Below are positions 1-64,000 of a stretch of 64,000 nt of DNA, in pieces. The notes beneath the pieces were generated by a model that had not been told where the DNA came from, searched no databases, and saw only the letters and a program-made list of their open reading frames with translations. The stretch comes from Apostichopus japonicus (Eukaryota > Echinodermata > Holothuroidea > Aspidochirotida > Stichopodidae). Position numbers and translations under genes: made by a program. Each line of letters opens with the position of its first letter. Position 1 is the stretch's first letter. The stretch covers positions 9,400,501-9,464,500 of the forward strand of contig NC_092571.1 of the NCBI RefSeq assembly GCF_037975245.1. The letters run 5' to 3'.

Positions 1-179
1 TGATCGGTACCGCACATTCGATTGATCGGTACCGCACATTCGATTAATCGGTACCGCACATTCGATAGATCGGTACCGAACATTCGATTGATCAACACCG
101 CACATTCGATTGATCGGTATCGAACATTCGATTGATCGGTACCGCACATTTGATTCATCGGTACCGCACATTCGATTAA

Positions 180-3100
180 TCGGTACCGCACATTCGATTG
201 ATCGGTACCGATCATTCGATTGATCGGTACCGAACATTTGATTGATCGGTACCGAACATTCGATTGATCGGTACCGAAAATTCGATTGATCAATACCGCA
301 CATTCGATTGATCGGTACCGCACATTCGATTGATCGGTACCGCACATTCGATTGTTCGGTATCGCACATTAGTTGATCGGTACCGAACATTCGATTGATC
401 GGTACCGCACATTCGATTGATCGGTACCGCACATTCGATTGATCGGTACCGCACATTCGATTGATCGGTACCGCACATTCGACCGTTCGGTACCGCACAT
501 TCGATTGTTCGGTACCGCACATTCGATTGATCGGTATCGAACATTCGATTGATCGGTACCGCACATTCGACCGTTCGGTACCGCACATTCGATTGTTCGG
601 TACCGCACATTCGATTTTTCGGTATCGAACATTCGATTGATCGGTACCGCACATGCGATTGATCGGTACCGCACATTCGATTGATCGGTACCGAACATTC
701 GATTGATCGGTACCGCACATTGGATAGATCGGTATCGCACATTCGATTGATCGGTAACGCACATGCGATTGATCGGTACCGCACATTCGATTGATCGGTA
801 CCGAACATTCGATTGATCGGTACCGCACATTGGATAGATCGGTATCGCACATTCGATTGATCGGTAACGCACATATGATTGATCGGTACTGCACATTCGA
901 TTGATCGGTACAACACATTCGATTGATCGGTACCGCACATTCGATTGATCGGTACCGAACATTCGATTGATCGGTAACGCACATTCGATTGATCGGTACC
1001 GCACATTCGATTGATCGGTACCGAACATTCGATTGATCGGTACCGAACATTCGATTGATCGATACCGAACATTCGATTGATCGGTACCGAACATTCGATT
1101 GATCGGTACCGAACATTCGATTGATCGGTACCGAACATTCGATTAATCGGTACCGAACATTCGATTGATCGGTACCAAACATTCGATTGATCAATACCGC
1201 ACATTCGATTGATCGGTACCGAACATTCGATTGATCGGTACCGAACATTCGATTGATCAATACCGCACATTCGATTGATCTTTACCGCACATTCTATTAA
1301 TCGGTACCGCACATTCGATTGATCGGTACCGAACATTCGATTGATCAACACCGCACATTCGATTGATCGGTACCGCACATTCGATTGATCGGTACCGCAC
1401 ATTCGATTAATCGGTACCGCACATTCGATTGATCGGTACCGAACATTCGATTGATCAACACCGCACATTCGATTGATCGGTATCGAACATTCGATTGATC
1501 GGTACCGCACATTCGATTCATCGGTACCGCACATTCGATTAATCGGTACCGCACATTCGATTGATCGGTACCGAACATTCGATTGATCGGTACCGCACAT
1601 TCGATTGATCGGTACCGCACATTCGATTGATCAATACCGCACATTCGATTGATCGGTACCGCACATTTGATTGATCGGTACCGAACATTCGATTGATCGG
1701 TACCGCACATTCGATTGATCGGTACCGCACATTCGATTCATCGGTACGGTACCGAACATTCGATTGTTCGGTACCGCACATTCGATTGATCGGTACCACA
1801 CATTCGATTGATCGGTACCGCACATTCGATTGATCGGTACCGCACATTCGACTGTTCGGTACCGCACATTCGATTGATCGGTATCGAGCATTCGATTGAT
1901 CGGTACCGCACATTCGATTGATCGGTACCGCACATATGATTGATCGGTACCGCACATTCGATTGATCGGTACCGCACATTCGATTGATCGGTACCTAACA
2001 TTCGATTGATCGGTACCGAACATTCTATTGAACGGTACCGAACATTCGATTGATCGGTACCGAACATTCGATTGATCGGTACCGCACATTCGATTGATCA
2101 ATACCGCACATTCGATTGATCGGTACCGCACATTCGATTGATCGGTACCGAACATTCGATTGATCGGTACCGAACATTCGATTGATCAATACCGCACATT
2201 CGATTGATCGGTAACGAACATTCGATTGATCGGTAACGCACATTCGATTGATCGGTACCGAACATTCGATTGATCGGTACCGAACATTCGATTGATCGGT
2301 AACGCACATTCGATTGATCGGTACCGCACATTCGATTGATCGGTACCGAACATTCGATTGATCGGTACCGCACATTCGATTGATCGGTACCGATCATTCG
2401 ATTGATCGGTACCGAACATTCGATTGATCGGTACCGAACATTCGATTGATCGGTACCGAACATTCGATTGATCGGTACCGAAAATTCGATTGATCAATAC
2501 CGCACATTCGATTGATCGGTACCGCACATTCGATTGATCGGTACCGCACATTCGATTGTTCGGTATCGCACATTAGTTGATCGGTACCGAACATTCGATT
2601 GATCGGTACCGCACATTCGATTGATCGGTACCGCACATTCGATTGATCGGTACCGCACATTCGATTGATCGGTACCGCACATTTGACCGTTCGGTACCGC
2701 ACATTCGATTGTTCGGTACCGCACATTCGATTGATCGGTATCGAACATTCGATTGATCGGTACCGCACATTCGACCGTTCGGTACCGCACATTCGATTGT
2801 TCGGTACCGCACATTCGATTTTTCGGTATCGAACATTCGATTGATCGGTACCGCACATGCGATTGATCGGTACCGCACATTCGATTGATCGGTACCGAAC
2901 ATTCGATTGATCGCTACCGCACATTGGATAGATCGGTATCGCACATTCGATTGATCGGTAACGCACATGCGATTGATCGGTACCGCACATTCGATTGATC
3001 GGTACCGAACATTCGATTGATCGGTACCGCACATTGGATAGATCGGTATCGCACATTCGATTGATCGGTAACGCACATATGATTGATCGGTACTGCACAT

Positions 3101-3530
3101 TCGATTGATCGGTACAACACATTCGATTGATCGGTACCGCACATTCGATTGATCGGTACCGAACATTCGATTGATCGGTAACGCACATTCGATTGATCGG
3201 TACCGCACATTCGTTTGATCGGTACCGAACATTCGATTGATCGGTACCGAACATTCGAGTGATCGGTACCGAACATTCGATTGATCGGTACCGAACATTC
3301 GATTGATCGGTACCGAACATTCGATTGATCGGTACCGAACATTCGATTAATCGGTACCGAACATTCGATTGATCGGTACCAAACATTCGATTGATCAATA
3401 CCGCACATTCGATTGATCGGTACCGAACATTCGATTGATCGGTACCGAACATTCGATTGATCGGTACCGCACAATCGATTGATCGGTACCGAACATTCGA
3501 TTGATCGGTACCGAACATTCGATTAAACAA
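180..3530 (+). repeat. Segmental duplication inside satellite, period 2204 bp
   Basis: The variant pattern of units at about 180-1300 recurs at about 2384-3530 with a constant offset of 2204 bp. Examples are the CATTAGTTGATC junction, the CGACCGTTCGG variants and the TTGGATAGATCGG variants. 2204 is about 100 units. This is a recent block duplication, most simply by unequal exchange. Confidence 0.85.
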
Positions 3531-3900
3531 TACCGCACATTCGATTGATCTTTACCGCACATTCGATTAATCGGTACCGCACATTCGATTGATCGGTACC
3601 GAACATTCGATTGATCAACACCGCACATTCGATTGATCGGTACCGCACATTCGATTGATCGGTACCGCACATTCGATTAATCGGTACCGCACATTCGATT
3701 GATCGGTACCGAACATTCGATTGATCAACACCGCACATTCGATTGATCGGTATCGAACATTCGATTGATCGGTACCGCACATTTGATTCATCGGTACCGC
3801 ACATTCGATTAATCGGTACCGCACATTCGATTGATCGGTACCGAACATTCGATTGATCGGTACCGCACATTCGATTGATCGGTACCGCACATTCGATTGA

Positions 3901-6540
3901 TCAATACCGCACATTCGATTGATCGGTACCGAACATTCGATTGATCGGTACCGCACATTCGATTGATCGGTACCGAACATTCGATTGATCAACACCGCAC
4001 ATTCGATTGATCGGTATCGAACATTCGATTGATCGGTACCGCACATTCGATTCATCGGTACCGCACATTCGATTAATCGGTACCGCACATTCGATTGATC
4101 GGTACCGAACATTCGATTGATCGGTACCGCACATTCGATTGATCGGTACGGTACCGAACATTCGATTGTTCGGTACCGCACATTAGTTGATCGGTACCGC
4201 GCATTCGATTGATCGGTACCGCATATTCGATTCATCGGTACCGCACATTCGATTCATCGGTACCGCACATTCGATTGATCTGTACCGCACATTCGATTGA
4301 TCGGTACCGCACATTCGATTGATCGGTATCGAACATTCGATTGATCGGTACCGCACATTCGATTGATTGGTACCGCACATTCGATATATCGGTACCGAAC
4401 ATTCGATTGATCGGTACAGCACATTTGATTGATCGGTATCGCACATTCGATTGATCGGTACCGCACATATGATTGATCGGTACCGCACATTCGATTGATC
4501 GGTACCGCACATTCGATTGATCGGTACCGCATATTCGATTGATCGGTACCGAACATTCGATTGATCAATACCGCACATTCGATTGATCGGTACCGCACAT
4601 TCGATTGATCGGTACCGAACATTCGATTGATCGGTACCGAACATTCGATTGATCAATACCGCACATTCGATTGATCGGTAACGAACATTCGATTGATCGG
4701 TACCGCACATTCGATTGATCGGTACCGCACATTCGATTGATCGGTACCGAACATTCGATTGATCAATACCGCACATTCGATTGATCGGTACCGAACATTT
4801 GATTGATCGGTATCGCACATTAATCGGTACCGCACATATGATTGATCGGTACCGCACATTCGATTGATCGGTACCGCACATTCGATTGATCGGTACCGCA
4901 CATTCGATTGATCGGTACCGCACATTCGATTGATCGGTACCGCACATTCGATTGATCGGTACCGCACATTCGACCGTTCGGTACCGCACATTCGATTGAT
5001 CGGTACCGCACATTCGATTGATCGGTATCGAACATTCGATTGTTCGGTACCGCACATTCCATTGATCGGTATCGAACATTCGATTGATCGGTACCGCACA
5101 TTCGACCGTTCGGTACCGCACATTCGATTGTTCGGTACCGCACATTCGATTGATCGGTATCGAACATTCGATTGATCGGTACCGCACATGCGATTGATCG
5201 GTACCGCACATTCGATTGATCAATACCGCACATTCGATTGATCGGTACCGAACATTCGATTAATCGGTACCGCACATTCGATTGATCGGTACCGAACATT
5301 CGATTGATCAACACCGCACATTCGATTGATCGGTATCGAACATTCGATTGATCGGTACCGCACATTCGATTCATCGGTACCGCACATTCGATTAATCGGT
5401 ACCGCACATTCGATTGATCGGTACCGAACATTCGATTGATCGGTACCGCACATTCGATTGATCGGTACGGTACCGAACATTCGATTGTTCGGTACCGCAC
5501 ATTAGTTGATCGGTACCGCGCATTCGATTGATCGGTACCGCATATTCGATTCATCGGTACCGCACATTCGATTCATCGGTACCGCACATTCGATTGATCT
5601 GTACCGCACATTCGATTGATCGGTACCGCACATTCGATTGATCGGTATCGAACATTCGATTGATCGGTACCGCACATTCGATTGATTGGTACCGCACATT
5701 CGATATATCGGTACCGAACATTCGATTGATCGGTACCGCACATTTGATTGATCGGTATCGCACATTCGATTGATCGGTACCGCACATATGATTGATCGGT
5801 ACCGCACATTCGATTGATCGGTACCGCACATTCGATTGATCGGTACCGCATATTCGATTGATCGGTACCGAACATTCGATTGATCAATACCGCACATTCG
5901 ATTGATCGGTACCGCACATTCGATTGATCGGTACCGAACATTCGATTGATCGGTACCGAACATTCGATTGATCAATACCGCACATTCGATTGATCGGTAA
6001 CGAACATTCGATTGATCGGTACCGCACATTCGATTGATCGGTACCGCACATTCGATTGATCGGTACCGAACATTCGATTGATCAATACCGCACATTCGAT
6101 TGATCGGTACCGAACATTTGATTGATCGGTATCGCACATTAATCGGTACCGCACATATGATTGATCGGTACCGCACATTCGATTGATCGGTACCGCACAT
6201 TCGATTGATCGGTACCGCACATTCGATTGATCGGTACCGCACATTCGATTGATCGGTACCGCACATTCGATTGATCGGTACCGCACATTCGAATGTTCGG
6301 TACCGCACATTCGATTGATCGGTACCGCACATTCGATTGATCGGTATCGAACATTCGATTGTTCGGTACCGCACATTCAATTGATCGGTATCGAACATTC
6401 GATTGATCGGTACCGCACATTCGACCGTTCGGTACCGCACATTCGATTGTTCGGTACCGCACATTCGATTGATCGGTATCGAACATTCGATTGATCGGTA
6501 CCGCACATGCGATTGATCGGTACCGCACATTCGATTGATC
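3901..6540 (+). repeat. Segmental duplication inside satellite, period 1319 bp
   Basis: The blocks 3901-5220 and 5220-6540 carry the same ordered set of variant units, offset by 1319 bp (about 60 units). Shared landmarks include GGTACGGTACCGAACATT, CATTAGTTGATCGG and CACATTAATCGG. Only scattered single-base differences separate the two copies. Confidence 0.85.
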
Positions 6541-8930
6541 GCTACCGAACATTCGATTGATCGGTACCGCACATTGGATTGATCAGTATCGCACTCTCGA
6601 TTAATCGGTACCGCACATATGATTGATCGGTACCGCACATTCGATTGATCGGTACAACACATTCGATTGATCGGTACCGCACATTCGATTGATCGGTACC
6701 GAACATTCGATTGATCGGTAACGCACATTCGATTGATCGGTACCGCACATTCGTTTGATCGGTACCGAACATTCGATTGATCGGTAATGCACATTCGATT
6801 GATCGGTACCGAACATTCGATTGATCGGTACCGCACATTCGATTGATCGGTAACGAACATTCGATTGATCGGTACCGCACATTCGATTGATCGGTAACGA
6901 ACATTCGATTGATCGGTACCGCACATTCGATTGATCGGTACCGAACATTCGATTGATCAATACCGCACATTCGATTGATCGGTACCGCACATTCGATTGA
7001 TCGGTACCGAACATTCGATTGATCGGTACCGCACATTCGATTGATCGGTACCGCACATTCGATTCATCGGTACCGCACATTCGATTGATCGGTACCGCAC
7101 ATTCGATTGATCGGTACCGCACATTCGATTGTTCGGTACCGAACATTCGATTGTTCGGTACCGCACATTCGATTGATCGGTATCGAACATTCGATTGATC
7201 GGTACCGAACATTCGATTGATCTTTACCGCACATTCGATTAATCGGTACCGCACATTCGATTGATCGGTACCGAACATTCGATTGATCAATACCGCACAT
7301 TCGATTGATCGGTACCGCATTCGATTTATCGGTACCGCGCATTCGATTGATCGGTACCGCACATTCGTTTTATCGGTACCGCACATTCAATTAATCGGTA
7401 TCGCACATTCGATTTATCGGTACAGCACATTCGATTGATCGGTACCGCACATTCGATTGATCGGTCCCGCACACTCCATATATCGGTAAAGCACATTCGA
7501 TACATCGGCACCGAACATTCTATTGATCGGTACCGCACATTCTATTTATCGAAACTGCACATTCGTTTTATCGATACGGCACATTCGATTGATCGGTACC
7601 GCACATTCGATTGATCGGTACCGCACATTCGATTGATCGGTACCGCACATTCGACCGTTCGGTACCGCACATTCGATTGATCGGTACCGCACATTCGATT
7701 GATCGGTATCGAACATTCGATTGTTCGGTACCGCACATTCAATTGATCGGTATCGAACATTCGATTGATCGGTACCGCACATTCGACCGTTCGGTACCGC
7801 ACATTCGATTGTTCGGTACCGCACATTCGATTGATCGGTATCGAACATTCGATTGATCGGTACCGCACATGCGATTGATCGGTACCGCACATTCGATTGA
7901 TCGCTACCGAACATTCGATTGATCGGTACCGCACATTGGATTGATCAGTATCGCACTCTCGATTAATCGGTACCGCACATATGATTGATCGGTACCGCAC
8001 ATTCGATTGATCGGTACAACACATTCGATTGATCGGTACCGCACATTCGATTGATCGGTACCGAACATTCGATTGATCGGTAACGCACATTCGATTGATC
8101 GGTACCGCACATTCGTTTGATCGGTACCGAACATTCGATTGATCGGTAATGCACATTCGATTGATCGGTACCGAACATTCGATTGATCGGTACCGCACAT
8201 TCGATTGATCGGTAACGAACATTCGATTGATCGGTACCGCACATTCGATTGATCGGTAACGAACATTCGATTGATCGGTACCGCACATTCGATTGATCGG
8301 TACCGAACATTCGATTGATCAATACCGCACATTCGATTGATCGGTACCGCACATTCGATTGATCGGTACCGAACATTCGATTGATCGGTACCGCACATTC
8401 GATTGATCGGTACCGCACATTCGATTCATCGGTACCGCACATTCGATTGATCGGTACCGCACATTCGATTGATCGGTACCGCACATTCGATTGTTCGGTA
8501 ACGAACATTCGATTGTTCGGTACCGCACATTCGATTGATCGGTATCGAACATTCGATTGATCGGTACCGCACATTCGATTGATCTTTACCGCACATTCGA
8601 TTAATCGGTACCGCACATTCGATTGATCGGTACCGAACATTCGATTGATCAATACCGCACATTCGATTGATCGGTACCGCATTCGATTTATCGGTACCGC
8701 GCATTCGATTGATCGGTACCGCACATTCGTTTTATCGGTACCGCACATTCAATTAATCGGTATCGCACATTCGATTTATCGGTACAGCACATTCGATTGA
8801 TCGGTACCGCACATTCGATTGATCGGTCCCGCACACTCCATATATCGGTAAAGCACATTCGATACATCGGCACCGAACATTCTATTGATCGGTACCGCAC
8901 ATTCTATTTATCGAAACTGCATATTCGTTT
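6180..8930 (+). repeat. Segmental duplication inside satellite, period 1362 bp
   Basis: The block from about 6180 to 7540 repeats at about 7542 to 8930 with an offset of 1362 bp. It includes the unusual units GATCAGTATCGCACTCTCGA, CACACTCCATATATCGGT and TTTATCGAAACTGCA. It also shares its first part with the 1319-bp blocks, so the array has been rearranged more than once. Confidence 0.85.
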
Positions 8931-9785
8931 TATCGATACGGCACATTCGATTGATCGGTACCGCACATTCGATTGATCGGTCCCGCACATTCGATTGAAC
9001 GGTCACGCACATTCGGTTTATCAGTACCGCACATTCGATTTATAGGTACCGCACATTCTATTTATCGGCACCGCACATTCGATTGATTGGCTGGGCACAT
9101 ATACCATTAATCGGTACCGCACATTCGTTTTATCAGTATCGTAAATTCGATTTATCGGTACCGCACATTCGATTGATTGATACCGCACATTCGTTTAATC
9201 GGTACCGCCATTCGATTCATCGATACCGCACATTCCATATATCGGTACCGCACATTCGATTTATCAGTAGCGCACATTCAATTGATCGGTACTGCACATT
9301 TGTTTTATCGGTACAGCACATTCCATTTATCGGTACCGCACATTCCATTTATCGGTACCGCACATTCGATTGATCGGTACCGCCCATTCGCTTTTTCGGT
9401 ACCGCACATTCGATTGAAAGGTACCGCACATTCGATTAATCAAAACGGCATTTTCGATTTATTGGTACCGCTTATTCGATTGATCTGTATCGCACATTTA
9501 ATTTATCGGTAACGCACTTTCGATTTTTCGTTTACTCATATTAGATTTATCGGTACCGCACATTCGATTTATCGGTATCGTACAATCGATTTATCGGTAC
9601 CGCCCATTCGATTTATCGATACGGCACATTCGAATTATCGTTACCCCACATTCGAGTGATCGGTACCGCACATTCGTTTTATCGGCACCGCACATTCCAT
9701 TTAATGGTATTACACATTCTATTTAACGGTACCGCACATTCGATTTATCGGTACCGCACATTCGTTTTATCGGTACCGCACATTC

Positions 9786-10860
9786 CATTGTGCGGTACAT
9801 TCAAATCAAATGTGCAGTACCGTTAAATCGAATGTGCGGTATCGATCAATCGAATGTGCTGTGCCGTTAAATCGTTGTGCGGAACCGTTGCTTCGAATGT
9901 GCTGTACCGATCAATCGAATGTGCGGTACCGATTAATAGAAAGTGCGGTACCGGTAAATAGAATGAGCGGTACCGATCAATAGAATGTGCGGTACCGTTA
10001 AATCGAATGTGTGGTACCGTTTAATAAAATGTGCGGTGCCGTTAAATCGAATGTGCGGAACCGTTGCTTCGAATGTGCGGTACCGATCAATCGAATGTGC
10101 GGTACCGATCAATCAAATGTGCGGTACCGTTACTTCGAATGTGCTGTTCCGATGAATTGCCGCGGTACCGATCGATTGAATGTGCTGTACCGATCGATCG
10201 AAGGTGCGGTACTTATTAATAGAATGTGCGGTACTGTTAAGTCGAATGTTCAGTACCGTTAAATCGAATGTGTGGTACGATTAATCGAATGTGCGTTACC
10301 GATCAATCGAATGTGTGGTACCGATTAATGGAATGTGCGATACCATTAAATCGAATGTGCTGTACATTTAAATCAAATTTGCAGAACTGTTGAATAGAAA
10401 TGCGGTACCAATCAACATAATGTGCTGTACCTGTTAGTAGAATATGCTGTACCGTTAAATCGAATGTGCGGTACCGACTAATCGAATGTGCGGTGCCGTT
10501 AAATCGAATGTGCGGAACCGTTGCTTCGAATTTGCTGTACCGATCAATCGAATATGCGGTACCGATTAATAGAAAGTGCGGTACCGTTAAATAGACTGAG
10601 CGGTGCCGATCAATAGAATGTGGGGTACCGTTAAATCGATTGGCGGTACCGTTAAATAGAATATACGGTATCGATCAATCCAATGTGCGGTACCAATCAA
10701 TATAATGTGCAGTACCGATTAGTAGAATGTGCAGTACCGTTAAATCGAATGTGCGGTACCGATCAATCGAATAAGCGGTACCGTAAATCGAATTGGGCGG
10801 TATACCGTTACATAATTGTGCGGTACATTTAAATCGAATGCGATGTAATAACCGATGCAT
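9786..10860 (-). repeat. Inverted, diverged arm of the 22-bp satellite
   Basis: At about 9785 the units switch to the reverse complement (GAATGTGCGGTACCG with TTAAATC or ATCAATC). The junction reads ACCGCACATTCCATTGTGCG, a near-palindrome. Units here are much more diverged and vary in length, and the array fades out by 10860. This is the expected old edge of a satellite block, but with an orientation flip. Confidence 0.92.
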
Positions 10861-11979
10861 GCCTATATGATATGTACATTAAGATATTTAACGCGCGAAA
10901 AATGCGCGAAAAATGTTTATTTTAATTTTTCGGGCAAGTCGTTACAGCCCCCAAATAAAATTGGGTTCCTATACCTATTCACACTACCCACACGATAACA
11001 AACCCTCACATGCACTTCTCTCTATCTCTCACACACACAATTGTACTTTCATCACTGAGAATTTTGCGTAATTTTGACACGCCATATATTAATTTTGCTC
11101 CAGAGGCGTAACGATTTATTTGGGTAACCATGTGCCAATTACGTTTAATTCCAGATTGGCCCTCAGCAGAGCACACTAGCGTAATGAGATTGTGTTCTTA
11201 AACCTTCATGATGATATTAAACTCGTCACTTTTAAACGGAATGTACTGCGTGAACCGTTTTCTATAAGCACTGGGCCAGTAACACTACGGGGCTCGGTGT
11301 TTCGCCCCGTATCAACCACCTCAGGCCGGCCTTAAGCCGCTCATTTAGTTTGAGCACCTCGACAGGAATATCAAACGCAGGTTGTTGGCCAAAACGTTGC
11401 TTATACTGTTATAAGAAATTCTCAGTTTCGGTCAAGGTATATACAATGTAAGCGGTTTACATGTACTTATGCTATACGTTAACAAGGAACAACGCGCTCG
11501 TTGTTATATAACGGACAACCCCCACCCCCATAAGGAAGTCACTCAAGTTCTTAATTACGAGCTCGTGATCATTAGAGGCGGCTAAGGATCAGATCACAAG
11601 CTTGCTTTCAGATGACGAGGCTTTCTAATTCTCCCGGTTTTAGAACCTTACAAAGTTGGCCTTCCTTGGCCCACTAACAAAAGTTGTTTCTTAAGCAAGC
11701 ACGGATAGGAACGTAAGTATAGGCTTGAACCAAGCTAAACCATTTTCTTCACGGAAGCTTCATCAGTAATATAAGATTTAGAAGGCTATAGGGTCAATTT
11801 TAGTCGTTAATTTAACTCAAACAATGCAAATGGAAGTGTCTTGTATCTTTACAGGTGTAGCGCTGTTATTAACTTGAATTCACTTTTGGTAGCAAGGGAA
11901 AACCTGGCAGGTATTATGTAGAAGTTAATTTGTAACACAGTTTGGATAACTCGTTTACCATACTGCCACCTTTGAAGTA
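10861..11979. other. Non-coding flank of satellite
   Basis: No open frame with coding character, no tandem repeat and no recognisable RNA gene. There is a short poly-C/CA-rich stretch at about 11015-11040. I see nothing else to annotate. Confidence 0.5.
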
Positions 11980-12626
11980 CAAGGGCGGCGGAAGCACTTT
12001 TAATCTGGGGGGGGGGGCACCGACATCAAAGGGCACTTTGCAGAAATTCGATGGTACTGATGCAGCCTTATATTTAGTACCCTTTATAACTCTTATTGTA
12101 TTATCTTATTTGCGTATACACATCACTCCATCAACGCCCCCCCCCCCTCAAGGAAATTATGCACACTAGCACTGCAATATCCAATGTGCAAATTGGGAAA
12201 CAAGGAACAGGTTTTCTTTTGAGACAAGATGAGGTGATATCATGCTTGTTGCTAATGTAGGAATCTTCCGAATTAGAGTTTATATCTTGTCAATATCTTA
12301 ACAATTTTTTTCCATTCGAAATAGCTTTGAGTTTGACCCACAGATATTCATTAAAAGTCAGGGGCGTAGCCAGGATTTGCAAAGTTGTATGCACGACTAT
12401 CTGAGCGGAGCGCCACCATCAGTTGGCGCGGAGCGTACAAGAAATTTTTGGTTGTACAAACCCCTCAGATGGCTGGAAACGGCCCTTCCCGAGTGTACAT
12501 TCTGGTTCCCTGGCCTCTTGCTAACTTGAGACACCTAAATTTTTATGTAGAAAAAGGGCACATTTTTAACCTGAGGAAAAGTGGGGGGCACGTGCCCCCT
12601 GTGCCCCCTCGGTTCCGCCGCCCTTG
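11980..12626 (+). mobile_element. Non-autonomous hAT-like element (MITE), copy 1
   Basis: Bounded by terminal inverted repeats CAAGGGCGGCGGAA and TTCCGCCGCCCTTG. The flanking 8-bp direct repeats are TTGAAGTA at 11972-11979 and 12627-12634. An 8-bp target-site duplication is typical of the hAT superfamily. The 647-bp interior has no transposase. It contains homopolymer G and C runs, and from about 12360 a GCGTAGCCAGGATT segment leading into the GCGCCA hairpin core shared by other elements in this window. A closely similar copy lies at 46537-47181. Confidence 0.88.
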
Positions 12627-12898
12627 TTGAAGTATACTTAAGTACGCTTTTTCCATAATCTTCTGTATTTGTCGTTGTAGGAATTTGACCAATTAGAGAG
12701 TTGGCGGATTGAACAAACAACACATTAAGGAAATTATCACATGCACTATGAACAATCTCTCGCCGGATATATCGGTAGGTATGTTTACTCTTTGAATATT
12801 CTCCTTCATTTTATTTAATAAAGCTGAAATTAATGGAGAGCCAAAAATATATATATACAGGTGCGTATCCAGGGGGGGCGTTGGGGGCGCGCGCCCCC

Positions 12899-13035
12899 CG
12901 GGTAAGGAAAAGAGGAGCGAAAAAAACAGAAGAAAAAAGGGAAAAGGAGGGGGAAAAAAGAAAAGGAGGAGAGAAAGGAAAGGAAAAGAAAAAGAAAAAA
13001 GAGGGAAAAAGGAGAAAGGAGGGAGTAGAAGATAG
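12899..13035 (+). repeat. Homopurine tract
   Basis: About 135 bases of almost uninterrupted A and G on the + strand (GGAAAAGG, GAGGAGAGAAAGG and similar). The apparent open frames on both strands here are low-complexity Lys/Glu/Arg or Phe/Leu/Ser runs and are not genes. Upstream at about 12859 is an end-like motif, CAGGTGCGTATCCAGG, the inverse of the element end at 15821-15836. Confidence 0.85.
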
Positions 13036-13459
13036 CCAAGACCTCGGGAAGAGAAAGAGGAACAGTCATAGTTAAAGCGCTGATCCCAATTATATACACA
13101 GGGTAGCCAGTGACAGATCAAGGATTACGGAGGGGGTGTGCGCCTCACCCTACCCCTTACACCGACAACTCCATTTTTGACGTTTCCATTTTTCCTCTCT
13201 CACTAATGTATCTATATAAATACTATATATGGTCTATCATAACGCGCGTGTGTGTATGGAAGCCTTAAACAATTGTACAAATTGTAGTACAATTGTGCTA
13301 TATGGAACCAACTGTGGCTGGTCTTGAACTCGACCGAGTCGTCGGGGAACATGACGCATTTCGGGAAGGGGCGACCGCCCCCCCCCCCCGAGCAAATTTT
13401 CTTTATGACATCGCTAGTAATTTCAAAATAGACAATGCTTAGATGCAGCTTACAAGGCC

Positions 13460-13562
13460 TGGGAAGTGTCATTTCCAGCGATCTGAGAGGCATTTTCGGC
13501 CAAAATTTTTCTTGTACGCTTCGCGCCAACCCATGGTGGCGCTTCGCTTAGATAGTTTGCCT
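13460..13562 (-). repeat. Dispersed GCGCCA-hairpin repeat copy
   Basis: On the minus strand this reads TATCTAAGCGAAGCGCCACC, then ATGGGTTGGCGC, then GTACAAGAAAAATTTTGG and a GATCGCTGGAAATGACACTT tail. It is the same module found in eight other places in the window. The core GCGCCA-N8-TGGCGC can fold into a hairpin. The ends of this copy are not resolved. Confidence 0.75.
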
Positions 13563-13707
13563 ACAGGCTTCGCCCCTCCCTTGGCAATTACTCGCTACAC
13601 GCCTGTTCGAATTTGTAAAGCAAAGAGCAGATATAACATCACATCAGTGAGCATTGAAATGCATGTTCCACATGAACAGCCTCAAAAAAACTGTCTATGT
13701 GTGTAGT

Positions 13708-14134
13708 CATAGGCGTAGGAGCCTAATTGGATTTGGGGCTGTAACGACTTGCCCGAAAAAAAGCCGAAATTTTTTGCGCGCTTTGCGCGCGTTCAACATA
13801 TCGATGCCAATATCATATAAGCAAGCATCGCTCATTACATTGCATGGCATAGTGTACCGCACGGTCCGTGAAAGTTGCACAGTATACCGCCGGATGCTAA
13901 TGTAAACAACCAAATGTCTTATGTAGATGGAGAAAAAGCATACAGATCCATTTATGTCAAAACTCTCTTTTACAGTAGTAATGTCGGCCAAGCTTAGAAC
14001 TTTATTTTAATTACCAAGGAGATAATTTTTAAGCTATTCATTGCTATTTATTTTTCTTTCAGTAGGTGCCCGAAAAAATGGTTGCGGGGGGGGGGGGGCT
14101 GCAGCCCCAGCCTCCTACGGGACCTACGCCTATG
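13708..14134 (+). mobile_element. Non-autonomous hAT-like element with exact 8-bp TSD
   Basis: The terminal inverted repeats are CATAGGCGTAGG at the left and CCTACGCCTATG (imperfect) at the right. The direct repeat TGTGTAGT occurs at 13700-13707 and 14135-14142. It is 427 bp long with no transposase and ends in a G-rich then C-rich segment. A related partial copy (GGCGTAGGAGCC, ACGACTTGCCCGAAAAA) is at about 49186-49525. Confidence 0.88.
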
Positions 14135-14371
14135 TGTGTAGTGTTCGGTTTCGATATACCTGATATCGGAAATATCTGGTATTTATCATTTCCTTCAACC
14201 AAGTTTTATAATAGCCATTATAAGAGGTTTAACATTTGTACACCAATAATTAACTGTGTCTGAATTTTCGAAAATTTCCTCACCAACATTCTTCATCATA
14301 CTTTCTTCTACTCGTGCAATATTGACCTGTCTATTAGGGGTTGAAGGAGGTTTTTCTATATTGTTTGTCCA

Positions 14372-15388
14372 CACTGGCGGATCCAAGGGGGGCAAAGCGG
14401 GGGCCATGGCCCCCCAAAGGTGAGCCAAAAAGTGTTTCCGAACATCCGCTAAATCATATGATTGGAAATTAACAAAATCGAGAGGAATAGCAGTGGTAGA
14501 CTAGTCTAAACCTTTTCGTTTTCTGGTTTAAAATTAAATACAGAGCTCCCAACTGACCCGCAATTCGCGGGAATTAGACCCGCATTCTAACACCCAAACC
14601 GGCTGACCCGCACAAGCGTCCGAAAAAACCGCATTGTAATTGTCAAGTATACATAAAAAAATTTGCATCAAATTTTGACTTAGCAACCATCATTTCTTTA
14701 GCATTTAGCATAATAGAGTATAAAACCTCCTTTACAGCATCATTTGAACCTCAAATTAGCCTATATTTCTTTTCATTGGGGCGAGCAGCGAACATTTTCA
14801 TGCCACGGGAAAGAATGAATTATCACCTATTATTCAATTTATTGATGTTACACACAAAAAACTGCATATTTCTCAGAAAATTTTGGGTGACAAAAGCCTT
14901 TCTAAGTGCCACCATTTTACATGTAGGCATCACCAGGATTCCAAAAAAAAATCAAAAGGGGGAGGGGGACACCCCCTCCCCTTATACCCCTCCCCCAGGA
15001 CGGCGATTCGTGGCATGGACCAGCATTTGCCTTCTCAAGAGTTGGGAGCTATGTAAATGTATGAGCATGAGGATTTACAGTTTAACACCATTTTTGCAGT
15101 TACAGGTTGGTACTTGGTTGTAAGAAATTTATAACCTATGAGAAATAAAATTTCTTGAGAAAGATGATCCCAACTTTGTTTCATATATATTTTAGAAAAT
15201 TACACCGGGGAAACATTTTTTAGAAGTAAATTAACATCACCATTGTACACTTTTGTCGCATCAAATTGCATCTGAGGGCATTCAGCAATAGAAAATTTTC
15301 CAAAGACCCCTTTCCCTTAGACCCCTCCCCCATATCACTCTGATGCCACTTTGGCCCCTCCCAAACAAAGGCCCTGGATCCGCCAGTG
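14372..15388 (+). mobile_element. Non-autonomous hAT-like element, TIR CACTGGCGGATCC
   Basis: The ends are CACTGGCGGATCCAAGG and CCCTGGATCCGCCAGTG. The flanks are TTTGTCCA (14364-14371) and GTTGTCCA (15389-15396), which match in 7 of 8 bases. The interior is about 1 kb and non-coding, with several polyG/polyC stretches next to the ends. The 115-codon open frame inside it shows no recognisable domain. Confidence 0.8.
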
Positions 15389-15535
15389 GTTGTCCATAGA
15401 TTGAATTTTGTGCAACATTATGGGTATGTTTTGAAGTGATTTTTATTCACGAGAAATGTGAATTTTCAAATTCTCAACAAATAATGGGCTTAAAACCTTC
15501 AAAAGTGGTGGTTTCGGATATTGTGGGCCGTGACG

Positions 15536-15836
15536 TAGAATCACCTAAAAAAGCAATGATCCATAGGACATGCAATGAGGTCGAACATGATGTGTGACTG
15601 GTTACAACCTTCAAAAAGGTTATAGATGGAAAAAAAAACTTTTGGGAAATACTTGGTTCTCAGGCAAAAGTGTACATCTGGTTGGTCATTTTCAAGCCCG
15701 AGAAGTGCCATTTCCGGTGATCTGGGGGGTATCAAAACCAGAAATTTTCTTGTACGCTCCGCGCCAACCGATGGTGGCGCTCCGCTTAGATGGTAATTCG
15801 CGCCCCCCGGGTTAGAAAATCCTGGATACGCGCCTG
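15536..15836 (-). mobile_element. MITE-like fragment with GGATACGC end, copy 1
   Basis: A 301-bp segment that recurs at 46164-46463 in the same orientation. It starts TAGAATCACCTA-AAAAGCAATGATCC and ends GAAAATCCTGGATACGCGCC. It carries one copy of the GCGCCA hairpin core (about 15755-15785, minus strand). Only the right end looks like a transposon terminus; the left end may be a truncation. No target-site duplication was found. Confidence 0.7.
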
Positions 15837-16147
15837 ATATAAGCCTACATAAATCAAAGAAGGAAAGCACACTGCACACATATCAATATAAGCCCCACAT
15901 ATACTCTCTCTGTATCACACACAATTTATAATATATAATTATTTAACTTAGAAAAGATTTCGCGTATAGACACTGACTGGAAACATCATTTATGGGTTCT
16001 AACAGCAAAATTCTAGGCTCAGTTCCCCCAAGTAATTTCTAATCTCTTTCTCCTTATATTATACCTCAGGAATTTTATCTCGGAATTCCCAATGTATTTT
16101 ACTTCGTGAAACAAGAGACAAACTAGCTATATAACAAGCGCGTTATC

Positions 16148-16430
16148 TGTAATGGACGTACAGGCAGTGTATACCTGTGTTGCGTGGGCACATTTAATCT
16201 GTAATGGACGTACATGCAGTTTTTACCTGTGTTGCGTGGGCACGTTTAATCTGTAATGGACGTACAGGCAGTTTTTACCTGTGTTGCGTGGGCACGTTTA
16301 ATCTGTAATGGACGTACAGGCAGTTTTTACCTGTGTTGCGTGGGCGCGTTTAATCTGTAATGGACGTACAGACAGTGTTTACCTGTGTTGCGTGGGCGCG
16401 TTTAATCTGTAATGGACGTACAGCTGTGAC
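16148..16430 (+). repeat. 52-bp tandem array, left part
   Basis: About five and a half units of 52 bp, beginning CTGTAATGGACGTACAGGCA and continuing GTTTTTACCTGTGTTGCGTG. The array is interrupted at 16431 by a transposon and resumes at 17109. Confidence 0.9.
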
Positions 16431-17108
16431 CAACGAGTTTAATGAATCTGGAGAAACTATTACACAGTAAATACGCGCGTACGCGCGTACCATGTATGGA
16501 GGGTCATGTGATGTGTTCCAGGGTGGTACTAATATACTACTCTCCCTATTACGCATGATGATTTCACCCAACTAGTACGTAAATGTGTTTGCGTGCTTAG
16601 AGCAGCAGATGACACCCGTTACCTAGCAATAACCGTGCCTGTAGCCTAACGTGATAGCTATATTCCCGTCGAGCAGCATTAGGCTCTGTTCCATGGAGAA
16701 TTCCGTGGTTGCACTGAACTAAACATTTCCCCACATTTCCCATTTCTACATTCACTTAGAGCAAGTAGTAATAACGTTAGGCCATATGAGACAAAGCTTG
16801 CCCCTGGAGCTGTATTAATAAGTAAGATCTATTATGTAGAAGGCCTGCCTTCATTCAAGAGAATAAAGTTGAACGTTTGCATATTAGCACTATTTCGTAG
16901 GCCTGAAGTACCAGTACCTCCTTATGCCGTTAGTTCCCATGTCCGATCCGTCTTGGTGCAAATCTTTTACGAAGTCACTAACACTATCCTCGAACTGTTA
17001 CAGAGAAATATCAGTTTGGTACCACCCTGGAACACATCACATGACCCTCCATACATGGTACGCGCGCACCCAATTGACATGAATCCTCCAGATTCATTTA
17101 CCTCGTTG
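16431..17108 (+). mobile_element. Long-TIR hAT-like element, copy A, inserted in the 52-bp array
   Basis: Starts CAACGAGTTTAATGAATC and ends GATTCATTTACCTCGTTG. The inverted arms extend roughly 100 bp inwards and include ACCATGTATGGAGGGTCATG and TGTTCCAGGGTGGTAC with their reverse complements. It is 678 bp with no transposase. A second copy, in opposite orientation, is at 63276-63930 and has a clean 8-bp duplication; at this site the duplication is not recognisable. The 52-bp array continues on both sides, so the element landed inside it. Confidence 0.88.
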
Positions 17109-17200
17109 GTACAGACAGTGTATACCTGTGTTGCGTGGGCGCGTTTAATCTGTAATGGACGTACAGACAGTTTTCACCTGTGTTGAGTGGGTCCTACTTT
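17109..17200 (+). repeat. 52-bp tandem array, right part
   Basis: Continuation of the array seen at 16148-16430 (GTACAGACAGTGTATACCTG, then TGCGTGGGCGCGTTTAATC). It ends within the second unit. Confidence 0.85.
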
Positions 17201-18704
17201 AATACACAGTCTCAGTAGACCTGTACATGTCTTTGAGTACAACGTCGGCACCACCAGAGCGTGGAGGATTTCACACATTTCAAGGATTTCACACAATACA
17301 AGGATTGTTAGTCAATACATATATAGCAGGGCTAAGTATGAATCATAGTTATATAGCGTAGTGTGCAGATTATACAGACCCAACTAAATCTATTATGTCT
17401 ATTTGACATAGGCCTACTGTCAGTTTAACGTGTCGCATATATAGAAGAAACTATATACCGTACGAGATGTACTCATAAGGGGAACATTGTTAAAATAAAG
17501 TGTTTTACGTTACGTTATCACCAAGATAGCGTATAGCCGCGTTTCTATGAATACCTTTGTGAGTGAGTTTTTCAAGTTTTCCATGTCTTTGCTTATAATG
17601 TCAAACATCAACTTGTACCATACATTAATGTAGCCTATAACACTAACCACTTTTGTTAATAAAAATCAACCACTATAGACTGAGACCTGCGTGTAATCAA
17701 TTGCTAACCATGCTTATGCAATACCGGTACTTTGTTTATGACATTAGGGGTTATTAAATAGGGGTTACCTTGCTTATTACATCAGTGGTTAATTTGCTTA
17801 TAGCATTATTGTATGAATGTTATTACTTTAGTGGTAGATTTGAATTACAGTAGTTCTAAGCATTATATTAGTTGCTGAGTATATTACATTAAGTAGGTGA
17901 TACAATCCTCAACATGGTCATTCTCGCTTCCACTTTTTGTTCCCAGCTGTATTACATATTGATGCTTATCGACAATTGAGTTATTGATGTCCCTATCTTA
18001 TAAATACCATTCAATATTCCATCAATTCAATCAACACGTTATTGCATTGTTGTCATGAGTAAATCTAACTTTTCTATCAGAATCTGTATTTCCTTCATTT
18101 GGCTGTTTAACTCGAACTCAGTCACCTATTTATCAACGGCATCTGTGTTAATCACCGCTCGTCTAATTAAAGCAAGTTTCATTTGCTCTCTGCTTGTTTA
18201 CGCAGTGTCTTAGTCATTTCGATTAAATATTACATTTGAATCAGTGAAGTTTTAGTTATTTTCATTTCATACAGTGACTAATAATATAAAAACAACAAAC
18301 AATAGCACTCCACACCGTTTGTATATTTATTAGAAAAAGTGATCACAAAAGTAAAAAGTAATAATTCGACAATTTTACAATATTGTCCTTTCAATCTATT
18401 TAATTCTATTTTCAACCAATTTACCTGCTCATTTCACTTCATATGTTGATGATATCTGAAAATATAGATGTTTAGAGTGACTAGTTACAGTGGTGCTGCA
18501 ATTAACACAATCGATAGGATTTTAACTATTTCATGTATAGGGATGTTCCCCTTAAATATTTTGATTTGGTTCTAAGAGTGCAGTTCTACCATGTGGTAAA
18601 AGGACATTGCAATTGTAACATGAGCTGTGGACATGACAATGGATTAGGTTCCTACTCTAGGACTTATTTTATTATTGTTATTCCAGTCAATTAACTTGAA
18701 ATTG
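17201..18704. other. Non-coding AT-rich stretch
   Basis: No coding open frame, RNA gene or tandem repeat recognised here. Possibly it contains regulatory or intronic sequence of the genes downstream, but nothing in the bases shows that. Confidence 0.4.
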
Positions 18705-18905
18705 TTAAATGTCTTAAATACAGCCTTATCATCAATTCATTAATGTTATCGTTAGTAAATAAATTTAAATGTTTTGAATACATCAATTCATTCAATGTTA
18801 TCGTTAGTAAAGACATTTAAATTTCTTTAATACATACATACATATCAGTCATTCGTTTAATGAATGCATTAAATGTCTATAATACATCCACATCATCAAA
18901 TTTCA
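18705..18905 (+). repeat. Imperfect tandem repeat of about 65 bp
   Basis: About three diverged copies containing ATCAATTCATT-AATGTTATCGTTAGTAAA followed by AAATG and an AATACATC tail. Copies differ by several substitutions and indels. Confidence 0.6.
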
Positions 18906-19111
18906 GAAAAACTTACTCGAGTACCGAAATCCGCGGTTAAACATTGGAATTGGTCAGTATTTGACTTACTTAGCAAATACTCGAATATACCATCCGTTGT
19001 CTGTAGGATTGGTGAATGCATGGACTAATCTGAAGAAACAACAGTTTGCCGTTTGCTTAAGCTACGGCGTATATGCTCATAGCCTCAGAGTGTACAAAGG
19101 TCCTTGTTAGG

Positions 19112-19232
19112 ATGCTTGCATCTGTACTTCTCATGTATGTTGCAGTGTACAGCTTTCAACGAGGAGACTATCTGCCTTTGATCAATTATTATGTACTGGA
19201 ACATTCTGAAACAGTTATGAATAACATCAAGG
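19112..19232 (+). CDS. Candidate first exon with membrane anchor (unassigned)
   Basis: An ATG at 19112 opens a 40-codon frame (MLASVLLMYVAVYSFQRG..., ending NNIK) that runs into a good splice donor, AAGG|GTATGT at 19233. The peptide has a hydrophobic segment of about 12-18 residues flanked by basic residues. An upstream in-frame ATG at 19073 would place KVLVR before it. This looks like the start of a type II Golgi membrane protein, as in sulfotransferases and glycosyltransferases. The intact sulfotransferase at 20781 has its own ATG and its own anchor, so the two need not belong together. No acceptor exon was identified, and chance cannot be excluded. Confidence 0.33.
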
Positions 19233-19523
19233 GTATGTAAATATCAAAGTGATATAATTGTTTGTGTTTCTTAAGGAAAAACTTTTATACATCAAACGGA
19301 AACGGACTTTAACCGTAACCACGACCTTACAATATGTTTTATTGAAAGGGAATGCCTTGTCATTGTCTCATATACACCGTACAACGTAACCTACAATAGT
19401 AGTGAAAACGTACTTATTCCTGGGTGCTTGGAACTAATCATTGTGCCAAGTTTTTCACTCTAATGGATACGATTTTTTCGTAACTAAGCTTGTCGACCGA
19501 CAACTGACGTCTATTGGTTACAC

Positions 19524-20780
<1,257 letters not shown>

Positions 20781-21767
20781 ATGAGGAGTCTTAATTCTGC
20801 GTATGGGGTTGCTGCATGCACCTTGTTGTTGTATTGTATCTTTAACGAACTGGACACGCGTCCATCAACTGAGTCATCCTCTTTCTCTCCCAACCCACTT
20901 CCTCGAACATCGCTTGCACGTTCTTTGTCCCTGAAGCAAGCAACTCAGAGGACAGACACGTTACTGATGTTTAATGCTCTTCCTAAGTGTGGATCCAGAA
21001 CACTTTTGACGTTAGTAAAGATGAATGACGGCTATAGTGAAGGCCGCATAACGGTAAACAGCAACCTAACCAACATACCACGTGAAACTGTCTTTAATGA
21101 GGAATCCGCTAAGAATTTCCTGTCCAAGAATCTGAGAAACATACCGGTTACTAAGCCTAGTTTTGTTTACACTCATGCCAGATTCGTGGATTTAAGTGAG
21201 CACATAGGAAGACCAGTTAAGTATATCAGTGTAATTAGGGAGCCGTTTAGTCGACTTGTATCTGGTTACTACTACCGACGTCACCGTGACAAAACAGATC
21301 TTACGGACAAAGAGAAACAATGGCGTAGTACCCTGACAGACCTTTCCAATGAGACGTACGATCAATGTGTCCGTCTAAATCGTTCTGAGTGCACCGGTAA
21401 ATTTACCGCAATGTCAACCATAGCACATTTTTGCGGGTCGAACCCAAAGTGCAGCACGAATGTAACTTGGGCTTTACAAAAAGCAAAATGGAACGTTGTG
21501 CATTATTTTGATGTAGTGGGTATAATGGAGGACTACACGTCATTTGTGGAGGTTGCTGAATGCATGTTCCCGAGCTTGCTGAACGGAGCACGTCAAAAGT
21601 ATCGGGGCTTGCAAAAACAAACCGCCAATATGAAAACACAGGGAAAAGTATATCCATCAAATGAAACACGTCGGCTCATGACCGAGAAACTTCAGCCTGA
21701 TAACGACTTTTACAACTTTGTTAAGTACCGATTTTATGAACAGAAACGGAAATCGTGTTCGGGTTAA
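20781..21767 (+). CDS. Uronyl 2-O-sulfotransferase-like protein, single exon
   Basis: Encodes 328 residues and resembles uronyl 2-sulfotransferase (UST), the Golgi enzyme that moves sulfate from PAPS to the 2-O position of uronic acid in dermatan/chondroitin sulfate. Seen in the sequence: a short N-terminus; a hydrophobic anchor at about residues 8-22 (type II topology); the 5'-phosphosulfate-binding loop LPKCGSRT at 67-74, with the CGSRT that marks UST rather than heparan 2-O-sulfotransferase; THARF at 131-135, whose His aligns with the family's catalytic His; and the 3'-phosphate-binding segment VIREPFSRLVSGYY at 151-164. It also has FCGSNPKC (217-224) with paired Cys, WALQKAKWNV, and VGIMEDY, all in family order. 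There are several N-x-S/T sites. It is shorter than human UST (about 400 residues), mainly in the stem. The ATG sits in a good context (ACCATGA) after an upstream in-frame stop. The whole domain in one exon could be ancestral or the result of retroposition. The exact substrate is not determinable from the sequence. Confidence 0.88.
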   Translation: MRSLNSAYGVAACTLLLYCIFNELDTRPSTESSSFSPNPLPRTSLARSLSLKQATQRTDTLLMFNALPKCGSRTLLTLVKMNDGYSEGRITVNSNLTNIPRETVFNEESAKNFLSKNLRNIPVTKPSFVYTHARFVDLSEHIGRPVKYISVIREPFSRLVSGYYYRRHRDKTDLTDKEKQWRSTLTDLSNETYDQCVRLNRSECTGKFTAMSTIAHFCGSNPKCSTNVTWALQKAKWNVVHYFDVVGIMEDYTSFVEVAECMFPSLLNGARQKYRGLQKQTANMKTQGKVYPSNETRRLMTEKLQPDNDFYNFVKYRFYEQKRKSCSG

Positions 21768-22170
21768 AGATTTACTAGTCTCAAATTCATCGGTAACATA
21801 ACTTGCAAGGAGCTCTTCGCGTTGTATATACCACTTTGTTATATCAACTTTTTGAAACTCGTTATTGTATTTATTATCCAAGTGGCTAAATTACCAGCAG
21901 CAGTGATACGATCGTTGTTGTTGAATTCTATTGTTTGGTACCCTGCTGTGTGCAAAACGGTCAACAGGACAGTTTATTTTAGGGTTAATTTAATTCACAG
22001 GGTAAACGATCATCAATATATATTAACCATAATATTATCACTTTCTAAGGTATGTGAAGATTAGACTGACTCTCCGAATTATATATCAGACATCGAGGTA
22101 TTCTCAAAGTAGAAATGACCCTTAACTCAGAGTCTCAGAGAGTGACAGAGTCCTATATATGTGTTATATA
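21768..22170. other. 3' flank of the sulfotransferase gene
   Basis: No further coding frame. No canonical AATAAA was found close to the stop codon. The sequence turns into a CT/TA microsatellite at about 22172. Confidence 0.4.
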
Positions 22171-22171
22171 C

Positions 22172-22391
<220 letters not shown>

Positions 22392-25039
22392 AGGATTAAA
22401 CTATTGATGGTTAAAGTGTAAGGAGGTTGGAAGATGATAGAATTAAGGCAATTTAAGACACTTTCTCCTCTTCTAACTGAATATAGCCAATGTGGGTAGG
22501 CTATAAATGATAGTGAAAAGCCATCAACTATAATATAACACAAGTCCATTGAAATTCTATATATTCTAATAGTCGCCTTGAAAAGTGACAAATTTATTGT
22601 GTATAAGTCATTGTAGTAATACATTGTGTATGGACACCTTTAGGTGGCATACTCCACATAGGGTCGATATCTGTCCCTCTAATTGTTCTCCCTTTGGATA
22701 AGTGACAAACGGCAACAGGAGTGCATTTTAAGAGTTTTTGTGATTTGTATGCTGAAGAGCAAGTACACAGTGGTCAACGTGGCAACATATTAGACCAATA
22801 AAACCCAGCTTAGGAAATTTGTCTACCAGGTGAGAAAAGCGGCTTGTTTACAGCTGACGAGAACTTGCGGTATGTTTATTTAGTGACAAGTTCTATAGAA
22901 CGACTGAGCGATCTCTGTACTTTGACGATTTAGTGTATAAGACAATGGGACAAATTATTTGTGGTAAATGCTTTGACCTTTAATATCGGCAGAGTTATCA
23001 TATTTATTCCGATCTGCTTGCTGTGGAACGCCAAGAGTGGATGTCCCCGATACTGATATAAGTTTATTTAAGGAAATTTAGCTAATAAATCGTTATTTCA
23101 AACTTGAGTATAGTATTTATCATTGTGTATAGAGTATTACACCGTTGTCGCGCAAAATTCCATTACTTTCTACCATATATGGTTCACCTCATGTGAATTG
23201 GCAGTATTTTTGCACATATGTACCCTTGAATCTTATAAGAAGGGAAAGGTTCGTCAGAACCACATACATGTTACGTTTATCTTATTTTCCCTCCCCGACC
23301 GCCTCCCCATATTTGTTGAAATGCTAAGCATTACACTGCATATTTTACACTTGAATATATGTTCTTTATAAATGAATGAAGCCAAAAGGTTTGACATTTT
23401 TATTGAAATTAGAAGACTGCTCTCTCTCTCGCTCTCTTTCTGACATGTTTTTTCGTGCTTTAAACTCGTTATACGAGAGAACAAGAACTCCCTGAATAGC
23501 TGCAGCTTCCCGGGGCTTCGTCTCATGGACCGGCACTATCGGGCCCCGAGGTCTGGTATTCCCCAGAGTAAAATAAGAGTAATTTTTCTTTCTGATATGT
23601 ATTTACATGCTTCAAAATCTATATAACAGAGCCTTAAAACTATCTGAAAATGCTGTACCGCCATGTCACCCGAGCCTATACATTGTAGCACACACTCGGC
23701 AGTTCTTCCTACCTGTCTGAGTATATGCGGCACTTGTCACTATAAAACAAAATTGTCACAAAACAGAGGAGGCCCGAGAATGCCATATCCTGTAGTCTAT
23801 ACAGGTGCCAAATATATATTATAAATACGTCATTTATATAGCGCTAAATCACAAACAGTATTAAAGCGCTTCACAAAAGCAAAAAACGATAAAAAGGAAA
23901 TAAATACAGTGAAAACAAATAATAACCTAATAAAAATAATCCTAAAATACCAACACAAAAAGTAAAAAAAAAAAAAACACAAGCTCAACCATGACAGTTA
24001 ACCGGTTCATCCTTTAGGCAGAAGCGTTTCCACCCCCACCCCCCTTAGTTTGGTTTTCTTTCTGTGAACGTCTATGTTGGAATTTAACGGTGAATTTTAC
24101 CGACAAAAGTCGCTTACGCTATGGGAAGTTAAGCTAGTTATCGACATATAACCCCTTCTGATCCAATAATAATCAAGTGGATACCGTATGAAGATGATAT
24201 TCTGTTACTACACAACCGATCGAAGCAGGAGTTCTGTAAATCTGTGTAAACATACTCGATAATCAAAATATATTTATTGGCAATTATACTCCCACTGAAT
24301 ATTTGTTCAAAGGTAAATTACTGATAACGCGGTGCGAACTCCGAGCAATCTACCAGAAACTTGTCTAATAGACATTCTTGGTTCCTTTTCAGATTACTGG
24401 GGGTTGAAACGATCAAACAATTTCTAACTGGGACAACAACAAAAAATAACGTGGAATTATTGGGAACAAAATAGTCCCTTAGTGTTCTTATAGTCAGTTG
24501 GGGGGGGGGGGAGGGGGGTTAGTCGGGGAACCTTGCGTGTATAACCTTATTATAGATTATTGTGACAGCCATCAATAGTATACATGTAACTCATTTGTAT
24601 GTATGCTTGCCTTTGTATTGTATGCATACTTCAAATGTCACTTTTGTATCTTGTTATCTGTTTGTGTGTGCCGTGTAAATGTCAAGACAAGAGGGCAGAG
24701 ATAAAAAGGTTGTGGTTTGAAGCGGGTATACAATACGGACGGCAATGAACGGAGAGCAACCCTCAATTTTTCGTGTGACTTATCTCTTATATCCACGCAC
24801 GCGTAACGTATGGTGGAGGAGCGGGAAAAAGCTTTTTGGTTTTCCAAAGGGAAAACTATGGAATCACGTCTACCGACCTTGCAAAATTGTGACGGGGAAT
24901 GCGGATTGCAAAGGCGGCAATGACTATAACGCATATCGTAAAGTCGGTAGTTAAGGTTAGATTCGTCAAACACGGTAACACATACAGAAACGCTGTACTC
25001 AAAGCCGAAGACTTCGTTGTTTAACCGTCATATCTCCGA
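22392..25039. other. Intergenic sequence with an interspersed-repeat tail
   Basis: No gene supported. At about 23832-23880 is TTATATAGCGCTAAATCAC, then AAAGCGCTTCACAAAAGC. This motif pair (TATATAGCGCT with GCGCTT) is a common 3' tail of interspersed repeats in animals, and an A-rich stretch follows. G-rich runs occur at 24500-24520. Confidence 0.45.
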
Positions 25040-25350
25040 TAGGTTGCTATTACTAAAACTATTCATAAGTATAAGTATCTCGGGGTGGTGATATATAAAC
25101 CTCTTTCCTAGCATGAATACGTAAATGTATTATTGAAGAAACTGAACTCTAGAATGTGTTGTCTGCGTAGGATGAACAAATTCAGTATTAATAACACTAT
25201 TCTTGCCATGTTATTTGTAGGCTATGGCAATATAAGTTGGTTTCGTGGGGTGGTAATGCGAGTAATAGATAACACCATTTTGAAGCCATTATTAGAAAGG
25301 GGAGGGGGAGGGGTGTGTGATCGAGGAAATTTAGCCAACAATGGCCTCGT
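25040..25350 (+). pseudogene. Decayed LINE reverse-transcriptase fragment
   Basis: In one frame the peptide reads HKYKYLGVVIYKPLS, then a stop, then HEYVNVLLKKLNSRMCCLRR and MNKFSINNTILAML. The YKYLGVVI-x-H-x-KK-x-L pattern matches the region just after the polymerase domain of non-LTR retrotransposon reverse transcriptases (YLGxxId...Hi...Ki...). The frame has a stop, and no 5' part with the YxDD box is readable nearby, so this is a dead fragment. The clade is not assignable. Confidence 0.5.
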
Positions 25351-25779
25351 CTGACCAACAGCTTCTATAGTGGTTAAACTTGACAAGGTTATTCCTGATG
25401 ATGGCCACTCACGTCACGTCTATCTGGACAGCGCGGTGATCTCTCTAAGGTGTAGGATGCGGTTGCCCTTTGACAGTACAAATCGACCCTCCTCCTCATA
25501 TATTACACATTACATAAAACTTCATTTCAAACGCTAGAGTTTGCCTGTTTTGGTACTTTTTGTTAAGACTGTTCCTGTCTCTTGCCTTTTCCATTGTAGG
25601 ATTATTTGTACATGCCTTTAGAATTTTATATTTTTGTATACTATTTACTGTTCTATGCGAGCATTTTTATCCCTTGTGGAGTTTAATAAAGTTGATTTTA
25701 TCTTATATTAATTGTGGGGTCTTCACTGTTCAATGTAAGAGAACACATTCAACAGGTAAAATAAAATTATCAAAGGAAC
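25351..25779. other. Spacer between LINE fragment and G-rich array
   Basis: No coding frame supported. AATAAA occurs at about 25684 in TTTAATAAAGTTGATTTTAT, perhaps the tail of an old transcript or retroelement. Confidence 0.35.
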
Positions 25780-28700
25780 ATTATAATTGGGGCATTTCAT
25801 ACTGTAGTTTTGATGCTCATACTGATCACCGAGAATACTTTATATTCACGAAGGATGTGTTAAGACCAGCACCCTGTTAATGTTGTTGGGGTGGGGGGGG
25901 GGTAGATTTCTTATTGTAGTTTTGATGCTCATACTGATCACCGAGAATACTTCATATTCACGAAGGATGTGTTAAGACCACACCCTGTAAATGTTGTTGG
26001 GGATGGGGGGTGGGGGCTGGGCATTTCATACTGTAGTTTTGATGCTCATACTGATCACCGAGAATACTTCATTTTCACGAAGGATGTGTTAAGACCACAC
26101 CCTGTTAATGTTGTTGGGGATGGGGGGGGGGGGGGCTGGGCATTTCATACTGTAGTTTTGATGCTCATACTGATCACCGAGAATACTTCATATTCACGAA
26201 GGATGTGTTAAGACCACACCCTGTTAATGTTGTTGGGGATGGGGGGGGGGCTGGGCATTTCATACTGTAGTTTTGATGCTCATACTGATCACCGAGAATA
26301 CTTCATATTCACGAAGGATGTGTTAAGACCACACCCTGTTAATGTTGTTGGGGATGGGGGGTGGGGGCTGGGCATTTCATACTGTAGTTTTGATGCTCAT
26401 ACTGATCACCGAGAATACTTCATATTCACGAAGGATGTGTTAAGACCACACCCTGTTAATGTTGTTGGGGATGGGGGGGGGGGGGCTGGGCATTTCATAC
26501 TGTAGTTTTGATGCTCATACTGATCACCGAGAATACTTCATATTCACGAAGGATGTGTTAAGACCAGCACCCTGTTAATGTTGTTGGTAATGGGGGTGGG
26601 GGCTGGGCATTTCATACTGTAGTTTTGATGCTCATACTGATCACCGAGAATACTTCATATTCACGAAGGATGTGTTAAGACCACACCCTGTTAATGTTGT
26701 TGGGGATGGGGGGTGGGGGCTGGGCATTTCATACTGTAGTTTTGATGCTCATACTGATCACCGAGAATACTTCATATTCACGAAGGATGTGTTAAGACCA
26801 GCACCCTGTTAATGTTGTTGGTAATGGGGGTGGGGGCTGGGCATTTCATACTGTAGTTTTGATGCTCATACTGATCACCGAGAATACTTCATATTCACGA
26901 AGGATGTGTTAAGACCACACCCTGTTAATGTTGTTGGGGATGGGGGGGGGGCTGGGCATTTCATACTGTAGTTTTGATGCTCATACTGATCACCGAGAAT
27001 ACTTCATATTCACGAAGGATGTGTTAAGACCACACCCTGTTAATGTTGTTGGGGATGGGGGTGGGGGCTGGGCATTTCATACTGTAGTTTTGATGCTCAT
27101 ACTGATCACCGAGAATACTTCATATTCACCAAGGAGGTGTTAAGACCAGCACCCTGTTAATGTTGTTGGGGATGGGGGGGGGGCTGGGCATTTCATACTG
27201 TAGTTTTGATGCTCATACTGATCACCGAGAATACTTCATATTCACGAAGGATGTGTTAAGACCACACCCTGTTAATGTTGTTGGGGATCGGGGGGGGGGG
27301 GGCTGGGCATTTCATACTGTAGTTTTGATGCTCGTACTGATCACCGAGAATACTTCATATTCACCAAGGAGGTGTAAAGACCAGCACCCTGTTAATGTTG
27401 TTGGGGATGGGGGGTGGGGGCTGGGCATTTCATACTGTAGTTTTGATGCTCATACTGATCACCGAGAATACTTCATATTCACGAAGGATGTGTTAAGACC
27501 ACACCCTGTTAATGTTGTTGGGGATGGGGGGGGGGCTGGGCATTTCATACTGTAGTTTTGATGCTCATACTGATCACCGAGAATACTTCATATTCACGAA
27601 GGATGTGTTAAGACCACACCCTGTTAATGTTGTTGGGGATGGGGGGGGGGGGCCGCTGGGCATTTCATACTGTAGTTTTGATGCTCATACTGATCACCGA
27701 GAATACTTCATATTCACGAAGGATGTGTTAAGACCACACCCTGTTAATGTTGTTGGGGATGGGGGGGGGGGGGGCTGGGCATTTCATACTGTAGTTTTGA
27801 TGCTCATACTGATCACCGAGAATACTTCATATTCACCAAGGAGGTGTTAAGACCAGCACCCTGTTAATGTTGTTGGGGATGGGGGGTGGGGGCTGGGCAT
27901 TTCATACTGTAGTTTTGATGCTCATACTGATCACCGAGAATACTTCATATTCACGAAGGATGTGTTAAGACCACACCCTGTTAATGTTGTTGGGGATGGG
28001 GGGTGGGGGCTGGGCATTTCATACTGTAGTTTTGATGCTCATACTGATCACCGAGAATACTTCATTTTCACGAAGGATGTGTTAAGACCACACCCTGTTA
28101 ATGTTGTTGGGGATGGGGGGGGGGGGCTGGGCATTTCATACTGTAGTTTTGATGCTCATACTGATCACCGAGAATACTTCATATTCACCAAGGAGGTGTA
28201 AAGACCAGCACCCTGTTAATGTTGTTGGGGATGGGGGGGGGGCTGGGCATTTCATACTGTAGTTTTGATGCTCATACTGATCACCGAGAATACTTCATAT
28301 TCACGAAGGATGTGTTAAGACCACACCCTGTTAATGTTGTTGGGGATGGGGGGGGGGGGCTGGGCATTTCATACTGTAGTTTTGATGCTCATACTGATCA
28401 CCGAGAATACTTCATATTCACGAAGGATGTGTTAAGACCACACCCTGTTAATGTTGTTGGGGATGGGGGGTGGGGGCTGGGCATTTCATACTGTAGTTTT
28501 GATGCTCATACTGATCACCGAGAATACTTCATATTCACGAAGGATGTGTTAAGACCACACCCTGTTAATGTTGTTGGGGATGGGGGGTGGGGGCTGGGCA
28601 TTTCATACTGTAGTTTTGATGCTCATACTGATCACCGAGAATACTTCATATTCACGAAGGATGTGTTAAGACCAGCACCCTGTTAATGTTGTTGGGGATC

Positions 28701-30215
28701 GGGGGGGGGGCTGGGCATTTCATACTGTAGTTTTGATGCTCGTACTGATCACCGAGAATACTTCATATTCACCAAGGAGGTGTAAAGACCAGCACCCTGT
28801 TAATGTTGTTGGGGATGGGGGGTGGGGGCTGTGCATTTCATACTGTAGTTTTGATGCTCATACTGATCACCGAGAATACTTCATATTCACGAAGGATGTG
28901 TTAAGACCAGCACCCTGTTAATGTTGTTGGTAATGGGGGTGGGGGCTGGGCATTTCATACTGTAGTTTTGATGCTCATACTGATCACCGAGAATACTTCA
29001 TATTCACGAAGGATGTGTTAAGACCACACCCTGTTAATGTTGTTGGGGATGGGGGGGGGGGCTGGGCATTTCATACTGTAGTTTTGATGCTCATACTGAT
29101 CACCGAGAATACTTCATATTCACGAAGGATGTGTTAAGACCACACCCTGTTAATGTTGTTGGGGATGGGGGTGGGGGCTGGGCATTTCATACTGTAGTTT
29201 TGATGCTCATACTGATCACCGAGAATACTTCATATTCACGAAGGATGTGTTAAGACCACACCCTGTTAATGTTGTTGGGGATCGGGGGGGGGGGGGCTGG
29301 GCATTTCATACTGTAGTTTTGATGCTCGTACTGATCACCGAGAATACTTCATATTCACCAAGGAGGTGTAAAGACCAGCACCCTGTTAATGTTGTTGGGG
29401 ATGGGGGGTGGGGGCTGGGCATTTCATACTGTAGTTTTGATGCTCATACTGATCACCGAGAATACTTCATATTCACGAAGGATGTGTTAAGACCACACCC
29501 TGTTAATGTTGTTGGGGATGGGGGGGGGGGGGCTGGGCATTTCATACTGTAGTTTTGATGCTCATACTGATCACCGAGAATACTTCATATTCACGAAGGA
29601 TGTGTTAAGACCACACCCTGTTAATGTTGTTGGGGATGGGGGGGGGGCCGCTGGGCATTTCATACTGTAGTTTTGATGCTCATACTGATCACCGAGAATA
29701 CTTCATATTCACGAAGGATGTGTTAAGACCACACCCTGTTAATGTTGTTGGGGATGGGGGGGGGGGGCTGGGCATTTCATACTGTAGTTTTGATGCTCAT
29801 ACTGATCACCGAGAATACTTCATATTCACCAAGGAGGTGTTAAGACCAGCACCCTGTTAATGTTGTTGGGGATGGGGGGTGGGGGCTGGGCATTTCATAC
29901 TGTAGTTTTGATGCTCATACTGATCACCGAGAATACTTCATATTCACCAAGGAGGTGTAAAGACCAGCACCCTGTTAATGTTGTTGGGGATGGGGGGTGG
30001 GGGCTGGGCATTTCATACTGTAGTTTTGATGCTCATACTGATCACCGAGAATACTTCATATTCACCAAGGAGGTGTAAAGACCAGCACCCTGTTAATGTT
30101 GTTGGGGATGGGGGGTGGGGGCTGGGCATTTCATACTGTAGTTTTGATGCTCATACTGATCACCGAGAATACTTCATATTCACGAAGGAGGTGTTAAGAC
30201 CAGCACCTTGTAAAT
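25780..30215 (+). repeat. Tandem array of about 38 G-rich units, about 117 bp each
   Basis: Each unit contains GGGCATTTCATACTGTAG, TTTTGATGCTCATACTGATC, ACCGAGAATACTTCATATTC, ACGAAGGATGTGTTAAGACC, then CCTGTTAATGTTGTTGGGGA followed by a G run of about 5-14. I count about 38 copies of CTGATCACCGAG, mean spacing about 117 bp. Two main variants alternate (ACGAAGGATGTGTTAAGACCACACC and ACCAAGGAGGTGTAAAGACCAGCACC; also GGGGATCGGGG). Their order shows blocks copied as groups, for example around 27240-27560 and 29200-29560. The G-run length varies from unit to unit. The repeated reading frame (ISYCSFDAHTDHREYF) shifts with G-run length and is not a gene. Confidence 0.96.
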
Positions 30216-30708
30216 GTTGTACATGTTGTAGATTTCAGAAGAATTTTTTTTAAAGGTAAAAGTACACGATACGTTATGAGGCATCACCTCAAGATCTTTA
30301 GAGACCTTAAGTAACATTAAATTGATATGATTGAGTCAGATTAAAACACAGCACAATGAGTAGTACATCTCTCGTATCCCCGTACGCCTGACAATATTTA
30401 TGGTAAAAGTACAATGTTTGACATACTAATTTGATTTCTTTCTGGGGAGGTCCACAAGATCCCCCCTCCCTCCTCACAAGGGAGTCGCTTAGGCGACCCC
30501 TCTACCACACCCTTACAGCGCATCCCTAAACGTGCATCCCCTTATGTAGTTGGGGGGGGGATGACTTGAACTTCTCACCCCTCCCCCTGTTGTTGTCGAG
30601 AGCTGTGACGTCAAAAATACCGCTGGTTTTCGTTCTATATGAACGTCGTTTTGTTAGCTTAATACAAGTTTTTTGTAGAGTTATGAGAAAGTCATTGCAA
30701 GAGCAACA
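30216..30708. other. Spacer between arrays
   Basis: No gene or repeat recognised beyond short C-rich and G-rich runs (about 30460-30480 and 30552-30560). Confidence 0.35.
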
Positions 30709-31128
30709 CATTGGAAGAATATGTATGGAGTTAACATTGGATGAATATGTAAGGAGTTAACACTGGAAGAATATGTAAGGAGTTAACACTGGAAGAATAT
30801 GTAAGGAGTTAACACTGGAAGAATATGTAAGGAGTTAACACTGGAAGAATATGTAAGGAGTTAACATTGGAAGAATATGTAAGGAGTTAACATTGGAAGA
30901 ATATGTAAGGAGTTAACATTGGAAGAATATGTAAGGAGTTAACATTGGAAGAATATGTAAGGAGTTAACATTAGAAGAATATGTAAGGAGTTAACATTGG
31001 AAGAATATGTAAGGAGTTAACATTGGAAGAATATGTAAGGAGTTAACATTGGAAGAATATGTAAGGAGTTAACACTGGAAGAATATGTAAGGAGTTAACA
31101 CTGGAAGAATATGTAAGGAGTTACATTG
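30709..31128 (+). repeat. 26-bp tandem array
   Basis: About 16 copies of a 26-bp unit containing GGAAGAATATGTAAGGAGTT followed by AACACT or AACATT. Units with AACACT lie at both ends and AACATT units in the middle, so the copies spread by block duplication. Confidence 0.95.
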
Positions 31129-31590
31129 GGGCTTCTGCAGTGTCATATCAGAACCCTTTATTTTTGCCATTGCAGAATGGGTGAGCTTGGTCAAATCTCT
31201 TCCTGCAAGAATGAACTAGGCGGTTTTAAGCAGCTGTTAACTAGTTGACATATGTTTGACCTCACATAGCTAACATGCTACATGGTCATGAAGTCATGAT
31301 ATGCAGTGGTTGACAATGTCTAACTAACTTGTCATCATATGCAAAGACGGAGAGCAAGTAGCTAACAAAAGCTGCTACAAGAAAAGACAATGAATGCACA
31401 GGAGAACAAATAAGATTAATATCTAAATGTGAATTAAAGTCAATGGGAACACCAAATGTATATTATGTTGCTGAGGAAGTATTTAACGTTCCGTAGTTGA
31501 TTCTCTTCACTACACTGTTTTATCTCATACCAGGCTTTCTGAGGTTACTGATACAATGATTTCTTCGTAGTCTTTTGGCTTTCGGATAAG

Positions 31591-31750
31591 ATCATGTGTA
31601 GCATTATGTTCCCCTTCTTGGGAAATCGTGATACACACCTGACGATGATCACACAGTCATAGTCTCGATGTAAGGGGACAGTGGTGTTGAGAGCGTATCA
31701 GTCGTTTTGTAGTTTGGTTATTCGTGCCCATGTTCTTCCTGAGTGACTTT
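31591..31750 (+). repeat. Dispersed repeat, copy 1 (pair with 41660-41812)
   Basis: Shares GTGATACACACCTGACGAT, ACACAGTCA-AGTCTCGATG and AAGGGGAC-GTTGAGAGCG with 41660-41812 in the same orientation, at roughly 80% identity by eye. No ends or coding sequence recognised. Confidence 0.7.
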
Positions 31751-32724
31751 TCTTAAAAAAAGTATGCTTTCTTCGTAAATATATTGCAATCTAATGTACG
31801 CTGCCTAGCGAACCTTTCTGGGATCACCTACATTAAGGTGAGGTTGATTTGTGTTGACGCCCTCCTTTTGCATCCTGAGCTTCGGCCAGCACACAGCAAA
31901 AGTGAAGTGATGTACGTGTGTATGGAAACGCGCAAACCGACAGAAATGCAGAAAAACATCATGTACACCTTAAGTATAACGACTTGTGAAGATTATAGGT
32001 ATTGGCGGTCATTATGTGGCCATGTTAGGATCGCATGATAAATAAAATGTTCTTGGTCATTATGTGGAGGTGCTGTTAGTGCCACATAAGGACTTAAATT
32101 GTTATTGGTCATTGTGTGGCGATAACTTTGTATGCACACAATCAGTGGCGTAGCTAGGATTTTTTGAGTGGGGGGCCCATGGGGGGCTGTTCTTTCTTGT
32201 GGGGGGGGGCCGGAGGTTACTATCTAAGCGGAGCGCCACCTTGGTTGGCGCGGAGCGTACAGAGAAAATTTGAGATTTCAGCAGCCCCCAGATCGCAGGA
32301 GATGGCACCTGTGAGGCAAAATAGCAACCAAAAAGATGTGCAACTTTGGTGACAGAAATGCCAAAAAAAATTTTTCTCTTTCATGCTGACTGCCTTGCCA
32401 ACTCAGCCAGACTTTTAACTTGAGGGAAGTTGGCATCATTTGTCGTTTCAAGGTGTCAAGGCCTTTCTCCTTACTCAAACCCCTGTGGGCTACCGGTAGG
32501 TTTGTAGGATATGCCCACATGTGGACTTAAATAGCATTAGAGGAAGGGGATGGAAGACTAACACGCATCGATGTTTCGGTAATGGTCCACATTGGTGGCT
32601 CGGTGCTAATTAGGCCATTTATTGGGTTTTTTGAGGCAGCTGTCATCAGAATCTGGGTTTTTGTGCCAATCGATGACCGATAACATGTATTGGTATGTAA
32701 ATTTCTTCTTCATATATCTAGCAA

Positions 32725-32945
32725 CACTCTAAAAACAAATGAGTGGATTTCATTCCATTGGGGTGATCACTCGGCGCACTTCAAATTAAGAGTGAAATTT
32801 AACACTATTGGAGTTATCCCTCACTCCTAATATGTGTGAATATAACTCTATTAGGAGTCAAGATTTACTCCAATGGAGTGGAAATTCACTCTTATACCGG
32901 AATGTGCTCAGTGATCACTCCCATGGAGTGAAATTCACCTATGTT
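32725..32945. mobile_element. Foldback MITE
   Basis: A near-palindromic segment. The left arm (GTGGATTTCATTCCATTGGG, TGATCACTCGGCGCACTTC, AAGAGTGAAATT) is mirrored by the right arm (AATTCACTCTTATACCGGAA, TGTGCTCAGTGATCACTCCC, ATGGAGTGAAATTCACC). The inner part also has mirrored AACACTATTGGAGTTAT / ATAACTCTATTAGGAGT. It has no coding capacity and is nested inside the element at 32143-34379. Confidence 0.75.
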
Positions 32946-33221
32946 TTTATCAGTACAATACAGTGCATATCATCATAGACGTACTACGTACGTTCGTATA
33001 TCAGACGCACTCAATACCCACGATACGATATGGTCCTGGAGAAATAATTTCCACTCATCATTTTTTAAGGCGATACAGTAGTGAGTAGTGAACAGGCATA
33101 GCCGCATGTTTGCAGGAATATCAGAATTACCAATATTTTATATCTCTACCAGTAGTGGAAAATCATGTTTCGACAGTTTCGTGGGCATAAAATAAGTAGT
33201 TTTGTGGAATATTCAATGACA

Positions 33222-33420
33222 TATCAGAGGCGGATGCAGGGTTTGTGACAGGGGGGATCTGACTGGTCCAGCCGCGCCTGAACGTAAGACTATCTAAGCG
33301 GAGCGCCATCATCGGTTGGCGCGGAGCGTACAAGAAATTTTTTGGCTTTACAAACCCCCCAGATGGCTGGAAACGGCACTTCCCGAGTATTCTAAGCTGC
33401 ATGTACCTAGCCTGAAAATA
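33222..33420 (+). repeat. Dispersed GCGCCA-hairpin repeat copy
   Basis: Begins near CAGAGGCGGATGCAGGG. It carries TATCTAAGCGGAGCGCCATC, ATCGGTTGGCGCGGAGCGTA, CAAGAAATTTTTTGGC and the GATGGCTGGAAACGGCACTT tail. It matches the module at 12388-12492 closely. The right end is not defined. Confidence 0.75.
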
Positions 33421-33566
33421 TGGATCTCATGTCTGCAATTTCTCAATTGATGAGAAAAAAACAATCTATGAAATATGGTATTACATACCAGATGAGTTGA
33501 GATGATACAAAAATCATAATGCCTTTAGCCCCCAATCCCCTCCCGTTCCGTCACCACTGTTTGATG

Positions 33567-33943
33567 CAGGGCCGGATCCAGGATTCTGGAAGGGTGAGGG
33601 GTTTGCTCATGAAAAATTCGTTAGCGCATCCTAGCAGCCTACCGCTCTGTAACCTCACCGCCCAAAAAAATTTGAACACCACATCAATTTTGAAACTTTT
33701 CTGTCTGAAAATTGAGATTGTAAGACATTTTTGGCACGTGTAGCACGCGTGCACACTATAGTTTATTTGACGGAAAAGACACACCTGGCTGACTTGTGAG
33801 GATAACCGCTTTTCTGACGTCCTACATGTTTAAAATTGGCGTTTAATTTAATTATTTTTTTCTCTCTCTTTTTTTTTTCTCTTTTTTTTTTGGCCAAGAG
33901 CAGGGGGGGTCCGGACCCTCTGGACCCCCTGGATCCGCACCTT
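33567..33943. mobile_element. Short TIR element, GGATCCAGG ends
   Basis: The left end is CAGGGCCGGATCCAGG and the right end is CCTGGATCCGCACCTT, an imperfect inverted pair. A CT-rich run lies near the right end (33858-33890). No target-site duplication could be matched. Confidence 0.6.
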
Positions 33944-34897
33944 CATATATTTATTTGACTCGAGGCAATATATGAATACCTGATACCTCGGCTCAGTACA
34001 AACGGTGCCAATCTTTTGATAGATTGTTGCGCTAGGTGGAAGCACTGAACATATTCAGCAGATATCGATATCGCGCAGCACAACAAGGTTCGTGGTTTAT
34101 GGTCGCAATCGTCGCATCGACCATTGCCATGCCATGCTGTGTGACCATTCTCATGATTACTACAGATATTGTATTATTCTTATTCTACCAGATGCAGACG
34201 AGAAAATTGTGTAACTCTATTTCCCAAATTATTGAACAAAAAATATTAGTGAATCGCACTTATTTTTTTTTTACAACATTTTTTTACCCCATTCCCAGTG
34301 GGGGGGGGGGGCAGTGGGGGGGGCAGCCGATTTCATGGGGGGCCTCGGCCCCCCAGGCCCCCCCGTAGCTACGCCACTGCACACAATGACTTCGGATTAC
34401 ATAATTGGTTTCTACATTTTTTGTCGGTTTTGTCGTGGCACATGGACGACATACGTATTGTTTAGAAAACCCAGGAGGGTTAATCAATAGAATTATAAAG
34501 TCCCTGAACAACAGAAGCCTCTGGGCAGGCTCTTGCGTATCTGGGTCCCTTACCGCTACAAATCATATAAGATTTGCTATTCATTGCGACATTTAATCAT
34601 TTAAGGAAGTACAGTATTATAGATTAATGGATGATAGCCTTGGTCTGCATTCTAAGGAAGCCATTGAGAGATGAATTTCACTGTCGACCACTTCTGTGAG
34701 TGATTCCACTGGACAAAGGACTTACTTGATAGAGAAAAAAAGAGACAAAAACGAAAGCAGAATTACGTTAAAACTTGTAAATATTTATTGTTGTTTTTCT
34801 GCAGAATAAAGCCTGCAGCGATCCTTCATGAATGCCTTTTTAATAATATCTTTAATTTCTTCGTATATACTATAATATAATCAAAGAACACTTCAAG

Positions 34898-35251
34898 CAG
34901 TGGCGTAGGAAGGTACTTTTGAGTGGGGGGGGGGGGCTGAGGACTGATGGCCGGCCTGGGGGAAGGTCTAAGGGGAGGGGGTGTCCCCCTCCCCTTTGGA
35001 ATTTTTGGCATTTCCAGGTGGCCTCAGATGCAATTTGGTGCAATATAGCACACTTCAACACCCACTCCATTTTGTAAACTTAATTTTGTATTTTCACCTG
35101 GCCTTAGATGCAATTTGGTGCTCCAAATGAGATTTTTTTACTCATTTGGAAATGAAAAAGGGATTTTCTGACTTGCGGAGCGGGGGGGGGGGGGGCGGAA
35201 TGATACTTCCGCCCCTCCACATTTTTCAGCCCCCCGGTTCCTACGCCCTTG
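34898..35251 (+). mobile_element. Non-autonomous hAT-like element with exact 8-bp TSD
   Basis: The ends are CAGTGGCGTAGGAA and TTCCTACGCCCTTG. The direct repeat ACTTCAAG is at 34890-34897 and 35252-35259. It is 354 bp, with G-rich and C-rich segments adjacent to both ends and no transposase. Confidence 0.88.
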
Positions 35252-35667
35252 ACTTCAAGTACTGATCCGCACTAGAATGCCAGTCTCTAAAGAAAGTTTA
35301 TTTAGTCACAAAGGGTGACTTAAAAGATATTGTAATGCTAATAATGATTATATCCCTTCATTTACTTTGGATATAATTTCTTGTAGTTGTAATCATATGC
35401 AATATTCATATAGACTTAACGCAATTCAAGAAATTACTTAAAACACTGTTTTTCAGAGCTGCCAACACAGATTAATGTACTTATTTTATACTTGCTGTAC
35501 ATACTTAATTTAGGTGTTATTATTGTATTTTAGTCATAATTTTTCTATTTATTTTTCTATTTATGTTTTAACATTATTATTTTTCTATACAATCTTAACT
35601 TTTATATCCTTTTTAACTTCTTTTTACATTTTTTTTTTACTTTTAACAAATTTTTTATCTTTTGCTG
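35252..35667. other. AT-rich non-coding stretch
   Basis: T-rich sequence without a coding frame. It leads into the repeat tail at 35668. Confidence 0.4.
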
Positions 35668-35720
35668 TAAAGCGCTTTAGAGCAATTTTTTAATTGAATA
35701 AGGCGCTATATAAATCTCGT

Positions 35721-35755
<35 letters not shown>

Positions 35756-35757
35756 CA
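35668..35757 (+). repeat. Interspersed-repeat 3' tail with (TAA)n
   Basis: AAAGCGCTTTAGAGCAATTT, then AAGGCGCTATATAAATC, then about nine TAA triplets. This arrangement is widespread as the 3' terminus of interspersed (LINE- or SINE-type) repeats in animals. The body of the element is not recognisable. Confidence 0.6.
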
Positions 35758-35872
35758 AAGGTCTCTGATATCCCCATGTTATTCTTAGGCTTTCAACTTT
35801 TCCGTTTCCAAAATATGTTCATTTCACAATGAAAATAATTAATATAATACAATGAAAATAATTGATATAAAT

Positions 35873-36440
35873 AGTGGCGGACTGGCCACACGGGCATTTG
35901 GGCAATGCCCGGTGGGCCGGTGGGCTGGGGAGCCTGGTAGAAATTTACAGCCCATTTTCACAGTATAGTTATAATAGAATACAGACGGGCTGTGTAGATA
36001 TATATTTTTAACTGTGGGAATCAGCTCATAAAATCACCATGTTAGTAAGCTATAGTCTGTTAGTTCGTAACAAAAAACGTGCTATTAGCAACCCGTCCGT
36101 GCTAATGGATTTTATTTAGGTTTAAAAAAAAAAATCAAGCATGTTGTCACAAAATGCTTGAAAAACTAAATAGATTCCAGTCTAAAACTTATATTTTTGT
36201 TTACGTTTTTATCTTTCCACAGTTTAATCAAGTGTCGTTTCTGGAAAATTATTTTTGGGTCATTTTTAAAAGATGATTGTAACCTACAAAATTGAGAAAT
36301 ATAGCACCATTTTGCATCTTAACTTAACTAAGTTCCCTACCCCAGGACGGCGATCACTATGTAAGTAGCATATCAATGAATAATGGGGCGGTCTATAGGT
36401 AGAAAATGCCCAGGCCGGTTTTAAGACCCAGTCCGCCCCT
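35873..36440. mobile_element. Short TIR element, GGCGGACTGG ends
   Basis: The left end is AGTGGCGGACTGG and the right end is CCAGTCCGCCCCT. Next to the ends are GGGCATTTGGGCAATGCCC (itself an inverted repeat) and GCCCAGGCCGG. There is no transposase and no clear target duplication. Confidence 0.65.
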
Positions 36441-38936
36441 GCTTACGGGTGTAGGGAGGTTGATGCAATATTCATCAACCATCAATTTCTCTCCTATATT
36501 TGCAATCGTTATGAGCAGTCTCAAAGCAAGAGGTATATTTTAGGAGGATGGAGGTGGGGTGGGTGGGGCAGGGTAAGGTGGTTTGAGGATACGAGGGTGA
36601 AGCAATATGGGCAATTTTTATCACCATTTACTCCAAGGGCTGCTTTAACTACGGACAGTTTTAACCGGGTCGATATCTTAAGCACTGTGGACAATTCTGT
36701 TCACTGACGTCACAGGGTATACACAAATGTGCTATGCAGTCATATACTTGTAACATTGACTCGAATTTCAATAATCTACCTGGGTTATTATTATACATGT
36801 TAAGACATGGCAAATCTAAAAATGACGAATAAATCCACACCTCAGCTCCCCCTTCTCCGTCGTTCCTGTAGAAGGTGAATTACCGGCACGCGATTTTAGT
36901 AGGCTATATATAGAATTGGCCAAACTCGTACAGAAAAGTGTGCTGCAAAGTCATTACTATAAAACGGAAATGCTTAGATCGCTTGAGCTTTTGTAATGGA
37001 CTTAATGTTTTAATGTAACGCTGAACCTTTCGGGGTTCACGATCCACACGCTTATGTTGTCTGAATAATTCTTACGTCACATTTTGGTTCATTCTCCTCC
37101 TTTAGTTAAGTCACCTCTAACGACTGTGTTTAGTATATTGGCTCCATACAAATCGCCAATACACACGCTTTGTCTTTATCATTGATTACTTGCAGTGAGT
37201 TTATAGATACCTTACACACACATGCCTCATCGATGATAGATGCCATTCATTTTATCCCCGACAATTTGAGCAAATAGCACATATGCAGTGTCTCTCTGTA
37301 ACGTTTACCTTCCACCTCATGTCGTTAAACTTAACAAAAACATTAAATAGCCGCCGAGCTATAATTCGATCTAATTTCCATTGTATCTGTAGGAAGGACA
37401 TTCTAGCTTAACAGATTGAAGATCAGGTTGTATTTCGTACAAAAGGGAAATGTAAAGGCTCCGACACTATTCCGTAAATCTCGAAAACCTCTGCAGATGA
37501 TTTTCGAATCAGTTTGATATAGTAAAGACGATACACTGGTTGCTGACACAATGGACCAATCATGGTTAAAACAAGAAGGCAATCAATGCAGTTGATAATC
37601 CCAGTATTTGCATGATGATAACTGCAAATGCATCTATATCTTATTTTTTAAATTATTCGAGGTTGTCAAAATCCTCTCTTTCAATTTCATAAAAACAAAT
37701 CGGTAAAATGGTTTGAAAGTCACTGGTATTATATTTTGTGGTATGAAGTTGCTTATGAATTCTCGACTAACAAGAAAAATACACAATTGAAACGGTACAA
37801 GAAACTCCCACCTGAATAACTTTTCATAATCTGCTGCACACTTATTTATATGATATACGGTTTAATTTGTGTTTGTGACATTTGATATGAACTGGAATCA
37901 TAATACACACATTATTTTCTTTTATTGAAGTTTAGTCAGGCTGGAATGAAGATCTTTTCTTTTCTTTTAATTTTTACTTAGTTTTATTTATTTTTTCTTC
38001 TTATCATTATTATTATTAGACCTATCTTCCTTATTGTATTCATTTTTTCCTCATGTATACCCTTTAAGCAGTTGACGTTCATTAGTTAAAGTGACTGGAC
38101 TATGTAGTCTAACTATTGGACTATTAGATCAGTTCCATCTGATGTAACACTAAACTCGATGGGAAAAACAATACATTTTATGGCCCTCAGATGACATGTT
38201 AACAATGCATATACAGATGGTGCTCAATGTCATCCAACGATGCTCTCTGTTGTTATATGATATTAATAAGTTAAAATTGATAGAAGAGTGGACCTTTAGA
38301 TATGCAATGAGGAAATGACGTCACCATCAATGTTAACCTTAAAACAGCTATACAGAGATTTAGCATATTTTAATGCTTAAGATCAAGAAAACCGGAGTAG
38401 CTATGTATATTGAAACACTATCATCAGCACTCTCTTTTTCTTTATTATCAAGACAAAAAATCTCCCTAAAGTTATCTTTCAAGGTCTTAAAGACGATACA
38501 GTATCCTGAATCTTCCCAACGGACAGTCAAGATGAATATACTCTTCTAAGATGGGTATGTAAATATATTATTAGAGACTTATTTTATATACAAGCATGAA
38601 CAGATGCCAGTAGCAGCGACGAATTAGGTAAAGGAGGCTGACAATTTTATGGAAACAGCCAGATGCGATTGAAAGATCTTGTGGAGGAGGGGACATTCCC
38701 GCCCTCCCTCCTTGCGCACGCCATTGGATTTTAGGTTAACGATTGGAACCACATCGTGACCGGGTTTGCCTTACTTTGACCAAACAGCGTAATACAAAAA
38801 TATAACTGGATCTATATCCATGCACTTGTACAAATAACGAATTGTAAACGAATTTAATTTTCAGTCTCATATTTTGCTCATTTGGAACCCATGACAGGGG
38901 TTTTCTTATATAATCGTCCCTGGCCCCACCGAGGGG
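36441..38936. other. Non-coding region
   Basis: No gene supported. A 41-bp segment at 38060-38100 (CCCTTTAAGCAGTTGACGTT ... AGTTAAAGTGACTGGAC) recurs inverted at 42095-42136. Nothing else stands out. Confidence 0.4.
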
Positions 38937-40351
38937 CAGTGGCGTAGCTAGAGGTTTTGGCGCCCGGGTGCAGGAGTAGAAAATTATAATTATAATATTG
39001 TGAAATAAATTGATATTGGTTGCATGGACTTTAAGCATATCCGTACCGTACCATGCACTGTAAAAATAAGTAAACTGTCTAAAACACATTATTTAAACCC
39101 GAATAACTATTATTATTCTCTCATAGATAGTAGGTTTTTTCTTACTATTGAAACTGCATTATGATGTTTGCAACTTTGTATACAACTTTACCATTAACCT
39201 AAGTTGTAAGGATGTTGTATTTATCGCATACAGCTTATTATTCTTATTCTCTAAATTGATCTTATAGTAGCGTCTTGTAAGTTGCTTAATTTGTATTGAA
39301 CATTGTTTAAACTCACAACTGCATTTTGCGTGAGTTTTCATCAGCAAATAAGTCAATAACATGATCAAAGTCATGGGCGCAGATCAGTCTTGGATAATGA
39401 TGGGGACGCGTGTCTGTTCTCTGATACTATATGTAAAGCGGAGCGCGACCATGGGTTTGCGCGTGGCGTACAAGATTTGTTTTGGCAAATTTACCTCCTA
39501 GATCGCCGGAAATAACACTTCCCAGACCCAACGATGCTCCCAAATCTCCTTAACTTTTAGATCTCATGACTTAGAACTTTAGTTTGGGGAAATACATGGG
39601 CGTCTGCAGTAAAAAATTCAGGGGACAAATAATCCAAGTAGACTTTTGTATACGATGGGTCTGGGGTCCTCTCTCAGAAAACAAATACAATTAAAATTTC
39701 AAATACAATTTCCGTCCAATATTTAACATCTGTGGATAAATATAATAAAATGAGAACTGCTGAATGTCATTTGCACGATGCTGGATCAAACTGCGCCAAA
39801 GTTCAATACAGGGGAATTTTAAATGCAGCGTTTGGTCAAGAAAAATTGGTGGGAACACGGTATATCATGTCCCCACCACTGAAAAAGTTGGTGGGGACGC
39901 GTCCCGCTGTCCCCACCAGGATCTGCGCCCATGATCAAAGTTAATGATGACTGCTTCATCGCGCTCAATACTAAGGAGGGCCAAAGCAGATAATCTCGCT
40001 CGATGTCGTGGTATATATTTCCACCTTTCGAAATCTACTGCATTGGAACTGTATACTGAAATAACCGGAATTTCCGTGACATGTAGTCATTACAGTCAGG
40101 ATAAAACAAAGAGAAAACGGTCGAAATGGACTGAAAAGAAATCACAATCTATAAATTTGCTAATAAAAACAACTACATTCAGTTCAGCTTCTTATTAGTC
40201 ACTGGAGAATATTCATGCCTGACGACATACATCAATTTCGTCATGTATTTTTCTAAAAAGTGCTTATTTTTTTAACTAACATTATCCCATTTCAGCCAAA
40301 CCCGGAGCCCGGGCACGTGCCCCCACCCTTGACCCCCTAGCAATGCCACTG
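38937..40351 (+). mobile_element. hAT-like element with exact 8-bp TSD, hosting a nested element
   Basis: The left end is CAGTGGCGTAGCTAG and the right end is CTAGCAATGCCACTG. The direct repeat CCGAGGGG is at 38929-38936 and 40352-40359. It is 1415 bp including the nested element at 39372-39933. No transposase is readable. Confidence 0.83.
39372..39933 (+). mobile_element. Nested hAT-like MITE with exact 8-bp TSD
   Basis: The ends are CATGGGCGCAGATC and GATCTGCGCCCATG, a perfect 14-bp inverted pair. The direct repeat ATCAAAGT is at 39364-39371 and 39934-39941. It contains a diverged copy of the GCGCCA module at about 39430-39530 (AAGCGGAGCGCGACC ... TTTGCGCGTGGCGTAC). It lies wholly inside the 38937-40351 element, so it is the younger insertion. 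Confidence 0.9.
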
Positions 40352-40640
40352 CCGAGGGGATACCATGACACGGTGATTTTTCAGGGACCTTAAGTTTCCT
40401 TGAAGAGGTCGAGTTTGATTTCCCAGATTGCGAGAAAATATGCTACCAAAGTTGATTTTGCAGCAAATGATAATAATGAAAGCAAATGAGCCTCACAGAC
40501 GTACCTCAAGTAAGAGGATATTAATATCCATATGCTTAATGTCTTTTTGTCGTTATATCGTTATGTCGTTATGTAACCCACTTATTCACCTACCCTATTA
40601 CGTAATATAAGTTACCATTCAAGTCTCCGAGTCTTCCGAT

Positions 40641-41237
40641 TGTTACGACCCCATATGCGCTCACGCATTCTACATAACTGGAACTCGCCAACAAAGTGTT
40701 TCGCAGACTTCGTGAATATTCATAGCCTACTGGAACATTCCTTTACACTCCGGGTATAAAAGCCGCAGACGCCCGATTGAGCGCCCTCTCAGTTTTCCCC
40801 GTTCGTTCCGTTAAGAGGTTGTCGCCACACCTCTGATGGTTCCTTGGCTTGATTACTGTGCCCATTTTAAACACAGTATATATTTTAACTCTATACTTTT
40901 GTCGGAACTCCGACCTACTCACTCTAATGGATTCTCGTCGCTCTACCTGAACTTTATCTACATCCAGCCGAACTACTTCTAAAGCAAACCTGGACACTAT
41001 CCGCCTAGCACTAAGGTAACTCAAGAAATAAGCAGAAACTCTCCCCCGGCTCTCCAAGTCCAGAAAGACGTTAATTGAATTAAGAAACTATAGTTATGTA
41101 TTATGTTCATATTTATACTTTGTTCTGCCATGTAAATAGCTTATTAAATGCTTTAAACTTACTTTCATCCTCGTGTTCTCCTTTTTTATGTCACGTGATC
41201 TGTTCTCCACATTAAGTATGAGAACGGTCACGTAACA
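40641..41237 (+). mobile_element. Solo-LTR-like element
   Basis: 597 bp bounded by TGTTACG and CGTAACA, the 5'-TG...CA-3' inverted ends of retroviral-type LTRs. About 110 bp in is a TATA box (GGGTATAAAAGC at about 40750), followed by a plausible start region. A polyadenylation-like ATTAAA follows at about 41142, and then a T-rich segment. No internal gag/pol sequence or second LTR is seen nearby, and no 5-bp target duplication could be matched. The 104-codon minus frame inside is not recognisable as a gene. The order promoter, start, poly(A) signal makes an LTR the best reading. Confidence 0.55.
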
Positions 41238-41659
41238 ATATACATCAATTGAATGTTTGATACGTGTTACCGGAAGCCGATAAAGCGCTACACGTTCACT
41301 GTGCATTCTCGACTGCTCATATATCTTGTCGTACAGGTTTGAGAAGTATGAAAGCAAATGGACAACTTGAATGGCATTAACCTCAATTGTTATAAACTTG
41401 TTTCAAATAAGGCAGATGTGGTTCGTCATTAAGTATCGATAAAGTCCATTAGTGAGTTACGTGTTCGACATAACGGGGAGTACTTGGTATTCCAGAAATG
41501 GCAGTTATCTTCATCTGTTCATTGTTCATTGTTCATCAGAATGCAATTCATTGACTTATGAAACAAATAGAATAAAGAACAAGGAATCGGATAACATTCT
41601 TCCGAGATCAAACTAGTTCAACTAACAGATCGACTGAAGAGTTGAAGACATCCCCGAAG

Positions 41660-41812
41660 ATCATGTGTAGTATCTGTTCTCTTTCGAGGGGAATGGTGAT
41701 ACACACCTGACGATCACACAGTCACAGTCTCGATGCAAGGGGACTGGGGTTGAGAGCGGATCAGACGTTCGGTGGTTTGGTTTTCCTGGGTGCTTTTCGT
41801 TGACGACACTTA
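41660..41812 (+). repeat. Dispersed repeat, copy 2
   Basis: Same orientation and content as 31591-31750 (GATACACACCTGACGATC, AGTCTCGATGCAAGGGGAC, TTGAGAGCGGATCAGACG). Confidence 0.7.
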
Positions 41813-42094
41813 TTTCTGGAATATTCGTTTAGGCTAACTTGATGGTGACGTCGGCTCCTCGTGGTAGTTTTTATAGTTAATGTTAATCCGTTGGTTTTGA
41901 GGTCAACCAGAATACGTTCGTTAAACTTCATTTAAACAACAGAGCACCCTTGGATGGCATTTAACACCATTTGTCATTAATAAATTTGTAATAATTATAA
42001 ACATGTCATTTGAGACCATATAATCTTAATTTTGCCTATTGAGTTTGTAGTGCAACTGAGGAACTAGTCTGGTGGGCTGTGTACTAAACTAAAA

Positions 42095-42136
42095 GGTCCA
42101 GTCACTTTAACTAGTGGACCTCAACTGTTTAAAGGG
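42095..42136 (-). repeat. Inverted partner of 38060-38100
   Basis: The reverse complement reads CCCTTTAAACAGTTGAGGTC then CACTAGTTAAAGTGACTGG. It is about 4 kb from its partner and could be a terminal repeat of a larger decayed element or just two solo copies. No target duplication was found. Confidence 0.6.
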
Positions 42137-43190
42137 TCATTCAAGAAACAAACAAAAAATAAGAAATTGTGTTATAGGAATACAACCCTAGCTAGCCTGA
42201 GCGCAGTGGTTTATAACGGTCCATGGTATATCAAAGTTAGTTTTGTTTCTGAAGTTATCAAAACATAATACGAGGTATTTTTTTTTTGTAAATCTCAAAC
42301 AAAGTTCTTAAGAATCACTGTTTCCGAAAATGTTTACCTACTATCCGGTATGAGAATTTGCTACAACACTGTGGCTTAGAAAGGGACCATATTGACACTT
42401 TTGTTTTATTGCAAAAGTGATATAGTTTGAATTCTATGTATATTAAAATTTTATCTCATGGTCTTGCTAGCTTGTATGTCTCTGGTATTGAAACGAATAT
42501 AATGCATGTTTTGGTGTAAGTTGTGTAAATCTTTGCCAACACATTTATGTCAAGCATGAGTTTAAGTAAGCTCCTGTAGACCCTTATGAACCGCATGACT
42601 GTTTGAATGTTTGGCTTGGCTTACCTAAAATAACCCATTACAATAAAATTCATTCCACCTTCAGAGTAACAAGAAAAATACGGCTTTTAAGGAATTCGGT
42701 GGCGCTAGTTTGAAACAGGGTGTTTTTTTATATAAAATAATTATATGGCTTTTAAAGGCATCCGTAGATTTACTTTTAGGAGAATAGCGCGTCATCAGGC
42801 CACGTATTCAGTGGACGGTGGCTGCAAGCATGCCGGTCGCAGAGATGTCACCACCTCTGGCCAAAGGCACGGATTCACGCACGCCACCTAGTACGCTTCT
42901 GGTCAATTTGACCGACCCTCTGCACATCCTCCCGGGTTCTTTTGCGACAACAAGGGAGACATGGTACGGGATCCTAGGCCACAAAAAAAGCACCATGCCA
43001 CAGCCAGAGGTATTATCGCCAGAGGCCTGTCTTGAACCCTAGCCACGATTTACACGACCGACGAGGAATGAGTCTTTCGTCACCCTCTTAACAGCATCGG
43101 CCATCACATCAGCTAGTGAATTATATGGTTGAATTAATATATAAAGACTTCAGCGTGGACTGCTGAAAGAGAAAAAGAATGTTTAAACGT
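42137..43190. other. Non-coding region
   Basis: No gene recognised. The minus strand at about 43030-43070 has GGCTAGGGTTCAAGAC, resembling a B-box, but without a foldable tRNA around it. Confidence 0.35.
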
Positions 43191-43195
43191 GTATT

Positions 43196-43272
43196 ATCAT
43201 TGATGGAGTCGAACTCAGTTCATCAGGTTACCAGTCCACTGCTCTACCCTCCTAACCATTTGACGAGTTAAC
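43196..43272 (-). repeat. tRNA-like sequence (tRNA-derived, degenerate)
   Basis: The minus strand reads AAATGGTTAGGAGGGTAGAG, then CAGTGGACTGGTAACC, then GAGTTCGACTCCATC. The A-box-like (TGGTTAGGAGGG) and B-box-like (AGTTCGACTCC) parts are spaced as in a tRNA, but the anticodon and T stems pair poorly. I read it as a tRNA pseudogene or SINE head rather than a working tRNA. Confidence 0.4.
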
Positions 43273-46163
43273 TTTCTACGAGCTTAAATTAGTATTGTTG
43301 GTTGGATACAATCTATTGGTAACAGTGAACGACACTGCCTTCAACGAAATCTCTATTCATCTTGTTTTACTCATTAGAACAACGGATCTGAATATCTTTA
43401 TTAACAAGACGCTCACGTTTGTCTTTGTTTACATTGCAGCAAGCAGTAAGAATGTCGTTTCCTTCTAAGACGTAAATGTACAATGGGCTTATGCCCCGAT
43501 ACTATCGATGACTCCAAACAAGCAGTAAAAGACAAACGGATTCCGTGAAATCTTCTTATTCACAAAAGGTTGCTTAAGATTATACTCGCAAGAGAGGTCT
43601 TGCTGTAAGTTGTGTTCTTTTACAACCATTTTCTATGCAGACGATCAAACAATACCTATTCACATGTCAGTACCGTTTTGAATTAGGAAGGGACAATACT
43701 TAAGTCAAACACGTTAACTTCATGTGACTAATCTTATTTAAGGATCTGAATGGCTGGAAATTGCACGGTTACTCGAAACCCGAAACAGGATTCACGGGTT
43801 TTGAGTTTATGCAAGTAGATTTGGGAAACACAGGGATCGGGAATTCGTCAACTACAAGACTGTGTTTAGTGCGCAGTGACTCTGCTAAGTTGATCCTCTG
43901 AAACTGCGGCATTTGCGCGGATAGGTCCCGCCCCACCCCGCCCGCCCAAACGACTGTGTTCCACACGTGTATATTTAGCTTAATACAAAATATTAGAATC
44001 ATCTTTATAAATATCAAATTTAGATCTATTAGCAGCCAACTTGATCACGTTGTTTACAATTGTTGCATTTTGAAAGACTGAATCGTAACGAAAAAGGGAC
44101 GGTGACGAGGACGGGGTTTGGATATTTTTTATAGCTTTTATATGTGCAGTACAAGTCAACACTATGACATGGTCGACTACATCCAGCTATAATCACTCAT
44201 ATAAAACATAATTTAAAGGAGGCAATAGCATCCCTTTCATGGTCATAGCTACCCTCCCTTCACCGCCGCCCCTCCTTCGCATACCATTTGCCGGTACGTT
44301 ACTGAACCATGAACATTGTATATTATATCTCTATGACAATGAAATATTCAATTGCAGTTTCCGATAAACAGAATAAAAATAAAGTTTCCTCCTTCTTCTG
44401 CTGATTTGAAAAGAGGTATTTGAATCGCCTCTCATATAGAGTATGGGTTTGGAATTAATCCAAAGCGCATCCAGAACTCTGCTTTACTTTCATTTCATCA
44501 CCTGACCAAATTTATTCATGCAACTTATTGAATCTTGAAAAAACATTATGTTACAAAGTATTCTTTGAGGAATGCTAAAAGGGAAATCATTCTTGTAAGA
44601 AATTCCAACTGAAAATAAACACTCTATGCAATCATAAAAGAGCTTTACATGCAGCTTGATCCTTTCTATGGATTTAAAATTAACGACATTAGATCGAAAG
44701 GAAGTGAATATTACAACCGTGGCCCACCTCTTTTTAATCTTTCAATCGCATGAACTACGATTGGCAGAGGCTCACTAGTGGGGATTCTCCCTAGCAGGGA
44801 TTCTCCCATTTTTGTGCGAATGAGTGAGGGGTTAAACTAATGTACGTATAACCATGGTAATAGGAACTGGTATTACCATTTGGTAACAAGCAAATGTGTC
44901 ACGCTCACTCCAATGCATGGTAAGCAATTATTGGCTTGTTATCAACTTGAATCCTGCTATTGTTCCAAATTAGTTGACAAGGAAAAAGAGAAATCTTGTA
45001 GCTAAGATTACAATTGAAATTTAACAGATAGTAGTATACTTTGCATATGTAAGACATGATCCCGCCAGAAAGAATTCAAATCACCGAAATATTTATCCTA
45101 ACACACCGACACACACTCAGACAACACACGCACACAAATTATTTGTGATAACGAATTTGATGGGTTTTGTTTACTGTTTGAATGGGTAAATCTTTGATAA
45201 TATTACCGTCTCGTTTCAATCTGCCCGACGTTTCATTGAGTGACGTCACACATTAAATTCTTATCAGATACCTTATATTTTGAGTAACCTTGCAATGTGT
45301 TTCTGTCAGGATGTTTCGAATTCAACGAAAAAAAAAAATGCAGTTTTCACATTACCACGTGTGATTCAACAATTTGATAGAAATTTTACCAGAAAATTTC
45401 ACTTTCTGTCAAAGCCGACATAATTGTAGATAAACAAACTTTTATGATCAGAAAATCCGTTTTCATAACTGGGCTTAATTTGACATAATTTCGTAACGTA
45501 ACTAACCTAACTGTACATTTCGAAGCGGTTATAGATGGATCATCTATAAAGGAGGTCGAGTCGTCTCCAAGTTATTTGCTAAGAAACATCTCAATAACAT
45601 ACCAAACGTTTTTGAATAACAGTTGGGAGAGTTTAGGTGGCATACGTTCTCTAATATCTTATCACCCCCTACACACCCCCTCCCCGTCCCCCCTCTATCT
45701 CTATACAACTATTAATGTCAAAAAGTATGTCTTAAATTTGAACTAACGGAAATTGGTTGTTGGTTGGTTGGTTGCTTTCTCTGAGATATGACAGCTTGTA
45801 TCATTCTCCTTCTCCTGCTCAGAAAATTGCTCGTTTCCGAAATCAGACGTGGATACAGGTACTTAGTACCACCCTAGGGAACTGTTCATGACTTCACTAC
45901 TTTCGCAGAGTTGAAAAACCCCAGCAAATTGTATATCAGCAGCTGATATACTCATTCCCTGTAGCACTTAAGTCAACATGTTTATATATAGGACAAATGA
46001 TGAAAGCGTAGGCAGAAGGCCTAAAAAGGAAATGGTGTGGGTGTTTGGTATTACATATAAAGTAGATTCCCGCGCATCATATTTCCACACGATACTAGTA
46101 ATATATACTATGGAATTACGGAGTAAATTTCAGCATGGGTTACATATGGGGTCGAACATTTTT
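43273..46163. other. Non-coding region
   Basis: No supported gene, RNA gene or array. C-rich (about 45664-45692) and GGTT (about 45752-45772) runs are present. Confidence 0.4.
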
Positions 46164-46463
46164 TAGAATCACCTACAAAAAGCAATGATCCACAGATGAT
46201 GCAATGAGGTCGAACAGTATGTATGACTGGTGTCAATCTTCAAAACGCTTATGGAAGAAAAAAAAAACTGTTGGGAAATTCTTGGTTCTCAGGCAAAAGT
46301 GTAAATTTGGTTGGTCATTTCAAACCCGAAAAGTGCCATTTCCGGTGATCTGGGGGGTATCAAAATCCGAAATTTTTGGGTACGCTGCGCGCCAACCGAT
46401 GGTGGCGCTCCGCTTAGATAGTAATTCGCGCCCCCGGATTAGAAAATCCTGGATACGCCCCTG
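46164..46463 (-). mobile_element. MITE-like fragment with GGATACGC end, copy 2
   Basis: Same 300-bp segment as 15536-15836, about 85-90% identical by eye, with the GCGCCA hairpin module at about 46380-46420 (minus strand). The shared left boundary (TAGAATCACCTA) at both sites suggests a genuine element edge or a common truncated source. Confidence 0.7.
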
Positions 46464-46536
46464 ATAGTCCTGTGGGTGCACTTTTCTTCTTACAATACAG
46501 TGGAAAAGTTGTCATTATATGTAAGCCCCACTATTA

Positions 46537-47181
46537 CAAGGGCGGAAGCACTTTTATTCTGGGGGGGGGGGGCACCGACATCAAAGGGCACTTTGCAGAA
46601 ATTCGATTGGACTGATGCAGCCTTATATTTATTACCCTTTATAACTCTTATTGTATTTTCTTATTTGTGTATACACATCACTCTATCAACACCCCCCCCC
46701 CCCCTCAAGGAAAATATGCATACTAGCACTGCAATAACCAATGTGCAAATTGGGAAACTAGGAACAAGTTTTCTTTTGAGACAAAATGAGGTGAAATCAT
46801 GCTAGTTTCTAATGTAGGAATCTTCCAAATTAGAGTTTATTTCTTTTTAACATCTTAACAATTTTTTTCCATTCGAAATAGCTTTGAGTTTGACTCACAG
46901 AAATTCATTAAAAGTCAGGGGCGTAGCCAGGATTTGCAAAGTTGTATGCACGACTATCTGAGCGGAGCGCCACCATCAGTTGGCGCGGAGTGTACTAGAA
47001 AATTTTTGGTTTTACAAACCCCTCAAATGGCCGGAAACGGCCCTTCCCGAGTGTTCATTCTGGTTCCCTGGCCTCTTGCTAACTTGAGACACCTCAATTT
47101 TTATGTAGAAAAAGGGCACATTTTTTAACCTGAGGAAAAGTGGGGGGGGGGGGCACGTGCCCCCCGGTTCCGCCGCCCTTG
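46537..47181 (+). mobile_element. Non-autonomous hAT-like element, copy 2
   Basis: Near-full copy of the element at 11980-12626, from CAAGGGCGGAAGC to TTCCGCCGCCCTTG, with homopolymer-length differences. It includes the GCGCCA hairpin module (about 46962-47000). Flanks do not form a recognisable 8-bp duplication, so the site may have decayed. Confidence 0.85.
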
Positions 47182-47735
47182 TAAATACCTATATCTAGAC
47201 ACAAACATAGTTAAAAGAGCTTGCGTTCGTCATTGTACGACCAACAATGGTGGTAAAATGACAGCGCTCAAGTGATATAACTGAGCACGATCTGTGTCTA
47301 CGGTTTTAGTTTGTGTAAGGTGAAGCAGGAGGGTTTTTTAATATTACTTTTTAGGTAATAACAAGCTGTGTTGTCCCTAGACTCGGACAAATTTACTCTG
47401 CGACCATGGTTCTTTGCAAAGGTGATTACTTTTATTGTAAATTACATAAAGAAACTAAAAGTAGATTTAGAAATGTACTGCAATACTTGTGGTGGTAAAA
47501 CTCAATGTCAGGTTGGAATCTGGTAGATGCTGAATAAAATAGAATGTGTCATTATCTGATGTAAGGAAGAACAACCAAGCTTATCGCTGCTTGTTCCATA
47601 AAGTGCAGTTAAACATTGATACAATTTTGGAGCATCACCTCCCACTTCCCTTGATTCCCCCCCCCCCTCCCGCACCTCAAGTGCTGAAAGCTGTAACGGT
47701 CACTGACCAGTTGATTTCTCACTTTTCTTTCGCAG

Positions 47736-50700
47736 GTGCGATACCTGGTCAAGAGTGAAGACCGATACAAGGCAGCGTTAGCTTTACAGATAGCTAATCT
47801 TCTTACCAGATGTATGTTTGCTTATAAACTAGGAATGAACGATTTACCTCAGGTATATAACAAAAGTGTTGCTTTCTTGTTCTAAATGTCTTTAATATAA
47901 GAATGAACATTACCATGCTATCAAGGAGACACTGTCACACAGTTTGCCTAATTCTCGAATCGGTCGAAAAAACCTTGCCGATTCTGATGAAGTGAAATTG
48001 AAGTAATAGCAACAAATCCACCGTGATGGATGTCTCTCATTCAGGATTAAGCAGCAAAATGAGGGCAATAATTTCCCGAAACAAATTAAATAGAGTAAAG
48101 GACATGGGTGTCAATCCAGGGGGGTGGAAACAATATCAAATGTCCCCCCCACACATTTGGAAAAGAGTAATGTCGTGTCTCTATTTGGTTAGGACTTACA
48201 CATCTCAGGATTCATATCATCGAATATCACTCAATGTTGCTGAATGGAGAATTCCACCCAGATCTCGTGAGTATACCCTGAGCTCTCCGACAATCTTAAG
48301 CTTAGTCTGCCTTTCTTTCGAGGCCAGTTCCAGTCGTTGTCGGTTGAAGGGTATAGACAAATATTCAAGTTGATGAATCCAGCGGTACAGGCTATATGTT
48401 TGGTGAATTCGAAGCTCTCTTGTGGTTGCTCCTCGTCTCCTCCGCCAGTTCGACGGAAGCCGAGAGATCTTTCAGTGCTTTGAGGCGTTTGAAGACATGG
48501 CTACTGAGCACCATGACTCAACAGAGGCTGAACCATGTGATGGTGTGCTATATTCACCGCGAACGTCTAGCCCAGTTGAAGCCTGAGGAGTTAGCAGAGA
48601 AGTTCGTTGGTTTCTCGGATTACAGACGTGGCATCTTCGGGCGATTCCAGTTGAAAACTAGTGCACTCCGTCATTATCATAGGAGACAGCACTTCATAGC
48701 TAGAGCCAAAGCTTGTACATAGTGGTTGTTTAGTTGTAGATGGTGTTTCAAAGACGGTGCCCGTTCCCTAATATTGGGGAAATGAAATAGGGAGCATATT
48801 CCGTGGCAGCGCATCCCATGTTACCTTGTTGTTGAGTTTACTCTACAGTGAGAACACTGGGTACACGCAGGGACGTCTCTAGAGGGGGGTGTGGGAGTGT
48901 CTCACCCCAAACTTGGTCAAACTGACGATAGATGGAAAATTGGAGTGCGACAGTCGGAATTTCCGACTGTCGCACTCTAGTTTATCTAGGCCTATTCATT
49001 TATTCCTGTGATTGTGCATGACCTAAAAATTGAAAAATGTCGGTCAAAATTTACCTTTAATTTGTCATATTGACCACGTTTTCCTTGCCACTTTGAGAAA
49101 TTGTACCTCGCGATTCTTATACTCCACCGTACAAAACTTCGTATGATTTTGAATACTCAAAAAAAAAAGGCCAATAGAACTACCGTCATAGGCGTAGGAG
49201 CCAATTTGATTTGGGGTGTTTTAACGACTTGCCCGAAAAATATAACCAAAATTTTTCGCGCGCGTTCCAAATGTGAATGCATATCATATAGACATGCATC
49301 GGTTTTTACATCGCATGCAAATAACATACAATCATTTCCGTCTTATTACCTTTCCATATTGGTTAGAATTATAGTTGAAAGTCGTTACAATATTAATGGT
49401 AATAATAATATCAGTTTAACTACTGAAAACACATTGCAAATTATCTTTCTTTCAGTAGGTGCCCGAAAATTTATCAGCATTTTGCCCGAAATTTCACAAA
49501 AATATTTGGTTGGGGTGGGGGGCTAATAAATTTGTGAAATGAGTGCCAGTGGGTACAAATGTATCGAAAAAAAATTCGGAACAAAAGTGCAGTCGCGAAA
49601 GATTGGGTGTCTGACTGACACTGACCGTATCATTGACGAGTAGCGCGAGGGTGGGGAGGGGGATGGGGGTACAAAGCAGCAGTCGGAATTTTCTGGCTTA
49701 AACCCATCCAGTTGGATTTTCAGCCACTACACCCCCCCCCCCTCAATCATCAGGCCTTAGCTACGTTCCTGATTACAAGGTGGTGACATAGTACGCTCCG
49801 ACCAGAATTCACCCGATTCAAGATGCAGATCCACCTAGCAACCGAGGTAACTTGCGTGAGGACTCCAACGAACAACCACTGATTTATTTGGATGCCTTCA
49901 TCACTTTAGCCACCACTCACATGGGACCTATTCTAAGTCTGACGATACAATTTATTCACACATTGTTAGTTGTCATGGGTTCGAACAATTGAGAGGTATT
50001 CTATCCTAAAACATAGGGCAAAATGGGGCTGGGGTTCCAGTTCGCCGCATCATTTGTCAACTTGCACTGGGTTCTAATGTTCATGTCAATTGGAATCACT
50101 AATAAAAGAAATAATCCACCTAAAATGAAGGTCGCATGAACTTTCTTGCAGATTTCCTGAGTGACGAATTTGTAATTTTCACCCGATATCACGCAACTAG
50201 ATGGCTGCTATCCAGCCTGGCAAGTGCCATCTCCAGCGATCTGGCAGGTATTGAAATCTGAAATTTTCTTGGTACGCTGCGCGCCAACCGATGGTGGCGC
50301 TCCGCTTAGATAGTAGGCCTACTTACGGCCGGAATACTCGAATCGATTACGTCCCCCCCCCCCCACGTTTCAAATCGGACTGACGCCCCTGGTAAAGGAT
50401 AATATATATATATATACATGACAATTCAATACTTTGTTGTGTCTTTTGTGTTTTCTTAAAACTGTAATCAATTTTCATGCAAACGTTTTTCTTACTTTTT
50501 ATCGTAGTCTGTAGCCTTCTTTAGTGCAATGGATATTGACAAGGTGCTTCGAAAGGAGATGGAAATGGACTGTGTAACACCCTCTAACCCTCATGGACTT
50601 GAAAGAGGATACAATATTCCAAAAGGTATCCTTGATAATATATATGTATATATATATATATATATACATATCTATATCTATGTATTTATACATATATATA

Positions 50701-51013
50701 TGTATATATATATATAAATGAAAATCGTAATGAGTTGGAAAATCAAGAACAGTGAAAAAACTTTCAGCCTCCACCGGGATTCGAACCACGGGCCTCCCGC
50801 TCTGTACTCGGACACCCTAACCACTGGGACAACAGTATTTGAATATCAGCCAAAACTTAACAACATTAATCCAAGCGGGCAGTTTAAACCTGAATGTAAG
50901 CAATCTTCAATGTTTTGTTCGTTTTTGTTTGTTCTACTGCAGGAGAAGCTTTGAATATTCATGAACTTCTGGAACGCATCAATCGTGGAGAAGGGTCGAC
51001 CGTATCTAAATAG
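47736..51013 (+). CDS. POLG: POLG 3' end: exons 47736-47852, 50508-50625, 50943-51013
   Basis: C-terminal part of the catalytic subunit of DNA polymerase gamma, which replicates and repairs mitochondrial DNA in the matrix. Exon 1 (39 codons, after TTTCGCAG) begins [18 protein letters not shown] and ends [12 protein letters not shown] before GTATAT. Exon 2 (after ATCGTAG) continues [17 protein letters not shown] ... [16 protein letters not shown] up to AAAAG|GTATCC. Exon 3 (after CTGCAG) reads [18 protein letters not shown] and ends SK-stop. Phases join perfectly (0, then 1). The order matches the end of animal POLG (DRYRAALALQ, FAYKLGLNDLPQ, AFFSAVDID, TPSNP, GEALDIYQ). The polymerase motif C residues HDE directly precede VRYL and must be in the exon before, which I could not find in this window, nor any earlier exon. 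The gene is thus partial here: either it has long introns and small missed exons, or its 5' part is displaced. Intron 1 holds a dead hAT transposase and intron 2 a tRNA-derived SINE. Confidence 0.9.
48396..48722 (+). pseudogene. hAT transposase C-terminal (dimerisation) fragment
   Basis: Frame of 108 codons containing [36 protein letters not shown] and a C-terminal RRGIFGRF. This is the hATC dimerisation region (typical pattern S-x-ERxFSxLrriKtxlRstMxxeRL) of the ZMYM1-like hAT transposases. The N-terminal zinc finger and the DDE/RNase H part are not seen upstream, so it is a fragment. It lies in POLG intron 1 in the same orientation. It shows that full-length hAT elements, possible drivers of the MITEs here, existed in this genome. 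Confidence 0.8.
48943..48977. repeat. Perfect 17-bp palindrome with 1-bp centre
   Basis: GAGTGCGACAGTCGGAA, one T, then the exact reverse complement. It sits just inside a GGGACGTCTCTAGAGGGGGG element end at about 48871. Confidence 0.95.
49186..49525 (+). mobile_element. Partial copy of the GGCGTAGGAGCC element
   Basis: Begins CATAGGCGTAGGAGCCAATT and ACGACTTGCCCGAAAAA like the element at 13708-14134, and shares TTTCTTTCAGTAGGTGCCCG. The right terminus is missing or diverged (GGTTGGGGTGGGGGGCTAAT). No target duplication seen. Confidence 0.65.
50208..50330 (-). repeat. Dispersed GCGCCA-hairpin repeat copy
   Basis: The minus strand reads TATCTAAGCGGAGCGCCACC, ATCGGTTGGCGCGCAGCGTA, CCAAGAAAATTTCAG and GATCGCTGGAGATGGCACTT. 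It lies in POLG intron 1. Confidence 0.75.
50634..50716 (+). repeat. (TA)n microsatellite
   Basis: Interrupted TATA/TACATA/TCTA repeat directly after the splice donor of POLG exon 2. Confidence 0.9.
50763..50832 (-). repeat. tRNA-derived SINE head in POLG intron 2
   Basis: The minus strand reads GTTGTCCCAGTGGTTAGGGT, GTCCGAGTACAGAGCGGGAG, then GGTTCGAATCCCGGTGGAGG. It has an A-box-like TGGTTAGGGTG and a perfect B-box GGTTCGAATCC with a pairing T stem, as in tRNA-derived SINEs. The anticodon stem is not clean, so this is not a functional tRNA. The SINE body would lie towards lower coordinates, where a TA microsatellite follows. Confidence 0.65.
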
Positions 51014-51371
51014 ATTGCACAGCCTAAAGTATAGGTGTAAAGTAGCAACCTATATTGAAATAGCAAATTTCCAGGTTGATTGTCCGCAACACTGGTATAT
51101 AGATACTAGCCGTATACCAAACCATCGGTGGATGAAATGTGTTTGTAAACTTAAAACAGAAATATTGTCAAACAGTTTTCAGGGAAGATGCAAGCCTTTT
51201 GCATTGTGCCTTAGACATTTAACAAACTCTTCAGTGATTGTGGATTTCAGAGAACAAATGCCGAATGTAGAGGACATACGACTGTTCTAAAGCCAAAATA
51301 CCAACTACCCTGGCAGCAAGTTTGTTCCACCAGCTATATTTGTTTCAATGCGCTCTGCAATTCACGGTTGG
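51014..51371. other. Convergent 3' UTR region of POLG and the FASTKD gene
   Basis: Only about 358 bases separate the two stop codons. No AATAAA was seen on the + strand here, so the two transcripts may overlap at their 3' ends. Confidence 0.5.
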
Positions 51372-54300
51372 CTAGTAAATCAAGGAGGACAACAATTCGG
51401 CATTTGAATACACTCGTTTGTCTGTGACGTTCCCGTTGCGAAACACATTCCATCCGACCAGTACGTTATCTTCTGTGATTTGCTCCATTTGTGATACACT
51501 AAATTTTAATGCAACTCTTTTCAAAGAGAACTGAACAGTTTCTTTTTCAAGTAATTTCCTAGCAGCTGGGCCGTGTCTTCCAACAAGCTCCCAGTCGTGA
51601 TAAGGAATCTGGAAAAATGATACGACGATCATGTTAGCACACTTGGACAGTTGTGCGAAATATGTTTAACGTCTTCACTGGACACAAGATACTGAAACAA
51701 CTTCAATGGAAGGGCTGCATTGTTAACAGCTGAGACTGTTCATGTGAAAACAGACGGTCTTGTGTGACTACTGCACTAAAGAAACAGAGGTTATAACTGA
51801 TGGCACTGTTAATGTGTCCATAAAATATATTTGTGTAAACATGTTGATACTACGCCTGCCAGTATCATGAATTGATAGTTAATTTTAATGACATAAAATA
51901 CATATATTTCTCAGGTCTGAAATTAGTGCAGGTGCCTATTATACCTAGAACTTTCATACCACAGTATGTATGGAAACAGAAAGTATTCATAAAGGAAGAA
52001 GCCTTCTTTGAAATGTATTTGTACTCGTCGTTTGTAATATCTTTTCTCTAATTTTCATGCAATACTTCGCTGCACAGCTTTGTGTTACACATTAATCTAT
52101 TGATTAATACTAGTCTATATTATATTATGCAATTACCGATGCAGTTTATTAGATTAGCTAGTCAGATTATCTTCAAATTGGTAAAGGAAAGTTTTGCATG
52201 TTTTTTTTTTATTTTTGAAAACTTTTAAAATTTATTTACATTTGCTTATTCCATGTTAATTTTCATAGTGATATGAAAAAGTGGCCTGCATGACACATTT
52301 TTTTTGGGGAATGAATAAGATTCCTTAATTTTTCACCCATTGATGTTCTTTGGCATGTACCAACCATAGCAGTTAGATTTCACTGTAAGGATATAAATCC
52401 TTCACGAATTGCTTTTCAATTAATATACAACTCTGAATACATCCTTTACAAAGAACAACATTACGTAAGAATATTTCCTAGTGAGGAAATTGATAAAAAT
52501 ACATAAGAGACACTTAAAGCAGGGTTATTGCACTTGTCAAATATGATCAGGCCACTCCCTAAGGACTGCACATATTGATCACAGGTTGTGTACTGGCCAC
52601 AATTGAGAAAGGGTAAAGTGATACAAAGTTCCTACTTGACTTTACAGATATCTTTGTAATAGTCAAAGAGTTTTAAGTTTTAAAAACCAATACCATAAAA
52701 CAGGATACGCTATGTAGACAATATTTAACATTTTCAGTTTAGTGAATTTTTGTTTTTTAACTTGAAACCTTTACAGCAATCACAGAGGAAAAAGATACGG
52801 TTTACCATTTAGTCAGCGGGCAGCAACTATATCCTTAAAGGAAAATGTATATCCTTTAGAAAATTTGCATGTTTTTTTTTTACTTGTTGCCAAAAATGAT
52901 AACCGATATCACTTACGTTGATAACATGGTAACCTAATTCAGCTAGATGTCGTCTCTTCATACTGTGAAGACCTAACAACTTATTGCCTCCGAAGTGATG
53001 GTGGTTTCTCGAAGACACTTGTATCGCAATCCTGGGTAAGAATTGAATGGAAAGACATGATCCCAAATACTACACAATTTAAACTGATCATTTATAAGTG
53101 TGGTTATGGTCTTGGGTAGGACAAAGTATGACAACAGAAGGACATAAAATGATTCGTAATCATTAAATCGTTGTCATTTGATTTTAATACAAAATGCTCG
53201 ATACATTTTGAAAATTGCTGACACATAAAAGATTTAACCTGTTTACTACCAGCTAAACTCATACACTAACCATTATGTAAGCAACTTGAACTGATGTGTC
53301 AAACACAAAATGGATGCTAACACTGTATCATATAGGAATTGCTAAGTAGTAATTATTAGTCTAACAAAGTAGTAATTATGAAAATACAGTGGAAAACTTC
53401 ACTGATTTTCATTTGGAGTACCGACTTCTGCAATTTGAAGATCTGGCATCTCCAATTTGGAGAACCGGCTTCTCCAATTTGGAGATTCGGCATCTCCAAT
53501 TTGATGATCCGTTTTCTCCTATTTGAAGATCAGGCTTCTCCAATTTGAAGATCCGGCTTCCCAATTTGAAGATCTGGCTTCTCCAATTAGAGGATCCAGC
53601 TTCTCCAATTTGAGGATCTGGCTTCTCCAATTTGAAGATCCGGCTTCTCCAATTTGGAGGTCCGGCTTCTCCAATTTGAAGATCCTGCTTCTCCAGTAAG
53701 AGGATCCGGCTCCTCCAATTTGAAGATCCGGCTTCTCCAATTAGAGGATCCGGCTTCTCAAATCTGAAGATCCGGCTTCTTCAATTAGAGGATCCGGCTT
53801 CTCCAATTTGAAGATCCGGCTTCTCCAATTTGGAGGTCCGGCTTCTCCAATTTGGAGATTCGGCATCTCCAATTTGATGATCCGTTTTCTCCTATTTGAA
53901 GATCAGGCTTCTCCAATTTGAAGATCCGGCTTCCCAATTTGAAGATCTGGCTTCTCCAATTAGAGGATCCAGCTTCTCCAATTTGAGGATCTGGCTTCTC
54001 CAATTTGAAGATCCGGCTTCTCCAATTTGGAGGTCCGGCTTCTCCAATTTGAAGATCCTGCTTCTCCAGTAAGAGGATCCGGCTCCTCCAATTTGAAGAT
54101 CCGGCTTCTCCAATTAGAGGATCCGGCTTCTCAAATCTGAAGATCCGGCTTCTTCAATTAGAGGATCCGGCTTCTCCAATTTGAAGATCCGGCTTCTCCA
54201 ATTTGGAGGTCCGGCTTCTCCAATTTGAAGATCCGGCTTCTCCAGTAAGAGGATCCGGCTCCTCCAATTTGAAGATCCGGCTCCTCCAATTTGAAGATCC

Positions 54301-55363
54301 GGCTTCTCCAATTAGAGGATCCGGCTTCTCAAATCTGAAGATCCGGCTTCTTCAATTAGAGGATCCGGCTTCTCCAATTTGAAGATCCGGCTCCTCCAAT
54401 TTGAAGATCCGGCTTCCCAATTTGAAGATCCGGCTTCTCCAATTAGAGGATCCGGCTTCTCAAATTTGAAGATCCGGCTTCTTCAATTAGAGGATCCGGC
54501 TTCTCCAATTTGAGGATCTGGCTTCTCCAATTTGAAGATCCCGCTTCTCCAATTTGGAGGTCCGGCTCCTCCAATTTGAAGATCCGGCTTCTCCAGTAAG
54601 AGGATCTGGCTCCTCCAATTTGAAGATCCGGCTCCTCCAATTTGAAGATCCGGCTTCCCAATTTGAAGATCCGGCTTCTCCAATTAGAGGATCCGGCTTC
54701 TCAAATTTGAAGATCCGGCTTCTTCAATTAGAGGATCCGGCTTCTCCAATTTGAAGATCCGGCTCCTCCAATTTGAAGATCCGGCTTCCCAATTTGAAGA
54801 TCCGGCTTCTCCAATTAGAGGATCCGGCTTCTCAAATTTGAAGATCCGGCTTCTTCAATTAGAGGATCCGGCTTCTCCAATTTGAAGATCCAGCTTCTCC
54901 TATTTGGAGAGCCGGCTCCTCCAATTTGGAGAGCCGGCTCCTCCAATCTGAAGATCCGGCTTCCCAATTTGAAGATCCGGCTTCTTCAATTAGAGGATCC
55001 GGCTTCTCCAATTTGAGGATCCGGCTTCTCCAATTTGAAGATCCGGCTTCTCCAATTAGAGGATCCGGCTTCTCCAATTTGAGGATCCGGCTTCTCCAAT
55101 TTGAAGATCCCGCTTCCGAACCTGAAGATCAGGTTTCTCCAATTTGAGAGACAATTTTTCATTAGTAATAGTCCTTCAACAGCTCTGATCTAACATTGAG
55201 ATTAACATTTTCATCAACTTCACATTTTGTTCTACTTTCATCTTGAAGGTCACCTTCAAAATATATTTTCCACAAATGGGGAGGAGAATCACTAAACCAA
55301 GATTCCTCCACCCACAGGCTGCTTCAGCTTGTCCTCCTTTTTCTCTCAAATAAAAAATGCAAC

Positions 55364-55420
<57 letters not shown>

Positions 55421-58400
55421 CCTACACTTGTATCAAAATATAATATGAAACACAATACCATCTCTGATTGGCTGATACAGGTAATGGCTGAGGAAGTTGG
55501 ACTTGCTTAAGTCTCCTCTCTTATGGATTGTCAATGCTGCCTTCCTTTTCTTCTGTTGTTCTTAAGGTTCTATCTCTACTATGAAAGATGTTATCATGAC
55601 CTTTCTTATGACCAAGGTGAGTTGCACTTGTGACAGATTTAAGTCAAGTTAAATGTGAAATGATGTCATCGTTGAGAGGTATACTGCTGCTAGAGTTATC
55701 ATCCCGTTCGGTTGCTGGTGATGTACTTCCATTTATTGGTAGGGGTGTATTGGTGTCATCCAAGGAAATTCAATGTCTGGAGGAAGGAAGAAATTATGAG
55801 AGAGAGTAAAAAAATGGAAAAATAACCGAAATGTAGATAACAGGATTTATTCAGAAGAACAATTAAGAACAGGTCTGGTTATAAACACAAAACTTACTAG
55901 GTAGGGGTGTATTGGTGTCATCCAAGCAAATTTCAATGTCTGGAGGAAGGAAGAAAATATGAGAGAGAGGGGTGTATTGGTGTCATCCAAGGAAATTCAA
56001 TGTCTGGAGGAAGGAAGAAATTATGAGAGGGAGAGTAAAAAATGGAAAAATAACCAAAATGAAGATAACAGAATTTATATGGAAGAAAAATTAAGAACAG
56101 GTCTGGTTATAAACACCGAACTTACTAGGTAGGGGTGAATTGGTGTCATCCAAGCAAATTTCAATGTCTGGAGGAAGGAAGAAAATATGAGAGAGAGAGT
56201 AAAAAATGGAAAAATAACCAAAATGAAGATAACAAAATTTATATGGAAGAACAATTAAGAACAGGTCTGGTTATAAACACCAAACTTACTAGGTAGGGGT
56301 GAATTGGTGTCATCCAAGCAAATTTCAATGTCTGGAGGAAGGAAGAAAATATGAGAGAGAGAGTAAAAAATGGAAAAATAACCAAAATGAAGATAACAGA
56401 ATTTATATGGAAGAACAATTAAGAACAGGTCTGGTTATAAACACCGAACTTACTAGGTAGGGGTGAATTGGTGTCATCCAAGCAAATTTCAATGTCTGGA
56501 GGAAGGAAGAAAATATGAGAGAGAGAGTAAAAAATGGAAAAATAACCAAAATGAAGATAACAGAATTTATATGGAAGAACAATTAAGAACAGGTCTGGTT
56601 ATCAACACCAAACTTACTAGGTAGGGGTGAATTGGTGTCATCCAAGCAAATTTCAATGTCTGGTGTAAGGAAGAAAATATGAGAGAGAGGTGGAGAGAGA
56701 GAGTAAAAAATGGAAAAATAACCAAAATGAAGATAACAAAATTTATTTGGAAGAACAATTAAGAACAGGTCTGGTTATAAACACCAAACTTACTTGCCTG
56801 AGTACCTTTGTGTCATAATGGGTAAAGCTCTGGGTTTTATATCTCAGGTACTACTATACTTAATTCAAACCCTGAGGGAATGTTTGAACTTTTCTCTGGA
56901 CTCTGAAATTCCATCTCCGACAAAAAATTAAAAATTTTCTCTGACCTATGCAACCCACAATGGATCTAGGGTCATTGTATTGTGATAATGCTCATGTTTG
57001 AAAGCCAGTGAACATTACTTCTCTGCCACTAACCCCTGTGGATGGAAAAAAAACCCTAAAGAAATCACAAGGTCCATACCTGCTGTTCTCATGTAAGGCA
57101 AGATGAAGTGTACTCTGCAGTACTTGCTTCCTCCAACGATAGATTTGACGCAGTCTGCAACCTCTCGTAACTCAGACCTTTGCTTTAGTTCCTCTCTGAT
57201 GTCACCTAGCATTTGATGAGGGAATGGTTTGGATGTCAAATATTCCTGTGGATTTAAAAAAGATAGATAAGAGATTGTAATGCAAAATCTTTCTTCAAAC
57301 ACCTTCATGTTTTTGGGTTTTGAAAACAAAACAAAACATGGTCTAGTAAATATTTTAAATGTTCAACTGGTAAATTATCCACTACATCAGATGGTAATGC
57401 TGGTGACACTGAAGCCCAGGACAGCTTAAAATTTTCCCAAAATTTGGAAAAGAGACTTATCAGACCTGGAAAAATTCATGAAACCTTTAAATAAGTTGAA
57501 ATTTGATTGAGCCCTGTTCAAAAATCTATGTAAATCTACACAATTTAACCTTCAGTCAAAATGAAGTTCACCAGATGTCTGCCTTTTTTCTGGGGACTGT
57601 CCTCGGACCTCATGGACCGTCTCTGGATTAAAAGTGTACATGGAATAGTCTCCGGATTAAAAGTGTACATGGAATACTGTAGTCTCCAGATTTAAAGTGT
57701 ACATGGAATAGTCTCCAGATTTAAAGTGTACATGGAATAGTCTCCGGATTTAAAGTGTACATGGAATAGTCTCCGGATTTAAAGTGTACATGGAATAGTC
57801 TCCAGATTTAAAGTGTACATGGAATAGTCTCCAGATTTAAAGTGTACATGGAATAGTCTCCGGATTTAAAGTGTACATGGAATAGTCTCCGGATTAAAAG
57901 TGTACATGGAATACTGTAGTCTCCAGATTTAAAGTGTACATGGAATAGTCTCCAGATTTAAAGTGTACATGGAATACTGTAGTCTCCAGATTTAAAGTGT
58001 ACATGGAATAGTCTCCGGATTTAAAGTGTACATGGAATAGTCTACGGATTTCATGTACTGTCACCGATCATTCCCAAATTTATTGAAAGGTCCAGAATAA
58101 AGTAAATTTGAAGAAACAAATGAACATAGTCTCTAGAGAATGTATGATAGAAACTTTGCACCTTCATTCTTGATATATATCACCACCAGACATTGAGATC
58201 TCAAAATCGCACACATTCCTTGATGTCAACATGGTGGGAGGGTTAGGGGGGACCATAATGGACATATTTATCATAATGTTTTCATCAAAGTACCATAAGT
58301 CAGTACGCAACTATAGTTACATCAATTGGAACATACGTTGCACATTTCCCTAGGAAAACTGTAAAACAATTCCAAGAGAGACCTACAGTATTACTAGCAA

Positions 58401-60533
58401 GATACAAACATTCTATCAAATCTGGAGACAAAATGTTGTAGAAAAAAACCCAAGCTAAGAATGAATATATATATATACTTTTAAATTTTCCATTAATTGC
58501 TTTCTACTGTATCTATCTACTTGTACTGCACTGATTCCAAAACAGACAGTTTGTGTACTAGTAGTCAATAAGCAAAGAATATAAACTGGGTTATTTTTTA
58601 TGAAAAAGGTATGAACAGTAAAACTAACATGGAAATGTAAGGTTCCTGTATTAATAAAGAATAACAATTTTTTATACCAAAACTTCCTTGTCCTGTTAAA
58701 AGCCCTAATCAATTTAAGACAACAGGTGAAAGACAGATTCAAGACAATGTCAGAGAAATAAATCGAAAAGATTTTGATTTCACTTACTAAGTTCAATCTT
58801 TGTTCTAGTTTCACTGGACTCTCTAAAGAAGCAGCAGCATGAAGCGTGAAGAGATTACTCCTAAGATCTACTCCTTCTCTCTCTTCGTAGTCTGAAAAAA
58901 GAAAAAACGATACCCACAAGAATAGCTCCTTTTTCAAAGAATTTTACTCCCAAAAGATTTCCACACAATGTTAATTTATAGAACTTGGTAAAAGTTTCGG
59001 GGAAATCATGACAAACGACACTGTCAAAATTAAATTTTTGACTGATCGGTCCCATTCTAAGTCGCTTGCCATTGAGATAAATTGTGTTGTATTACAAACT
59101 GTGGCAATTCCAACTATCAGTAACTCCATAACAGTACCCCAGTAACTTAAAATGTAACTTTCACCCTGATACTTGGAACATATTCCACAATTCGCCAGTC
59201 CAAATTTTACCACTGAACTATCTTTTTGAAATTAAACCCCTCCAAACAATTACAGGAGCCAATACGAACCTTTGATATGCTGTAAGAAACCGTCACTGAA
59301 GACCTTCTTCAAGAGGTCACTGGGATAGACATTTATGTAAGCCAACGAGAGTAGAAAAGAAATAAAATAGATGGGAAATGTCGCCATCTCCTCTCCTAAT
59401 TCTTCCACCCTTGCTTGCAGAACATCGACAACCAGCTTCCAATCAGTGGGTTCGTAATTCAATGTCACAAACGACCAGATGATCTTGGCTACATCCTTAC
59501 TGCGACACTGTTCGATCTTCTGTAGGACTTCTCTAGAGGCAACGTCCATCAGATCCTTGTGGAAATTATGGAGTGTGGCAAAAATTACCACAAATTGCAT
59601 GATTGACTTGATGGGGTATCTGTGAGCTTCCTTAGCTATCTGGTCACCAAGTCTTTCAAACAGGCTGCTGTATCCATAGTAGTTATGACAAAACACTTTC
59701 AGAATACCGACGATGTGATAGCTGGGATGTCTCCAGAGGTCAGATGCAAACAAGACATCCCTCAACAAATTCATGAAGTCGAGAGAACTGTGGTTGTAGT
59801 TTGATTTGTAGAAAGCTGTACAAACAGTTGCGATTTCGACAAAGGAGAGGTCCTTATCTCGTAATACTGTCACAGCCCTGGATTCCAAATCTGACATCAA
59901 TCTCCTTGGAACACCTCAACTTTCAGCAGCTGTTTCAACTGCCAGTCACTACTTCTGATCACACTTTCTTGACTAAACACATTTGCACATTCTTTGAAAT
60001 ACTTGGATACCATCAAAAACTTGATTTTGTATCTCAATGCAGCTAGATGAAACAGGAATTATTCAAATTCTTGTTGCGGTAACCTGGCGCAAGAATCCGA
60101 CATGGTCAACAACGACGACAAGAAGTACTTAAACTTAGAACAGGCAATACTCTTGCAAATGCTTCCTTTGAAGACTTAACAAGGATTGGAAGAACTCAGT
60201 TAATGCAACTGCTGGTATCCTCCCAACAAGACAGCTATCATTCAATCGACTTAAAATGGTGAGCGTACTATCCTTCTTAGAAGTTGGCGTTAACAGCAAA
60301 ACGGCTACATCAGCATAACTGGGGCTTCCAAGTTGAAATAACCGTGGAGTTCCTATTGTGTGGAACCTTTCAAACTGCATTGGCGATGAATATTTATCCA
60401 AATATTCACTACCATTTAGTAAGCCTTCCAGCTGTACCTTAGAACTATAGAATCGCGATTCTTTGGCTGGAATTGGTGAATATTCCCAAGTTAGGATCTT
60501 GCAGCTGCTTGTATATGGTGTTGAGAAACGCAT
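51372..60533 (-). CDS. FAST-kinase-domain (FASTKD) family gene; clear exons 51372-51608, 52917-53031, 57080-57245, 58788-58891, 59270-about 59900
   Basis: FASTKD proteins bind RNA in mitochondria and act in mitochondrial mRNA processing and stability. 5' to 3' on the minus strand: 59900-59270 encodes helical repeats (KDVAKIIWSFVTLNYEP) and the start of FAST_1 (LLSLAYINVYPSDLLKKVF), ending AAAG|GTTCGT. 58891-58788 (DYEEREGVDLRSNLF) follows in phase and ends before GTAAGT. 57245-57080 (EYLTSKPFPHQML ... HFILPYMRTA) ends GCAG|GTATGG. Next comes the 42-bp DIEICLDDTNSPLP exon, present in several copies (55734-56800). 53031-52917 begins the RAP domain (KLLGLHSMKRRHLAELGYHV). 51608-51372 finishes it (IPYHDWELVGRHG) and adds a tail of about 60 residues to the stop. 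A linker exon between the 42-bp exon (exit phase 1) and the RAP exon (entry phase 2) was not found. Upstream, ATG 60533 opens a frame with a possible mitochondrial presequence (...RFYSSK) to 60135, but frames then shift at about 60.1 and 59.9 kb. The 5' part is therefore provisional. Paralogue not assigned. Confidence 0.83.
53408..55143 (-). repeat. Second 22-bp satellite, intronic
   Basis: About 79 copies of a 22-bp unit; 20 of its bases are GGCTTCTCCAATTTGAAGAT, followed by CC. The variants are AATTAGAGGATCC and CAGTAAGAGGATCC, and CCGGCTCC or CCGGCTTCC with a 2-base loss. It has no sequence similarity to the array at 1-10860 but the same period. A block near 53.4-53.77 kb is repeated at 53.78-54.14 kb with an offset of about 373 bp. 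It lies in the FASTKD intron upstream of the RAP exon. The 22-residue open frames (KPDLQIGEAGSSNWRSR) are a by-product of the period. Confidence 0.95.
55144..55733. other. FASTKD intron, with one open stretch
   Basis: The minus strand at about 55326-55174 has a 50-codon acidic frame (SLWVEESWFSDSPPHLWK ... VNLNVRSELLKDYY-stop) that could be a fossil or terminal exon, but its splice phase does not fit the neighbouring exons. A (TA)n microsatellite is at 55371-55416. Confidence 0.3.
55734..56800 (-). repeat. Tandem 164-bp repeat carrying seven copies of a 42-bp FASTKD exon
   Basis: Exon copies on the minus strand start at 56659, 56495, 56331, 56167, 56003, 55939 and 55776. Copies starting at 56659, 56495, 56331, 56167 and 55939 are each exactly 42 bp from ..CAG| to |GTAAGT (ends 56618, 56454, 56290, 56126, 55898). 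The first four of these encode DIEICLDDTNSPLP and the fifth DIEICLDDTNTPLP. Copies at 56003 and 55776 share a 1-base loss (TTGAATTT for TTGAAATTT) and lack the donor, so they are dead. Unit spacing is 164 bp, except that the 56003 copy is a 64-bp-offset partial insertion. The peptide is the FAST_2 motif (D-x-E-x-x-LD-x(3-4)-PLP) expected after YMRTA of the preceding exon. Entry and exit phases are both 1. Confidence 0.88.
56801..57079. other. FASTKD intron sequence
   Basis: No coding frame with matching phase. This is the region between the exon at 57245-57080 and the repeated mini-exons. Confidence 0.4.
57600..58052 (+). repeat. 29-bp tandem array, intronic
   Basis: About 15 copies of TGGAATAGTCTCCGGATTTA followed by AAGTGTACA. 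The variants are CCAGA, CCGGATTAA and a 5-base-longer ATACTGTAGTCTCC. It lies in the FASTKD intron between exons 58788-58891 and 57080-57245. Confidence 0.95.
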
Positions 60534-61187
60534 GGTTCTCCAACAAACTGTCAGCCTAGTACAAATTCTCCTGTTCATCATCACCCTGCAGGAGAGACCT
60601 CTTGAAAGACTCCTCAAGGACCACCCAGAGACTTCTAAAAGCTTTGTCTTGGACATAACTGTCATTTAATGGGACTGTAGGGTACCCACAGTAGTGTACA
60701 GGAAAGTATGTTGCTACTGTACAAGTACATGCTGAGGGAATGTGTGAGGTGGGGGTGGGGGGTTGGGATGAAAGAAAAAAGAATATTAGAGGCTGAAACC
60801 TTGATATGTCATAGTCCAAGGAAAAAATGAAAATTGCATCCTAGTTAATTCATTTACAGTTTTTCCTGTTTCAAGATTAAAATCTCTGGACTGCTCAGGA
60901 CAATAAGTGTAACAGGCTTCAGCCTTTGAAGCTACATATTTTACATTCAAACTTGTGTTGCTAGGCTTAGGCCTAACACTAGTATATACTGCATATATTG
61001 CTATGTTAAGTTAGCTTGCACATATTTATTGTTCTGGTTCCTGCAGATGAATGTTCATTTCTACTATTCTGGGCTGGTTGTAACTGTACAATAAGGGGAT
61101 TCAATGCGATGTGATTTTTTTAGTTTTTACTTAAATCAAAAGAATACTTGAGGACTTGCACTGGTGACCGACATATTTTGGGCATAT
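60534..61187. other. 5' flank of the FASTKD gene, coding-like but disrupted
   Basis: The minus strand in another frame reads LNDSYVQDKAFRSLWVVLEE, SFKRSLLQGDDEQENLY, a TAG, then ADSLLENHAFLNTIYKQLQD at about 60667-60480. It looks coding in composition but has an internal stop and overlaps the provisional 5' exon in a different frame. Either the 5' part has indels or this is an older copy. Nothing recognised from 60830 to 61187. Confidence 0.35.
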
Positions 61188-61193
61188 CAATTA

Positions 61194-62549
61194 CAGACCT
61201 GTCAACCTGTTTGACCCCAAAATAGGGAGAATAACATTTTTCAGGGCCCAAAAAACGGGAGAATATGGGGAAAATAGGGAGGTTGGTAATTTTCAACTGA
61301 AATTATATAAATACTCCTAAATAAATACAGTAGTCTACAGTACCGCTCATGTATAACTGGACATGTGTATGCGCACAGGATCGTATAAAGACATATAAAC
61401 AAGAACAATCGCGTATAAATATTCGTTGACAAACAAATTGTCGTGTAGACACCTTGTATAATCCCTGTACGAGTTTATACGCAGGTTATGCTATTGTGCT
61501 CAATGAATAGGGTTTTAAGTCGCCGAAAGAATTAGTGAGATGTTTGAAACAGCTGTTTCTTAAATTGTAGTTTAAGACGTGATATTCACCTAGCATCGAA
61601 GAGGACGCAGGTAAAGTGTGTGCCAGCATAGAACTTAACTGTTTTTTGTCGTATACAAGTAGCCTACATGCGAACTGCACACATTCGGTACGCCGCATAT
61701 ACAAACAAGTGACAACTTGTGTTTATTAAACTTGTGCACCATGGCATATGCACAGTGCACGCCGTACGACTGTACTGTATTCAGGACTCGACCAAGGCCA
61801 ACGTACAATAACGACATTGGGCGAAGTCTGAGAACTGACAAAGCAGCCTGATATTGGTTGAGAGTCCCGCACGCGAATTTCTTTTTCCTGAACCTTTCGG
61901 GCAGTGTACGTTGAGTTTAGCCAATCAGAGCGAGGCTGTGTTGATGACGTACTACAGTAAGATGGCGGCGTGCTTACCAAATGTTGAAGTGGGGAAATCA
62001 CATTCGATAAGTCAACATAATTGTTGTACTACAGCAGAAAGTATTAATGTATATAAGCCTTTTCAATTCATGATATAATACTTGGACGTAACTACTTGGA
62101 CATGAGAAAAAGTGGCGGAAAAAATCCACACGGGGCCTCGAACTCACGGTCTTTCGTTTCCCACCTTATGTTTTGAAGCGACGCATTTACCCGACTGACC
62201 ATCTTTACTGAGTAGTACGTCATCAACACGAGCGAGGCTGTGTACGTCATCATCACAGCCTCGCTCTGATTGGCTAAACTCCACGTACACTGCCCGAAAG
62301 GTTCAGGAAAAGAAAATTCGCGTCCCGCACAGCACTGTGTCAGTCGTAACGTGTTTATAAACAGTCAATCTATTTTTAGATTACACTTATTACGCGATAG
62401 GCATAGGACTAACTGTTGGCTGTTTTCAGAAATTTCGCAAGTGATGAAACATTAAAAAACCGGGAGAATAGAATATGAAACCGAGAGGCCGGGAGATTCG
62501 GGTAAAAACCGGGAGTCTCCCGGTAAAACCGGGAGAGTTGACAGGTCTG
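61194..62549. mobile_element. Non-autonomous DNA transposon, CAGACCTGTCAA ends
   Basis: TIRs are CAGACCTGTCAA and TTGACAGGTCTG. Sub-terminal CCGGGAG repeats lie at the right end and AACGGGAGAATA-type sequence at the left. The flanking direct repeat CAATTA is at 61188-61193 and 62550-62555. Inside are two long inverted arms (about 61864-61954 and 62216-62331) with CCAATCAGAGCGAGGCTGTG and its complement. Between them is a tRNA-like segment. No transposase frame. The 6-bp duplication does not match hAT; the superfamily is not assigned. Confidence 0.8.
62133..62205 (-). repeat. tRNA-like segment inside the CAGACCTGTCAA element
   Basis: The minus strand reads ATGGTCAGTCGGGTAAATGC, GTCGCTTCAAAACATAAGGT, then GTGAGTTCGAGGCCCCGTGT. 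It has A-box-like GGTCAGTCGGG and B-box-like GAGTTCGAGGC at tRNA spacing. Probably a captured tRNA-derived SINE head. Confidence 0.5.
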
Positions 62550-62555
62550 CAATTA

Positions 62556-63275
62556 GCATTTGAATATATACAATTATGTATACTGGATGGTCAGGTTATT
62601 TTAAGTTTGTATTGGGAACAAGTTTAGTATTAGTTAATATTGGTAATCTTCTCTCACCAGACAGCAGTGCATGTCTAGTGCAAATGATAGGAAAATAAAA
62701 CGTTTGTCTCCGTGTCTAAGAAGTTTACTTTGACTCCATGTAATCTATGTAAGTAATTTACACGAAAATAAAACGTTTCAAACGTCTTTTTTATTACTCA
62801 AAGTCATACCATGCGAACATTTTGAACCACGGCAGCGACACATCATACCATGCGTGCAGCGGAATTGGTAGAACATTATACGGGAAAGTTACAGAAACTG
62901 GAAAATTAAAAATACCGTAATCCCCATACCACTGATTGACCGAAGGCTAGGTGCTAGGTTCTACACAGACATTATGCTTTAAGTTACATTCGGCCCTATT
63001 CCGCGAAGTTCGTGCAAGGTACAGTACATAGCATTCATAGAAATGCATATAACTTTTTTGAAATGTAAAACTGCGTAATCAATACTTATTTACTATCATT
63101 AGGCCTATCCTTTTGTAATTGATCTTGTTTATTTACCGTAGTATTACATTTCGTGGAAACCTCTGAGCAATATGTACAGTATGGTGCTCTGCGACAAAAT
63201 TATGGTCGTTAGCTAGTGAAGTGATATGGCTTTGATATAGACTGAGTAGACTGACATGCATATAACTACATTCAT
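62556..63275. other. Non-coding region
   Basis: No gene or repeat recognised. Confidence 0.35.
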
Positions 63276-63930
63276 CAACGAGGTAAATGAATCTGGAGGA
63301 TTCATGTCAATTGGGTGCGCGCGTACCATGTATGGAGGGTCATGTGATGTGTTCCAGGGTGGTACTATACTGATATTTCTCTGTAGCAGTTCGAGAACAG
63401 TGTTAGTGACTTCGTGAAAGATTGGTCGGTTCGGACATGGGAAATAACGGCATAAGAAGGTACTGGTACTTCAGGCCTACGAAATAGTGCTAATATGCTA
63501 ACGTTCAACCTTATTCTCTTGAATGAAGGCAGGCTTTCTACATAATCTTACTTATTAATACAGCTCTAGGGCACGCTTTGTCTCATATGGCCTAACGTTT
63601 TAATACACGCTATAAGTTAATGTAGAAATGGGAAATGTTTAGTTCAGTGCAACCACGGAATTCTCCATGGAACAGAGCCTAATGCTGCTCGACGGGAATA
63701 TAGCTATCACGTTAGGCTACAGGCACGGTTATTGCTAGGTAACGGGTGTCGTCTGCTGCTCTAAGCACGCAAACACATTTACGTACTAGTTGGGTGAAAT
63801 AATCATGCGTAATAGGGAGAGTAGTATATTAGTACCACCCTGGAACACATCACATGACCCTCCATACATGGTACGCGCGTACGCCCGTATTTACTGTGTG
63901 ATAGTTTCTCCAGATTCATTTACCTCGTTG
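63276..63930 (-). mobile_element. Long-TIR hAT-like element, copy B, exact 8-bp TSD
   Basis: The ends are CAACGAGGTAAATGAATC and GATTCATTTACCTCGTTG. The direct repeat ACATTCAT is at 63268-63275 and 63931-63938. The inverted arms hold ACCATGTATGGAGGGTCATG. It is 655 bp and is the inverted counterpart of copy A at 16431-17108, with the same interior (GGCCTACGAAATAGTGCTAA, CACGGAATTCTCCATGG). No transposase. Confidence 0.9.
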
Positions 63931-64000
63931 ACATTCATCGATTCAGGTGGCATACTCCTATTAGAGTCTATATCAATCCGCTCGATTGTTCTCCTATCTC

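Follow-up and report, generated by a model that had tools for sequence, protein, structure and literature searches.

Within a gene of the sea cucumber Apostichopus japonicus, a short exon encoding part of the FAST_2 domain is present in a head-to-tail array of copies, several of them flanked by splice sites. Does this array adjust the length of a mitochondrial RNA-binding protein by splicing, as the initial annotation of the sequence suggested, or did it grow in a gene that was already decaying? We addressed this question in a stretch of 64,000 nucleotides, denoted here the window (C11:9400501-9464500), comparing it with a genome assembly of 671.6 Mb in 35 contigs. All features of the gene lie on the minus strand (Table 1).

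Pfam matches to FAST_1 (8.9e-12 on the open frame 59250-59915) and to RAP support membership of the host gene in the FASTKD family, in agreement with the initial annotation. When the central and C-terminal exons were joined into one query and searched against the protein database, two proteins were matched, P0001 with 100% identity and P0002 with 57%. P0001 is the NCBI entry "FAST kinase domain-containing protein 5, mitochondrial-like isoform X5 [Apostichopus japonicus]" and P0002 is FASTKD5 of Holothuria leucospilota. The nearest annotated relatives are FASTKD5 in both database matches, an assignment made by name. Searching solved structures gave only weak matches (RESC6, E 0.0005; FASTKD4, E 0.33), and a literature search combining FASTKD5 with echinoderm found no paper, a result that speaks for that search and not for the wider literature. 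FASTK proteins are described as having FAST_1, FAST_2 and RAP in common, RAP resembling PD-(D/E)XK nucleases (PMC8601606). FASTKD5 is reported to be a mitochondrial endoribonuclease acting at non-canonical junctions, whose knockout is embryonic lethal in the mouse (PMC12687428). In a protein lacking RAP, this junction endoribonuclease activity would presumably be missing.

To describe the array we combined Tandem Repeats Finder, which reported a 164-bp array with a score of 1448, with a repeat search of the window, which found seven copies of a 33-nt core. The seven FAST_2 exon cores are denoted E1-E7 and start at the higher of the two coordinates given for each in Table 1. The initial annotation had counted seven copies of a 164-bp unit; the number of copies stands, whereas the unit size is not uniform, measuring 176, 164, 164, 164, 163, 65 and 162 nt when each unit is taken to begin at a donor and to close with the exon that follows. 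Five of the seven copies (E1-E4 and E6) are flanked by a CAG acceptor and a GTAAGT donor, each copy being 42 bp long with entry and exit phase 1. E1-E4 are the same over all 42 bp and E6 is one base off, while E5 and E7 carry a 1-nt deletion within the exon core and are both without the GTAAGT donor. These results agree with the initial description of the five spliceable copies, of their length and phase and of the four identical exons, and the change of the leading D to N in the extra copies was also correctly predicted. Scored with rough weights, the mini-exons have acceptors of 6.7-10.0 and donors of 3.4, and the gene's other acceptors and donors score 4.4-10.2 and 0.7-4.6, respectively. 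We considered the identity of the four exons as a sign of selection and set it aside: the introns of units U2-U4 are nearly as alike, with a pairwise difference of only 2/122, and four identical 42-bp exons are therefore unsurprising.

Table 1. Features of the FASTKD5-like gene and its exon array, in the direction of transcription (window positions).
Feature	Position	Strand	Remarks
Decayed N-terminal half	59898..60665	-	Alignment with the intact C13 gene
Exon B (FAST_1), from the ATG of P0001 to the donor; what is left of the long first exon	59270..59897	-	P0001 start
Exon C, exit phase 0	58788..58891	-	
Exon E, most of FAST_2, exit phase 1	57080..57245	-	
E1 mini-exon, 42 bp	56618..56659	-	Acceptor and GTAAGT donor
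E2 mini-exon, 42 bp, identical	56454..56495	-	
E3 mini-exon, 42 bp, identical	56290..56331	-	
E4 mini-exon, 42 bp, identical	56126..56167	-	
E5, 41-type core, truncated, without donor	55963..56003	-	
E6 mini-exon, 42 bp, DIEICLDDTNTPLP	55898..55939	-	
E7, copy at the ancestral position, 1-nt deletion; (D/N)IEFPWMTPIHPYQ then TAA at 55735	55733..55776	-	
Decayed linker, remainder of the 319-nt ancestral exon	55459..55732	-	Matches the H. leucospilota linker and the intact C13 exon
22-bp satellite, ~79 copies, intron ahead of RAP	53421..55147	-	
RAP exon, entry phase 2 required	52917..53031	-	Pfam RAP 5.7e-8
Last exon; end of RAP replaced through a 2-nt deletion at 51557	51372..51608	-	

We then followed the reading frame through chains of copies. 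The exit phase 1 of exon E is kept by each 42-bp copy, and the RAP exon at 53031 reads IAIQVSSRNHHHFGG, the frame of the RAP domain match, only when it is entered in phase 2. Because of this requirement the tested chains of zero to five copies shift the frame: joining 0, 1, 2, 3 or 4 copies of E4, or E1-E4 together with E6, to the RAP exon leads to a stop after 19 residues. The proposal that any number of copies from none to five would leave the frame unbroken thus failed for the tested chains to RAP. The frame is kept only when the chain ends in E7, and the protein then terminates at the TAA at 55735, before RAP. All 32 subsets of E1-E4 and E6, when followed by E7, are open and encode 10 distinct proteins of 313-383 aa. 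Mutually exclusive use of the copies, one of the initial suggestions, is not needed for the frame, since all five copies plus E7 stay open.

P0001 is an exact match to 4 of the 32 window chains, those in which any three of E1-E4 precede E6 and E7, and ends inside E7, ahead of RAP. Copy-to-copy joins, which had been predicted, therefore exist in the public gene model, that is, in an annotation rather than in RNA reads. At the same level of annotation and not of reads, the four copies plus E7 of P0001 speak against the use of one copy per transcript. The P0001 cluster holds 30 member sequences. P0001 itself is placed on a contig with a length of 28,441,223, compared with 28,432,063 for C11, and may come from another assembly; the one mini-exon that it lacks relative to the window may have been skipped in splicing or be missing there. 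NCBI builds alternative gene models from read evidence.

An exon of phase 1 to 2 hidden between the mini-exons and RAP was considered as a candidate. We scanned the AG/GT pairs in 56700-53060 for open exons of 12-600 bp, with entry after a mini-exon only (junction base A), and scored them with the same rough weights; for the best candidate the weaker site scored -0.2, compared with 3.4 for the mini-exon donors, and the candidate was rejected. A separate RAP gene was likewise not supported, with no match among 14 database candidates of 67-213 aa (none at E <= 1). Among the 7996 candidates of 238-756 aa sharing most words, no database protein with the window RAP was found.

The array query also matched C13:13642989-13643177 in the genome. 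The stretch around this match (L008) aligns with window positions 50825-63276 at ~86-92% in the main blocks and has one exon copy. It encodes an intact FASTKD5 frame of 771 aa in exons of 1522, 104, 166, 319 and 115 nt plus a last one, with boundaries inferred from splice sites and frame, and by its sequence the C13 gene is intact. The encoded protein has FAST_1, FAST_2 and a complete RAP (all model positions 1-58 matched) in one open frame, whereas in the window gene RAP is out of frame from the tested chains. In C13 the exon core occurs once, as the first 42 bp of the 319-nt exon, and the same exon also encodes a linker, DDTNTPLPINGS...ANQRW, and leaves in phase 2. A related linker is present in the H. 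leucospilota protein P0002, and its remains follow E7 in the window, with the 1-nt deletion and two in-frame stops and then a donor-like ATG|GTATTG. The 771-aa protein was not found in the protein database, where a search with P0002 among candidates of 405-1288 aa returned only P0002 itself. We also observed that the public P0002 protein ends after the linker, without a precomputed RAP, although in C13 this linker is followed by RAP exons; the P0002 gene model is probably truncated.

The two A. japonicus genes also differ in their satellites. The 22-bp satellite in the intron between linker and RAP is short in the C13 gene, ~270 bp (L008 5743-6011), and has therefore grown or shrunk since the split. 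Between exons C and E the window carries 14 copies of a 29-bp tandem repeat (57619-58051) that is missing or very short in C13 (about L008 4100-4150). Elsewhere in the window, positions 1-10840 are occupied by a 22-bp satellite, TGATCGGTACCGCACATTCGAT, in ~445 copies, with a related diverged array from 9.8 kb.

Alignment with C13 demonstrated eight disabling lesions in the window gene. Four lie in the N-terminal half: a 2-nt deletion at 60149, a change of TGC to TAA near 60058, a 133-nt deletion at 59919 and a change of CGA to TGA at the edge of that deletion, so that the half in which any targeting signal would reside is not intact. Of the other four, E7 contributes its 1-nt deletion, the linker two stops (GGA to TGA and GAA to TAA) and the last exon its 2-nt deletion. 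An in-frame insertion of 9 nt at 60116 comes in addition to the eight. The introns outside the array are kept, with 6.1-9.7% mismatch to C13 (11.9 and 13.2% for the U1 and U7 introns); the exons show 0.9-4.7% mismatch, 84/2178 in all, and the RAP exon 1/115. Introns that are more diverged than exons are as expected if only one of the two copies was constrained.

To learn on which side the changes had accumulated, we used H. leucospilota as referee. The 51 amino-acid differences comprise 18 on the window side, 6 on the C13 side and 27 that could not be assigned (binomial P 0.023); leaving out the three stops among the 18 gives counts of 15 and 6 (P 0.078). In the central frame, codons 300-597, 6 assigned changes are on the window side and 1 on the C13 side (P 0.125). 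With stop codons left out, dN/dS between the window gene and C13 is 0.43 overall and 0.21 in exon B (14 synonymous and 12 non-synonymous changes); for the other parts it is 0.68 (N-terminal half), 0.34 (exons C and E), 0.96 (linker) and 0.55 (RAP exons). The N-terminal half and linker together have 30 non-synonymous and 11 synonymous changes, against 17 and 18 in exons B, C and E (Fisher P 0.035, with the RAP exons, 2 and 1, left out of the comparison). The low value of exon B speaks against a gene dead from birth, and fits either a gene that died at some point after the duplication or a remnant protein that is still partly constrained.

A second locus on the same contig, at C11:6.17-6.21 Mb and 3.25 Mb from the window gene, is 99.0-99.8% identical to window positions 25790-63238 apart from the arrays, with one block at 98.7%. 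All eight lesion marker strings (8/8) are present in both C11 loci, indicating that the decay predates the duplication of the locus. The second array also has seven units, of which the first and the last match those of the window at an edit distance of 1. The array nevertheless differs between the two locus copies within one assembly: at the second locus the AG of unit 2 is shifted by one base and unit 5 is a 41-nt form with a donor, and relative to that locus the window has lost 99 bp around the E5-E6 junction. In the upstream coding exons the loci differ at 4/898 nt, one of these being G168R; P0001 has G at 168 and is therefore of the window type. The near-identical segmental duplicates span window 25790-64000 and C11:6174336-6221108, ~37 kb of them within the window and extending beyond it. 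The 117-bp satellite at 25790-30220 is longer at the second locus, and beyond the window end the similarity continues in rearranged, tandemly reshuffled pieces.

Taking the C13 copy as the parent, the window gene is a DNA-level, intron-bearing duplicate of FASTKD5. Upstream of the exon, the introns of C13 and the window have the sequence ACTCAGGCAAGTAA(A)GTTTGGTGTTTATAACC in common, and each intact array exon copy runs ...CCCCTACC, followed by TAGTAAGTTTGGTG or close variants. Comparison with C13 suggests a tandem duplication with one breakpoint ~40 bp into the exon and a second one in the intron, at AGTAAG. Each new copy would thereby have received the original acceptor on one side and, on the other, an intronic GTAAGT able to serve directly as donor. 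Unequal exchange or conversion may then have spread the copies, including the 1-nt-deleted form. Growth of the array in tandem, as the initial annotation proposed, is thus supported. The 1-nt deletion is common to E5, E7 and the matching units of the second array, suggesting that the defective form was involved when the array was amplified or converted; the deletion would accordingly predate array growth or have spread during it. If the gene is transcribed, the mini-exons would be spliced in cumulatively, 0 to 5 times, as the one annotated protein suggests, and the frame predicts a protein ending in E7 without linker or RAP.

Together these data make it very probable that the array sits in a decayed FASTKD5 duplicate, where changes in its length are most likely without function. 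The identity of P0001 with a chain ending in E7 is in line with this reading. Several observations weigh against it. The gene is annotated by NCBI as coding and as isoform X5, which means that several isoforms were modelled and suggests transcription. The dN/dS values of exon B and of the whole gene are lower than expected for a copy that evolved neutrally from birth, and exons B, C and E differ in their non-synonymous share from the N-terminal half and linker. The intact C13 protein, for its part, did not turn up among the database candidates of 405-1288 aa. Finally, the disabling lesions all lie outside the 299-codon central frame, although a lesion-free run of ~300/771 codons would arise by chance with P of about 0.17 given eight lesions.

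The same observations bear on the possibility that a functional FAST_1/FAST_2 protein without RAP is made from the C11 gene, with splicing varying the 14-residue units of its tail; we consider this unlikely. Such a protein would agree with the annotation of P0001 as an isoform ending in E7, with the open state of every E7-closed chain and with the constraint on exon B, but the N-terminal half is lost, a TGA stands directly upstream of MSDLE in its frame, the central-frame changes lean to the window copy (6 vs 1), and at the second locus one unit has a shifted acceptor and another is 41 nt long. That the FASTKD5 duplicate has become a new RAP-less gene, its cassette giving up to five repeats of the 14-residue FAST_2 motif in a variable tail closed by E7, is in our estimate quite improbable. 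If it were true, the length of the tail would vary among transcripts and, through the copy number of the array, among loci and individuals. Peptides of NIEICLDDTNSPLPNIEICLDD in proteomes would favour the new gene, and their absence would favour a pseudogene.

An expansion of the array by the assembly is very unlikely: near-identical 164-bp units are easily mis-assembled and one assembly was read, but arrays of seven units are present at both loci, 3.25 Mb from each other, each array with changes of its own and with outer units that correspond, and P0001, perhaps from another assembly, needs four mini-exons plus E7. The insertion of 0-5 copies into a full mitochondrial FASTKD protein that continues to RAP, as first proposed, is hardly credible, for although the RAP exon is still open with a single mismatch in 115, the tested chains enter it in the wrong phase, no good intermediate exon restores the frame, and neither the 7996 longer nor the 14 shorter database candidates include a protein with the window RAP.

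Isoforms of an RNA-binding mitochondrial protein, as claimed at the outset, are thus unlikely, the gene being a decayed duplicate in which no tested open chain reaches RAP. The decayed duplicate most likely shows a dying gene gaining splice-ready exons, rather than a switch of protein length. It offers a before-and-after view of exon birth, with a single exon in the intact copy and the array in two sister loci. Duplication of part of an exon, capturing an intronic donor, would yield a symmetric, splice-ready mini-exon in one step, and unequal exchange would supply more. The case also calls for caution, as gene models with many isoforms can stem from exon arrays in decayed duplicates.

Among known systems, the window gene resembles unprocessed (duplicated) pseudogenes: introns are kept, at 6.1-9.7% mismatch, disabling lesions number eight, and an intact copy is present elsewhere, on C13. 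It differs from that class in being annotated as coding. Compared with FASTKD5 (PMC8601606, PMC12687428), the window gene descends from a gene of this type and has FAST_1, FAST_2 and remains of RAP, but the open frame no longer includes the N-terminal half or RAP. The window array also resembles a known class, tandem exon duplication with alternative splicing (PMC9013439), in that exon copies follow one another head to tail in a single gene; five of the seven copies here have splice sites. It differs in that the copied piece is restricted to the first 42 bp of an exon of 319 nt, the donor comes from an intron and the host is a decayed duplicate, and whereas the emphasis there is on a mutually exclusive pattern, inclusion in the window would be cumulative. 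Schistosome micro-exon genes likewise have very small symmetrical exons with alternative splicing (PMC4350168). Their micro-exons form most of the coding region, whereas the mini-exons of the window are near-identical copies of one piece of a conserved domain in a truncated duplicate.
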